Assembly (NCBI GenBank): GCA_903813345.2
Contig: CAIIXF020000012.1
Span: forward strand, 7,029,615-7,093,614
Direction of reading: 5' to 3'
Length of the DNA: 64,000 nt
DNA from: Owenia fusiformis
Taxonomy: Eukaryota > Annelida > Polychaeta > Sabellida > Oweniidae
Below are positions 1 through 64,000 of the stretch, piece by piece; position 1 is the stretch's first letter, and each line of letters opens with the position of its first letter. Below the pieces are notes generated by a model. That model ran no database searches and was not told the DNA's origin. It worked only from the letters and a program-made list of their open reading frames with translations. The position numbers were made by a program, and so were the translations under genes.

Positions 1-265
1 TGACCGAGGATTTTGGGATCCTTCGGAAATTTAAAACTCCCTGGAGTTTGAGCTGATGGCCAATCTCTAAAGTTAAAAACATACGCATATTAGAAGAATA
101 ATAAGAATAATTCTCGTAATTCTCACAAAACAAATTCATTGTCTTTTAAAACTCATACAGCTAATTTTTCTTCACACACGGCGCATGTCTTAAAAATTAA
201 TGTTCATGTGTTTTTCATGGTCTTTGGCCACACAAACATGATAACTCATGTTATTAGTGCCCAGT

Positions 266-514
266 GGCTTTTTAGCGTCCATTTCAAACATTATGTAAGG
301 TTATGTAATACTTTATACAATTATGTAAGACAATGTAAACGAATTTATACTATTGTTAATTTGTGTAATATTATGTAATGTTAGGAAATTGATTATGTAA
401 TGTTTTTATGTAAAAATAATAAATCAAAATAGATGGCCACAGGATGGCTCTTGACACACCAAATTATACTTGTCAGTTTATTAATTCCCCGATAGAGCGG
501 GCGGGAAGTATAAA
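266..514. repeat. direct repeat R1, copy 1 (~249 bp)
   Basis: This stretch recurs essentially unchanged at 1020-1268, offset exactly 754 bases. It is rich in TATGTAA-type words and ends in a short GC-richer patch followed by AGTATAAA. I see no coding frame that makes sense. The flanks of the two copies differ, so this is a segmental direct repeat or a pair of short terminal repeats rather than a continuous satellite. Confidence 0.85.
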
Positions 515-1019
515 AGTAATTTAAGGAATCTGCAAGTGGACCTTAAATGGATTTATACCGACTGGCCGGATATCCAATCATGTACTGGCTTTCACTTTCA
601 GTTATACACGTGTGTCTCGAGTTACATCTTGGGTCTATCTACTACTTCCTAGCTAGACAGCATCCTTCATTCAGTTTCATGTTTCGAAACAGACAACATA
701 AATAAGCATTGATTTGTTAAAAAATTATTGTTTCAACTTTACAAGCTATTCAGCATTGTTATATTAAGAAAATATTATATAACATAAGAAAGAACACTAT
801 TTATAACCCTCCTCCTTTCCCCGATTCTACCTCCAATAACACAAATGTATTATTGTTGAAATTCACGTTGTTTTAGTTTACAGACTGTAATTAACTATGT
901 CACGTTTATCGCAAACCTATTTGAGAAAGAGACTTTCACATAGCTGTCACCATGTGTTAGTAAGCTTGTACAGTCCTAACTAACCTTTTTTATATTTTAT
1001 TTATTTTACATTAGGTTAC
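515..1019. other. spacer between the R1 copies
   Basis: About 500 bases of AT-rich sequence with stops in all frames. If the R1 copies were LTRs, this would be the internal region, but it holds no gag/pol-like coding, primer-binding site or polypurine tract that I can recognise. Confidence 0.5.
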
Positions 1020-1268
1020 GGCTTTTTAGCGTCCATTTCAAACATTATGTAAGGTTATGTAATACTTTATACAATTATGTAAGACAATGTAAACGAATTT
1101 ATACTATTGTTAATTTGTGTAATATTATGTAATGTTAGGAAATTGATTATGTAATGTTTTTATGTAAAAATAATAAATCAAAATAGATGGCCACAGGATG
1201 GCTCTTGACACACCAAATTATACTTGTCAGTTTATTAATTCCCCGATAGAGCGGGCGGGAAGTATAAA
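1020..1268. repeat. direct repeat R1, copy 2
   Basis: Second copy of the 266-514 sequence. It ends in AGTATAAA and then diverges. The near-identity of the copies implies a recent duplication or gene-conversion event. Confidence 0.85.
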
Positions 1269-1436
1269 TACATTAAAGAGGAGCAGATAGTTACTCTGAA
1301 CCAGGATGACTAGTTGGCATGCAAGTTAAGGATTGAGAAAGCAGGTGGCAAGAGCAAAACTTGGTCAGTCCTTGCACCAGCAACTTGAGAATTAAAGTGA
1401 TTCTGTGAAGGGATTTGCATATACTTCAATACTTAA

Positions 1437-3280
1437 ATATGAAAAAAATCCTGACATTTTGAAACAAATGCTTGACAATCTTCCAAAACATTATAGAAAT
1501 GAATATAATTTGTGCCCGAGTCAAGATGTCAAACTGATGTCAATAATGAGCCATCGAAAATAACCATCAAATCATCGATGGCAGAAACACTTCTTCACGA
1601 GCCCATAAAAAAGTCCAGCATCTACCAACCTCAACAATATCCCAACCAACCTATCTGTCAAGAGTAAGAAAGCCTACAAACCTGTAACATTTAATTTTGG
1701 AACAACTCTATGAAATAAGTTAATGGGAACATTATTTGATTAATTTATAATAATGACTGATTAATTAAAATTCAGCTCTTAACTCTTGATAGTTGAAAAG
1801 GAAGGTTGAAAAACAGGAAAATATTATCTTTCATTCATAGACAGCAGAATTCATGTTTGTGAATCTAATGAATCTTTGTAAATAACTTACTTTTTTTAGC
1901 AATTAAATTTATATAATGAAATAGCTTTCATCACATTTCCATAATCATAGCTTACATTATTACCATTATAAATAAACTACTGTATATCAATACTGTGTTT
2001 TCTATTATTTGTATTTAATGATTGGTGTTGTAGATTGAACTTTATTCCCCTAGAGTGTGGTTTTGATTTTAATCCCTACAACTTTTATGCACTCAGTTAC
2101 ACTTACCCTTAATTAGTTATACATCATAAAATGCTAGACTTATTATTCATTCCCAGTCACATTTACCAATAATTTCATTAACTCTGAGACTAGGATTCTA
2201 TATAACTGTGAAATGTAAATAATTCAAGCTTTGTTTCATCCATAGCATTGGTGTTAGTTAATATGAAGTCAATGTGAACATGTATAAAAAGGATTTACTT
2301 GTTTTCAAAATGTTACTCTTCAAACATGTACAGAACTTTACTGAAACAAAAAGTATTATGTGAAGATAAATAACTATGAATGGTGCATATCTGGAAAAAA
2401 CATGGACAGTCTACTGCAGCTTATGCAGAAAACACAGTTCTTACCATCAACACTTGCCAGATTGACACACAAAACAATAGATTAATGTGGCAGCTAAAGT
2501 TGAAGCCTGATGAATTAGACCATCGGGTTTTATACAGACATGTATGAATAATTACTATTATTCTGACCATTCACCACATTGCACTACTGCATTAGAGCGG
2601 CAATTGAACATTTATTCTTAAATGGCCAATTACGAACAATGAAAAAGAATAATTAGAATACACATATTTGACAATGTCAAAGGAGAAATCATATTTCGAT
2701 AGGCTGTGCAGCCAATTTACTTATTTATTTATTTTCTCTTTGTTTCAATTTCATTTTGAACAAAATCCACAGATAACATGAAAATCAAATAGCTGACACA
2801 TCGGACATGTCTTAAAGAAAATGAACTGCGATACAAGTTACACAGAAGATGATATCGTCGAATCAACGAATCAAGCCAACAGAACATCACCCCTTGATTG
2901 ATGCAAAGAAACTACCTATAGGCCAATTAAACCCCAAGCCAACATTATGGACAAGGTATGTTCACTAAGAATACTTTTCTTCCAAATGTGAAACTGTGCT
3001 GTGGAGAAAAACATGAAACTCATACCTTAACACTGTCAATGTTTACATGTTTTCAAGAAAAATGGGAGAGGGTACATTATAATACAGTAAATGCATCAAT
3101 GTAATACAAAGTGTATGGTGAATAAAAACAAGATGAAAATGGAGACGATTTCTACAATGCTGTCATTTTTGGATGTTTATTCTCCAAAAGTCAAAGTACA
3201 AGGCACTTTCTAAAACGGTAAGATAACACTATCCCCCTTTTCTGGCAGTACTTTGTACATTTTATAAAGACAAATTATAC
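1437..3280 (+). repeat. dispersed repeat block A, copy 1
   Basis: Segments of this block reappear in the same order and orientation at 7620-9745. Shared parts include a CTTGACAATCTTCCAAAACA module, a CAACCTCAACAATATCCCAA module and the 2290-2540 stretch that corresponds to 8600-8850. Frames are broken throughout. The block looks like a decayed transposable element whose translated bits I do not recognise. Related sequence also starts each unit of the tandem array at 9.8-15.4 kb, so all three belong to one repeat family. Confidence 0.7.
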
Positions 3281-4224
3281 CATTTAAGATGAATATATTG
3301 AAGGCTGGCATGTGTGTTTTCTACAAACAGGATACAAAGATCCTATACATTTGACAACATGAAACACAAAATAACACTTACAGGTCCTACATTTCGGAGT
3401 CTTTTTGAGAGGACACATACCAAACCAAGGCTTCAGATTTGCCAACTTCCAGACAGTAAGAACAAAATACAATGGACTGAGGTCTAAGTATAAGGACAGA
3501 AAATTTTTCAATGCATGAAATTGGCTTTATACGACCGAATACGCTTAAATAAAATTTCAATATCCTTTGCAAATACACATCGAATATATTCAAACACATA
3601 AAAAATATTCATTTCGTATATGTAGTAGCTTATAAGTTTATATTCAAACGTATTCGATTGGGGAAAAGAATATGACCGAATACGCTTTTAAATTCAGTAC
3701 TATTTGGTTGAAACCCGAAGACGACATAATGTGTCAATCTGAATACTCATGCATTCAACTTTGTCCATCTCTCCAATAAGAGTAACTTTACTGCCAGGAA
3801 ATATGAAAACATAGTCACGATAAGCCAGTACTTTGAAATGTTTTCAGCATTTAAAATACTATGTTTCTGTCCTGGGACATCTGTATATTATTTGACATAA
3901 AAGTTAACAATTGCATTAATTTATTTTTATGTATGTACGTATGTATACATGTATGTATCTTTATTTATGGCATGGCAATGTGTGTAACTGATACAAACAG
4001 AACATTGAATCTGACTCAAAGAGGGTGTTAACTTACTCACATTTCATACGATTGAAAAAATGTACTATTGTTTTCATATTTCAATGTTTGTTGTAAGACA
4101 TTGAAAAACAGTTAATTAAGTATAGATAACACTTTTCAAATTCAAAAATCCTCAAGCTTAGCCAATTAAAATCATAATTCAGTCATGTTGCTAATTATAC
4201 TTACTTATCCTGACTTTCTGTAAC
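3281..4224. other. AT-rich intergenic stretch, no gene seen
   Basis: No convincing coding frame. It contains a short TATG/TACG microsatellite around 3930-3965 and two copies of the word GACCGAATACGCTT near 3533 and 3674. Short minus-strand frames here are low-complexity and do not resemble a protein family. Confidence 0.5.
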
Positions 4225-5265
4225 ATGTTGATGCAATCTGATATTTTAATGGGAGTTGCTAGCAAGATTAAAACTGCCCTTAAGATCATTTTCTTCAAAG
4301 ACGCTTGTAAACGCCAATTCAATTCAAGAACAAAAAATGCACCATCACATTGCTTTGCAAAACTGTCCTTTTGGAAAATTTGGAAATTTGAAGATTTGCG
4401 ACAATATTGCATTAAAATGATTAAAAAAAATCATGAAGGAGGTAATGCACAATTTGCCGAAGAAGCCATTAACCCAGTTGTGTTTGGACGTTTACTTGTT
4501 TGTGAATTTGACGAAGATGCTCAATCAAAATGTACCAGTTCATTTTATGACAATAATGAGAGAAAACAGTATTTCATAAAATTTGAATGGAGCAGAAGGG
4601 ACACAAAACTAACAAAACAAATGATATCGTGGAGAAAGTTGTGGATGGATTTGTCGAATCAAATGTGCCAAAGTTAACTTCACCTGAGACTAACATGCCT
4701 TTACTAAGTAACAATCAATCTACCGTTAAACGCACAATGGTTCAAACTACATTTGAGAAATGTTGCAACGAAGTTGCGAAATGTAACCAAAACGTTTAAA
4801 ACAAATTTAGAGAATGAGATTGTCGCAAAAAATAAAGAAATTGACAATCTTAAACAACAGGTTCACTCTTTGACATCGGACATTATTTATTATAAAAGTA
4901 TCAATACGACACATTTCTCGGAAAGACAAGCATATGAAAAACAAATAGGGATTCATTGGGAATTGCGTCTCGTAAACGAAGCTGTACCACAGCAGATGAA
5001 ACTTAAGTTGCGCAATGCAGGTGAAAGTGATGCTTCAAAGTCAATTACAATAGGCCAAGGAAGTTTTGTATGCGTAACAGTGGTAAAGGAGAATGAGCAA
5101 TATATTGCCAAGAAACATTTCAATCTAGGAACGCTTCGTACGATGCGAACCACGAGATGAAAGTTTTGCTACAACTGGATTCCCCACGTATACAGAAACT
5201 TGGTTTTGGAGTGATCAAATATAGCAGTTGTAAGAACAGATTCTTGATGTTGACCTGAAATGAAC
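4225..5265 (+). pseudogene. degenerate protein-kinase gene, N-terminal region and N-lobe
   Basis: Intronless plus-strand coding spread over at least three frames. The first part (4225-4677) is an unrecognised ~150-residue region. The second (4753-5160) opens with a heptad-like coiled coil (NKEIDNLKQQVHSL). It then reads as a kinase N-lobe: a glycine-rich loop IGQGSF near 5053, a VAIK-type lysine in YIAKKH near 5101, and an alpha-C segment with the conserved glutamate (HEMKVLLQL) at 5151. That last motif is in a different frame, so one frameshift lies between about 5121 and 5139. Another frame change lies near 4600-4750. A catalytic-loop exon (17783) and a DFG exon (20507) downstream could belong to the same or a related gene, but 12 kb of repeats separates them. 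The kinase assignment rests on motif order. The substrate is unknown. Confidence 0.6.
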
Positions 5266-5455
5266 TTTCTCATCATCTGAAGTGTCACTGCATGGTTTTT
5301 TGTTGGATAGTTCCCTAACAGACCATTCATTCTCTGAAATTAAAACACCAGAATGAATGACTTGGTCCGGAAGTAATTTATACATTCCACTAAATGCATG
5401 TGCAAATGCATGTTCATTGTGCATTGACTGACATCAAAAAACTTTTCCCCTTAGT

Positions 5456-6072
5456 ACCCTTTCATCTTTTGGCTCTAATACCCCAACAATTTCTGATACT
5501 ACTTCTACCTCACTATCTTCTACCCTTGGTACTTCAACTTCACTTGTCTCTACCTCTACGGCCTCAAGTACATTTTCATTTTTTGCCTCTAATACCCCTC
5601 CAGTTTCTCATACTACTTCTACTTCACTATATTCTACCCTAGGTTCTTCAACCTAACTTGCCTCTACCTTTACTGCTTCTAGTACCTTTTCATATTTTGC
5701 CTCTGATACCTCTACTCCAAATGCCAGTGCAACTCCGCATACTGATAAGTCACAAAGCTCAAACTTAAACTACTACCAACCCTTGCAACCATTTAACCCA
5801 GCCTATCAACCATTTAATGCAATGCCTGTATATACCAAGTCTCATAGTAACCCCAATAGTTATCCTCCCCTGATAATTCTAATGTCAACACAAACTTTGG
5901 AGGCGCTAGTAACTTATATCAACCAACCCCTTTCATTCCTAATCAACCTTCATACGATGCAGCCTTTGTACACATAAGGTTTGATCACTTTGCTGTGCAA
6001 CAACAACAATTCCATAGAACTATTCACACAACCCCAAAACTTGCAAGAGGTGAGCAGTTAGATGTGAAATGA
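5456..6072 (+). pseudogene. Ser/Thr/Pro-rich mucin-like frame, broken
   Basis: From 5456 a plus-strand frame is dominated by Ser and Thr with Pro, Asn and Ala, in repeats like STSLSSTLGTST. One TAA (5654) interrupts it. It then turns into a Gln/Asn/Tyr/Pro-rich stretch (YYQPLQPFNPAYQPFN), shifts frame near 5870, and ends at TGA 6070-6072. The composition suggests a secreted or O-glycosylated linker region, or a low-complexity activation domain. It lies just downstream of the kinase N-lobe pseudogene, but nothing shows they were one protein. The stop and frameshift argue against a functional product unless a splice removes them. Confidence 0.4.
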
Positions 6073-6932
6073 CATGAAAATTGAAAAATGCTTATTCCTA
6101 AAAATATTAAAAACTTAAAAATATAAAAATTAAATCTTGTCATATTTGAAAACCAGACTTCCTTTAATCTACTTCAAGGTATTAAGATTTAATATCCATG
6201 CACTGCTGTAAAAGTGCAACTTATGTCTTATCCTATGCACTATTAGAACATTCAAGGTTAAATTGAAAGAAATGTTTGAAGGAAATCTGAATCCCCTCAA
6301 AGATTTGCCACGTATAATGTATACATATTATCTTTATTTAGGCATGATGCATATTGTGGAGAAGTTTGTACTTCATCAGCCTTCACACATACAAACTCAG
6401 CCTATGAACACCATTAGAGAGTGAGGACCACATATCTCCCACCCCCAGCTACCCCACTTCAACACCATCTGATCACATCACCTGATAGAACACAGGAAAC
6501 CTCAACAACCAATCTTTGCAACTCTCCCCATTCATTGGTTTCACCTGAAAATCAGTCTGAGAGAACAATTGTCAGAAAAACTGTAAGATAACAATTAAAT
6601 TATATTTTACACAATCACTGTCATGCATAATCAAGAAGAATTGAAGAATAAAATCAAATCAAGGGCGTGAATGCTCAGACAAATTAGATTACCCCATATG
6701 CAATCTAATTGCTGACTAGTGCATTCACTATCTTTAACAACCTTTGTTACTCAGGATATCATATGCAGCAAAGAATCTTTAACTGTAGTATCTGGATAAA
6801 CAACTAGCAGCACCAATTTTAATTTTTTGTTAAATTAATAACTGCTTAATTCAAAGTTGAGATTATAATATTTCATGATATTTACACGATATACCAGACT
6901 CAATTTAGAGGGCGACTGAGCTACAGAAGACA
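6073..6932. other. intergenic, no gene seen
   Basis: AT-rich sequence with frequent stops and no recognisable repeat boundary, RNA gene or conserved motif visible by eye. Confidence 0.45.
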
Positions 6933-7268
6933 ATGTCTAAAGGTGTCCGCTTTTTGATGGAAGAGAGGTTTATGAGGAGAGAAATGACTTTCCAGAACCT
7001 CAAAGGTTATGTTAAGACAATAACTATCTTAATATATTCACATCTTATCTGCTGTATACAATCATGGAGATATATCAACCAATTCTGTGTCTCCATCATA
7101 TAATAATTAGAGCATATGTTCTTTGTGTATTGTATAGCATTCGTCACAAACATATATGATACAGCTGAAGCTATGGTAAGAGAGGAGATTTGGCAGAACA
7201 ATAAGGGACATTCAGAAGGTAAAAAGAAACCCATTGATGAGAATCTAAACAAATGTATACATTTTTGA
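6933..7268 (+). CDS. two-exon coding fragment, product unrecognised
   Basis: An ATG at 6933 opens a frame reading MSKGVRFLMEERFMRREMTF and so on, to a GT donor at 7006. An AG acceptor ends at 7137 and the next exon (7138-7268) stops at TGA. Exon 1 leaves one base over and exon 2 supplies the missing two, so the 132-base intron joins the reading frame exactly. The second exon contains FVTNIYDTAEAMVREEIWQN. The joined product would be about 67 residues, charged and helical, with no domain I recognise. It could be the tail of a larger gene or a transposon ORF. The main support is the phase match. The start codon is only the first ATG in frame and may not be real. Confidence 0.4.
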
Positions 7269-7619
7269 GATCTAGTTTATATGATGAAAGCTAAAATATC
7301 TTGGAATGCATGTCTTAAATTCCGATATTCAAATTTTGATTTTGAAATATATTTTTCAAAGGGTAATAATTTCAATATTTTAAGGAGGCATTCCAGTCTT
7401 TTCAAACATGTTTTGGAAAATCAATCATTGAATGCCTTTTGACATCGTTTTATGTCTTAGATAATAAAGAATACATGACTTTAACATGGGCATTCAATAC
7501 CTTATGTTTTTTTAGTGAAGTAGTATATTGTTGACTAATGAGACATAGAGAATCTCAACTGCAACATGAAAAGAAATAATGTATTAGATTGTAATAGTAT
7601 TTGTAATGTATGTAACCTG
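7269..7619. other. intergenic, no gene seen
   Basis: AT-rich sequence with no coherent coding frame, lying just before the second copy of repeat block A. Confidence 0.4.
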
Positions 7620-9745
7620 TGTAGTTGTACTTAAATGTGAAAAAACCTGGCTTTTTTAAAGAAATGCTCGACAATCTTCTAAAACATTATAGAAATGAAT
7701 ATACTTTGTGAATGGAGCAAGATGTCAAACTGATGTCAATAATGATAATGTTTGACAATCTTCCAAAACAGTAAAGAAATGAATATAATTTGTACCTTAT
7801 TCAAGATGTCAAACTGATGTAAATTATGAGCCATCCAAAATAGCCATCACATCAGCGAGGGCAGAGACACTTCTTCATAATTCAATAAAAAAGTCAGCTT
7901 TAGGGATTTGCATATACTTCAATATTAAATTTTGTAAAAAAAAGTCCTGACTTTTAAAGAAATGCTTGACAATCTTCTAAAACATTATAGAAATGAATAT
8001 AATTTGTGAATGAATCAAGATGTCAAACTGATGTCAATAATGAGAAATCCAAAATAACCATCACAACAGCGAGGGCAGATGCCATAAAAAAGTCAGCTTT
8101 ATACAGGCAGCCCCGCTACTGAGGGACTCAACACCTCCTATATTGAAAGTTTTAACAATGCTTTGAATATCTATCGAAACAAGAAACTGTTTGCTTTGAA
8201 ACTACTCTTTACAAGATGTGAAAGAATCTGGCTATTCTCTATTGGAATGAGGATGTAGATCGGGAATATACCTGCATCTACCAACCTCAACAATATCCCA
8301 ACCAACCTATCTGTCAGAGTAAGAAAGTCTACAAACCTGTAACATTTAATTTTGGAACTCTACGGAATAAGTAAATGGAAACATTATTTGATTTATTGTG
8401 GCTGATTTATTGTGGCTGATTTATTATGGCTGATTAATTAAAATTCACATCTTAACTCTTTCTAAAAGGAAGGTTGAAAAACAGGAAAATATTCCCTTTT
8501 GGTCTGAATAGTGACTTTAACTGCAATATTTGGCTGTTGTGGGCTGTTCCATCTTCCTTTTATACCCGGTCTCAGTCTTTAAAGAGACCCGGAAATTATC
8601 TTACTTGTTTTCAAAATGTATCTCTTCAAACCTGTGCAGAACTTAACTGAAACAAAAAGTATTATAAAACAGAGGAATAAATATGAATGGTGCATATCTG
8701 GAAAAAACACGGACAGTCTACTACAGCTTATGCAGAAAACACAGTTCTACATCATCCACACATGCCAGATTGACACACAAAACAATAGATTCAAGTGGCA
8801 GCTCAAGTTGAAGCCCGATGAATTAGACCATCAGCTCTAATACAAACATGTATGAATAATCACTATTATTCTGACCACTCACCACATGGCACTACTGCAT
8901 TAGACCTGCAATTGAACCTTTATTCTTAAATGGCCAATGACGAACAATGAAAAAGAATAACTATAATACACATATTTGACAATGTCAAAGGTGAAAGCAT
9001 ACTTTGATAGGCTTTTCAGCCCATCTACACGTAAAAAACATTCTCTTTGTTTCAATTTCATTTTGAACAAAATCCACAGATAAGCTGAAAATCAAATAGC
9101 TAACATCGGACACAAGAAGATGTAATGTGATACGAGTTACATGAAAGATGATATCCATGAATCAACAAATCAAGCCAACAGAATACCATCACTTTATTAA
9201 TTGCTGAAAAGAAACTCTGTATTGGCCAATTTAACCTCAAGCCAACCCAATGGACTAGGTGTGTTTACTAAGAATACTTTTCTTCCAAATGTGAAAGTGT
9301 TCTGTGGAGAAAAAAATGAAACTCATACACTGCCAATGTTTACATATTTTCAAAACCAATGGGAGAGGGTACATTATAATACAGTAAATGCATCAATGTA
9401 ATACAAAGTGTATGGTGAATAAAAAAACAAAATTGAAATGGAGATGATTTACACTGTCAATGTTTACATGTTTTCAAAACCAATGGGAGAGGGAACAATT
9501 TAGTACAGTTAAAGCATCACTTGTAATACAAAGTGTTTGGTGAATAAAAAACAAAATTGAAAGGGAGATTTTCTACAATGCTGTCATTTTTTGATTTGGT
9601 TTATTCTACAAAAAATCGTACAAGGGACTCTCTAAATCTGTGAGGTACCACTATCCCCCTTATATGGCACTAGTTTGTACATTTTATAAACACAAATTAT
9701 ATATTAAGATGAAAATAATGAAGGCTGCCATGTGTGTTTTCCTTG
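7620..9745 (+). repeat. dispersed repeat block A, copy 2
   Basis: This copy matches 1437-3280 and has an extra internal amplification: the module with GACAATCTTCTAAAACATTA occurs about three times between 7660 and 8010. A 74-residue plus-strand frame (8616-8840), broken in copy 1, is open here. Around 8170-8350 a broken frame reads like transposon coding (LAILYWNEDVDREYTCIYQP), but I cannot name a family. A duplication of the 9290-9400 stretch follows at 9440-9560. Confidence 0.65.
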
Positions 9746-10713
9746 CATAGTTCTTACCATCCACACGTGCCAGATTGACACACAAAGCAATAGATTAACA
9801 CAGAGCTAAAATTGAAGCCTGATGCATAAGACCATCACACCACCATCACACCACACTGCACTACTGTATTAGAGCTGCAATTGGACATTTATTCTTAAAG
9901 GACCAAAGACGAACAATGAAAAAGAATAATTAGAGTACACATATTTATCAATGTCAAAGTGAAATCATATTTTGATAGGCTATTCAGCCCATCTACTCGA
10001 TAAAACATTCTCTTTGTTTCAATTTCATGGTCAAAAAATGATTCAAACTTGGAAAGTGGTCCTGACAAATTGTAAATTGACATTAGAGACTAAAAAAAAT
10101 AATCTAAACCTTTGACTTCATCAAGTGGCCTTTACCTGAGGAGGAGGAAGTGATGCCACATCTAGAAGGGAAGTAAGGCTTTTACTTAAGCCCTACAATG
10201 AACAGCATAGAAAAGTCATTAGGAAGAGGCAAATATACTTATGACAGAAGGAGGAAAGGAAAAAGCAATGGAAAGAACAACAAAAAGAGGACAAAAATAG
10301 ACTCCTACAAAAAGAAAATCAGGAACTCATGGAAGATATAAAAAACTATAGAATGGAGATTATTGTACTTAAGGAGGTCGTTGAAAATCTGGTTTATAAG
10401 CAACATTGAAAATGAGTTTGACTGATCCATTCTGTGCAAAAGGCCAATAATTGGATATAATAGACCTCATATTAAGTTGTGTTCACCCTTATTTATTCCA
10501 ACATAACGGACGAAAACATTTAACAATTGAAATAATTTCTAAATTTATAGAGAGACTACAAGCGTGCCAGATTTGTCCGAGGATGTTTGAAAGAAGGAGT
10601 GCACATTCTAAGAATTAAAGGCACACTTCGCACAACACTAATGGGTTAATTGCAAGGTCTGCCACAATAGTTTTAACAACATAGGGGACTTTCGCGGACA
10701 CAGTAAAAATTGA

Positions 10714-10956
10714 AAACCAGAACAAACATCAATAAATGAAGGTGATGACAATGAAAGGGAAACAACCACAACTCAGGCAGATACAGATAGCATATATTCC
10801 TCAGCCAAAACGATCAGGCTTGAAATTCCAGAAGACCCAATTGTCAGCCGCATCTTTGAAGAACATGAGAAATTTACTATTAAAGGGCTGAACTCCAGCA
10901 TTATCTACAACACTGAAACAAAAGAACTCGAATGGTCAAACAAATGCAACCAGTAG
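10714..10956 (+). pseudogene. 80-codon open frame of array B (Glu-rich), best copy
   Basis: Between a TGA at 10711 and a TAG at 10954 the frame is open for 80 codons. It includes KTIRLEIPEDPIVSRIFEEH and ends with a run in which Glu, Lys and Asn dominate. The composition is protein-like, unlike chance frames nearby. The later units have indels that break it. I do not recognise the family. Its position just upstream of a BED-finger start in every unit suggests an exon or ORF of the same transposable element. No start codon is obvious. Confidence 0.35.
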
Positions 10957-12952
10957 TCCACCTTTCTAAATAAATTATGGTAATCATTGTTTCCCATTTT
11001 TACTGTTACGAAGGGACCCACAAACAGACTGTTGAAAAAAACAGAATCAAGATGGAGAGTAAGAGATTGTTTGCTTGGACTTATTTCACCAAGGTAAATG
11101 ATGAAGTGCATGTGCCCGATTGACACACAAAACAATAGATTAACACGGAGCTAAAGTTCAAGCCTGATGAATATGACCATCAGCTCTTATATGGACATGT
11201 AGGAATTATAATCACTATTATTCTGAACATTCACCACACTGCACCACTGCATTAGAGCTGCAATTTGACATTTATTCTTAAAGGACCAAAGACGAACAAT
11301 AAAAAATAATACCTAGAGTACACATATTTATAAATGTCAAAGGTGAAATCATATTTTCATAGGCTATTCAGCCCATCTACTTGTTAAAACATTCTCTTTG
11401 TTTCAATTTCATGGTCAACTGATTCAAACTTGGAAAGTGGTCCTGACAATATGTAAATTGACATTAGAGACTAAAAAAAGAATCTAAACCTTTGACTTCA
11501 GCAAGTGGCCTCCACCTACTCTAGAGGAACTATTTGAGGTGTTACCTCTGCCAAGTGATGCCACCATCATGGCCGCATCTAGAAGGGAAGTAAGGCTTTT
11601 ACTTGAGCCCACAATTCAGAGCATAGACAAGTGATTAGGAAGAGGCGAATATACTAGCAACCGAAGGCTTCACCAAATGGATTGTTCTTTTTAAATAAAA
11701 TTTTGTTTATAATGTTAAACAAAGTAGCCTTTTTGGAAATTTTCTTTTTACATACATTATTGTATTGAATAAAACATGATAAATAAAAAAAAATGGAAGA
11801 TAGAAAAAACTTTAGAATGGAGATTATTATACTTAAGGAGGTCGTTGAAAATCTTGTTTATAAGCAACATTGAAAATGAGTTTTACTGATCCATTCTGTG
11901 TAAAAGGCCAATTATTGGATATAATAGACCCCATATTAAGTTATCATCCTTATTTGTTCTACCATAACAGATAAAACATTTAACAATTGAAAATAATTTT
12001 TAAATTTACAGTAAGACTGCACAAATGTGCCAGATTTGCCCGAGGATGTTTGAAAGAAGGAGTGCACATTCTAAGAATTAAAGGCACACTTCGCACAACA
12101 CCAATGGGTTAATTGCAAGGTCTGCCACAATAGTTTTAACAACATAGGGGACTTTCGCTGACACAGTAAAAATTGTAAACCAGAACAAACATCAATTAAT
12201 GAAGGTGACGACAATGAAAGGGAAAACAACCACAACTTAGGCAGATGCAGACGGCATTTATTCCTCAGCCAAAACGATTAGGCTTGAAATTCTAGAAGAC
12301 CTTATTGTCAGCCGCATCTTTGAAGAACATGAGAAATTACTATTAAAGGGCTTAACTCCAGCATTATCTACAACACTGAAACAAAAGAACTTGAATGGTC
12401 AAACAAATGCAACCAGTAGTTCACCTTTCTAAATAAATTATGGTAATCATTGTTTCCCATTTTACTGTTATGAAGGGACCCACACACAGACTGTCGAAAA
12501 AACAGAATCAAGATGGAGAGTAAGAGATCGTTTGCTTGGACTTATTGCACCAAGGTAAATGATAAAGTGCATGTGCCCGATTGACACACAAAACAATAGA
12601 TTAACACGGAGCTAAAGTTGAAGCCTGATGAATAAGACCATCAGCTCTTATACGGACATATAGGAATAATCACTATTATTCTGAACATTCACCACACTGC
12701 ACTTCTGCATTAGAGCTGCAATTGGACATTTATTCTTAAAGGACCAAAGAGGAACAATGAAAAATAGTAACTAGAGTACACATATTGATCGATGTCAAAG
12801 GTGAAATCAAATTTTGATAGGCTATTCAGCCCATCTACTCTTTAAAACATTCTCTTTGTTTTAATTTCATGGTCAAATGATTCAAACTTGGAAAGTGGTC
12901 CTAACAATATGTAAATTGACATTAGAGACTAAAAAAAATCTAAACCTTTGAC

Positions 12953-13255
12953 TTCAGCAAGTGGCCTCCACCTACTCTAGATGAACTATTTGAGGTGTTA
13001 CCTCTGCCAAGTGATGCCACCATCATGGCCGCATCTAGAAGGGAAGTAAGGCTTTTACTGGAGCCCTACAATGAGGAGCATAGAAAAGTCATTAGGAAGA
13101 GGCAAATATACTTATGACAGAAGGAGGAAAGGAAAAAGCAACGGGAAGAACTAAAAAAAAAAGACGAAAATAGACTCCTATGCAAAGAAAATCAAGACCT
13201 CATGAAAGATATAAAAACTATAGAATGGAAATTATGGTACTTAGGAGGTCATTGA
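12953..13255 (+). pseudogene. coiled-coil frame of array B (third unit)
   Basis: Open except for one in-frame TGA at 13115. The first half contains WPPPTLDELFEVLPLPSDA and a basic helix (EEHRKVIRKRQIYL). After the TGA the frame continues as a strongly charged coiled coil (KEERKKQREEL). The same TGA is present at the matching place in units 1 and 4, so the defect, if it is one, came before the array amplified. Unit 2 has a different sequence there. Unrecognised family. The layout of acidic start, basic helix and coiled coil resembles oligomerisation regions of transposon proteins, which is inference. Confidence 0.35.
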
Positions 13256-13282
13256 AAATCTGGTTTATAAGCAACATTAAAA

Positions 13283-13525
13283 ATGAGTGTGACTGATCCA
13301 TTCTTTGCAAAAGGCCAATTATTGGATATAATAGACCCCATATTAAGTTGTGCTCATGCTTATTTGTTCCAACATAACAGATGGAAACATTTAACAATTG
13401 AAAAAATAATTTTTAAATTTATAGTGAGACTGCACAAGGGTGCCAGATTTGCCCGAGGATGTTTGAAAGAAGGAGTGCACATTCTAAGAATTAAAGGCAC
13501 ACTTCGCACAACACCAATGGGTTAA
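13283..13525 (+). CDS. 80-residue ORF of array B, unit 3
   Basis: ATG to TAA, 80 codons, opening MSVTDPFFAKGQLLDIIDP and containing FARGCLKEGVHILRIKG. Its translation is identical to the unit 4 copy at 14679 and recognisable but broken in units 1 and 2. The sequence has balanced composition with several Cys and His (SCAHAYLFQH), but no domain I can name. It may be an exon of the same element as the flanking coiled-coil and BED frames rather than a separate protein. Confidence 0.35.
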   Translation: MSVTDPFFAKGQLLDIIDPILSCAHAYLFQHNRWKHLTIEKIIFKFIVRLHKGARFARGCLKEGVHILRIKGTLRTTPMG

Positions 13526-14678
13526 TTGCAAGGTCTGCCTAAAAATAGTTTTAACAACATAGGGGACTTTCGCTGACACAGTAAAAATTGTAAATCAGAA
13601 CAAACATCAATTAATGAAGGTGACAACAATGAAAGGGAAACAACCACAACTTAGGCAGATGCAGACGGCATTTATTCCTCAGCCAAAACGATCAGGCTTG
13701 AAATTCCAGAAGACCAAATTGTCAGCAGCATCTTTGAAGAACATGAGAAATTACTATTAAAGGGCTTAACTCCAGCATTATCTACAACACTGAAACAAAA
13801 GAACTTGAATGGTCAAACAAATGCAACCAGTAGTTCACCTTTCTAAATAAATTATGGTAATCATTGTTTCCCATTTTACTGTTATGAAGGGACCCACACA
13901 CAGACTGTTGAAAAAACAGAATCAAGATGGAGAGTAAGAGATCATATGCTTGGACTTATTTCACCAAGGTAAATGATAAAGTGCATGTGCCCGATTGACA
14001 CACAAAACAATAGATTAAAAAGGAGCTAAAGTTGAAGCCTGATGAATAAGACCATCAGCTCTTATACGGACATGTAGGAATAATCACTATTATTCTGAAC
14101 ATTCACCACACTGCACTACTGCACTACTGCATTAGAGCTGCAATTGGAACAATGAAAAATAATAATAACTAGAGTACACATATTTATCAATGTCAAAGGT
14201 GAAATCATATTTTGATAGGCTATTCAGCCCATCTACTCTTTAAAACATTCTCTTTGTTTTAATTTTATGGTCAAATGATTCAAACTTGGAAAGTGGTCCT
14301 TACAATATGTAAATTGACATTAGAGACTAAAAAAAAATCTAAACCTTTGACTTCATCAAGTGGCCTCCACCTACTCTAGAGGAACTGTTTGAGGTGTTAC
14401 CTCTGCCAAGTGATGCCACCATCATGGCCGCATCTAGAAGGGAAGTAAGGCTTTTACTTTAGCCCTACAATGAGGAGCATAGAAAAGTCATTAGGAAGAG
14501 GCAAATATACTTATGACAGAAGGAGGAAAGGAAAAAGCAACGGGAAGAACAAAAAAAAGACGAAAATAGACTCCTATGCAAAGAAAATCAAGACCTCATG
14601 AAAGATATAAAAACTATAGAATGGAAATTATGGTACTTAAGAGGTCATTGAAAATCTGGTTTATAAGCAACATTAAAA

Positions 14679-14921
14679 ATGAGTGTGACTGATCCATTCT
14701 TTGCAAAAGGCCAATTATTGGATATAATAGACCCCATATTAAGTTGTGCTCATGCTTATTTGTTCCAACATAACAGATGGAAACATTTAACAATTGAAAA
14801 AATAATTTTTAAATTTATAGTGAGACTGCACAAGGGTGCCAGATTTGCCCGAGGATGTTTGAAAGAAGGAGTGCACATTCTAAGAATTAAAGGCACACTT
14901 CGCACAACACCAATGGGTTAA
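14679..14921 (+). CDS. 80-residue ORF of array B, unit 4
   Basis: Same 80 residues as the ORF 1396 bases upstream, with no amino-acid differences. It lies in the same position, between the coiled-coil frame and the Glu-rich frame. Identity at protein level together with small indels in the surrounding DNA points to a recent duplication. Function unknown. Confidence 0.35.
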   Translation: MSVTDPFFAKGQLLDIIDPILSCAHAYLFQHNRWKHLTIEKIIFKFIVRLHKGARFARGCLKEGVHILRIKGTLRTTPMG

Positions 14922-15321
14922 TTGCAAGGTCTGCCACAATAGTTTTAACAACATAGGGGACTTTCGCTGACACCGTAAAAATTGAAAATCAGAACAAACA
15001 TAAATTAATGAAGGTGACGACAATAAAAGGGAAAACAACCACAACTTAGGCAGATGCAGACGGCATTTATTCCTCAGCCAAAACGATCAGGCTTGAAATT
15101 CCAGAAGACCAAATTGTCAGCCGCATCTTTGAAGAACATGAGAAATTACTATTAAAGGGCTTAACTCCAACATTATCTACAATACTGAAACAAAAGAACT
15201 CGAATGGTCAAACAAATGCAACCAGTAGTTCACCTTTCTAAATAAATTATGGTAATCATTGTTTCCCATTTTTACTGTTACGAAGGGACCCACACACAGA
15301 CTGTCGAAAAACAGAATCAAG

Positions 15322-15432
15322 ATGGAGAGTAAGAGATCGTTTGCTTGGGCTTATTTCACCAAGGTAAATTATAAAGTTGTATGTGACTTGTGTAAATCAA
15401 GTCTCAAATATAGAGGAGGTACATCAGTATAA
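15322..15432 (+). pseudogene. BED-type zinc finger fragment (hAT/ZBED-like)
   Basis: The 36-codon frame starts MESKRSFAWAYFTKV and continues with VVCDLCKSSLKYRGGTS. That is the first half of a BED finger: aromatic W..F, then Cys-x2-Cys, then a basic loop with GGT(S). The distal His/Cys ligands are missing because the frame ends at TAA (15430). BED fingers are DNA-binding modules typical of hAT transposases and ZBED proteins. No transposase catalytic region follows. In the three upstream array units only the start of this exon remains, up to the repeat junction. The BED call is fairly firm. The hAT origin is inference. Confidence 0.6.
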
Positions 15433-17782
15433 TAATAGATGGCGGGCTTTTTATATGGCCTCGTTTTGAGTGGCAGCAAAATAACAAGTTCAGGTCAGTG
15501 TTTTTTCAATTTTAGGACTCTTACGCTGAAATTACATGTAAATAATTAAATATTATACTGTATAAACACACAAAATTAAAGAGTGAATACACTAAATAGA
15601 CATATACTTAAATAAATGCGACTTTTACGATAAATGCGATTCCAGATGCCAAACTAGCCCTGGGTAAAACTAAACTTGCTACAAGGTTTGTTTAAGGGCA
15701 TGGATGCTATGCTTGTGGCATATGATGTAAGTTTACTTTAGTATATACATGCATGAAAAGGGTGTTTTGTTTAACTAAATTAATAAATTAATAAAAAAAA
15801 AAAAACAACCAGAAGAATAAAGCTCTGGTCATCCATGGGCAATTGTTTATGTCACCTCCTTGAAATATTTTGTAATGTTCAATGCCTTGTTTATTAATCA
15901 CAGAAACTATCTAGTTACATGTTTCTATTTGCACCCATAAAGCATAGGTTACAAAAAGTAAAGATATTGTACTGCAATCACCAAATTAAGTAGCCACAAA
16001 AGGTTCAAAACAGCAAATGCATCAAAATGAGTAGCGCCAAAGAAGAAGTACAGTATGCTTCACTATGAGGTTTAATTTGCTGTTTTAATTAAAGCCTGTC
16101 TCTTATTTTGATGGATTATTACTTATATTCCAGGAGCAATCCAGTGACACAAGCAGTTAAGTCAAAAGATAACACAAATGCCCCATTATAATTTATAAAA
16201 GTGAGGGTGCCACACAGAAAGAGCCCATACTATGCTACCCCTATCCTAGAAGCGATGTTGAAGGAGGCAATCTTGTGCCTTATTGGGGTATACTATAAAG
16301 AAGTTTTAACCTACATGCTAATGACAGGAAGATCTTTAATAAGTATTGTTATTATCCAATGCAGCTGAATACAGTAAAACAAATATATTGATATATAAAG
16401 ACAGAAGTCTGGACACTGCACTTTACCTGCAAAATTCTCTCAAATCATGTTTAAATTAGTGGAATTTAGGAATGGGCGTTGTGATTCTACACCTAAAATG
16501 CGAATCTGTAAATAAAATTATGGAAATGAAGGAGTTTGTTTTGCTAGTTTATAAGGTTATATGCACTCAAATATTTAAAATGTTCACAAACTCATACACA
16601 TTAAAGGGAAAAAGCATTGTTGTTATAAACCTATTTGATTATAATTATTAATTATGATCTAATAAATTGAATATATGGCACTTAAACCATATTTAGTATT
16701 TTCAAGGGGTTTAATTTTTTAGATTAAATCCTTGAAAGTTACTTTAAGTTGACAAGAAATGTCTTTAAAACCTCTATTGGAAAATTGAGCGCTAAGACTG
16801 TTGCTAAATCTGTTGTTTTCAAATGACATTACATGTAGACATATAGACTTAGGTGTTGCCGTTATCTAGTTTTTCTTGAAGACTGCACAGAAAGTTGCCA
16901 ATAAGATTCAATCGTTCATGATGTTCATGTTAATGTTTAACAGTTATGTAAATGTTAATGTTCCATGTTCAAATCTGTAATACTGTTGCTTGCCATCATT
17001 GTTATGAAAAGATATGTCCTGTCTGTATCCCTCAAAGGTCCTCAAAGGGTCCAATAGAAAATATCCTGCATCTGAGATTACATTTTTGAGTTTGAATTCA
17101 TTTGACAAGTTTCAGAGAATAAGAAAATGTTATAGATTAGGTCATCTTTTGAAAATTAGTTAAATTTGCCTTATTCTCTAATTAATTTTGAATTATATTG
17201 AGTGCTATTCTATTCTGGTAATGGTAACACTTGTTATGTTAGATAAACGTCCTTGCTGCATTATAACCAATGAATGACATTCCAAAATTGATATCAGTCA
17301 TCCTCAATAGCATCCTATGCTTGATGTAGACTGCTATTTAAGAAGTGTTCTGACATCAGATCATAACTCCTGCTGCTTACCAGCTATCCTAAATCAAATG
17401 AAATATGGACATTACTATGGGTTGTATATACATATATTTCATTCTCGGCACACAATATTTAAATAACGTGTTTAAGAATGCCAGACGGGAAGGCGAAATG
17501 ATGCGGAGAATTGTAAGTCCTTTCATACCTACAGTTTTGGAAGTATCTATGGAGAGGTTCAACATTTCAATGGAACTGTAAATATAAAATGAAAATATAT
17601 TAATTATATTTGTTGTTTCAAGGAAAATCATCATGAAAATAATAAGAAATGAAAATAAATGAAATGGTCGGCAAATGTCATTTTTTCATTTTGTCACAGC
17701 TAACATGAACAAACCAGTGAAAAATTAAATTTAGATTTGCATGATTTTACATTACTTCAACATTATACATTTGTATTTTTAG
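15433..17782. other. 2.3 kb with no convincing gene
   Basis: AT-rich sequence after the BED fragment. A 162-base open stretch at 16200-16360 is ambiguous because two frames look equally plausible. Short minus-strand frames near 17400-17630 are low-complexity. It may be intron of the kinase gene whose exon begins at 17783. Confidence 0.4.
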
Positions 17783-17950
17783 GGCCTTTTATAATGCCTT
17801 CACCTTTTTTGAAAGACAGGGAATAACAGGTGGGCTAAAAATCAGATTAGTGACCATGATGGGTCTTGACATTGCCATGGCAATAGAGGAAGTACACAGC
17901 TACGGCATTATTCACTACGATAAAAGTAACATCAATATCTTAAATTCAAT
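17783..17950 (+). pseudogene. protein-kinase exon: alpha-E helix and catalytic loop
   Basis: A TTTTTAG acceptor ends at 17782. The exon then reads without stops: a segment with FTFFERQG (hinge/alpha-D position), then LDIAMAIEEVHSYGIIHYDK and NINIL. This matches the kinase alpha-E helix and the H-R-D-x-K-x-x-N catalytic loop. The His, the catalytic Asp and the Asn are present. The Arg is Tyr and the usual Lys position holds Ser, so activity is doubtful. No clean GT donor follows at the expected place. The next kinase segment, with DFG, is at 20507. Between them sits duplicated intron sequence and a Gypsy end, so the locus is rearranged. Pseudogene or diverged pseudokinase. Confidence 0.6.
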
Positions 17951-18044
17951 AATCTGCTTCTTTTGCATGAATGTTTTTATAACCACCTCAAGCCTGCAGA
18001 AAGTAACATGAAATAATATATCAAATATTAATGAGTATGTGCAT
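17922..18044 (+). repeat. duplicated kinase exon/intron junction, copy 1
   Basis: This 123-base stretch, running from the end of the catalytic-loop motif into non-coding sequence, recurs at 20375-20495 with a few substitutions. Copy 2 is directly followed by the DFG exon. The simplest reading is that this is the 5' part of an original intron, later split or duplicated. Confidence 0.8.
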
Positions 18045-18242
18045 CATTCCTATAACTACAACCATTTGAGAGAACCCCAATTTTAAATATCTGAGTTGAC
18101 GTTGATGGTGCTTTAAAGCTTCATCTGTCATTGTCATTTCATATAACTTAGTATACCATGCTTGGCTGATTTTATCAATTACGTATTTACTATCATGTTA
18201 AACTGAATAAAACATTACAACTAGCATCAGAGTGAGATTAGG

Positions 18243-18486
18243 ATGAGGCATATTTCAACCATCCTCCTCTTAGGAGTTAGTGTTTTAGTTTTGTCTCTTT
18301 CTCTAGCAGAAGAAGCAGAGAAAGAAGATATTAAAACACTGGCAGCACTCATAAAGGATGGTAACTCTGAACTGAGACGGGGTATGAAAAACTTGAAAAA
18401 GACAATGAAATCTATGACTGGAGACATATCAGCACTTAAGAATGAAGTAAATTATTTGAGGAAGGGGCTTCCGAGAAGAGCACAAG
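18243..18486 (+). CDS. first exon of a secreted coiled-coil protein
   Basis: ATG at 18243 begins a signal peptide: basic start MRHIST, hydrophobic core ILLLGVSVLVLSLSLA, and probable cleavage near residue 22-23. A charged helical stalk follows with heptad-like spacing (LIKDGNSELRRGMKNLKK; ISALKNEVNYLRKGL). A GT donor (AAG|GTATGT) at 18487 leaves the exon open. This is a common first-exon layout for secreted lectin- or C1q-domain proteins, where a short coiled coil precedes the C-terminal domain. No such domain is found in this window, so the function is not shown. It may have been carried into the kinase intron by duplication. Confidence 0.6.
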
Positions 18487-18698
18487 GTATGTGAATCTGC
18501 AATCACTTCAAAGTAAGGAAAGAAAAATGAACTCAAAAGTCTATTTCATGCGGTCAGTAATAAACACTTTTGTAAATTAAATTCAGTAAAACTAAACAAG
18601 TTGGGTTTTGTACATGAAATAATTATTTGGTGCAACAAGTGAAGGATTAGGCTTATGGAGAACTAAAGACTGATTACAATATAATTAGGGCTCAGTTA

Positions 18699-18833
18699 TG
18701 CCTGGGTCACATTTGCTGCCATTCATCGGCCGGCGCCCGGCCGATTGAGTATTTCGTTCAAAATTTAATATATTTCAAAATACTTAATCGACCGGGCGCC
18801 GCAGTGAAAATCAGAGCAAATGTGACCAAGGCA
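18699..18833. mobile_element. 135-bp MITE, PIF/Harbinger-like
   Basis: The element starts TGCCTGGGTCACATTTGCT and ends with its near inverse, AGCAAATGTGACCAAGGCA. Inside, a second pair of inverted GC-rich segments (GGCGCCCGGCCGATT and its near complement) makes most of the element a hairpin. It is flanked by TTA at 18696-18698 and 18834-18836. A 3-bp TTA/TAA target duplication is typical of PIF/Harbinger elements. It has no coding capacity. Confidence 0.75.
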
Positions 18834-19291
18834 TTATAGGAGTTTTGAGCTGACTTGGTCAGATGATTATTTGATTGATTTTCGGACAAATTGATGTTCA
18901 ACAAATTGAACATGGCAAAGCAAGATAGGATATAGATGATGTTAAATTCTCATTAGGTTTTTGTTTTCTTACTAAATTGATTTTTATACAAAAACATACT
19001 TAGGCCAGTCAATTGGTGAAAAAAAAACAGCCTAACCTAGGACAAATTGCAATAGTTTGCAAACTTAGTTTAAATTGTTGATCAATATTCACCTTATATC
19101 ATATCAAAAATATAGGAAAATATAATTAGTGGACAAATGTCAAATTTTACTTCATAGGTACCCCCTACGACCCACCCCTAAATTTGACTATTTGTTTAAA
19201 AAAATTTTTTTTATCTATAATTGAATAGTTTTTTTCAAGTTTTCTTGTTATATTATGATAATAGAATGACAAAACATAAATTTTTACCTAT

Positions 19292-19350
19292 GACAGTGGG
19301 AACACCAACTTATATTGAGCTGGAGACAATGGCTTCAAGGATCATGGCTC
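19292..19350 (+). repeat. 59-bp duplicate of the kinase activation-segment exon
   Basis: Identical by eye to 20548-20606, which is the second half of the DFG exon encoding VGTPTYIELETMASRIMA. Here the DFG part is missing and the match stops where Gypsy integrase coding takes over at about 19351. This is a second, truncated copy of the kinase exon, cut by a retroelement. Confidence 0.85.
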
Positions 19351-19567
19351 TGATTTGCTGTATGAAGTCTTGTTGGAAAGTGGTAGGCTCACTGTAGTCC
19401 ACCTTAATCGGTTGAAGCCATACCGAAGTTCAGCTGGATCTCCAGTTTTGTCAAATGAGCTGCCAGAGGACGGCCTGGATGAACCAGTACCAAATACCAT
19501 TGTTTCCCCTCCTTCCAGGCGAACCAGAAAAATGCCTGGGTGGTTGGAGGGGTATGAATTGTATTAG
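19351..19567 (+). pseudogene. Ty3/Gypsy pol 3' end (integrase C-terminus)
   Basis: The frame reads LYEVLLESGRLTVVHLNRLK followed by PY, a proline/acid-rich stretch, and RRTRKMPGWLEGYELY before TAG. The V-H-x-x-R-L-K-P-Y motif and the terminal R-x-R-K-x-P-x-W-L are characteristic of the C-terminus of Ty3/Gypsy integrases. Everything upstream of this tail is missing, because kinase exon sequence abuts it directly. A 3' zinc-finger-like ORF follows after a splice acceptor, as also seen at 24660-25229. Confidence 0.75.
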
Positions 19568-19604
19568 GTTAAAATTTGTACTTAATTTGACTTGTTCATT
19601 CCAG

Positions 19605-19799
19605 GAATGTAAAGCAGAAAGAGAAATGCAGCCCTGTGGGGCGCAAATGAAAACCATTGATGACCTAAATATACACTACGTCAGGGACCATAGGCCTGTA
19701 ACCTGCAGGCAGGTGGCGTGTACTTTTGTGGCGGAGGGGACAGACATTTGGCACTGCACACAAAAGGAGTACACATGTTTAAAAACCCCGCCTCTTTGA
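19605..19799 (+). CDS. Gypsy-associated 3' exon, Cys/His-rich
   Basis: A pyrimidine-rich acceptor (TTCATTCCAG) ends at 19604, just 37 bases after the integrase stop. The frame then holds several Cys and His: ECKAEREMQPC, LNIHYVRDH, CRQVACTFV and WHCTQKEYTC. It ends at TAA 19797. The spacing is only loosely C2H2-like. The parallel exons at 24960 and 31877 suggest that this retroelement lineage carries a spliced 3' ORF encoding a zinc-finger-like protein. No donor site upstream can be assigned. Confidence 0.45.
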   Translation, partial: ECKAEREMQPCGAQMKTIDDLNIHYVRDHRPVTCRQVACTFVAEGTDIWHCTQKEYTCLKTPPL

Positions 19800-20374
19800 A
19801 AACCACAAAGAAGATACCTGCTCAGCGCCGCCGTCATTGGAATACACTACGTAAAGGTGATCAGAGAAGAGCTTTCACTACCTCATGTTATTTTCAGAAT
19901 ACACAATACGGAAGGTTGTGTGTGTCCGTTACAATGCCATGATATCGGAACTAGTGACCATTCAAACATGTATCAGATGTATTCGAGAACTGTGCATTGT
20001 GCACACATGTTGAATTCGACCCATGTTTACCCTAGTTACCATGATTATGCATAGCTAGAATAATATTGGATGCAACTGAATAAGAATTTGACACTAGGTA
20101 CATAATTGAATAATCTAATGTCTGTGAAAAGATTAGACTGATCGAGTAACATTAAGTAGGCCTATAAAATGTTGTCCAGCACTTTTGAATTACCCCTAGG
20201 ATATTTTGTTGATCTTATGAGACAATTTGATGCCAAGAATGATGATGGTCTGTGACTGAGCAATGAGTCCTTAAGTGTTTGAGGGCAAACCAAATTTGAT
20301 TTTTTTTTGGGGGGGGTAGTTCTAGAGACCCACCCATCATATATATAAATAAGAAATGGTTGATTACACAAACA

Positions 20375-20495
20375 AAAAGTAACATCAATATCTTAAATCC
20401 AATAATCTGTTTCTTTTGCATGAATGTTTTTTTAACCACCACAAGCCTGCAGAAAGAAACATGAAATAATATATTAAATATTAATGAGTATGTGC
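20375..20495 (+). repeat. duplicated kinase intron segment, copy 2
   Basis: Copy of 17922-18044. Here the catalytic-loop codons are missing on the left, and the DFG exon follows on the right after a TCTTTTAG acceptor. Confidence 0.8.
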
Positions 20496-20506
20496 AAATC
20501 TTTTAG

Positions 20507-20649
20507 CTGACAGACTTTGGCGCTGCTGGCGAAATCGGGGACAGGTGGACAGTGGGAACACCAACTTATATTGAGCTGGAGACAATGGCTTCAAGGATCA
20601 TGGCTCCATCAACTGATATGTACAGTTTAGGAGTCAGTTTAATTCATAT
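20507..20649 (+). pseudogene. protein-kinase exon: DFG and activation segment
   Basis: Acceptor TCTTTTAG ends at 20506 and a donor GTAAGTT starts at 20650. The exon encodes LTDFGAAGEIGDRWTVGTPT, then YIELE and MAPSTDMYSLGVSLIHM. These are the DFG magnesium-binding motif, the activation loop, the G-T-P-x-Y P+1 loop, an APE-like segment (here IELE), and the D-x-Y/W-S-x-G alpha-F motif. Splice sites and reading frame are intact, so this exon could be functional. The catalytic-loop exon 2.5 kb upstream is less canonical, and duplicated pieces lie between. No further C-lobe exon was found downstream. Confidence 0.7.
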
Positions 20650-21203
20650 GTAAGTTATATAGCATTTCCCTATAATATTATGAATAAAACTCCTACATTT
20701 AAAGAACTGGTTATACTGACTGTATTTTTGGGAATTGGAATGGAAATATTTCATAAAATGCTGTATTCTTTCATTACTCATTCGCAGGCTAACAAACAGA
20801 CAGTCTCTAGACCTGATGGGTATTGTGGAAAGCAGGGTCTATTATAAAAGGCAACTACCAAATATCAAAGGTGCCATCCCTTCTACCTGTAAACTTTTTA
20901 TTCTGAAATTGGCCCATTGGTTTGCGTGTTAATATTGCCTTTTCAATAATTCATTACACATATCAATTAAATATCATATTTCCTTCATTATTATTTACAA
21001 ACATGTTTTAAGATTCAAAATCAAAAGGTTTTGGATATTTTCAATAAAATTTATCTTGGGAAATTTTTTGAGCAATTTCTACATGTAAAGTATGCTATTA
21101 AACCTTCTGAATTTTTTGCCATCTATTGACAGTCCTGAAGGCCATTTGTTTTGAATTTGAATTTTGGAAATTTAAAATTGTATTCATGCAGGGGTTTGTA
21201 ATA
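20650..21203. other. probable intron/intergenic, no gene seen
   Basis: Starts with a good splice donor and then runs AT-rich with no recognisable exon. A 65-residue frame at 20735-20932 lacks features that would separate it from chance. Confidence 0.4.
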
Positions 21204-21545
21204 AGGATACCAATATCCAGGTCTATACCATTTTTTGCAAAGTACTTGTGGACGCAGAAAAATTGATGTGGAGAAGCTCATGGTCGAAACTAAGGAGAAA
21301 CCCAGGGCAGTGCAATCAAAGGAAAGAGTGTACACAATCAGCGAAATGAGTGTCTCTGGGTAGATGTTTACACTAGGGAACTTGATAAATACAAAATTAG
21401 GGATTGCTTTAACAACAACAAACTCTCTACAGAACATTCTCATACTCCAATTCAGTTTACCATTAATGCGGCTGTACGGGATGTCAGCCAGTCATACGCA
21501 AGAATGGAAGGAGGAAAACCAGTTGTCACCGACAGCTTGCAGTGA
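21204..21545 (+). pseudogene. duplicated gene fragment, unrecognised
   Basis: The first 207 bases (to 21410) recur at 22698-22904. In one frame the region reads VDVYTRELDKYKIRDCF at 21360 and continues open with INAAVRDVSQSYARM and GGKPVVTDSLQ to TGA 21543. In another frame the first part reads IDVEKLMVETKEKPRA. Protein-like composition in both halves suggests decayed coding or exon sequence, but I cannot assign a family. The second copy lacks the 3' part. Confidence 0.35.
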
Positions 21546-21968
21546 TTCCCTTGTATGTCTTTGATAGTGACTTCAACACCAGTTAATACAAAAATACTTT
21601 GCTACACACATTCCCTAACAAGCTAATTTTGATTTTGCAGTTATATGGAGCACCAAGCTAGTAATTTGAATATAAGGAGAAATCAAGATTCAGGAGAATA
21701 TCATTATTACATAGTATAAAATGCCTATTCAGTGATGGCTAACTTCTGTTGCACCAGACTATTTTCTTAATAAATCAGAAGGTGATTGTAACCAAAAAAA
21801 TAATAAGAATATGCAGTCTTGATCAACAGAAAACAGCAGGATTTATCAAGGTAAGTAAAAATAAGAAAATACACTATGCGGAGTTCACATACAGCACTTT
21901 TAGCACTTTCGATTGAACTCAATTAACCCACTAAATGTTTACATATGTACTTCTCCATTGATTTACAG

Positions 21969-22123
21969 TTTTGTGTAAGAGATGCAATGGACGGAACGGA
22001 TGATCTCAACATCACATTGCCATTCGACAGACTTTTAATGTATAACGCTGTCAGTAGGGCATTGAGAGATGCAGGTCCTTCCAGATCAACATATATAGAA
22101 ATGGCTGGAGCTCACATAAGAAG
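21969..22123 (+). CDS. 155-bp internal exon, unrecognised
   Basis: Bounded by a TTTACAG acceptor (ends 21968) and a GTAAAC donor (22124). The open frame contains DDLNITLPFDRLLMYNAVSR, ALRDAGPSRS and a final AGAHIRR. The T-L-P-x-x-R-L core is vaguely like the DVTLPMARLV stretch of the ORF at 42085, which hints at a shared, possibly gag-related, origin. That similarity is weak. No neighbouring exon can be linked by phase. Confidence 0.35.
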
Positions 22124-22697
22124 GTAAACAATTTAATTTTTATTAAAATATTTTTTATTATTGTTTCCTTGACGGGACAAGCATTTATCCCCCAATATTG
22201 AGATCAATGGTCCTGTTGGTAAAAGAGACACATTATTTCCTAGTATAGTTATATGGCATGTTTGTTACGCCTCTGCACAGAAGATATTTTGGATATATTT
22301 GGATATTTCTATCAAAACGTGATCATCCTAAATGGACTCCAAATGGCTATAGGTAAGTGAATTGTGATATCTGTGCGCTTTCTGTTTGCTGATTTTTAAC
22401 TTTAAATTATAAACTTTTACAAGAAAAACATTGCGTTTTTGCTGTTTAGCGCCAATTGTGGCTTGTGGCAGCAATTTTTCCTAGTTTTAAGAACTTTATC
22501 AGCAAACCTCTAGGTGTGCAGTTTAGTTTTCGTTTTATATGTTAATAGAAACAATTGTGCAACAATTTCGTCTGCAGCGTGGATCATCAATGTTTCAGGG
22601 GCGATCAATGAGTAATTTTCGCATTGCAGCCATCTTTCCATTTTCGGGAAAGTTTTCGAATCATAGAGTGAAAATCTGTGCCCATCTAGCATTTTGC

Positions 22698-22904
22698 AGG
22701 ATACCAATATCCAGGTCTATACCATTTATTGCAGAGTACTTGTGGACACAGAAATATTGATGTGGAGAAGCTCATGGTAGAAACTCAGGAGAAACCCAGG
22801 GCATTGAAATCAAAGGAAAGAGTGTACACAATCAGCGGAATGAGTGTCTCTGGGTAGATGTGTACACTAGGGTACTTGATAAATACAAAATTAGGGATGG
22901 CTTT
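22698..22904 (+). repeat. copy 2 of the 21204-21410 fragment
   Basis: Same 207-base sequence with scattered substitutions. It is followed by unrelated DNA. The two copies are about 1.49 kb apart in the same orientation. Confidence 0.8.
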
Positions 22905-23025
22905 GTATGGGTATGTTTAGTAACAATTTAAAACAATTTCATAAGTTTTTGTAGGCATATTATTTAGTTTTTATGAATATTTATGGATTAAACATGATGG
23001 AAATGTGATGGATATGTAGCAATCA

Positions 23026-23575
23026 TTGCTGGAAAAAACAAATATTGGACGTCAAAGTTGGACAGTAATTAAAATGGCCTACAAGGAATATCATAACAAG
23101 TACATTTCAAATATGTGCCGAATATGTGGAAATATAGCCCAGACATTTCATCAAATTCAAACTAAGGTCCCATATAATGATACAAAAAATAATAATGAAT
23201 ACATCTTGGATCATTATGGAGTCAATGTCAACAAGGATAATCCAGATATACATCCAAAGAAGTTATGCCAAACTTGCTATTCAAGAATGCGTTATCTTTT
23301 GAGGGATAATCAAAAGACTTACAATTTTTTTGTATGTTGAACATAATTCAGAATCATGTTCTACATGTAATCGCTTCAATGAATTTCGAAAAGGAGGCTG
23401 AAAACCTAAACCAAAACGAGGAGCACGTCGACCTCCAACAAAATATACCCCTCCATCTGAAGCTACACCCCTCTTGCTAGATGCTTCTACATCGTCAAAA
23501 CCTGATTCAGAAATATTTGTACACTCACTTGAAATATCATCTGACCCAACACCCCCCCCTTAGATATTCATATTG
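23026..23575 (+). pseudogene. N-RAG-like zinc-binding N-terminal ORF of a RAG/Transib-type element
   Basis: A frame open to 23340 contains NMCRICGNIAQTFHQ, then YGVNVNKDNPDIHPKKLCQ and TCYSRM. It shifts frame near 23333 and continues with SCSTCNRFNEFRKGG, one in-frame stop, then a basic Arg/Pro-rich linker (KPKPKRGARRPPTKY) and an acidic Ser-rich stretch. The order CxxC, D-x-P-x-I-H-P-x-K-L-C-x-x-C, a further CxxC and a basic GRPP-like linker resembles the RAG1 N-terminal-like proteins (N-RAG-TP) described from molluscs. The family call rests on motif order from memory of that family. No RAG1/Transib catalytic core is visible downstream, so this is an isolated and broken ORF. Confidence 0.45.
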
Positions 23576-23839
23576 AGTCATATTCGCATTCATTTTACCA
23601 GTGCAAGTTGTCTACATGTATGCTTCCCAATATGATTGATATAGATCTCATGGAATGACTTAGTCATGATGATCAAGTTGTTATTTTGGGGGATTTTAAC
23701 ATGAAATCAATTAAGCATGACTGTGACAACTAAAACAAACTTTGGAAGATCATATCTGAACCAACAACAAAGGACTCATCTCTTATTGATCTCATATTTT
23801 CAAAATCAATAATTTTGTTTGAAAATCAAGATATTAAAT

Positions 23840-23932
23840 TGATAGCTGTCATTATCTACTAATCATGTACACGTGTTTTTGGACGGTATTCCTGTACAGC
23901 TTCCATTGAGAACAAGCTGGCAACATTGGCTA
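23840..23932 (+). repeat. dispersed repeat D, copy 1
   Basis: Similar to 32218-32330: both contain TCATGTACA(C/A)GTGTTT, a GGAC word, ATTCCTGT(A/G)CAGCTTC and ATTGAGAACA(A/G)GCTGGCAA. This piece of an unidentified dispersed element sits directly before a 30-bp minisatellite. Confidence 0.65.
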
Positions 23933-23940
23933 ATTCAAAA

Positions 23941-24025
23941 TGGATGCAGTAAAAAAACAAACGCCAATTTTGGATGCGGTAAAAAAACAAACGCCAATTT
24001 TGGATGCGGTAAAAAACCGAACGTT
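23941..24025 (+). repeat. 30-bp minisatellite, ~2.8 units
   Basis: Three consecutive copies of a 30-bp unit beginning TGGATGCGGT and ending ACGCCAATTT. The last is truncated. In one frame the repeat would encode GCGKKTNANF, but the surroundings give no support for translation. Confidence 0.85.
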
Positions 24026-24179
24026 CTGGGTGTTACGTTTGCCCTTGCTTTAACTATGTATTCTCATATTATTGTAGTCCATGTATTCCTATAGTTTGTG
24101 GCTAGTTGTTTAGTTAGTGTCATGCGTTTATACCGTGTCAATAAATTGTCAATAAAAGAAATATAAATGATGATTTCAG

Positions 24180-24653
24180 GTTCTTGTGGGCGAATCGGGT
24201 CGTGGTAGAACAACTCTCAACATATGCGCGGCATTGATTGGCGAGTGAGTAACTAAATGCACATCTAACGATATTTCATTTTGAATTAATTACAAATATT
24301 ACAACTAATAAAAATTTGCAATGTAACCACATGATAATGTATTTATTTTTTCAAGTTTTGTAAACATGGAAAGGGTTGTTATATTAAGACTAAAATTACA
24401 AGTTTGATTCATGTTTATCCTATGGCCAGTAGATGCCCAGTTTTTACTAATGGACATAACATTTTTATCAGAATTATAATTACTATAAATAATGCAAATA
24501 TTGCAGGGAATGACACAGATTTGATTAGGAATAACAATAGGGCGAGCCTCATTCAACATTCCACCAAGTCCAGCATGCCTGTGTTAATTGAGGATGTCAA
24601 GGACCTGAACCAGTTGAAAGAAGGTTTCGTAGGTTTCACTGGCGCGACAAAAC
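24180..24653 (+). CDS. P-loop ATPase fragment, two phase-matched exons
   Basis: Exon 1 (24180-24244) lies between a TGATTTCAG acceptor and a GTGAGT donor. It encodes VLVGESGRGRTTLNICAALI, a Walker A loop of the G-x-S-G-x-G-x-T-T kind in which the usual Lys is Arg. Exon 2 starts at 24541 after AACAATAG. The one base needed to complete the split codon is present, giving SLIQHSTKSSMPVLIEDVKD, where VLIED has the form of a Walker B strand. The intron is 296 bases. Coding fades at about 24650, where a Gypsy remnant abuts. The order Walker A, short helix, S/T-K-x-S-M-P-V and a Walker B acid suggests an SF3-like or AAA-type ATPase exon pair from a larger host or transposon gene. The exact family is not certain. 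Confidence 0.55.
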
Positions 24654-24659
24654 TGTCAC

Positions 24660-24782
24660 AAATAAATAATAATAAATGTCGAAATTCCGGGGCCAGATGT
24701 TGATGAACCTGTCCAGGTTACAGGAAAAAGGGGCAGGGAACGCAAGAAACCCGGGTGGCTAGATGAGTATGAGACCTATTAG
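24660..24782 (+). pseudogene. second Ty3/Gypsy pol 3' end
   Basis: The frame ending at TAG 24780 reads DVDEPVQVTGKRGRERKKPG followed by WLDEYETY. This R-x-R-x-x-P-x-W-L terminus is shared with the Gypsy tail at 19567. Only this last part of integrase survives. A spliced 3' exon follows at 24960, as in the first copy. Confidence 0.65.
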
Positions 24783-24959
24783 GGTCACTTGGGAGGAGAG
24801 TCAGGTGGAATAATCTAGATATATATTTATAATTATTATTGATTATATTAACCACCATTGTATGGTGCCTTTAGAGCTGCTCGCGGCTCAGGGGTAAAAG
24901 TTAGCCCAGGAGGGGAGAGAAAGGCAAGAATACCCATAAATGTTTTTGTTTTCTTTCAG

Positions 24960-25229
24960 GACTGTAGGGAACAGATCCCGCCACCTTCCGGGTGGAACAG
25001 GGGACGTGCCTATTTTTGTTGGCAGGCGTTTGAATCGCAGGAAGCATTAGAAGTCCATATAGCTTGTGCCCACAGAGAGACTGAATTATGTGGAGTGTGG
25101 GGTTGTAGGCCTAAGTATTGTCGCATGCGTTATCTCCCAACTGAGAGGCGGAGCCACCAAGTAAAAGGCCCAAGAGGGTGCTGCGAGCCATTACTATTTC
25201 CCACCCTGCAACTGGACAAGTATGTCTGA
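24960..25229 (+). CDS. Gypsy-associated 3' exon with C2H2-like finger
   Basis: A strong pyrimidine-tract acceptor (TTTTCTTTCAG) ends at 24959, 177 bases after the integrase stop. The frame contains AYFCWQAFESQEALEVHIAC followed by AH: one Cys is clear, but its partner is missing where a standard C2H2 finger would have C-x2-C. Two more Cys clusters follow (CGVWGCRPKYC, GCCEPL), and the frame stops at TGA 25227. As at 19605 and 31877, the exon sits 3' of a retroelement pol end. Probably a spliced accessory ORF of this Gypsy lineage. Confidence 0.5.
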   Translation, partial: DCREQIPPPSGWNRGRAYFCWQAFESQEALEVHIACAHRETELCGVWGCRPKYCRMRYLPTERRSHQVKGPRGCCEPLLFPTLQLDKYV

Positions 25230-27039
25230 CAGGGATGTCTGGATAGCAAGGAGGCCGATCAAGGGGATGGATCAGGTCAGGACAAGGCCTGGTCCATCGG
25301 GTCCCCAGAGCCCCTAGGCTTTTCCTTTGAATAGGTGGTTGATGGCAACCTGAAGTGGACCATCTTTAGACTTTAAATTATGGAAGAAACCAGACATTAT
25401 TTTGGACTTTTGATAACGATTGATTTAAAACTATACCCTTTTGAACTTCAGTCAGGGAGCACTCTGCGTGGATTGTTAGAAATAGTAGTGAAATAATCAT
25501 CCCGCTGTCAAAATCCATAATTGTTTACAATTTACGTGTAGCCGCTAGAGTGAAAAAGCAAGTAATTTCTTTGAAGAGTTCAAGAAAGAGAGTTAATTGT
25601 CTAATTAGCCAATAACTTTTGAGTGTTGCGGTTTATTTGTAATTGAGCTATCACTTTAACAGGATAATCGTATCAGCTATTTACAACCCGAGAACATTAT
25701 ATCAAAATAAGTGCGTAGGCCCGACATTAGTAGAGGGTATTTGTTTTCCTTAGTCAGGCTAGTTTACAGCTCATATTTGCCATTGTGAAATTTATGAGGC
25801 ATGCCTCTTTGTACTTGTTGAGAGTTTTTATTATCACTAAGGGATTGTTTTATAAGAACTATAATATATGAGAATCAGGTTTCTAAATTCGAGGTGAAAA
25901 CAGTTATAGTTGTCATTTAAGGATCTGGATACCATTTGTTTTGGATTTGGAGGTCTAAGGGTGTTCGAAAAGGAATTTATGAAACGTAACCTGAGGGGTG
26001 GAGCAGGGTATTGTTGTTAGTAACATAAGGTTTAGATCCCTAGAGGTTAATTACCTTTATTGTTTAGAGTTTTGTTGGGAACAATCCTTTCGCACTTTAG
26101 GTTTAGAATAAATCAAGTTTGCTAGTCGTGGGCATTATCGAGTCCTGTTAGGCTTCTAGCTTTATTCGAAGTGACAAGGCATTTAATACTTTCAGGCATT
26201 TATAAAGGGCGTAAAAGACAATACAGTTAGAGAGCTTACTATTTCGAGTTCAAGTTGACCTCATGTACTATAGTGTATGTTCTACATCAGTAGTATAGAA
26301 AGTATCCATTTGAAACACATAATAGAATATAGAATTCTTGTTTGTATTAAATTATAAATTTTATAAAAATCAATCTGAGCAGTTATTCATAGATAACTGA
26401 AAGGCATTTGATTGCATGCACATTACATATTTATTCATATAAAGTTTAATCGAATAAAATTAATTATAGATATACATTACCATCTTATAGTAAGTATCTT
26501 CAGGCTTGATGGCCCTAGTTGTTGTTTTAGCACATTATTGTTGTTGCACATTTATTTAATCCGTATAAATCTGGTGTGTAGCTTTACCCTGACTCTCTCA
26601 TCTTGAGAGACTGACTTCCCGTACCCTTTACTTAATTTTAGTTATAATCTTTAGAATACGAGCTCTATTATCTATTTCCTGTCACGTTTATCAAATCTCG
26701 CATTTCCCGAGATCAGTATTCTATATTTAGCATTGACTTGAGCTAGTATTCTATATGTACAATTGACGATATAGATAATGGTCATAATTGCAGCAAGGAC
26801 GTCAATAGGGTATACAATAAGATCTGTGAATTTAAGCATAAATGAAGTGCTTTGAAAAAGGATGATTATGGTCAATTGATTAAATGTTGTTGTTATCGAA
26901 GAAAAATACCACTTTTTAATTCATTGCAGATCCAGTTTTTCAGTCCATTTGCAATAAACGTTTCAAGAACTTTTTGATCGTGGGTTTTATTGATTTGAAT
27001 GAGTGCCAATTATTTTTTATTTATTTTCAATTTTGAAAA
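25230..27039. other. 1.8 kb non-coding, possible Gypsy 3' UTR/LTR
   Basis: No coding frame of note. It follows the Gypsy 3' exon and has polyadenylation-type AATAAA words (for example near 26951). It could contain the element's 3' LTR, but I could not find a second copy or clear TG...CA ends, so no boundary is given. Confidence 0.35.
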
Positions 27040-27225
27040 CTACGCATTTGCTTCTGCCTGCTGTCTACGTACATTGTTCGTACGCCACTGCTCTAGATGG
27101 TTCCAGTTTATATCTTCCCCGCCCATGTGGCCATTCGACCAGGAATAACATCCATGGTCCGATTTCCTAAAGCGATAATCTATATATGCACTGAATACTA
27201 GAATGTATAGTATATTTTTTTCCAA
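27040..27225 (-). CDS. possible C-terminal exon, unrecognised
   Basis: The minus-strand frame ends WSNGHMGGEDINWNHLEQWR and then a basic/Ala-rich tail (VRRQQAEANA) before a stop. The Trp-rich, balanced composition of the last 35 residues looks like real protein, while the first 25 residues are low-complexity and may be intron read-through. I cannot place the family. No convincing acceptor was identified. Confidence 0.3.
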   Translation of the reverse strand: MEKNILYILVFSAYIDYRFRKSDHGCYSWSNGHMGGEDINWNHLEQWRTNNVRRQQAEANA

Positions 27226-27631
27226 ATAGTTCGTACAATTATGTCAAAATGTTCAAAATAAAAATAATTAGTACAATGATGTCAAAATGTTCACCCTGAA
27301 TGTAATCCTTGATCCGCCCCTGTTGTATCCTAGGAACAATACAATAGAATTTAAAAGAGTGTCCAATCTTCATTGTATATTTTGCCAGCAAGATGGAAGC
27401 TGTGTATCAAGATTATTTTGGTCAGTACTTATAATATTGATGTTTGGGAGTAAACAGTTAAACACCGGTGCAGCTTTCAAATGTCTGATAGGATACTAAT
27501 CACATCTAGGTTGGGGGGCGGATTAGACAAGAAGTGAAAACTAAAATAGCTAAAAAAAGAAAAAAAAATTGAATCAACATGTAGCCATTCTGGAATTTGA
27601 AACACACAAATTTCTCAATCCTTAACCCTCA

Positions 27632-27892
27632 ACATCCACCAATCAAACAGATGATCATATGATTAAATCTGATGATGAACTAGATTCCCTTGACTTATCA
27701 GAATACTCTCAAACAACTCCTACAAAAAGTCCCCAGCCATTAACATCCACCAATCAAACAAATGACCATATGATTCTATCAGATGATGACTTAGATTCCC
27801 TAGACATATCAAAATACCCTCAAACCATTAGAAAAAGTCCCCAACCCTCAACATCCAAACAACATACTCCAAGTAAATATTCCCACAACTAA
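27632..27892 (+). CDS. acidic tandem-repeat ORF fragment
   Basis: The frame encodes two full and one partial copies of a ~39-residue repeat. Each has TSTNQTNDHM, an acidic SDDELDSLDLSEY-type core, then Q-T with basic/Pro residues (TKSPQP). It ends at TAA 27890. The repeated D-S-L-D motifs resemble acidic short linear motifs, or low-complexity regions of transposon or nuclear proteins. The start is uncertain because the frame is open upstream of the first ATG (27659) to a stop near 27620. Unknown function. Confidence 0.4.
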   Translation, partial: TSTNQTDDHMIKSDDELDSLDLSEYSQTTPTKSPQPLTSTNQTNDHMILSDDDLDSLDISKYPQTIRKSPQPSTSKQHTPSKYSHN

Positions 27893-28020
27893 GACTTTTA
27901 CAGTTAATAACTAGATTCTATTCCAACTACCATAGTGTTGAGCAGTGTTTTTCCGAAGAGAATTCTCTCTAACCAAAAAATAAAATTTCTAGATGATAAG
28001 GTATTATTATTATTATATAA

Positions 28021-28163
28021 AAACCATCAACATAAGTTGAGAACCAGGATGCAATCAATATAATTATCGTCCTAGAGTAGGATTAATCCTGAACATTAAA
28101 TAAACATGGAACACTACTACTTATTTTGTGTTAAATCATTTATACGGAATTAACATCCCGCAA
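28021..28163 (+). repeat. dispersed repeat E, copy 1 (~143 bp)
   Basis: Recurs at 29096-29237 with a few indels. It contains CATCAACATAAGTTGAGAAC and ends TTAACATCCCGCAA. Non-coding. The two copies flank about 0.9 kb of unremarkable DNA. Confidence 0.8.
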
Positions 28164-29095
28164 CACAAATAAATCATAATACAACATGATATAACATGTC
28201 TACCTTAACATAATATAACATATGTCCCTCAGGTAGAAATGCATATCTACCTCTGGATAAACCCCATATCAAAAACCTCCCAGAAGAAATAACCCTTATT
28301 TATCTTTTTTTTGGGGGGGGGGTGTCACATTAAATCTGCTTTTCTACATTATGGATGAATTGTGGTTCTGATTGTTATCTTTTTTTATTCAAAATGTCTT
28401 ATTTTTGTCAGGAAGATGACACATTTAAACTGCATTTTCACAATATGAATTAAATACTTCTTGAAAAAATGCAATATCTTTAACTTATTATTAATAGATT
28501 CTCTTCTTCCCATTTTGTCACATTTACTGCTTTACTCCAATAAAAGGGGGATGTTGAACTCCAGATGAATGTCTTCCTAATAAGATTGATGATTATTATT
28601 ACTATATTTTTGGGTAGAGTAGTCCAGACCTCTCAAGTTACAGTGATGTAGAGGGGAATACATTTGATATGAGTGCACCAAGGGTAGTTAAAATACAGAC
28701 AAACATTCATGATCCCAAACTCCAGAACATCATGTCAGACCAGTTGATCAGCTGACTTTAAATGACCCAGTTATTGCAACAGATTGGAAGATTGGTAAGT
28801 TCTAAACTATTTAGTTGATAACTTTATGTTATGACTGTACCGTATTTACAGAGAACCTCATTAGTGAAATTTAAGCTGTAAATAAAAATTGGGAGTCATC
28901 GAATGCTAGTCAACCATCAGAATGTTGAACATGTGCTGAACTGCTGAACACAGCTTATAGATGCAAAGTACAAGGAAAAAGTACATTGCATCTGGAAAGA
29001 AACTAAGATTCAATAAATTAAATTACAGTTCAACAGACAGCTCTGCATCATTTGAATATAGTTTTTATAGGCGGAGACCTGCATATATATAAAAA
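28164..29095. other. spacer between repeat E copies, no gene seen
   Basis: AT-rich, with a G-run at 28313-28322 and no coherent coding. If the flanking repeats are terminal repeats, this would be an internally deleted element, but no element-type coding is visible. Confidence 0.4.
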
Positions 29096-29237
29096 AACAT
29101 CAACATAAGTTGAGAACCAGGATGCAATCAATATAATAATTATCGTCGTAGAGTAGGATTAATCCTGAACATTAAATAAACAAGGAACACTACTTATTTT
29201 GTGTTAAATCATTTATACGAAATTAACATCCCGCAAT
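29096..29237 (+). repeat. dispersed repeat E, copy 2
   Basis: Second copy of the 28021-28163 sequence in the same orientation. Confidence 0.8.
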
Positions 29238-29515
29238 CTTTTAGCAATATGTGTTCATATAGATCGTAACAGGTGTCTAGAAAGACATGGTAAGTTTATA
29301 TTTAAGACATTTTATGTACTTTTGCTGTAATTTGGTATTTTAAAAGTCACATGACATTTTAAGCCAATCAGGGGCCTTTACTTTCATATTTAAATCTTCA
29401 GACATTCAAACATATTGCAGGACAGTAGGTATGCCTTCAACTTCTCTGCTTTTCTTTTACTCTCCCAGTGTCAGATTTAGTTTCACGTTGTTGTCAAACT
29501 ATCACTGAACTCCGG

Positions 29516-29850
29516 CACATTGGGCATTCAGCCAATAGCATGGTTTGAGTTGGAATAAATGGTTGACAAAGACGTGCTAAAGAATGTATATTCTGGCCTA
29601 GCATTCAAGCTGAAATAAAGCAATTTGTCTCTGAATGCTATATCTGTAGAGAATTTGAGACATCAAAGACAAATGAAAAGCTGATATACCCATGATATAC
29701 CTGATCGACTTTGGCAAGATGTTGGTACTGATTTGTTTGAGTTTGAAAACAAAGAATACTTAGTGATAGTTGACTATTAAAGTGGTGTTTTTGTACTTGA
29801 CTACATACTTGACAGGAAATCATCTACTGTGATCAGAAAACTCAAAGCAA
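29516..29850 (+). pseudogene. Ty3/Gypsy integrase fragment (zinc finger and core start)
   Basis: In one frame from 29516 it reads HIGHSANSMV, then (after stops) RRAKECIFWPSIQAEIKQFV and SECYIC: the H-x2-H...C-x2-C integrase zinc finger with the usual R-A-x-x-x-x-x-W-P spacing. After two stops and a frameshift near 29690 it resumes as DIPDRLWQDVGTDLFEFENK, EYLVIVDY and a stop, then SGVFVLDY. This is the start of the catalytic core, with the first Asp in VGTDLF and the second in VDY. At least four disabling changes make it a dead fragment. The rest of pol is missing on both sides. Confidence 0.75.
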
Positions 29851-30007
29851 ACGTTTCCAACAGAAACTTTGGAATGTATTGCAATTGGACCGTTTGAATC
29901 GGACAAAGCAAGGTGCTAAAATAATCTGTTCACAACAGTGAAAAGAGCGGTGAGTTTTATGAAGTAAACTTTTTCAACCTACAGAACTAACAAATAATTA
30001 ACTTATT

Positions 30008-30630
30008 ATGGAAAAATTGCTAATTTTCCACCATTCTTTGATACATTGGCTAGATGAGTTTCAAAAGGCACATATGAACAATTTAGAACTTAATTCTTGC
30101 GAATTTGAAATAAATTATGTCGGAATTAGAGGCGGTCAATTCAAATGGCACGAGAAGATGGACAAGAAGTATCAGGAAAAAGTCTGTTTTCATATTTAAC
30201 TGAAGCGGTTTATGATTTCAAGCCTACGATGGTTTTTCAATTAGGTGGAAATGACCTTGATGTCAAAATTTCAGATTCTGATCAAGTTGTAACGGCAATA
30301 TTTAGTTTTGTTAACTATTTGATTTTCGGCATGGATATACAGACAGTTGTCATCGGACATGTATTTCGCCGTTTGAAGCCTTGTTATATGCATTATAATG
30401 CTAAGATTGAAGCTGTAAATAATACATTGACTGCAAAAGCATCTTCGTGCAACAACATATACATTATGCCCAATAAAGGGTTTAAAGATGAAGCCGAGGC
30501 GAAACATTACAGAGACGGGATACATTTGTCTCACAGTGGCAATGTTTGCTTTGCTAACAAAATTCACAGAAAAGTAGTGTTCGCAAGAGATCATTCTTAC
30601 GCAGTATGTAAACATTATTTTGTTCTGTAG
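30008..30630 (+). pseudogene. SGNH/GDSL-hydrolase-like ORF with frameshift
   Basis: Two overlapping frames form one protein-like unit. The first (30008-30199) has LLIFHHSLIHWLDEFQKAH and GIRGGQF. The second (from 30145) has FKPTMVFQLGGNDLD and, near the end, HYRDGIHLSHSGN. GGND is the Gly/Asn block III and DGIH the Asp-x-x-His block V of SGNH hydrolases. The nucleophile block, normally G-D/H-S, here reads HHSLIHWL, so the Ser is in place but the Gly is lost. A frameshift lies between about 30145 and 30195. Such SGNH-like ORFs are often carried by invertebrate retroelements. A relative is at 41229-41740. Fold call fairly firm, activity doubtful. Confidence 0.65.
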
Positions 30631-30922
30631 GTTCCAAAGATGTATTTCGATATGATTTTTTTCAATTTTGTACTAATGCTATTTTAAGTTTTTAAAAGTT
30701 TTCAACAGTCTTAAATCATAAATATGTTTATGTATTAATACAATCAGATACATAACATTTTTGCCATTCAACCCTTGTAAGGGTTCAATGTGATATTTGA
30801 GAAATGATAAACGTTTTGCAGTTATATTACCTCTTCATTTCACAGTAACCTTTCTGGCCAATTGTTATATTTGCAAATATGTTTGTTACTTGATTATTGT
30901 ATCATAAAAACATTGTATACAC

Positions 30923-31455
30923 ATTTATGAAGCAGATTCAGGATGCATTACCATTGCACTTTATCATGCTCAGTTCTGTCGTTTTGCCTATTTTGGTTTA
31001 ATTTAAAAATATTTTGTAATTTGCAATTACTTAATTCTGTTTTCAGTAAATACGTTTTATGAGTATTTATGAAACAGATTCAGGACACGTTGCCATTGCA
31101 CTCTATTCTGGCCGTAATTGTCATGTTGCCATTTTATTGGCTTAATTCAAAATATTTTTCAATTTGCAATTACTGTATTCTGTTTTCAGTAAATACATTT
31201 TATGAGTATTTATGAAACAGATTCATGATACATTGCCATTGCACTCTATTCTGGCCGTAATTGTCATGTTGCCATTTTATTGGCTTAATTTAAAATACTT
31301 TGTAATTTGAAATTACTGTATTCTGTTTTCAGTAAATACATTTGTGAGCATTTATGAAACAGATAATGACACATTGCCATTACACTCTATTCTGGCCGTT
31401 GTTGTCATGTTGTCATTTTAATGGCTTATTTTAAAGTATTATAATAGATACGTTT
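30923..31455 (+). repeat. ~140-bp tandem repeat, about 3.8 units
   Basis: Consecutive units each contain ATTTATGAAACAGATTCA, CATTGCCATTGCACTCTATT, and TTCTGTTTTCAGTAAATAC. They begin near 30923, 31062, 31203 and 31340. The unit includes a TTTTCAG|TA word resembling a splice acceptor, so the satellite may derive from an intron or LTR end. Non-coding. Confidence 0.85.
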
Positions 31456-31539
31456 TATGAATAAAACATATTCATGACTATATTTTTGTCTCTAATTTAT
31501 TCAAATTTTTTTAGGTTACACCATTATTTTTACTTCCAG

Positions 31540-31764
31540 GAAGGCCATGCCAAAGGCAAAGGAAAAAAGAGTAAAAACACCGGGGCAACAGGTAGAAAAA
31601 GGAAAAACCTTGACGGCGAAACTGATCCAGAATCAATGAACAGAAAGTTTAAGTACCAACATCTTAAGAATCATCCAGATAAACTGTTGACCACCCTCAC
31701 AAAAAATCATACTTTCATCAAAGAATGTATGATTAGAATGCAAAAGACAGAACCAGCAGGCTGA
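31540..31764 (+). CDS. basic exon upstream of a zinc-finger exon
   Basis: Acceptor TTACTTCCAG ends at 31539. The frame starts with a Gly/Lys-rich basic patch (EGHAKGKGKKSKNTGATGRK) and continues with ESMNRKFKYQHLKNHPDKLL to TGA 31762. The basic start looks like a nuclear-localisation or nucleic-acid-binding tail. Part of this exon (around ESMNRKF) has been amplified several times at 32.4-32.9 kb. Family not recognised. It may belong to the same element as the C2H2 exon 113 bases downstream. Confidence 0.4.
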   Translation, partial: EGHAKGKGKKSKNTGATGRKRKNLDGETDPESMNRKFKYQHLKNHPDKLLTTLTKNHTFIKECMIRMQKTEPAG

Positions 31765-31876
31765 TGATTCCTGGGAAGTGAAGAGCAGACCTTATATTCG
31801 ATGGCGTTTCAGTAACTTTATCCCCTGTATGTCATAGCTCAATCTTCATATCTAATCCCTCCTTTTGTCATTCCAG

Positions 31877-32161
31877 ATGCCCAGACCGGAACACAGCCAC
31901 CGCCTTGGGTGCAAGACCTCGGTTTATTGCAAAGAGTGCGGAAGATATTTTAATCATCTGGGTCTGTTACAACACCACATGGCAAAGAGACACCCAAAGC
32001 GACACAACCCTGAGGGAAACCGTTGCAAGAAGGATGGCTGTGGAAATTTTTTTCATTCATGTTTGTCAATAATTGCTAAAGGCTTAGTAAGCCCATTTGA
32101 TATCCATAAATACACCATGAATTATGTTATATCATCATATGATCCATGTTATCAAGACTGA
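31877..32161 (+). CDS. C2H2 zinc-finger exon
   Basis: A TTGTCATTCCAG acceptor ends at 31876. The frame contains SVYCKECGRYFNHLGLLQHH followed by MAKRH. That is a good C2H2 finger: C-x2-C, then Phe and Leu at the core positions, then the His pair. A second Cys pair (CKKDGC) follows with F-H-x-C. The stop is TGA at 32159. It is the clearest of three similar acceptor-plus-finger exons here (19605, 24960), the other two lying right after Gypsy pol ends. It is probably the 3' accessory ORF of a related retroelement. Confidence 0.6.
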   Translation: MPRPEHSHRLGCKTSVYCKECGRYFNHLGLLQHHMAKRHPKRHNPEGNRCKKDGCGNFFHSCLSIIAKGLVSPFDIHKYTMNYVISSYDPCYQD

Positions 32162-32217
32162 TGATGAAATAATTACAATCATATGTCAACACCAACTTGT
32201 AAAGCCTCCAAATATTA

Positions 32218-32330
32218 ACTTTATAGCTGCCATCATCTACTGATCATGTACAAGTGTTTCTGGACTTAGGCACTACTGTATTCCTGTGCAGCTTCAATTG
32301 AGAACAGGCTGGCAAGATCTTACAGCACAA
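32218..32330 (+). repeat. dispersed repeat D, copy 2
   Basis: Diverged copy of 23840-23932 in the same orientation, with a short insertion near GGCACTACTG. Confidence 0.65.
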
Positions 32331-32407
32331 GATGGAGACCTCAATGGCAAACTACAAGCTATAGCCATGTATTTAGAGATGGACAATGTGCTACCAGATT
32401 GACAATT

Positions 32408-32925
32408 CTAATGAATCGATGAACAGAAAGTTTAAGTTCCAACATCTAAAGAATCATCCAGACAGACAATTTCAATGTTATAACAAATAATGGGACTGAA
32501 TCAATGAACAAAAGTTTAAGTACCAACATCTAAAGAATCATCAGACTGACAATTTTATTTTATTTAGAGATGGACCATGTGCCACCAGACTGACAATTTT
32601 AATGTCATGATAACAACAAATAATGGAACTGAATCAATGAACAGAAAGTTTAAGTACCAACATCTAAAGAATCATCCAGACAGACAATTTCAATGTTATA
32701 ACAAATAATGGGACTGAATCAATGAACAAAAGTTTAAGTACCAACATCTAAAGAATCATCCAGACTGACAATTTTAATGTTATAACAAATAATGGGACTG
32801 AATCAATGAACAAAAAGTTAAAGTACCAACATCTTAAGAATCACCCAGATAAACTGTTGACCACCCTCATAAAAATCATACTTTCAACAACGAATGTATG
32901 ATTAGAATGCAAAAGACAGAATCTA
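32408..32925 (+). repeat. irregular tandem copies of part of the 31540 exon
   Basis: The words GAATCAATGAACA(G)AAAG and AAGTACCAACATCTAAAGAA recur about five times at spacings of roughly 85-130 bases, joined by GACAATTTT/CAATGT and AATAATGGGACT linkers. The last copy runs on to the end of the exon sequence (MQKTE region). Frames are not kept, so this is a repeat of exon DNA and not a repeat protein. Confidence 0.8.
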
Positions 32926-33164
32926 TTTGAGAAGTTGTTCTGGAAGAAAGTAACAACAGGCTCTTCCATGTGAACTCATTTTCAGATCTAAAGTGTTTGG
33001 AAAAATAATCATGGCAATGCTGTCAACATTTTTCATTCGTGTTTGTCAATAATGGCTAAAAACTTAGTATGCCCAATTGATATCTATAAATACACCTAAG
33101 AATTATGTCATATCATCATATGATCCTTGTTATCAAGATTTTGTGCTGTTAATACAATTAAATG

Positions 33165-33702
33165 TAATTATAGTAGACTTGCCTCATAATAAAAAAGAAA
33201 TTACTTAAATAGCATTATGTATAGTTAGTTATCACAATACAATAAAAGCTATGTTTGAGAGTAAACAACTTTTGAGGTATGCAGCTTGTCTGCTCCTCAT
33301 GCCTACTCAGGTGGGAAACAGAGGATATATGCCTGGGGCTTGGATTCATCACCGAAGCAAATTGTCATTAATTCTAGATTCCAATAATAACATGCACAAC
33401 AATACAATAGGAAAAACAAAATAAGAATTGGTGATGTTTGAATTCCGTAAGAGCCTGAATTCTTCTGACAACCCACATGTCTATTCCTCGTGCCTACTTA
33501 GGTGGGAAAGAGGCTCAGATTTCAGAGTCCAACTTTATAACTACCATTTGAAGATACATTGAGGTTGTTTGTAATGGGAGGATTTATTATAACTAACCCT
33601 AATAGTGGCTTAGGATAACAGAACAAATTGGGGGGCAGTGTAACAGAAATTTACTATTTCTGGTTCTTAAGAGTTATTTTTAATGATAAATTTTCACAGA
33701 AT
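33165..33702. other. intergenic, minor direct repeat
   Basis: No gene seen. A ~36-base word with CCTACT(C/T)AGGTGGGAAA occurs twice, near 33287 and 33478. Confidence 0.4.
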
Positions 33703-33749
33703 GTTGACTTAATTTACAAATGTGGCGGAGCAGGTCATTTTTACAGAAA
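33703..33749 (+). repeat. left flanking direct repeat of the polymerase array
   Basis: TGTGGCGGAGCAGGTCATTT and its surroundings match 38416-38463 at most positions. The pair brackets the polymerase tandem array and its 0.6 kb tail. It may mark the insertion or recombination point. Confidence 0.7.
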
Positions 33750-34760
33750 GAATCATATCTCACTTTGAAGACCACTCTACATTGGGGGAAGTGTTTGGCA
33801 TAGCTAAATGTAAGATATTGCCGCCTCAAAAATTATATTATCCTGTATTTCCATACACAAGTTCAAATTCGAAGAAACTCACTTTTTCTTTGTGTGAGAA
33901 TTGTTCGGAAAATGAGAATCAAGAACCATGTACATGCAAGGAGGATGAGTGAAGTTTCACAGGCACTTGGGTAACGCCTGAATTGAATTTGGCATTAACA
34001 CATGGCTATAAACTTATTCACATTCACTAAGTATGGCATTTTCCCGAAACCACCAAATATGATTAGGTGAATTCTGAAAAAGAGCCCGAAAATCAATCGT
34101 ATTCGGGGATGTTCACCGATTATGTTAATACGTTTTTGAGACTTAAGCAGAAAGCCCCGGGTTTCCCAAAAAATCTTCCCGATGAAAAATCAAAATAAGC
34201 TTACATAGCTAATTACTTAGAACATGAAGGTATCGAATTGGATATTCGAGAAATTGTTACAAACTTGGCTCTCAGGGGTGTCGCGAAAATATCACTCAAT
34301 CCATCGTGGGGGAAATTCAGAATGCAGAATTCTTTTCTAAGTACCAAAATATTTGACCTGGATGAACTAGAAGATTTTTTCAAACTTCTGGCTGATACCA
34401 CTAAAAGTGTATTATCTTGGGATGTACTAGACGATGACTATCTTTTGGTAAATAATATTGACGATAAAACAACAGAAATAGAAAATGATAATACAAATAT
34501 ATTTTTGGCCGTTTATACAGCAGTTTATGGTCGCATTAAGATGTACGAAAAATTACATCAGTAGGGAACCAGGGTGTTGTATTACGACACCGATTCTACA
34601 TTTTACGTATCTAAGCCAAACAAGATGACTTGACATTGAGTAATTACCTGGGTGGATTGACGAATGAACTGACTGAAGACAATTACATAACGCATTTTGT
34701 TTCCAATGGTCCTAAGAACTACGCCTATTCAAACCAACACAAGAACCAACTTACTTTAAC
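33722..34760 (+). pseudogene. Polinton-type DNA polymerase B fragment, unit 1
   Basis: Reads FEDHSTLGEVFGIAKCKI and CENCSENENQEPCTCKEDE, then a TGA at 33950. It goes on through TPELNLALTHGYKLIHIH, a stop where the other units read GAA, FLRLKQKAPG, a TAA at 34195 private to this unit, then SLNPSWGKFRMQNSF. The last is polymerase motif B, with the K-x3-N-x-x-x-G type signature. After a TAG at 34562 comes RVLYYDTDSTFYV, motif C with its catalytic Asp pair. Family: protein-primed DNA polymerase of Polinton/Maverick elements. Dead copy. Confidence 0.85.
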
Positions 34761-34763
34761 TTT

Positions 34764-35783
34764 AAGAAAGAATCATATCTCACTTTGAAGACCACTCTAC
34801 ATTGGGGGAAGTGTTTGGCATAGCTAAATGTAAGATATTGCCGCCTCAAAAATTATATTATCCTGTATTTCCATACACAAGTTCAAAATCGAAGAAACTC
34901 ACTTTTTCTTTGTGTGAGAATTGTTCGGAAAATGAGAATCAAGAACCGTGTACATGCAAGGAGGATGAGTGAAGTTTCACGGGCACTTGGGTAACGCCTG
35001 AATTGAATTTGGCATTAACACATGGCTATAAACTTATTCACATTCACGAAGTATGGCATTTTCCCGAAACCACCAAATATGATTATTAGAATTCCGAAAA
35101 AGAGCCCGAAAATCAATCGTATTGGGGGATGTTCACCGATTATGTTAATAAGTTTTTGAGACTTAAGCAGAAAGCCCCGGGTTTCCCCAAAAATCTTCCC
35201 GATGAAAAATCAAAATTAGCTTACATAGCTAATTACTTAGAACATGAAGGTATCGAATTGGATATTCGAGAAATTGTTACAAACTTGGCTCTCAGGGGTG
35301 TCGCGAATATATCACTCAATCCATCGTGGGGGAAATTCGGAATGCAGAATTCTTTTCCAAGTACCAAAATATTTGACCTGGATGAACTAGAAGATTTTTT
35401 TAAACTTCTGGCTGATACCACTAAAAGTGTATTATCTTGGGATGTACTAGACGATGACTATCTTTTGGTAAATAATATTGACAATAAAACAACAGAAATA
35501 GAAAATGATAATAGAAATATATTTTTGGCCGTTTATACAGCAGTTTATGGTCGCATTAAGATGTATGAAAAATTACATCAGTAGGGAACCAGGGTGTTGT
35601 ATTACGACACCGATTCTACATTTTACGTATCTAAGCCAAACAAGATGATTTGACATTGAGTAATTACCTGGGTGGATTGACGAATGAACTGACTGAAGAC
35701 AATTACATAACGCATTTTGTTTCCAATGGTCCTAAGAACTACGCCTATTCAAACCAACACAAGAACCAACTTACTTTAACTTT
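34764..35783 (+). pseudogene. Polinton-type DNA polymerase B fragment, unit 2
   Basis: Same content as unit 1 and the same TGA after the KEDE tail and TAG before motif C. It lacks the private TAA of unit 1, so the middle part stays open (35129-35584). Motif B reads LNPSWGKFGMQ and motif C YYDTDS. These are palm and finger residues of family B polymerases that use a protein primer. Confidence 0.85.
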
Positions 35784-36802
35784 TAGAAAGAATCATATCT
35801 CACTTTGAAGACCACTCTACATTGGGGGAAGTGTTTGGCATAGCTAAATGTAAGATATTGCCGCCTCAAAAATTATATTATCCTGTATTTCCATACACAA
35901 GTTCAAAATCGAAGAAACTCACTTTTTCTTTGTGTGAGAATTGTTCAGAAAATGAGAATCAAGAACCATGTACATGCAAGGAGGATGAGTGAAGTTTCAC
36001 GGGCACTTGGGTAACGCCTGAATTGAATTTGGCATAACACATGGCTATAAACTTATTCACATTCACGAAGTATGGCATTTTCCCGAAACCACCAAATATG
36101 ATTAGGTGAATTCTGAAAAAGAGCCTGAAAATCAATCGTATTGGGGGATGTTCACCGATTATGTTAATACGTTTTTGAGACTTAAGCAGAAAGCCCCGGG
36201 TTTCCCCAAAAATCTTCCCGATGAAAAATCAAAATTAGCTTACATAGCTAATTACTTAGAACATAAAGGTATCGAATTGGATATTCGAGAAATTGTTACA
36301 AACTTGGCTCTCAGGGGTGTCGCGAATATATCACTCAATCCATCGTGGGGGAAATTCGGAATGCAGAATTCTTTTCCAAGTACCAAAATATTTGACCTGG
36401 ATGAACTAGAAGATTTTTTCAAACTTCTGGCTGATACCACTAAAAGTGTATTATCTTGGGATGTACTAGACGATGACTATCTTTTGGTAAATAATATTGA
36501 CAATAAAACAACAGAAATAGAAAATGATAATACAAATATATTTTTGGCCGTTTATACAGCAGTTTATGGTCGCATTAAGATGTACGAAAAATTACATCAG
36601 TAGGGAACCAGGGTGTTGTATTACGACACCGATTCTACATTTTACGTATCTAAGCCAAACAAGATGACTTGACATTGAGTAATTACCTGGGTGGATTGAC
36701 GAATAAACTGACTGAAGACAATTACATAACGCATTTTGTTTCCAATGGTCCTAAGAACTACGCCTATTCAAACCAACACAAGAACCAACTTACTTTAACT
36801 TT
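35784..36802 (+). pseudogene. Polinton-type DNA polymerase B fragment, unit 3
   Basis: Shares the TGA and TAG of the other units and has its own one-base deletion near 36033 in the NLALTH segment. The middle part is open from 36106 to 36603 and keeps motif B. The downstream part keeps motif C and the LGGLTN(E/K)L and GPKNYAY segments that follow motif C in this polymerase family. Confidence 0.85.
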
Positions 36803-37790
36803 TAGAAAGAATCATATCTCACTTTGAAGACCACTCTACATTGGGGGAAGTGTTTGGCATAGCTAAATGTAAGATATTGCCGCCTCAAAAATTATATTAT
36901 CCTGTATTTCCATACACAAGTTCAAAATCGAAGAAACTCACTTTTTCTTTGTGTGAGAATTGTTCGGAAAATGAGAATCAAGAACCATGTACATGCAAGG
37001 AGGATGAGTGAAGTTTCACGGGCACTTGGGTAACGCCTGAATTGAATTTGGCATTAACACATGGCTATAAACTTATTCACATTCACGAAGTATGGCATTT
37101 TCCCGAAACCACCAAATATGATTAGGTGAATTCTGAAAAAGAGCCTGAAAATCAATCGTATTGGGGGATGTTCACCGATTATGTTAATATGTTTTTGAGA
37201 CTTAAGCAGAAAGCCCCGGGTTTCCCCAAAAATCTTCCCGATGAAAAATCAAAATTAGCTTACATAGCTAATTACTTAGAACATGAAGGTATCGAATTGG
37301 ATATTCGAGAAATTGTTACAAACTTGGCTCTCAGGGGTGTCGCGAATATATCACTCAATCCATCGTGGGGGAAATTCAGAATGCAGAATTCTTTTCCAAG
37401 TACCAAAATATTTGACCTGGATGAACTAGAAGATTTTTTCAAACTTCTGGCTGATACCACTAAAAGTGTATTATCTTGGGATGTACTAGACGATGACTAT
37501 CTTTTGGTAAATAATATTGACAATAAAACAACAGAAATAGAAAATGATAATACAAATATATTATTGGCCATTTATACAGCAGTTTATGGTCGCATTAAGA
37601 TGTACGAAAAATAACATCAGTAGGGAACCAGGGTGTTGCATTACAACACAGATTCTACATTTTACGTATCTAAGCCAAACAGGATGACTTGACATTGAGT
37701 AATTACCTGGGTGGATTGACGAATGAACTGACTGAAGACGATTACATAACGCATTTTGTTTCCACTGGTCCTAAGAACTACGCCTATTTG
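36803..37790 (+). pseudogene. Polinton-type DNA polymerase B fragment, unit 4
   Basis: Middle part open from 37126 to 37614, here ending at a new TAA (MYEK then stop) a few codons before the shared TAG. In motif C the TAC-GAC of the other copies is changed to TAC-AAC (37644), so the first catalytic Asp is lost. Downstream it reads LGGLTNELTEDDYITHFVS and GPKNYAY, then leaves the repeat near 37790. Confidence 0.85.
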
Positions 37791-38035
37791 AATATTTTTT
37801 ACATAACAGTTTTATTCAAGCCAACACACGAACCAACTTTAACTTTTACTTTAACTTTTATCTTGCCAATATAAGTAAAGTTTAATAGGTAAACTACCTG
37901 ACATGACTAATGTCCTGGAGTAGGCACCCAAATAAACACTATTTAATATTGCATCATTTATTCCCTGTTACTTGGATTCACTGGTCTGGTATGCTCAAGT
38001 CAAAGAAACACATATGTTTTAACGGATCTTAAGTA

Positions 38036-38200
38036 ATGACCTGCAAGTTTCCTACATATTACATGGAGAGCAAACTTATTCAAGATGTGCGTTTGGATGC
38101 TTATGCTTATAACTCTACTTTAATGTACAAGCCTGCGAAAAGCAATGTTTTTGTGTTTCAGGAAATGCAATCTTTTGTTGGTATATTAAAATATCATTAA
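38036..38200 (+). CDS. 54-residue ORF downstream of the polymerase array
   Basis: ATG to TAA with balanced composition: MTCKFPTYYMESKLIQDVRL, then DAYAYNSTLMYKPAKSNVFV. It lies between the array and its right flanking repeat. I do not recognise it. It may be another Polinton remnant, since it is carried in the same bracketed segment. Weak support. Confidence 0.25.
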   Translation: MTCKFPTYYMESKLIQDVRLDAYAYNSTLMYKPAKSNVFVFQEMQSFVGILKYH

Positions 38201-38415
38201 TATCATCATTAATATAATTATTAAGATTCTAAACTAGTATTCCGTACAGACGTTTATCTAGATTCATCAGGATTGATCTCCAATCTAAGTTATTTAGTTA
38301 TTTTTAAAGTCATGTCATTCTTATATTGTAATTTTAGGACCACTCCTGCACTTCGTGATATTGATCAAACCTCAACCTTAAGAATTATTTTTAATTCATA
38401 CATTTTGTACAGAAA

Positions 38416-38463
38416 TTTGACTAAATTTATCGATGTGGTGGAGCAGGTCGTTTTTACAGAAAT
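38416..38463 (+). repeat. right flanking direct repeat of the polymerase array
   Basis: Matches 33703-33749. The shared core is GGAGCAGGTC followed by (A/G)TTTTTACAGAAA. Copies bracket 4.7 kb. Confidence 0.7.
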
Positions 38464-38951
38464 TTAAAGATCTTTGCACAATCTTTTTAACTGAAAATCT
38501 GCATGTCTTATATCAATTATTATGTCACTGACATGTTGGGCCAGTGAATTGTCGTTTAAAAATGAAATAGCTAAAATAATTTGTGAAGAAATACATGTTT
38601 TAAGAAATGATGTTCCTCATGATGATACCCGCAATGAGGGCCTCAGCAGTGATAGAAGATTCACTGAACTTTACATTGAAACATGACAAATCAGAATGGA
38701 GGATTTTACTGTTTTTCTTTATACCTTCACTTTGGGGTATTATTCCTGATGAATATTTTGTTTATTTCTTTATTGTGCTGACATCTATAAATTAATATAC
38801 ACTTCATTTGCTGATCTGAGATCACAGGCTGAGACTGGTGTCAGGGTGTCTGTCTGTCTTCAGAAGTTAATTTTGTGGAAATTTCAAAGCTGTTTTGAAA
38901 AGATTAGCAAACTTTTGATTCACTTTTGATTTTTGAATTGTTGACAAAATT

Positions 38952-39776
38952 ATGACCCTGGAAATTGATTCATTTAAGGTTCTACAAAGTGATAACATGA
39001 ATCCCATTTTCGCGCATCTATGCATGATATGCGTATGCATATGGAAAAGGGAAAGACAAGTGATAATGGATTGTAAGGACCCAAATAAATGCAGTACATA
39101 TGGTAAGTGTGATAGGGGCAACTGTAACATATAAATTACACAGAGGATAGAAAGCACTTAGTCTGCTCCCTCAGCTACACCAAGGATGACTGGTTCGACC
39201 ACTGAACTATTCACCACTACAACGATTGATGGATAGATCAAATTGAAAGCCACTAGCAGCACTGACCTGTCCCTTTCCTGGAAGATAGCGATTGGTGTAA
39301 CTGTCATCATTTCTTGCATAACTGGCTGTGGTAAGTTACTCTCCCACTAAAATGTATATTTTTATTTGGCTTTGCACTCTGGAATTTGGTATATGCATGA
39401 ATATAACTGAATATAGTTAAATGACATTCACTATGGCAGATATCTTCTTCAAAACAATATAATCATGAATATATGTTCAGGACTGTCAGAGGCCCCTGAA
39501 ATAGAATGCTTGACTGTTCCTGTTCCAATGATGGAGAGGGGAAATATTTAGTAGTGTTACCCAATTACTCTATGCAACATGGTTTTGCTCCCAGACGGAC
39601 GAACTCAAATTGCTTTTGGGAATTGTGCAACCAATGTTTCTACAGAGATCTCAGAGGATATATCGACCGAGAGTCAAACCCGCTACACGATCAACACTTC
39701 TATTTCGGATGACTCGTCTATTACACAAGAATCAGTTTCATTACATAATACTGATTCAGACTCACACTTGTGATTA
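38952..39776 (+). pseudogene. fragment of a type I membrane protein, two candidate exons
   Basis: Around 39061-39134 a short Cys-rich stretch (DCKDPNKCSTYGKCDRGNC) is followed, in the same frame but after stops, by a Ser/Thr stalk (SAPSATPRMTGSTTELFTTT) and a hydrophobic segment WKIAIGVTVIISCITGC. That segment ends at a GTAAGTT donor near 39331. A second piece follows an acceptor TATGTTCAG (39481). It is open to 39776 except for a TAG-TAG pair, and has the Ser/Thr/Asp-rich look of a cytoplasmic tail. Together this resembles a single-pass receptor with Cys-rich ectodomain, stalk, TM and tail. The four in-frame stops indicate a pseudogene. Family unknown. Confidence 0.35.
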
Positions 39777-40594
39777 GTGACTCATCTGATGTTACAACTG
39801 TTCCCACAATGAAGCCAGAATTAATATTGACAAATTCTTAATGACTGTGTATTCATCAGAATATTAGAATTAGGTATGTGTTGAAAACACATCGACCTAT
39901 TTGACTCAGGCAATTAAAGTTTTATGATTATTTGTCTGTATGATAGCTTGGGTTGATCTGTAAATGTATTACTAGATTGCTGGAGTTTAATTAACAGTAT
40001 TATGGTGCAAGTGTAGATTAATCTAAGCTTTGATTTCTTGTTCAACATTCAATGATGACATTTTAAGCTTAGGATAACAGTTTTGTCAAGCCATAAAGGT
40101 TTGTTATTTGGTAAGATATGAGATGTAGTAGAGATGTATTGCTTAGAGTGAACCCCCCCTGGGAACACTTCATGATGCATCTGTTCATTTGTAAGAGACT
40201 AAATCAATGTATCTCCCCCTCCCTAAGCGAATATAGCTCCCAATGTTTAATAAATAATATCACCTATGCAATTGAGCTCATTCACCCTTAGAAATACTAT
40301 AGGTGCTGTACAAAATGGAAACAGCTTTTTCCTTTCTAAAAGTCACAACAACTCTGAGTGTTTGTAAAAAAGAAAGAAGAACACTAAGTTTCTAAAAAAT
40401 GATGATGAACAGATAGCGTTAAGTAAATCATTCTTTCAACGCATGAAAAAAAATATCCATGAGATTGAGCTTTGGACGGAGAATTTCCTGCTGAACCATT
40501 AGATAAAACAGCACAAAATCATAGACAATACCTATTTTGTTACGGGGCAAGAAGACAATGTTACCATAAGTAAAATGGGAAAACACCAGCACAA
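39777..40594. other. intergenic, no gene seen
   Basis: AT-rich sequence with frequent stops and no recognised repeat. Confidence 0.4.
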
Positions 40595-40783
40595 GGTGAT
40601 TACTTTAAGCTTACTTCAACAGCTAGTCAGGAAGATACTTGTCTTAAGTTTTTGTATAGATTTTTTAATGACGCAAATGGAAAAAGAACTTTTGTGAATT
40701 CATGGATATTAGACTATGATTCCATTCATAAACGTTACCAGCAAGAAAAATTTACTTTGATAGATGTTGAATCGCTCGAGTAA
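40595..40783 (+). pseudogene. 63-residue open fragment, unrecognised
   Basis: The frame GDYFKLTSTASQEDTCLKFL...NDANGKRTFVNSWILDYDSI is open to TAA 40781, with natural-looking composition and no ATG start. A stop lies 24 bases upstream (40571). It is probably a leftover of a gene or element in this accessory region. Nothing identifies it. Confidence 0.3.
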
Positions 40784-41228
40784 AGAACTCCCTCAGACAG
40801 TGTGTTGGCGAGACATTGTATAGCGTTCCTGGTCAACTGATGCAACTGAATTATTAGCCATGGCCAAGTTAGTGATTGCAAAAACTTCATCATAATTATA
40901 GTATATTTGAGAACATAAAGATCTATTGGTGATGTTCTGTTTTCCTTTTATAGCTCAAAATTCATATTTCTGACAAAATTTGATTTTACTAGGTATGATC
41001 ATGTAAACGATGACTTGAATAAACGAATGGATGAATTTTTGGCTGTTGAGTGTCACATGTGAAATATATCTTAGGACGGCATATGAAACAGCACAGTAAT
41101 TAAATATTTGACAAAGTATGATCGTCTTATCGCATTCGCATCAATTTAGTAATTAACTAATGCATTTCACCTTTATGAATGAGGATTAAGAGTAGATTGA
41201 TTTCAGAATGTAAGTTACTACGCCATAT

Positions 41229-41740
41229 ATGCGGAGTATTCTTGGCCGAAAAAGAATTGCAAATACATATGGTATTTACGCATCAGCAGAACCTCAGAAT
41301 GAAGGGGTGCCAGGCAGGACATTCAAGAAACTAAATGAGAAAGAATTGTGGAAGTCAATGAACAATTTTGATGTGGTAGCAGCACAAGTAGCAGGAAATT
41401 ACAAAAAAAATGTAATGATGTCAGATTTGGAAATACAAGAAATATGTGTTAAGACAATGTATATGGTTAAAATGCTACTTGAATACATATCGGTGGTGAA
41501 AAAATGTTTTATAGAAAAGTATCTTTAGCAAGGTCATCTAGAATCAGAGGTAATGAACATCAGAGGAATTACAACGCCAATGTGGATAAGATTAATGCAA
41601 ACTTGTCACACGAACTAAAGAATGCAACAAGGATATACATGTGGAGGACCAAGGGCCAGATTTTGAATGGTTTGGCCATGCTAGACACTGATGGTATCCA
41701 TTTCAATGAGGATGGTCATTATAAATACTGGTACAGTTGA
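41229..41740 (+). pseudogene. second SGNH-hydrolase-like ORF, frameshifted
   Basis: Two overlapping frames: 41229-41528, with NNFDVVAAQVAGNYKKNVMM and a following helix, and 41504-41740, with NANVDKINANLSHELKNATR and ending MLDTDGIHFNEDGHYKYW. DGIH is the Asp-x-x-His block V of SGNH hydrolases. The block III position that reads GGND in the 30-kb relative is AGNY here, so its Asp is gone. The frame change between the two parts lies near 41500. Like the 30-kb copy, this is likely carried by a retroelement. A leader with a TATA box and a small gag-like ORF lies 280-580 bases downstream. Confidence 0.5.
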
Positions 41741-42021
41741 CAAGTCAATACACTGCACAGGCATTTTAGGCGTAAAGAAATGTAGATTTGCTAAGCTTAT
41801 GGAAATCTCATTAGTTAGGCTAAGTTCGTGCACTGATCAGGAAGCGTTGGTAATTATTCTTACTGCTAGGGGAGGTACAGTAAAAAGGGGAGGAGTTAAC
41901 AGAAACCGTGTATAAGTAAACAAAATTTCCATTGTAAGGCAGGTGTTTGGCTGTCACTCTTATTGAGTCAGCCAATCAGTGCTAGGCAGGATTAGGGAGT
42001 AGGAACTGACGTTAGGATGAG

Positions 42022-42029
42022 GTATAAAA
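42022..42029 (+). promoter_or_regulatory. TATA box before the 42085 ORF
   Basis: GAGGTATAAAATGGGAGG is a good TATA element about 60 bases before the ATG at 42085. It suggests a transcription start near 42050, consistent with an LTR or retroelement promoter or with a small gene. Confidence 0.45.
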
Positions 42030-42084
42030 TGGGAGGACTGAACAGGTTTAAGTTAGCCTGAATGGGGTTGCCAACGTAAGAATC

Positions 42085-42321
42085 ATGACAGACACCAAAG
42101 AATCTCAAGTGCTGGCGGCAGTCTTGAAGCCATCAAAAACAGTTGGATCAATCAGCAGTCGGATCCAGGGAATCGACCGTCTAGATGTGACATTACCAAT
42201 GGCGAGATTGGTAGCGGAGGCCGAGCGGGCATCAAGGAGCCTAGGCATTCAAGCCAGAGATCTCCGGACAATGTTAGTTCGCATCGACCACAATCAGATA
42301 AAACCTCTGACCATAACCTAG
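42085..42321 (+). CDS. 78-residue ORF, possible retroelement gag-like leader
   Basis: ATG to TAG: MTDTKESQVLAAVLKPSKTV, then ISSRIQGIDRLDVTLPMARL and a basic helical end. It is helical and GC-richer than its surroundings, with a TATA box just upstream, and ends two bases before the next ATG (42324), where Polinton polymerase coding begins. The T-L-P-x-x-R-L core is similar to the exon at 21969. Unknown function. The tight join to the polymerase remnant probably marks an element junction rather than an operon. Confidence 0.35.
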   Translation: MTDTKESQVLAAVLKPSKTVGSISSRIQGIDRLDVTLPMARLVAEAERASRSLGIQARDLRTMLVRIDHNQIKPLTIT

Positions 42322-42323
42322 AT

Positions 42324-45205
42324 ATGAGTAACCCATCGAATGCAAATTTGACAAATGAACAAACAGAATCTTTTGATTTAGTTTATAGAGGAAGAACTAC
42401 CTTTAAAAATGCCGTGGTTAAATTCATATACGACTCTACGATAGAGGAGGTAAATGAGGGGGCTCTGCTACGTAATCATAATGATACTCTAGAATGTATA
42501 TTTAGGAATATTTTGATAGAGAGCACTTGTGCCCATCATGATCACGACATGATACACATTGTTATTCAATACACCGATTTACAAACGCCAATTATTGTAA
42601 CGGCTAGATGTGTACGTGACATGACCAGTTCTGACATTTTGAACAAAGTAGAGAGCACTTTAAATTCTAACGAAACGTTGAAAATGGATTCGTAACTAAA
42701 TATTATTGTGTCAATTATCAAAATGCCATCAGGCTTAGGTCGTGTAAAAATACAAACACGTGATGACTTAAAACCAGTGCCAGTTGACAACTTTGATTCT
42801 TTTGAAGTATTGCTAGATTGTAAAATTATAATTGTGACCCAGAGACAAAGGAGATAAGATTACATATATCAACAAAAAGATGTGAAAATATACACATACA
42901 ATTTTTGTATTTTTGACCTACGATCCTACTTCATTATGACGCAGTAATTAATTATAAAGGTCTTTTCAACATGGATTTTTGTTATGGTTGTTCCAATTTT
43001 TATTCTAACGATAATCATAGTTGTAAATAAGTGTGACATATGTAACGAGACAAATGACAAGTGTATCGTTATTCCTGACGAGGTGCGGTCATGTGACGAA
43101 TGCTTAAAGAGTAACAATGCTTGTTACGAGAGGCATAAATTTGGTCGAGGTACATCGAACAATGTACCTCAAAAATCTTTATGTGAGGCTCGTTGGTATT
43201 GCATTACATGTGATAGATCGTATCTCGAAGAAGGTATCACATAAGTCGCATAAATGTGACCATTACAAGTATTACATATGTCACTATATTGTTCCTTACG
43301 ATCATATATGTTACATGAGAGCAGAGCCATTAAACTTTACCAAAAAGTTTAAAGTTGTATTTTACGATTTTGAAACACATCAAGATTCGATTATTCAATG
43401 TCGAGATGGTTATAAGCCTTATAACAAGGATAAATGCAATTTGTGTACAGAAAATGAAGTTTGCGCCGAGTGTAAGCTATGTACCAACTGTAATAGCTCC
43501 AAATGCTCTAGGCAACAACATACACCTATTTACGTAGCCGCCTTTTCAATTTGCTATCATTGTGTGGATAAAACAGAACTGGAGAAATGTTCCCATTGCG
43601 GTACACGTTGTTCTTGGCTCAAAACTCGAAAGGGTACGATTCATATTTTGTCTTGAAATATTTCTTGAGTGTTGGAATACATATATCCAACTTGACTTGT
43701 TCCGATTTAAAAATTACTTTGTTACAGATAGGACCATCACAAATTTTGGTGATACTATTAACCATTTGAATATGGCTCTTGCAAAGTTACCCAAAGCATT
43801 TGGGTTGCCTGAATTATCCAAGGGATTTTTCCCACATTTTATAGATTTGAATTCAGTAAATTAAAACATGTTTTATATTTGTATTGTTATATAGTTCATT
43901 TTATCAGGGCCAATAGTGCCTAGGCGTAGGCCCTGTACTACTGTATTGTACGACTTATTATTATGAAATAAAGAAAACATGAAAACTTGAATTATCCAAG
44001 GGATTTTTCCCACATTTTATAGATTTGAAATCAGTAAATTACGACAGGTTTTATATTTGTATTGTTATATAGTTAATCTTAACAGGGCAAATAGTGCCTA
44101 GGCGTAGGCACTGTACTACTGTATTGTACGACTTATTATTATGAAATAAAGAAAACATGAAAAAAAGTAAATTACGAGGGGGATATGGAATACCCCCCAC
44201 AAAGTGCTTACGGTCACGAAAATATGACTCATCAAAGACAGTTAGAATTTTACCATTGGTATCAGAGGGTAAAAGAAGAGGGGAAATTTAACTACACCGA
44301 AAGTCTAGCCTTCTATTGTAAGCAAGACGTTAGGATATTAGCTCAGAGTTTCATGAAATATAGGAATATGGTACTTTACGCAACATTTGACTTGGTCAAT
44401 CCAGGAATAGACCCATTGAGTTATTTAACAAATGCTAAAATGTGCCTTGCTATTTTCAGATCAAATTTTCTGAGAGAATATCACACGTGTACATTAAAAA
44501 ATCAATCAACCCAATCACTGGTATGAATTACCAACATATGTGTGAGATTACCGCAACACTTTGGAAAAATTGAAAGAAATATTCCCACTTGAGATAGTGA
44601 ATCATGAATGCGAGTTTAAAAAGGAAGTGAATCAAAATTTTGAGTTGTCAAAGTTTATGGCTACACTTAACTTAGTGGACCATCTGAACCCTAGAGACTC
44701 ATTTTTTGGAGGCAGATGAAAAACTCGGAGAGCAAATGCGTTACGTAGATTTCACCTCGCTTTATCCTAGCGTAATGAAATAAATAAATAATAAATAATG
44801 AAATTTTGACACATTTTGAAACTCACGCAACATTGGGGGAAATGTTTGGTATTGTGAAATGTAAAATATTAGCACCTAGGGACTTGTACCACCCTGTGCT
44901 ACCATAAGTTCAAAATCAAGCAAATTAACTTTTGCTTTATGTCAAAAATGTTGAGAAACTGAAAATCAAGAGGCGTGTATGTGTAACACGGATGAATGTA
45001 GTTTTACAGGCACCTTGGCAAAACCTGAATTGAATCTGGCATTAACACATGGGTATAACCTTTTACACATTTACGAATTATGGCATTTTCCCCCGAGACT
45101 ACCAAATATGATAAGAAGAATTTTGAAAAAGATCCCGAAAATCAAACACATTGGGGTATATTTACTGAATATGAGAACACATTTCTCCGTTTGAAGCAGC
45201 AGGCC
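42324..45205 (+). pseudogene. Polinton/Maverick protein-primed DNA polymerase B, decayed
   Basis: Most of the gene is present in several frames. In order: an N-terminal region (42324-42695, then MPSGLGRVKI at 42723); Cys/His-rich zinc segments (about 42970-43320, with CDICNETNDKC, WYCITCDRSY, HICYMRA); Exo I FYDFETH (43365); Exo II NSKGYDSYFVL (43615, another frame); ESLAFYCKQDVRIL with the Exo III Asp (44300); RDSFFGGR (44695); and motif A YVDFTSLYPSVMK (44745). Next come HATLGEMFGIVKCKIL and NLALTHGYNLLHIYELWHF, and coding breaks off after FLRLKQQ at about 45200. Motifs B and C are absent. Stops, shifts and a small duplicated insertion (43811-44166) show a dead gene. It is clearly related to the 33.7-37.8 kb array, but where the array has TGA this copy keeps Cys. 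Confidence 0.88.
43811..44166 (+). repeat. 178-bp tandem duplication inserted in the polymerase
   Basis: Two consecutive 178-base units. Each has about 50 bases of polymerase coding (ELSKGFFPHF...) followed by ~125 bases containing GTGCCTAGGCGTAGGC and ending TATGAAATAAAGAAAACATG. The second part looks like the 3' end of a short reverse-transcribed element with an A-rich tail. The polymerase part would be its target duplication. Polymerase coding resumes after it at 44168. Confidence 0.8.
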
Positions 45206-45738
45206 TCAGTCACCAGTATTTCACACATTTTTAAGTCCCTAAATGAACAAGCCTTTAGAAAGGGAGACAATGGTATCTCGAGTGGCTTAGTAAAAAAAAG
45301 GTTCTTTTTTAAGTAGACCTTATCAGATGATTCGACAGACGGGTCTGCTCCATATTGAATAAGAAGCTCAACCAGTTCCCGATTTCCCACCATTACTGCA
45401 CAAAATAACGGAGTCGCGTTATAGATCAATTTTGGTTTTGCAGTGGATAGGTCTAGAATACTACCTGATAAATCAATGTCTCTGATGAAACCAGATTTCA
45501 ATAAAAAAGATACAACATCTGTATTGTGATGCATTACGGCGAGCATCAAACAAGATACCGCTTCGCCATCATCAAATGCATATGTTTGGTTTAATTTCTG
45601 TATTCCTTCTTCACGAGACATAGAATTAAACTCTTTCAAAAAATCGTTAAGACTTCCATTTGATATAACATTGATTAGCTTACTTTTAGACATCTTTATT
45701 AAATAAATATACAAACTTATGCAATGTAGAAAGGACAA
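45142..45738 (-). CDS. ankyrin-repeat protein, 3' end fused to Polinton DNA
   Basis: The likely start is the internal Met at 45693 (MSKSKLINVIS), preceded by TTTATTTAATAAAG on the coding strand. The upstream Met at 45738 adds a hydrophobic tail that looks like leader. Three ankyrin repeats are visible: LMLAVMHHNTDVVSFLLKSG, TPLFCAVMVGNRELVELLIQ and SPFLKACSFRDLKMCEILV. Ankyrin repeats bind proteins and are common in accessory genes of large DNA viruses. The last ~20 codons are the reverse complement of polymerase sequence (45142-45205), so the natural C-terminus was lost at the junction. First gene of the compact minus-strand cluster. Fold call firm, role unknown. Confidence 0.7.
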   Translation of the reverse strand: MSFLHCISLYIYLIKMSKSKLINVISNGSLNDFLKEFNSMSREEGIQKLNQTYAFDDGEAVSCLMLAVMHHNTDVVSFLLKSGFIRDIDLSGSILDLSTAKPKLIYNATPLFCAVMVGNRELVELLIQYGADPSVESSDKVYLKKNLFFTKPLEIPLSPFLKACSFRDLKMCEILVTEACCFKRRNVFSYSVNIPQCV

Positions 45739-45894
45739 TATCTAAATCAATGTGCAATTTTATGAAGCTATAGTATAATAGGAAAACCTTTGATATTTCA
45801 ACAATTATTCGTACGATAATTGAGGTGTAAATATGTTCAAATAAATATCATATTACAATTTTCATTTATTTCGGAAATATATTCGTGCTAGGCG

Positions 45895-46458
45895 TTAAAG
45901 CATCCCGAAAGAACACGTAGAGTTATAGTCCATTTTGAGTATTTGGTCGTAATACGCCAAACATCCTCCGTCGCAATTTGTAAAATCTCTCGAAAGGCCT
46001 CGAAAATATGAGGGGACGACGCTCGAATTAGCTCCATATCCGAAAGGAATCATCCTGGGAAGATTTTTTTTCTCTTTCATTCGATCGTATATAAACTTAT
46101 AGATTAATCGCGCGCTTTCCGAAAGCCCCTTCCTATTAATATGCATAAGAAATATCTTAGCTTTGTCTATAACTGGTGCCAATGTTTTTCGCCAGTCTGG
46201 TATACTGGTATTGAAGGTTTCTAATATCATTCCGACGTTATGTAGATTGTCATTTAGATCAGTGAACAACACAACCAGCTTATATTTTTCGTAAGACGAT
46301 ACTTCAGAATCGTACAAAATAAAATATTGAAACATAAAGGGATTAATTGTTCTCGATATTTTGACAACATTTGCGTCTCGTTTTGCAAGACTCTTCGCTT
46401 GTGATAGACAGGCGAGAGAGGCTATCAGAAAACATGACTTCACGAAGAACAAATACAT
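45895..46458 (-). CDS. secreted glycoprotein, unrecognised (187 aa)
   Basis: Starts MYLFFVKSCFLIASLACLSQ and has a textbook signal peptide with probable cleavage after SQA (residue 21). The mature part has three N-glycosylation sites (NTS, NSS, NST), a beta-strand-like KLVVLFTDLNDN segment and a final Cys-rich end (CDGGC, CSFGML). No membrane segment follows, so it should be secreted. A TATATATA-type box (46536-46547, minus strand) lies about 80 bases before the ATG. I do not recognise the family. Its place between ankyrin and SH2 genes and its secreted nature fit a host-interaction role, by inference only. Intact, no introns. Confidence 0.6.
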   Translation of the reverse strand: MYLFFVKSCFLIASLACLSQAKSLAKRDANVVKISRTINPFMFQYFILYDSEVSSYEKYKLVVLFTDLNDNLHNVGMILETFNTSIPDWRKTLAPVIDKAKIFLMHINRKGLSESARLIYKFIYDRMKEKKNLPRMIPFGYGANSSVVPSYFRGLSRDFTNCDGGCLAYYDQILKMDYNSTCSFGML

Positions 46459-46535
46459 AATTATTTCGCTCGAAGAAAAGAGTTTCGCTGGAGATCGAAT
46501 TGCAAAAATATTTTTAATGCAGAGAGAGATTCGAA

Positions 46536-46547
46536 CATATATATAAC
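46536..46547 (-). promoter_or_regulatory. TATA box for the secreted glycoprotein gene
   Basis: On the minus strand the sequence reads GTTATATATATG, about 80 bases upstream of the ATG at 46458. It is the only strong TATA element in the gap between this gene and the SH2 gene. Confidence 0.45.
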
Positions 46548-46570
46548 AAATATCTAATACGTCATATCGA

Positions 46571-46642
46571 AAGTTTTATTCAAAATTTTATTAAAAATTT
46601 TATTCAACATTTTATTGAAAGTATTATTCAAATATTTATTCA
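46571..46642 (-). terminator. 12-bp-periodic poly(A)-signal repeat after the SH2 gene
   Basis: On the minus strand AATAAA ends five times at an exact 12-base rhythm or its double (TTTATT at 46575, 46587, 46599, 46611 and 46635 on the plus strand). An AATAAT fills the missing position (46623). It lies 30-100 bases after the SH2 stop codon, as expected for polyadenylation signals. Confidence 0.55.
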
Positions 46643-46672
46643 CGATTTCTTTAGAGAAAGAATCATTCACAT

Positions 46673-47068
46673 CTACTCTAAATAGAAGTTTTCGTTCGAC
46701 GATATTCCTTCTTTTAGAATAAGCGGGTGTAACAAGGGAATTGCATAATCTTCTGAATCTTCACGAGAATGATTTTGAATCATATATTTCGATATCAATC
46801 CTACAACACATTTATCAAAAGTAAGAGTATGACCACAGAAGAAAAAATATCCATTTTTACATTCACATCTTATATTTTTGATTCCGTTTTCTGTTTTGAT
46901 CATCACCGTAAATAAATACGATGGGTGTGCGCTATTTCGGACCAAAAAAGTTCCATTCCTCTTCGATTTTAATACATTGCTGCAATCTTTAAAAGTAGCA
47001 AAGGGATAATAGAAACCAATTTCGTTTAGTTCTTTTAATAACTCCGAATAGCTGCTTTCTATAGACAT
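46673..47068 (-). CDS. SOCS/CIS-like SH2-domain protein without SOCS box
   Basis: 131 residues, nearly all SH2 domain. A short N-terminal helix (LLKELNEIGFYYPFATFKDC) matches the extended region before the SH2 domain of SOCS proteins. Then comes GTFLVRNSAHPSYLFTVMIK with the FLVR phosphotyrosine-binding Arg at residue 44, followed by strands NGIKNIRCEC and NGYFFF. After the domain comes YAIPLLHPLIL and a 15-residue acidic tail. There is no SOCS box, so it should bind phosphotyrosine but not recruit an elongin/cullin ligase. A protein of this kind could compete with host cytokine-receptor signalling in the cytosol, by inference. The first 10 bases of the gene overlap the end of the 353-residue gene. 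Confidence 0.78.
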   Translation of the reverse strand: MSIESSYSELLKELNEIGFYYPFATFKDCSNVLKSKRNGTFLVRNSAHPSYLFTVMIKTENGIKNIRCECKNGYFFFCGHTLTFDKCVVGLISKYMIQNHSREDSEDYAIPLLHPLILKEGISSNENFYLE

Positions 47069-48120
47069 CGAGATTTATCACAAATTTTCTCAATTCTATT
47101 GGAAACGATTTCGTTAAATGCAATAGGTCGTTTAAAAAATCTTTTATCAATAAAAAATAACGCCCACAACCTTTGCTTTTGATATGATTTTTTAGCAATT
47201 TGAAATTCCCTAGAAATCTCTCCCATTTGCGACAAAATATCTATCCAATATTGTTTTATGTCGTAAAAATTGATTGATCCGGCTAATTTATTTTCGTGTG
47301 AGGGTTGCACATCTTCAGCTTGAGCGTGAAAAAATGAAAACAATGTAAACGCTTTAGACGCCTTTTTGCTTATGTTGATCCAATTATACAACGACAATAT
47401 TCTAATGAAATAAACCATAAGAACTGAAAATAAATAGTCATACGAGTTATATTTATGACAATCATATTCGTGTACCATTTCATGGAAATCTAAACAATGT
47501 AATATTGCGTACGATATAACATTCGATTTCGTACGCATTTGTAGAAAAGTCACCAATATCAAATCTTTTATTATATTTTCCCGGGAAAAAGAATGAAAAA
47601 TATTAAATCCAATGTGGAGTTCGTTACGACTTTCGTCATAAATGTCGTTCAATGTGTTACAAATTGTTATACAATTTTTGAAATATAAATCAATTAATTT
47701 TGATATCACAACCTGGCCCGGATAAAACAAACCCTTCAAACTGGGAAAGCAGCCGTTGCAGTGAATGTTCCACACCATCTCTACGCAATTACTATTTTCT
47801 ATTTCATAATTTAAATGAACGCTGGATGTAAAATATTTTCGATGAATTGCTACATTTTTTAGGTATTCTGATTCATCCTGGAAAATGATGTAACTGCTAT
47901 ATACACTAAATGAATTTGCTTTAAATTCATCTGGAAAATATTCGTTTTCCAATGATTTCGTCAAACATGCGTTCAGATATTTCTTAAATAAATTTTCGTG
48001 TCCATTGTTTTCATGGTTCTTTAGAAACAATATGTTTTCAAATGTGTTTTGATGAAGATTTCGCATTCTCCTGTCTATCGAATTAATCGGCTTTAAATTT
48101 TCTTCAATCAGTTGATGCAT
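47059..48120 (-). CDS. 353-residue protein, unrecognised
   Basis: Intact, intronless ORF starting MHQLIEENLKPINSI. It is Tyr/Phe/Asn/Ile-rich and mostly helical, with no signal peptide. It contains WNIHCNGCFPSLKG (residues ~110-125) and a His/Cys-rich LHCLDFHEMVHEYDCHKYN (~205-225), followed by a hydrophobic stretch YLFSVLMVYFIRILSLYNW that could be buried or membrane-associated. The His/Cys cluster might bind metal, but I see no known motif. Its start overlaps the TNFR-like gene by 17 bases and its end overlaps the SH2 gene by 10 bases. This is polycistron-like packing typical of DNA viruses. Family unknown. Confidence 0.65.
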   Translation of the reverse strand: MHQLIEENLKPINSIDRRMRNLHQNTFENILFLKNHENNGHENLFKKYLNACLTKSLENEYFPDEFKANSFSVYSSYIIFQDESEYLKNVAIHRKYFTSSVHLNYEIENSNCVEMVWNIHCNGCFPSLKGLFYPGQVVISKLIDLYFKNCITICNTLNDIYDESRNELHIGFNIFHSFSRENIIKDLILVTFLQMRTKSNVISYAILHCLDFHEMVHEYDCHKYNSYDYLFSVLMVYFIRILSLYNWINISKKASKAFTLFSFFHAQAEDVQPSHENKLAGSINFYDIKQYWIDILSQMGEISREFQIAKKSYQKQRLWALFFIDKRFFKRPIAFNEIVSNRIEKICDKSRCL

Positions 48121-48637
48121 CTTCGTGTAATGGTTGACAGTCTGATGGAATTCTGTTTTTTCTATTTCTATTCTTAACTATCTCTAACATCAAAACACAG
48201 AAGAGAATAACGACGTTCAATGCAACAATTGCTTGAGAAATTGATATCCATTTGTACGACAGTTGTTCTACATTTGAATACTTTTTTCCGTTTACATCGG
48301 GCTCGCTTGTGTAACTACAAAGAGTATCGAAAAATGTGGAACAATTTGAAATTATTTGTCCGTTAGGAAAACAATCTGAACAGAAAACACAGGTTTTAAA
48401 TAAAGGCTCTATATATTCGTTTTCCTTCACGGGTCTACAAATGGTATCGACATTTTGGCTGCAAGGCATTTCGACGCATCCATTTGGAAAACATTTTGTG
48501 CAAGGAAGACAATTACCATCTGAGTCCAAATATTGTTCGATTGAGGAACAACTCGAGTTCGTGTCAATTAATCTTCCGATTGACACAGATACGTTTAAAA
48601 CTATATAATAAATAACTGCTGTCAAAACTTTTTTCAT
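48104..48637 (-). CDS. TNF-receptor-like membrane protein, no death domain
   Basis: 177 residues. Signal peptide MKKVLTAVIYYIVLNVSVSI, then two cysteine-rich domains. The first has Cys at 30, 43, 46, 49, 54, 59 and 67 (CLPCTKCFPNGC, ending DTIC). The second has Cys at 83, 86, 89, 99 and 107 (CVFCSDCFPNG, ending DTLC). The C-x2-C-x2-C and D-T-x-C pattern is the TNFR signature. A transmembrane helix (residues ~130-154) is followed by only ~23 cytoplasmic residues, too short for a death domain. It would bind a TNF-family ligand or partner at the cell surface without death signalling. That fits a decoy, or a herpes- or poxvirus-style receptor mimic, by inference. One exon, whereas animal TNFRs have several. 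Confidence 0.8.
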   Translation of the reverse strand: MKKVLTAVIYYIVLNVSVSIGRLIDTNSSCSSIEQYLDSDGNCLPCTKCFPNGCVEMPCSQNVDTICRPVKENEYIEPLFKTCVFCSDCFPNGQIISNCSTFFDTLCSYTSEPDVNGKKYSNVEQLSYKWISISQAIVALNVVILFCVLMLEIVKNRNRKNRIPSDCQPLHEDASTD

Positions 48638-48751
48638 ATTGAAAATCTTTAATGAAATAGTATTTTCATATATTACAGAAAATACGTAAATTCAACGCAA
48701 ATGATTTCGGGATAATGAAAATGAGAGCTCGAATATTTCTTATAAACGAAT

Positions 48752-48880
48752 CGCGTGACGTCATTTTCGACCATTTTTGTGATCTTATAACTTTCTTTAC
48801 TAGAAATACGATTCGATAGAAAAATACTTTCCCTAAATAAGTTAAAAGAACACAAAAATTGTCGAAAGTGACGTCACGCG
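48752..48880. promoter_or_regulatory. 43-bp inverted repeat with two CRE sites between divergent genes
   Basis: Left arm 48752-48794 and right arm 48838-48880 are near-perfect inverse complements (core CGCGTGACGTCA(T/C)TTTCGAC, then ATTTTTGTG), separated by about 43 bases. Each arm holds TGACGTCA, the palindromic CREB/ATF site. It sits between the start of the minus-strand TNFR-like gene (48637) and the plus-strand gene at 49117. It could be a bidirectional promoter or enhancer, or a replication origin, since palindromes with factor sites are common at viral origins. The structure is seen. The role is inferred. Confidence 0.75.
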
Positions 48881-49116
48881 TAATTTTTGAATAGAATAGT
48901 CAAGTGATTTAAATCGACGATCGTTAAAATTTCTTTTAAACAGTTGGACTTATTCTATTAACATTTTTAACAAAGAAATATTTTAAGAGCCACAGTTGCT
49001 GCAAAAAATTCCAGTTTCTGTTCTAAATTGTTCGAGTACAGTTGGACATATTGCTTTTTCTTTCTCCCTTTTCCCAAGAGATTGCAAGGATTTATTAAAT
49101 TTATCGAAATAGAAGA

Positions 49117-50322
49117 ATGAAAATTCAACATATATACATCTCGGATCCGCGGAACGATTGCGTAAATGTTTACACAACTAAGGTTCACGAAGGAAATGTT
49201 CTAAATACGTCTCATAGACAAAACGTTTCATTGTCGAAGCTCAACTCATCTATTCCGAAGAAGTCGGACTACATATATGTTGTCGTTATATTTTCTCCTC
49301 GAGTAAAAATAATTGAAAGTAAACTTACGTTTGTTCCCGGTATTAATTGTAAAAATTATTACACAAGAGAAATTAATTGGGAACTACTCCCTAACCAAAA
49401 GGAAGCAATTTGTCATCCTCTAAATGCAGAACTTCTGTTCATTTTGAAAAACAATACCAGCATTCGTCATTCCGTTTCAATTGATACGGAACTAAAGATA
49501 GGAGATCTGTTGCAAATTGGCTTGAAGGAACCAGACGAAGTATTCAGCGAAGAACCCGCTTTGAAAAAGACAAAGTTTGATAAAGAAATTAACAGACAAA
49601 AGCCAAAGACAAAGCTTGATAACATACAAAAGTCAAGGTTTTTAGAAGTTCTTTCACACATCGATTTTAATTCATTTTTTCAATTCCAATCAGGTGAGCA
49701 AGTCATTCGTCTTTTATTAAAATTGATGAAAAAGAATTTAACAGAATTCGTATTGAAAGATAATTCGTCAGATAAACTTTGCCAACGATATTCCGAAAAG
49801 GTTTATTCCATCTTGAAGAGGAAGATTAAGAGTCAAAATATAAGTAAACATGTGTTGGATTATATTTTTCAAATAGTCGGGATCAGCGAAAATGTTTTCG
49901 TATTGGATGAATTTTCGTTTATTTGTTCGAAACAAATTGAAGATTTAATCGTTACTTCTCGCGGTCAAGAAGGCGATCATTCTTTCAAAAGCAGTCTTAG
50001 ACTAGACGAGGGATATTTCATTTCCTTCCACATTGCTCCGAATATTTCAGTATTGTATTCTTATACGGAAGTGGAAGAAAGCGACGAAACTGTTATTCAA
50101 TTTGTAACTCTTTCCAAGATATTAGAATCCATTTTGGTGAAGGCTCCGGAATATTTCAAAATATTTGTCGAAGAATTAAGGAGTCGTTCCAACGAGATTA
50201 TCACTTTCATTAGCAATCTTTGTTTCGACATTGATGCAGGCTGCTCTGAGTCCGATAAAAGTTATCACGAATCCATCAAAAGAAAAGACGCGGAACGATT
50301 GCGTAAATGTTTACACAACTAA
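49117..50322 (+). CDS. unrecognised gene, first tandem copy with native start
   Basis: ATG at 49117 (MKIQHIYISDPRNDC) is the only copy with its own start region. The protein has a beta-rich first third (YIYVVVIFSPRVKIIESKLT), a Lys-rich basic linker near residues 145-175 (ALKKTKFDKEINRQKPKTK) that could be a nuclear localisation signal, and a helical second half. At codon ~391 the frame meets the repeat junction and ends in the out-of-frame tail AERLRKCLHN. So this copy is truncated relative to the version at the right end of the array. Not recognised. Placed in the compact cluster, divergent from the TNFR-like gene. Confidence 0.6.
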   Translation: MKIQHIYISDPRNDCVNVYTTKVHEGNVLNTSHRQNVSLSKLNSSIPKKSDYIYVVVIFSPRVKIIESKLTFVPGINCKNYYTREINWELLPNQKEAICHPLNAELLFILKNNTSIRHSVSIDTELKIGDLLQIGLKEPDEVFSEEPALKKTKFDKEINRQKPKTKLDNIQKSRFLEVLSHIDFNSFFQFQSGEQVIRLLLKLMKKNLTEFVLKDNSSDKLCQRYSEKVYSILKRKIKSQNISKHVLDYIFQIVGISENVFVLDEFSFICSKQIEDLIVTSRGQEGDHSFKSSLRLDEGYFISFHIAPNISVLYSYTEVEESDETVIQFVTLSKILESILVKAPEYFKIFVEELRSRSNEIITFISNLCFDIDAGCSESDKSYHESIKRKDAERLRKCLHN

Positions 50323-51463
50323 GGTTCACGAAGGAAATGTTCTAAATACGTCTCATAGACAAAACGTTTCATTGTCGAAGCTCAACTCATCTATTCCGAA
50401 GAAGTCGGACTACATATATGTTGTCGTTATATTTTCTCCTCGAGTAAAAATAATTGAAAGTAAACTTACGTTTGTTCCCGGTATTAATTGTAAAAATTAT
50501 TACACAAGAGAAATTAATTGGGAACTACTCCCTAACCAAAAGGAAGCAATTTGTCATCCTCTAAATGCAGAACTTCTGTTCATTTTGAAAAACAATACCA
50601 GCATTCGTCATTCCGTTTCAATTGATACGGAACTAAAGATAGGAGATCTGTTGCAAATTGGCTTGAAGGAACCAGACGAAGTATTCAGCGAAGAACCCGC
50701 TTTGAAAAAGACAAAGTTTGATAAAGAAATTAACAGACAAAAGCCAAAGACAAAGCTTGATAACATACAAAAGTCAAGGTTTTTAGAAGTTCTTTCACAC
50801 ATCGATTTTAATTCATTTTTTCAATTCCAATCAGGTGAGCAAGTCATTCGTCTTTTATTAAAATTGATGAAAAAGAATTTAACAGAATTCGTATTGAAAG
50901 ATAATTCGTCAGATAAACTTTGCCAACGATATTCCGAAAAGGTTTATTCCATCTTGAAGAGGAAGATTAAGAGTCAAAATATAAGTAAACATGTGTTGGA
51001 TTATATTTTTCAAATAGTCGGGATCAGCGAAAATGTTTTCGTATTGGATGAATTTTCGTTTATTTGTTCGAAACAAATTGAAGATTTAATCGTTACTTCT
51101 CGCGGTCAAGAAGGCGATCATTCTTTCAAAAGCAGTCTTAGACTAGACGAGGGATATTTCATTTCCTTCCACATTGCTCCGAATATTTCAGTATTGTATT
51201 CTTATACGGAAGTGGAAGAAAGCGACGAAACTGTTATTCAATTTGTAACTCTTTCCAAGATATTAGAATCCATTTTGGTGAAGGCTCCGGAATATTTCAA
51301 AATATTTGTCGAAGAATTAAGGAGTCGTTCCAACGAGATTATCACTTTCATTAGCAATCTTTGTTTCGACATTGATGCAGGCTGCTCTGAGTCCGATAAA
51401 AGTTATCACGAATCCATCAAAAGAAAAGACGCGGAACGATTGCGTAAATGTTTACACAACTAA
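50231..51463 (+). CDS. tandem copy 2 of the 49117 gene
   Basis: The open frame spans 410 codons, but its first ~21 codons (MMQAALSPIKVITNPSKEK) are an out-of-frame reading of the previous unit's end. Native coding starts at TRNDCVNVYTT. It has no native start and no native end, so it is unlikely to be an independent gene. Confidence 0.4.
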   Translation: MMQAALSPIKVITNPSKEKTRNDCVNVYTTKVHEGNVLNTSHRQNVSLSKLNSSIPKKSDYIYVVVIFSPRVKIIESKLTFVPGINCKNYYTREINWELLPNQKEAICHPLNAELLFILKNNTSIRHSVSIDTELKIGDLLQIGLKEPDEVFSEEPALKKTKFDKEINRQKPKTKLDNIQKSRFLEVLSHIDFNSFFQFQSGEQVIRLLLKLMKKNLTEFVLKDNSSDKLCQRYSEKVYSILKRKIKSQNISKHVLDYIFQIVGISENVFVLDEFSFICSKQIEDLIVTSRGQEGDHSFKSSLRLDEGYFISFHIAPNISVLYSYTEVEESDETVIQFVTLSKILESILVKAPEYFKIFVEELRSRSNEIITFISNLCFDIDAGCSESDKSYHESIKRKDAERLRKCLHN

Positions 51464-52604
51464 GGTTCACGAAGGAAATGTTCTAAATACGTCTCATAGA
51501 CAAAACGTTTCATTGTCGAAGCTCAACTCATCTATTCCGAAGAAGTCGGACTACATATATGTTGTCGTTATATTTTCTCCTCGAGTAAAAATAATTGAAA
51601 GTAAACTTACGTTTGTTCCCGGTATTAATTGTAAAAATTATTACACAAGAGAAATTAATTGGGAACTACTCCCTAACCAAAAGGAAGCAATTTGTCATCC
51701 TCTAAATGCAGAACTTCTGTTCATTTTGAAAAACAATACCAGCATTCGTCATTCCGTTTCAATTGATACGGAACTAAAGATAGGAGATCTGTTGCAAATT
51801 GGCTTGAAGGAACCAGACGAAGTATTCAGCGAAGAACCCGCTTTGAAAAAGACAAAGTTTGATAAAGAAATTAACAGACAAAAGCCAAAGACAAAGCTTG
51901 ATAACATACAAAAGTCAAGGTTTTTAGAAGTTCTTTCACACATCGATTTTAATTCATTTTTTCAATTCCAATCAGGTGAGCAAGTCATTCGTCTTTTATT
52001 AAAATTGATGAAAAAGAATTTAACAGAATTCGTATTGAAAGATAATTCGTCAGATAAACTTTGCCAACGATATTCCGAAAAGGTTTATTCCATCTTGAAG
52101 AGGAAGATTAAGAGTCAAAATATAAGTAAACATGTGTTGGATTATATTTTTCAAATAGTCGGGATCAGCGAAAATGTTTTCGTATTGGATGAATTTTCGT
52201 TTATTTGTTCGAAACAAATTGAAGATTTAATCGTTACTTCTCGCGGTCAAGAAGGCGATCATTCTTTCAAAAGCAGTCTTAGACTAGACGAGGGATATTT
52301 CATTTCCTTCCACATTGCTCCGAATATTTCAGTATTGTATTCTTATACGGAAGTGGAAGAAAGCGACGAAACTGTTATTCAATTTGTAACTCTTTCCAAG
52401 ATATTAGAATCCATTTTGGTGAAGGCTCCGGAATATTTCAAAATATTTGTCGAAGAATTAAGGAGTCGTTCCAACGAGATTATCACTTTCATTAGCAATC
52501 TTTGTTTCGACATTGATGCAGGCTGCTCTGAGTCCGATAAAAGTTATCACGAATCCATCAAAAGAAAAGACGCGGAACGATTGCGTAAATGTTTACACAA
52601 CTAA
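51372..52604 (+). CDS. tandem copy 3 of the 49117 gene
   Basis: Identical translation to copy 2, with the same artificial start and the same out-of-frame end. No sign of divergence. Confidence 0.4.
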   Translation: MMQAALSPIKVITNPSKEKTRNDCVNVYTTKVHEGNVLNTSHRQNVSLSKLNSSIPKKSDYIYVVVIFSPRVKIIESKLTFVPGINCKNYYTREINWELLPNQKEAICHPLNAELLFILKNNTSIRHSVSIDTELKIGDLLQIGLKEPDEVFSEEPALKKTKFDKEINRQKPKTKLDNIQKSRFLEVLSHIDFNSFFQFQSGEQVIRLLLKLMKKNLTEFVLKDNSSDKLCQRYSEKVYSILKRKIKSQNISKHVLDYIFQIVGISENVFVLDEFSFICSKQIEDLIVTSRGQEGDHSFKSSLRLDEGYFISFHIAPNISVLYSYTEVEESDETVIQFVTLSKILESILVKAPEYFKIFVEELRSRSNEIITFISNLCFDIDAGCSESDKSYHESIKRKDAERLRKCLHN

Positions 52605-53745
52605 GGTTCACGAAGGAAATGTTCTAAATACGTCTCATAGACAAAACGTTTCATTGTCGAAGCTCAACTCATCTATTCCGAAGAAGTCGGACTACATATA
52701 TGTTGTCGTTATATTTTCTCCTCGAGTAAAAATAATTGAAAGTAAACTTACGTTTGTTCCCGGTATTAATTGTAAAAATTATTACACAAGAGAAATTAAT
52801 TGGGAACTACTCCCTAACCAAAAGGAAGCAATTTGTCATCCTCTAAATGCAGAACTTCTGTTCATTTTGAAAAACAATACCAGCATTCGTCATTCCGTTT
52901 CAATTGATACGGAACTAAAGATAGGAGATCTGTTGCAAATTGGCTTGAAGGAACCAGACGAAGTATTCAGCGAAGAACCCGCTTTGAAAAAGACAAAGTT
53001 TGATAAAGAAATTAACAGACAAAAGCCAAAGACAAAGCTTGATAACATACAAAAGTCAAGGTTTTTAGAAGTTCTTTCACACATCGATTTTAATTCATTT
53101 TTTCAATTCCAATCAGGTGAGCAAGTCATTCGTCTTTTATTAAAATTGATGAAAAAGAATTTAACAGAATTCGTATTGAAAGATAATTCGTCAGATAAAC
53201 TTTGCCAACGATATTCCGAAAAGGTTTATTCCATCTTGAAGAGGAAGATTAAGAGTCAAAATATAAGTAAACATGTGTTGGATTATATTTTTCAAATAGT
53301 CGGGATCAGCGAAAATGTTTTCGTATTGGATGAATTTTCGTTTATTTGTTCGAAACAAATTGAAGATTTAATCGTTACTTCTCGCGGTCAAGAAGGCGAT
53401 CATTCTTTCAAAAGCAGTCTTAGACTAGACGAGGGATATTTCATTTCCTTCCACATTGCTCCGAATATTTCAGTATTGTATTCTTATACGGAAGTGGAAG
53501 AAAGCGACGAAACTGTTATTCAATTTGTAACTCTTTCCAAGATATTAGAATCCATTTTGGTGAAGGCTCCGGAATATTTCAAAATATTTGTCGAAGAATT
53601 AAGGAGTCGTTCCAACGAGATTATCACTTTCATTAGCAATCTTTGTTTCGACATTGATGCAGGCTGCTCTGAGTCCGATAAAAGTTATCACGAATCCATC
53701 AAAAGAAAAGACGCGGAACGATTGCGTAAATGTTTACACAACTAA
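52513..53745 (+). CDS. tandem copy 4 of the 49117 gene
   Basis: As copies 2 and 3. Absence of even silent differences, as far as can be read, suggests a very recent event or an assembly artefact. Confidence 0.4.
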   Translation: MMQAALSPIKVITNPSKEKTRNDCVNVYTTKVHEGNVLNTSHRQNVSLSKLNSSIPKKSDYIYVVVIFSPRVKIIESKLTFVPGINCKNYYTREINWELLPNQKEAICHPLNAELLFILKNNTSIRHSVSIDTELKIGDLLQIGLKEPDEVFSEEPALKKTKFDKEINRQKPKTKLDNIQKSRFLEVLSHIDFNSFFQFQSGEQVIRLLLKLMKKNLTEFVLKDNSSDKLCQRYSEKVYSILKRKIKSQNISKHVLDYIFQIVGISENVFVLDEFSFICSKQIEDLIVTSRGQEGDHSFKSSLRLDEGYFISFHIAPNISVLYSYTEVEESDETVIQFVTLSKILESILVKAPEYFKIFVEELRSRSNEIITFISNLCFDIDAGCSESDKSYHESIKRKDAERLRKCLHN

Positions 53746-55000
53746 GGTTCACGAAGGAAATGTTCTAAATACGTCTCATAGACAAAACGTTTCATTGTCG
53801 AAGCTCAACTCATCTATTCCGAAGAAGTCGGACTACATATATGTTGTCGTTATATTTTCTCCTCGAGTAAAAATAATTGAAAGTAAACTTACGTTTGTTC
53901 CCGGTATTAATTGTAAAAATTATTACACAAGAGAAATTAATTGGGAACTACTCCCTAACCAAAAGGAAGCAATTTGTCATCCTCTAAATGCAGAACTTCT
54001 GTTCATTTTGAAAAACAATACCAGCATTCGTCATTCCGTTTCAATTGATACGGAACTAAAGATAGGAGATCTGTTGCAAATTGGCTTGAAGGAACCAGAC
54101 GAAGTATTCAGCGAAGAACCCGCTTTGAAAAAGACAAAGTTTGATAAAGAAATTAACAGACAAAAGCCAAAGACAAAGCTTGATAACATACAAAAGTCAA
54201 GGTTTTTAGAAGTTCTTTCACACATCGATTTTAATTCATTTTTTCAATTCCAATCAGGTGAGCAAGTCATTCGTCTTTTATTAAAATTGATGAAAAAGAA
54301 TTTAACAGAATTCGTATTGAAAGATAATTCGTCAGATAAACTTTGCCAACGATATTCCGAAAAGGTTTATTCCATCTTGAAGAGGAAGATTAAGAGTCAA
54401 AATATAAGTAAACATGTGTTGGATTATATTTTTCAAATAGTCGGGATCAGCGAAAATGTTTTCGTATTGGATGAATTTTCGTTTATTTGTTCGAAACAAA
54501 TTGAAGATTTAATCGTTACTTCTCGCGGTCAAGAAGGCGATCATTCTTTCAAAAGCAGTCTTAGACTAGACGAGGGATATTTCATTTCCTTCCACATTGC
54601 TCCGAATATTTCAGTATTGTATTCTTATACGGAAGTGGAAGAAAGCGACGAAACTGTTATTCAATTTGTAACTCTTTCCAAGATATTAGAATCCATTTTG
54701 GTGAAGGCTCCGGAATATTTCAAAATATTTGTCGAAGAATTAAGGAGTCGTTCCAACGAGATTATCACTTTCATTAGCAATCTTTGTTTCGACATTGATG
54801 CAGGCTGCTCTGAGTCCGATAAAAGTTATCACGAATCCATCAAAAGAAAAGACGAAAGAGTATTTAAATTATTCGTGATCATGGATAAATGTATATCTTT
54901 CACTGAACGATTGGACAAGGATAAATGTCAGCCGAAATTCATGAATTTAACAATAAAAAATTCAAATTCGTCTTTATTCGTGTCGTATTTGACAGAGAAT
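53654..55000 (+). CDS. tandem copy 5, continuing into unique 3' coding and the gap
   Basis: Unlike the others, this copy passes the junction point at 54852 in frame and continues with DERVFKLFVIMDKCISF and TERLDKDKCQPKFMN up to the run of N at 55001. So the real gene extends beyond the 1141-bp repeat, and its C-terminus is lost in the gap. The artificial first codons are as in copies 2-4. Function unknown. The basic linker and helical C-terminal half are as in copy 1. Confidence 0.6.
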
Positions 55001-55500
55001 NNNNNNNNNNNNNNNNNNNNNNNNNNNNNNNNNNNNNNNNNNNNNNNNNNNNNNNNNNNNNNNNNNNNNNNNNNNNNNNNNNNNNNNNNNNNNNNNNNNN
55101 NNNNNNNNNNNNNNNNNNNNNNNNNNNNNNNNNNNNNNNNNNNNNNNNNNNNNNNNNNNNNNNNNNNNNNNNNNNNNNNNNNNNNNNNNNNNNNNNNNNN
55201 NNNNNNNNNNNNNNNNNNNNNNNNNNNNNNNNNNNNNNNNNNNNNNNNNNNNNNNNNNNNNNNNNNNNNNNNNNNNNNNNNNNNNNNNNNNNNNNNNNNN
55301 NNNNNNNNNNNNNNNNNNNNNNNNNNNNNNNNNNNNNNNNNNNNNNNNNNNNNNNNNNNNNNNNNNNNNNNNNNNNNNNNNNNNNNNNNNNNNNNNNNNN
55401 NNNNNNNNNNNNNNNNNNNNNNNNNNNNNNNNNNNNNNNNNNNNNNNNNNNNNNNNNNNNNNNNNNNNNNNNNNNNNNNNNNNNNNNNNNNNNNNNNNNN
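55001..55500. other. assembly gap (500 N)
   Basis: Exactly 500 N, a conventional fixed-size scaffold gap, so the true distance is unknown. The apparent coding across it is meaningless. It separates the virus-like cluster from host repeats, so the right boundary of the cluster is not visible. Confidence 0.98.
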
Positions 55501-56789
55501 ATTTTGAAGATATGTGGCTTTTGAGGTCCCCTTCTTTTAAAGGCTTTGATTATATGAAGCTGAACTCAGTCTATATTTCGTATTTTTCACTTCAAAAAAA
55601 TCTTTTTTCCCATTGACTTAACATGGGCACCAAATTTAGCGATTTTTGAGTTTTTAAAACGCCATTACTTCCGAACCGGAAGTCGGATCGAAATTTGGTT
55701 TGCAGATTCGGATTCCTGACATAATTCTACCCCTATTTCATAACTCATACATTGAATTTGGAGCACGTTTTGGTGTGACCTACTTTCTGGACGCCATATC
55801 TAAAAATCGGTAAGAGTTATCAAAAAACGGATGGCACATTTATGAAAGGGCTGTTTCTTGGCTACATGATGAAAAAAAGAAAAAGATGTTTCGATAAATA
55901 ATGACGAAAATAATTGATAGAATATTGAAAATGTAAGATTTGACCTAGTTCTTGACCTTTGACCTATATAAAAAATTGACCCAATTTCCGAGAAACTAGA
56001 TACTGAACCTAACTTGACTGTATAAAGGACTTGACTCAATGTCTTCTAGTTACTGAGAAAACGTGGGTAGAAGAATAAAAAGAATAAGAATAAGAATAAA
56101 GAAGAATACTGGCAAAAACAATAGACTCCAGATTGACATCTGGAGTCTAATAATTATAGTGAGGAAGCACAAAGGGCAACATTTGAAAACAAATAAAATA
56201 TTACAAGTCAGAGTGTTGATCCTTATATTTCATTGAGATTGATAATGTGTCAGAAAGGAATATTGAGTTTATTAATTTACACCAGAGTGAGGAGGAACAA
56301 GGGGCAACATTGAAAAACAAATTAAGAAAAAAATTAATTACAATCAATTATGTATTGATCTGCTTTATTGAGATCAATTGCTCATATACAGTTTGATATT
56401 AGTGACAGGAAAATACTGATTTTATCTTATGGTTAAATGTTTTCAAAAAAAGTTCAAAAATCTGCATAATTTATCTGAAAAAATAAAAATAAAGTTTTCT
56501 AACAACACATTTTTTTCTTATTGTTTATATAAAGAGAGGGTCTAAATTTCAAAATTTTCGGGGGGTGGCATGCCCCCAGACCCCCCTAGTTTGCGCCGCA
56601 CTGCTATTTGGTCATTATCCATTGATTTGGTTTATGTTTATGTTTCACCCAACCTTTTGGCCTAAGCTGATTTTCAGTCTCTAAGACATGAAGTCTCATT
56701 GCAGCACATTTATTTTTGTACTTTAGATTTTCTGAAAATGACGCTTTATCATAATTCAATTTGACCCACATTTTCCAAGTTTGACCCAC
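55501..56789. other. host intergenic repeat-like DNA, no gene
   Basis: No coding frame of note. Around 55650-55710 and 56530-56600 the sequence has the look of dispersed repeats. The latter contains a G-run/C-run hairpin, GGGGGGTGGCATGCCCCC, followed by AGACCCCCCTAG, a word common at the ends of invertebrate interspersed repeats. Confidence 0.4.
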
Positions 56790-56895
56790 TTTTTTGATTG
56801 AGCTGGGTCATGTGACCCACAAAATGTTGAGGCTACCGCCAGTTTTTTGATTGAGCTGGGTCATGTGACCCACAAAATGTTGAGGCTACCGCCAG
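56790..56895 (+). repeat. 53-bp tandem duplication
   Basis: Two identical 53-base units, each with GGGTCATGTGACCC, a perfect palindrome, and ending GGCTACCGCCAG. Confidence 0.9.
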
Positions 56896-57989
56896 TGCTG
56901 CTCAATATAACAACTTGTGTGATGAGAAACAAAAACATGTATTATTTATTTGATCCTCATTTTTGGGATTTTCAATAAAGAAATAAAATTCCATCCCTTA
57001 TGTTCACACGTTTCTCTGGGTTGGGAATCAAGGTGCATAATATTGAATAACGCTGAGGACGAAATAAATCTACCTCTGAAGATGGTTTCAATATCAACAT
57101 TAGTACAGAATCTCTACATTTATTCACCATGAGTGGCAGTCCTGCCACACTCACATTATCCAGTTTCATAGTATAACTTCGTAATAGGTCAAAAAATTGT
57201 TTTGTTTTTATAACCAATCTTGTTGCAATCTGAATCTGGTCATATGTTCATTGGTATAGTACACATATGTTGTGAATGAGTACACACATAAATTGTGAAA
57301 ATGACATGCACTAATCTAATATGACAAAAGGAAAATCATACCTTAAAATACATGTGCCACCGAAATTAACTCTGCTGTTGGATTTCAAATACTGCAATCA
57401 AATGCTGCCCTGCACGTATGATCAATCAATTATCTTTTCTCACTTCACCTAATAAGTAAAAATATATTTAGTAAATACGGCATATTCGAGTCAAGATTTA
57501 CTCATGATGTAATTTCCTATCAACTCATGTCTTCAAGCTCCAGGAAACACAAACATTTCATACTTTGCAATCCCACGCATTGACATTTTCAGTGAAAGGG
57601 CTGGGTAATAAAATAAAAAAAACATGACTTTTCATTGGCTGTGGAGAGTTTATGACAATGAAAGTTTATGAAATAGATTTTGTGTATATGGGTCAATGTA
57701 AACTGCAAACAGACTTTTGGTGTTGCTTGCAACTGGAATCTGAAATACCAGAATACATTATGTACACATTGTTCGCCAGCACTGATCTTTGTTCGTGAGT
57801 GGAGAAATATGTTCAGGAGAAACATAAGATTTCATGTTTGCAACTTGAGAATCGTGGTTAAAGCGCAATGAACATAGTTTGCGAGGTCAGAACTGATGTT
57901 TGAGTTGTAAAAAGTCTATGAGGCCTGAAATAGGACTTATTGTCATCATGCACTAAGAAAAATGCAAGTTATATTCACTAAAGTTCTTA
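56896..57989. other. intergenic, no gene seen
   Basis: AT-rich. Short frames on both strands lack any family resemblance. Confidence 0.4.
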
Positions 57990-58463
57990 AATATTGTTTC
58001 TTATTCTGCCACATCGGCCTAAAAGCTCGAGAAAACCACTACCTAAAACTGTCAATGAGAACCATCCCTCAGCTAGCTCTCCAGCTGTTGCAAAATCCAG
58101 CTGTGTTCAGTCTTTTCTTCATCCAAGGTCTAACAAAGTCTAATTTCACAATTATTACCTAAGTAGTGCATGTAAGATTTATCAATACTGGATTGCCAAA
58201 GGCTGCAAAATCACCCTGTTCTAAACTATAGTTAAATCCTTGAATTCGAACTGAACAACTCCCAATCAGAGGGTCTCGAACAAAGAAATAAATTTTCATG
58301 ATTTCAAGATTCCAGATGTTTTCAACTATGTCATATTTTCCTTCCATTCCATCAACAGATGAATTTTCTTACATATCATTTCTTATTCTGCCACATTGGC
58401 CCAGAAGCTGGAGGAAACCACAACCTAAAACTGTCAATGAGAACCATCCCTCAGCTAGCTCTC

Positions 58464-59336
58464 TAACCAAACCCGTCTGGCCCAGTTATCTACTCCTGAC
58501 GTCGTAGATCTGGGCCAGACTAGCTCCAATGCAAAAAATGGGGTATTTACTCCGGAAAAAACACACTGGTTTTTCAATGTATAATACGTGCTGATAAATG
58601 AATAAACATCATAAAAATCACTTACGTGTTTGGTCCTTGTATCAAACTTTGTATTTATATTAGGTTTCCATCGCTGGATGACGGCTAATAAATAAGAACG
58701 AAACGTCTAAACGCAGCAAAAAGAAAAATTCTTCTGCAATCTGTTCGTGATCTCGTAGAATATCAAGAAGTCTTGGCTGCTTATTTCGTTCAGTACTACA
58801 TTCCATCAGTTCAACAAATTGAAAAATCGTATTTAATGTCCACCATATTTCTTTCCAGTTTAAATACAACACAGACACGTCTGTTTTATAAAGTAATCTA
58901 CGTTTTGATAACAAATCTGCTGAACAAATCGTAATATTTGGAATGTATTGATTCCCGGGAAATGTATTTTCGTTCCATGAAAGTTTAAAAATTATCGCGT
59001 CACACTCGTGTTATGTCACATCACGTGACTTTATTCGGTGCGGAGAACTGACGAAATATTGACGAAATGTTGTGCCCATTTCAACATCAATATTAACAAA
59101 CAAAACACAACATTTACGCGTAAGTTATGTTCTCTTTATTTCAAATAAATACTTGGGTTTACATGGTACCCGATGTTTTGGTTGGATGGCTAATAGGGAA
59201 TGAATAATAAGTGATGATTCAGCGACATGTTTTTTCCGGAGTAAATACCCCCTTTTTTGCATTGGACATTGTCTGGCCCTAGATCTACGACAATTCAGAA
59301 TCGGGAGTAGATTACTGGGCCAGACGGGTTTGGTTA
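58464..59336. mobile_element. inverted-repeat element G (~870 bp)
   Basis: Starts TAACCAAACCCGTCTGGCCC and ends with its inverse complement at 59336. The arms are about 90 bases, with indels (both hold the GATCTGGGCCAGAC-type word and TTTTTTCCGGAGTAAATAC on the right). The interior has no ORF of note apart from a short minus-strand frame. With element H it is inserted in repeat F, and CTAGCTCTC appears on both sides of the pair (58455-58463 and 59730-59738). Non-autonomous DNA transposon; superfamily not assigned. Confidence 0.7.
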
Positions 59337-59733
59337 CTAGAGTCCATTTCACTGCTTCATTTCGTCAGTTGAACGGCAAATATAAGAAATTGGGAGACCA
59401 TTGTGCAATAATATATGGAAAAGTATATTCATAATGTACATGAATGACATTTGTATATCTTGGATTGCTTCTAGTTTGGCTTATAAAGTGTGTGGCCTCT
59501 TATATTTGGATGTTTCTCTGCCATGTTATTTTCAATAAGATTAACATGGCTGAAATTCTTCAAATTACAAGACGGCACAACCTTATTCCACAAAAAACTC
59601 AAAAATCTGAAATACACAAATGTCATTCATGTACATTATGAATATACTTTTCCATATATTATTGCACAATGGTCTCCCAACTTCTTATTTTTGCCGTTCT
59701 ACTGACGAAATGAAGCAATGAAATGGACTCTAG
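59337..59733. mobile_element. inverted-repeat element H (~397 bp)
   Basis: Begins CTAGAGTCCATTTCACTGCT and ends with the inverse, AATGGACTCTAG. The arms are about 115-120 bases (59337-59455 and 59612-59733), including TCATAATGTACATGAATGAC and its complement. A MITE lying head-to-tail with element G. CTAG at the ends may be its target duplication. Confidence 0.7.
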
Positions 59734-60163
59734 CTCTCCAGCTGTTACAAAATCCAGCTGTGTTCAGTCTTTTCTTCATCCAAGGTCTAACAAAGTCTAA
59801 TTTCACAATTATTACCCCAGTAGTGCTTGTGAGATTTATCAGTATTGGGTTGCCAAAAGCTGCCGAATCGTTCTGTTCTAAACAATAGTAAAATCCTTGA
59901 ATTCGAACTGGACAACTCCCAATCAAAGGGTCTCGAACAAAGAAATTGATTTTCATGATTTCAAGAAGATTCCATTTGTTTTCAAATATGTCATATTTTC
60001 CTTCCATTCCATCAACAGATGAATGTTCTTAAATATCGTTTCTTATTCTGCCACATCGGCCTAGAAGCTGGAGGAAACCACAACCTAAAACTGTCAATGA
60101 GAACCATCCCTCAGCTCCAGCTGTTGTAAAATCGAGCTGTGTTCAGTCTTTTCTTCATCCAAG

Positions 60164-62218
60164 TGTAACAGCTCAGGACAGTCTCCCGACACTGCTACGT
60201 ACAGGGGAATGATACAAAAGAAACTATTCACAAAGTTACCCCTGTACAAATTACGTTGTGGTAGCGTGAAAAGAACGGTTGGCGTAAGTTCGAAATTGAG
60301 ATGAATGGAGCTGTGTTGTTTTAAGTGATTCAGTCAGGTGCTGCCCCCTTTAGATGAGAATATAAAGTAAAAGAATGTATTGAAAGTGAAACCCAAAATT
60401 GTAATGTTAAAAGCTGACTATGCAGTCCTGCCCTCTATAAATGGGATTAAAAGCTAAAATTACTAATTGAACAAATGGCTATGTGAAGGAATCAGGGGAC
60501 CCAGTAAAATGTGAAGATGATTGAAATGGCTTTAATCTTTTTTATGGATTTAATCTTAACCAGCTCAATTAACACAAACTATAACACGACAAGCAAGTAG
60601 GTTCTAGAATGATTGTTTAATTATTTGTAAATATCCTCTCTTGATGTACAAAAATAAATGAAAGATATCTGTTATCAAAATTACATTTTCACTGACTGTG
60701 ACACAATAATGAACCTGACTAGTAAAAATATCAACTATAAAACTATCTAGCTATGAAGTTATGAATGTACCCTAATTATGCCTAGCTGAGACAAAAGCGC
60801 CTGAAAAATAAAAGTACAAAAATCCAGCCTATAAAGGCGATATCAGAGCGCTATGGGTTGGACAGTTAATCGCCCCTAGAAAGTAAATGGTACAAAATTC
60901 CAGCTCCTGATGGAGCGACTGGAGCACCTGGTTATCAAATACAAAATCCGTATAAAAATATCAGCAGTTCAATATTGCAGAAAATATTAGCACCAGTACA
61001 TGTATGATTATAAACTTTCAAAGGCACAACATATATATTTTACAAGTGAATAAAATATGTTTTATCCGAATAATACTGGGTTCTGTGAAATACTATATAA
61101 TCAGATTCAGATGTGTTAAAAGCTCAGATCTAGATTCAAAGTTTATAAAGTATATTTATCAAAATGTTCACCTTGAAGTTATTGAGATTCTTTGAAAATG
61201 CTAAAGTGTAATCTAGGTGAAATTTGGCGCTCAACGGTTCCAAAAATACCCTGACTCTCAGCAGGCAGTAATAATACTATGCTCTGAGGTAGTGAAATAT
61301 CCCTGAACTCAAATGAGCGCTAAGCAGCAAAATCAGAATGAAAACTGGCAGAAACTCTCAAAGCTCAATTAAATGGCCAAAATAAACAAGATTAAAGATC
61401 TTAGCCCTATTTACTCTAGGAATAAATTAGTCTGCACCCTCCAGAGTATGGATGGGCACAGATTCTAAGGGTGACAAAATCAAAAATCAATTACATTCTG
61501 CCCTGTTATGTCAAAAAGAACTGGCCACCTCCGGCCTAAAAATGTAAAATGAAATTAGCTCAGCGCCTCAATTGAGTTTAAGAATATAAAAATATGGTTA
61601 CAAAGACCAGGAAAATGATACCTGGCGCTTCGGAAATTGCCAAATCAAGGTGGAAAATGATTGAAAATCTAAGGCGCCCACTCTTAATCCAAGATGGCGA
61701 CCTTGGTCAAAAACACGCCGTTTCGGGCGAAAACAGACAAAACTCAAATCTGGCAAATTCTTAGCGCCACTAATGGGGGAAACATACCCAGAGCCACCTG
61801 TTCTCACTCATTGTCACTTCCTTCGTCTCTAGGAACCTCAGATCTCAATATTCTCAGTAGTATAGTAGTGGAAAGGATGATATTTCGAAAGATATTGTCG
61901 TGTCGGTAAAAGATGGCTGTGATTCTAAAGCGAGGCTATGACCTCCCTTACATAAAATTATTACCCCGCAAGAAAGTGGCTATAAGTATGTTTCCCCAGT
62001 ATTAAATGGATTTTGAAAACCTGATTTACAGGGAACCTTTAATTATAGAATAAAGGTCTTACCATGGCACAAAGCAGCGGGCAAAATCGCGCTCCAGAGC
62101 GAAGGGAAGTAGCGAACCGGGGGAAAGTTGGCATCAAAAATTTCGGGTAAGGTCCTTAACAGGAAGGTCAAACTAACCGGAAGTTCAAAAGTATGAAAAG
62201 CCAACCCGGGTCGCTACA
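60164..62218. mobile_element. solo-LTR-like insertion (2055 bp)
   Basis: Interrupts repeat F cleanly. It starts TGTAACAGCTCAGG and ends GGTCGCTACA, so it has TG...CA ends with a short imperfect terminal inverse (TGTAAC/GCTACA). CAAG flanks both sides (60160-60163 and 62219-62222), a 4-bp target duplication as made by Ty3/Gypsy-type integration. It contains no pol coding. The GC-richer 3' part (about 61400-62218) has a YY1-like AAGATGGCGACC at 61690. A solo LTR of a large retroelement is the best reading. Confidence 0.65.
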
Positions 62219-62470
62219 CAAGGATTAACAAAGTCTAATTTCACAATTAGACTATTACCCCAGTAGTGCCTCTAAGATTTATCAACATTGGATTGCCAAA
62301 AGCAAAAGCCGAATCGCCCTGTTCAACTATAGTTAAATCCTTGAATTCGAAGTGGACAACTCACGAACAAAGAAATAAATTTTCATGATGATGATTTCAA
62401 ATTCAAGAAGTTTCCATATGTTTTCAAATATGTCATGTTTTCCTTCCATTCCAACAACAGGTGAATCATA

Positions 62471-63283
62471 TACAATAAATACGGATACATACGTGATGAT
62501 GCTTAATATGAATAGCTTGTGGGATCGTAACCAGCAGTAGAAAACGTCCCGATATGCACTTATGTTCGTGTCAACATCCTGATCAATGTGGTCACTCGTC
62601 GCTCCTGTCCGTAATGGCTGCTTTGTTTTATTTGTCAGCAGATGGCGACACTTGTTTTAAAGTATTGGACCAATGAAATCATTTGTAACAAAGGGTGTTA
62701 CTAAATACCACCTAGGTGTCCCACACCTAGGTGCCCCTTTCCAGGTGTCCCTTTTCAGGTGGCGGCGTGAGGCTTGGAATATAGGGAAATATTGGTCGAT
62801 TAGACCTTGATATAAGTCAAATAATAGTACTAGAGTATGAATGGAGTTGTACTTTTCTTGATGAGGTAAGAATAAAAGTAGTTTTGTGACATTTAAAGAG
62901 AAAAAACTAAGATATTTTTTCTAGATTTTTTTCTGACGCCATGTTGCTTTCGGAAAATAAAAATCTCTCAACTTTCTATCAGCATTTCCAACACTGGTCT
63001 TTGTTATTACAAAACCAAAAGTTGTTTTATGTTTTCATCGTTGTATCATTTATATGAGATGTTTACAACAATTCTAAAGATTCAACTCTCTTGACAAAGA
63101 TGACCCAGGAACCCCAGGACCCTATCCTACAGATTTTCTTTATCAACCAGATCAGCTGGTCAGTTAGACTATATATCCTCTAGTCTGATATTAGATATAG
63201 ACTAAGCAGCCAGTGTACAATGTACATGTCAGAGATCCTTAGTACAGTACTAAGGAAAAGTGTATGTATATGTAGACTGAGCA
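62471..63283. other. intergenic with E-box cluster, no gene
   Basis: No coding. At 62705-62762 a compact cluster has two CACCTAGGTG palindromes and two CAGGTG boxes within about 60 bases. Confidence 0.5.
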
Positions 63284-63410
63284 ATAAAAAGTACATGACT
63301 TTGAACCCATGCACAGTAAAATTCAATAATTCTAGGATAGAAAATACTATTTTCTATCCTAGAATTATTGAATTTTACTGTGCATGGGTTCAAAGTCATG
63401 TACTTTTTAT
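63284..63410. repeat. perfect palindrome, 63-bp arms, 1-bp centre
   Basis: 63284-63346 is the exact inverse complement of 63348-63410, around a single C at 63347. Arms begin ATAAAAAGTACATGACTTTG. Either a real hairpin-forming palindrome or a fold-back artefact. Confidence 0.95.
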
Positions 63411-64000
63411 ACAATACATAGAAAATAATGTTTGTGCATCTTCAGCATTCAGCTGAGAAGATATCTAATGATCTCTCTAGACTCGGCACGATGCCTTGTT
63501 CTGTAGGCATCTGGATGAGGAATGGGAGCAGCTATTCTGCCATCAACTGAATACTTTGGGGGAAAAAAACAGAAGCTGATGTCAAGTCAGTTCAACGTAA
63601 TATACGATCCCAACATCTCAGTTTTACATACAGACATGGGCTTTCAACTTGATAATTATGAGAGTGCTTTAAAGCTCAAATATTGTTATATATCATTTTG
63701 CTACCAAGATACGACCACTTCCAAGTCAAGATTGTCCATTCATGAGTGCCTCGATAAGATCTACATTCTCTAAGTCATCATTTTTTTAAATAATTCAGTA
63801 TTCGTGTATCCTAATCATTCAATGTTCACTTTCAGCATTTCAACTCACCATCAAAGTGCTGTACAAAATCTGATCAAAATGATGTTGAAATAGTGAAAGG
63901 CTGTGTGAAAGTGTAAGCTTGCCTGCACCCAAGCTTTCCCCAAGACTAGAATCATCATCAGGTTTGATATTAATGTTCAAATAATTATTGTCACTAGTTC
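63411..64000. other. end of window, no gene supported
   Basis: An 83-codon plus-strand frame (63522-63773) starts MGAAILPSTEYFGGKKQK and has moderately protein-like composition, but there is no homology I recognise and no supporting signals. Otherwise nothing seen. Confidence 0.35.

What the first reader, a model, noticed from the sequence alone, without database searches (positions are those of the whole stretch)
45200..55000. Compact virus-like cluster of cytokine-signalling mimics embedded in a host genome
Seen: at least six intact, intronless ORFs, with most of 45.2-55.0 kb coding, while everything around is decayed repeats. Contents: TNFR-like receptor without death domain, SOCS/CIS-like SH2 without SOCS box, secreted glycoprotein, ankyrin-repeat protein and two unknowns. 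Established: TNFR mimics (pox-, herpesviruses), SOCS-like and ankyrin genes (iridoviruses, poxviruses) are typical accessory genes of large DNA viruses. Inference: this is the accessory part of an integrated large DNA virus or virus-like mobile element of an invertebrate, possibly undescribed.
Basis: partly seen in the sequence, partly recalled or inferred. Interest (0 to 1): 0.9.

Follow-up and report, generated by a model that had tools for sequence, protein, structure and literature searches.

The report
Virus-like gene block in animal genome
A 10-kb stretch of an animal chromosome assembly looks like a piece of an unidentified large DNA virus carrying look-alikes of the animal's immune-signalling genes that lack the parts needed to pass a signal on.

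Summary
From 45,210 to at least 55,000 lies a foreign-looking island of intronless, partly overlapping ORFs: a TNFR with no death domain found, a SOCS-like SH2 with no SOCS box, a secreted protein, ankyrin repeats and two unknowns. Five ATG ORFs of at least 120 aa occur in 5.1 kb (shuffles: 0.05). CpG observed/expected is 1.45; flanking median 0.46. Corrections: the ankyrin ORF is cut by a junction at 45,209/45,210 with a decayed Polinton-type polymerase gene; unknown-401 stands as five identical 1,141-bp tandem units; the island ends at a 500-N gap, so one junction is visible. New: a 42-nt-arm palindrome with a CRE in each arm between divergent genes, and a second such island on contig C279 (about 17.4-25.0 kb, CpG 1.40, five unrecognised ORFs) about 4 kb from a copy of that Polinton. 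The host has a TNFR family whose nearest member appears spliced (42% identity) and a SOCS with SOCS box, so these look like captured, truncated relatives. Best reading: pieces of an unidentified large DNA virus, integrated recently or joined by the assembler. Three core-gene searches gave nothing, without a positive control; the virus family is unknown.

The parts
44200..45209 (+). Decayed Polinton-type DNA polymerase B (host repeat) at which the island begins; left junction at 45,209/45,210
   Evidence: host copies on C279 and C9 continue where the window diverges (read by eye)
45210..45693 (-). Ankyrin-repeat ORF, cut off by the junction (ORF in the window runs to 45,142, its last 22 aa being host antisense)
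45895..46458 (-). Predicted secreted protein, 187 aa, N-terminal hydrophobic stretch, 3 N-glycosylation sequons; no family
46673..47068 (-). SOCS-like SH2 protein, 131 aa, FLVR motif kept (motif recalled, seen in the translation), no SOCS box
47059..48120 (-). Unknown 353-aa protein; overlaps the ORF on each side (10 and 17 bp); one place in the genome at E <= 0.1
48104..48637 (-). TNFR-like receptor, 177 aa: hydrophobic N-terminus, two TNFR_c6 stretches, transmembrane-like stretch, short tail, no death domain matched
48752..48880 (.). Imperfect palindrome (42-nt arms, 90% complementary, 45-nt spacer) with TGACGTCA in each arm, between divergent genes; candidate promoter/enhancer or replication origin
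49117..50322 (+). Unknown 401-aa ORF, first copy
49149..54853 (+). Five identical tandem copies of a 1,141-bp unit of the unknown-401 gene; 2-bp microhomology at the breakpoints
54854..55000 (+). Reading frame of the last copy, running into the scaffold gap
55001..55500 (.). 500-N gap; right end of the island not visible

Best explanation
The island 45,210-55,000 is a piece of the accessory region of an unidentified large double-stranded DNA virus (or virus-like element) of this animal or a relative, joined to an old Polinton copy either in the animal (recent integration) or by the assembler; the confidence given covers both. A second piece, perhaps of the same virus, is on C279. Likely mechanism (inference from domains): the TNFR, a membrane-anchored ectodomain with no signalling domain, soaks up host TNF-family ligand; the SH2 protein, without SOCS box, binds phosphotyrosine sites of cytokine receptors without recruiting the degradation machinery and blocks them; the ankyrin and secreted proteins are further host-interaction factors; the divergent CRE palindrome lets host CREB/ATF-type factors switch on the TNFR and unknown-401 early, or serves as an origin. 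Unknown-401 has been amplified in tandem, as poxviruses do under host pressure (recalled). Shown: composition, compactness, missing domains, junction, array. Inferred: viral origin, integration, functions.
For: CpG obs/exp 1.45 against median 0.46, maximum 0.90, in 100 flanking 2-kb windows; 0.53-1.04 over nine host TNFR/SOCS/SH2 loci and 0.43-0.76 over three flanking loci. ORF density. Overlapping genes. TNFR keeps the 12 ectodomain cysteines that are invariant in the alignment with five host relatives and scores higher against the host family (52.6 bits) than against any PDB TNFR (17.4 bits), yet is intronless where the nearest host gene appears split (read by eye). SOCS box in host SOCS, absent here. 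Both unknowns occur at one locus in the genome. Palindrome z = -10.3; 38/42 matches against at most 29 in 40 simulations. Second island on C279: CpG 1.40, five ATG ORFs against 0.04 in shuffles, its largest ORF at one place only.
Against: No viral hallmark gene identified; no close relative in IMG/VR for six proteins; for the two unknowns only the window's own proteins in the 5.8-billion set. Six C279 frames have no Pfam match above cut-off (best E 0.0029, a phage-tail model). Codon use does not set the island apart from the one host ORF compared: NCG codons 3.84% against 3.09%, CGN share of Arg 0.47 against 0.46. CpG over the ankyrin part is low (13 seen, 15.6 expected). The SH2 scores better with mammalian SOCS3 (50.3 bits) than with the host SOCS (42.7 bits), so capture from this host is not shown for it. 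The island ends at a contig end, as a chimera would. No clear sequence link between the two islands (best blastp E 0.010).
Confidence: 0.7

Rival explanations
1. Assembly chimera: DNA of a virus infecting the sequenced animal was joined to a host contig end by the assembler; the virus is real, the integration is not. (A version of the best explanation; the two confidences overlap.)
For: Island lies next to a 500-N gap; exact 1,141-bp copies; the C279 island also runs to the contig end; very high CpG fits little time under host methylation.
Against: Both islands are contiguous with host DNA and near copies of the same Polinton family (directly here, about 4 kb away on C279), which random chimeras would not predict.
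Confidence: 0.35
2. Cargo of the Polinton element itself: the gene blocks belong to a cargo-bearing Polinton/adintovirus lineage rather than to a separate large virus.
For: Both islands are near the same Polinton family; Polintons and adintoviruses carry cargo (recalled).
Against: The junction cuts through the polymerase gene; that gene is broken and its 400-bp windows have CpG 0.54-0.76 while the island is mostly 1.1-2.4; six island genes plus five C279 ORFs exceed usual cargo (recalled).
Confidence: 0.12
3. Host genes: an unmethylated, recently retroposed cluster of host immune genes.
For: Host has TNFR and SOCS relatives; one host 2.1-kb TNFR locus reaches CpG 1.04.
Against: Six adjacent intronless genes with overlaps; two of them at no other place in the genome; TNFR only 42-43% identical to the nearest host copies.
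Confidence: 0.06
4. DNA of an intracellular bacterium (ankyrin and SH2 effectors exist in Legionella).
For: Start of the abstract of PMC6208348 in the listing reports 93 Legionella SH2 domains; the ankyrin ORF hits Dot/Icm AnkY and AnkX models weakly, far below their cut-offs (23 bits of 600), as it hits a TRP channel model.
Against: TNFR with host-type ectodomain; AATAAA downstream of two of four gene ends checked; no close relative of unknown-401 in genomes of 84,980 prokaryote species (the only island protein tried there).
Confidence: 0.03

Closest known systems
Viral TNFR mimics (cytomegalovirus UL144; poxvirus and iridovirus TNFRs, recalled)
   Same: Cysteine-rich ectodomain, no death domain found; UL144 is among the PDB matches
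   Different: Ectodomain is closest to this animal's own TNFR family; E-value to UL144 only 0.034
SOCS family and viral SOCS-like proteins (the latter recalled)
   Same: SH2 best matched by SOCS3 and SOCS2
   Different: No SOCS box
Poxvirus gene accordion (recalled)
   Same: Exact tandem copies of one gene with tiny breakpoint homology
   Different: Virus and gene unknown; the array could be an assembly product
Baculovirus hr / herpesvirus palindromic origins (recalled)
   Same: Palindrome with CRE motifs between divergent genes
   Different: One copy seen; no initiator-binding site shown; copies elsewhere could not be searched
Endogenous nimaviruses and malacoherpes-like insertions in invertebrates (recalled)
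   Same: Virus blocks inside host chromosomes
   Different: No core gene of either found here; tests without positive control

Membership tests
TNF receptor superfamily | Repeated TNFR_c6 cysteine-rich domains | tested here: met
   (two stretches, 30.8 bits against cut-off 29.4)
TNF receptor superfamily (death receptors) | Cytoplasmic death domain | tested here: not met
   no match up to E 10; tail about 20 aa after the hydrophobic stretch
SOCS/CIS | SH2 domain of SOCS type | tested here: met
   SH2 above cut-off
SOCS/CIS | C-terminal SOCS box | tested here: not met
   host SOCS positive
Herpesvirales | Terminase DNA_pack_C in the assembly | tested here: inconclusive
   no match, no control rang
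Nucleocytoviricota | Major capsid protein Capsid_NCLDV in the assembly | tested here: inconclusive
   no match, no control rang
Naldaviricetes (baculo-, nudi-, nimavirus) | PIF (PF05092) in the assembly | tested here: inconclusive
   no match, no control rang
Endogenous (germline) virus | Both host-virus junctions and a target site | tested here: inconclusive
   left junction only; right side is a gap
Large DNA virus | Virion and replication genes on the same molecule | tested here: inconclusive
   six island ORFs and six C279 frames scanned with Pfam, none a virion or replication gene; the rest of the molecule is not seen

The most novel reading that the evidence does not exclude
An undescribed lineage of large DNA virus of an invertebrate, caught in the germline twice near one Polinton family, carrying TNF-receptor and SOCS decoys taken from animal hosts and a freshly amplified accessory gene: a natural gene accordion in an invertebrate virus. 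That would imply that TNF- and JAK/STAT-type signalling are antiviral in this animal.
Probability: 0.3. Interest if true: 0.85.

Novelty: new variant of a known kind. Interest (0 to 1): 0.66.

Why it matters
If the reading holds, the virus itself points to host pathways worth blocking: TNF-type and cytokine-receptor/JAK-STAT-type signalling in an invertebrate, whose antiviral roles are less settled than in vertebrates (recalled). It would also add an unplaced virus lineage, with eleven genes on two contigs to follow, and a possible case of recent gene amplification.

Tried and rejected
AlphaFold2 single-sequence models of unknown-353 (pLDDT 32) and the secreted protein (42) were too poor to search. 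PDB sequence searches of the two unknowns and the secreted protein gave weak or no matches, best E 0.0074; the C279 334-aa frame none below E 1.4. NCBIfam: nothing over a cut-off. Rfam at gathering cut-offs: none in the window. IMG/VR scans with six island proteins and one palindrome pattern: none confirmed. 5.8-billion-protein search with unknown-401 and unknown-353: only the window's own. Codon use did not separate island from host. Paper searches answered; no title or abstract start in their listings describes this cluster; apart from PMC9977687 no paper was opened.
Full report
Where it is. The window is C12:7,029,615-7,093,614 of a 498-Mb assembly of 525 contigs, species unnamed. It has one gap, 500 N at 55,001-55,500.

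The island. ORFs of 187, 131, 353, 177 and 401 aa plus a cut ankyrin ORF lie between 45,210 and 50,322. The 131- and 353-aa ORFs overlap by 10 bp and the 353- and 177-aa ORFs by 17 bp. Five ATG ORFs of at least 120 aa were counted in 45,206-50,322; 300 Markov shuffles gave 0.047 on average and at most one. CpG observed/expected is 1.45 in 45,206-50,288; 100 flanking 2-kb windows range from 0.20 to 0.90 with median 0.46. As a control, nine host TNFR/SOCS/SH2 loci have 0.53-1.04, five Polinton loci 0.61-0.87 and three neighbouring 10-kb loci 0.43-0.76; the only loci above that were the two that hold the second island (L032 0.90 and L033 1.39). The ankyrin part is lower than the rest (13 CpG against 15.6 expected).

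Left junction. The sequence left of 45,209 is a Polinton-type DNA polymerase (PF03175; Polinton is my label). Copies on C279, C9 and C8 match up to the end of the query at 45,205, and by eye to 45,209 on C279 and C9, where they continue as polymerase-like sequence and the window does not. The ankyrin ORF therefore ends in host antisense sequence and is cut. No blastn match links the island to the flanks.

Right side. The array ends at 54,853 and the last frame enters the gap. After the gap, 55,501-55,806 matches C279 once in full (85%) and twice in part (83-84%) within the first 9.9 kb of that contig, so it is a host repeat. The right junction is not seen.

Array. Five units of 1,141 bp are identical, with one matching base on either side of the breakpoints, i.e. 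2-bp microhomology. This is either a fresh amplification or an assembly product; reads would tell.

Palindrome. Between the divergent TNFR and unknown-401 genes an inverted repeat of 42-nt arms (90%, spacer 45) carries TGACGTCA in each arm. These are the only two TGACGTCA in the window; 7 of 100 shuffles have at least two, so the octamers alone are not striking. The hairpin is: z -10.3 as single-stranded DNA, 38 of 42 matches against at most 29 in 40 simulations and 26-31 in six other window stretches. Its role as promoter, enhancer or origin is inference, and copies elsewhere in the genome could not be searched.

Mimics. The TNFR has two cysteine-rich stretches, a transmembrane-like stretch and a tail of about 20 aa. 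In this genome 13 places match it at E up to 0.1, itself included; the best other is 42% identical over 75 residues on C2. That host gene, read by eye only, appears split into at least four exons and ends in a short tail too, so lack of a death domain may be inherited from the host family rather than lost. The 12 ectodomain cysteines are invariant in the six sequences aligned (five of seven fetched host loci were used). The SH2 protein matches SOCS3 and SOCS2 best in the PDB (50.3 bits). In this genome three places match at E up to 0.01, itself included; the best, on C9 (42.7 bits), has a SOCS box by Pfam, the island protein does not.

Relatives. Unknown-401 and unknown-353 match only this locus in the genome. 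Six island proteins found no relative in IMG/VR, unknown-401 none in prokaryote genomes, and unknown-401 and unknown-353 only the window's own proteins among 5.8 billion. These scans reach close relatives only.

Second island. The CpG control exposed C279 from about 17.4 kb to its end at 25.0 kb. CpG is 1.40 there and 0.76 in 9,901-17,399; it holds five ATG ORFs of at least 120 aa (337, 481, 216, 324, 214 aa, all on one strand, the last three touching or one base apart) against 0.04 in 300 shuffles, and the neighbouring 7.5 kb holds one. The nearest Polinton match found by the window's sequence ends at 13,489, about 4 kb away. None of six frames scanned from L033 has a Pfam match above cut-off; the 340-aa frame in L032 was not scanned. 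The largest occurs once in the genome. blastp between six island and five C279 proteins gave nothing better than E 0.010, and the CRE octamer is absent from C279:9901-25000, so the two islands are linked by composition, gene style and the Polinton neighbourhood, not by sequence. They may be two parts of one virus; that is inference.

Core genes. DNA_pack_C, Capsid_NCLDV and PIF gave no match in the genome; no control genome rang in any of them, so absence is not shown.

Verdict. Integration against chimera stays open, at about even odds within the viral reading.

Noticed in passing
L032/L033 (C279:17400-25000): Second CpG-rich block of five dense, intronless ORFs without known family (four of the five scanned with Pfam), on a contig that also holds a Polinton piece 97% identical to the window's over 312 bp.
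   Followed up: partly
L032 7352-7870 (C279:17252-17770): A stretch of about 520 bp aligns to its own reverse complement at 79%: a long imperfect palindrome at the edge of the second island, perhaps an element end.
   Followed up: no
33745-37620: Four tandem copies (about 1,020 bp; 300-nt pieces 87-99% alike) of a Polinton polymerase fragment.
   Followed up: partly
23020-23340: ORF with a Pfam match to the RAG1 importin-binding domain (E 7.9e-8), perhaps a RAG1/Transib-type transposon relic.
   Followed up: no
63284-63410: Perfect inverted repeat of 63-nt arms with 1-nt spacer.
   Followed up: no
46570-46642: AT-rich 12-bp repeat array between the SH2 and secreted genes, with AATAAA in that gene's 3' end.
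   Followed up: no
L011, L014, L015, L016 (C2:20.14-20.21 Mb): Host TNFR family in a local cluster, among the nearest host relatives of the island TNFR.
   Followed up: partly
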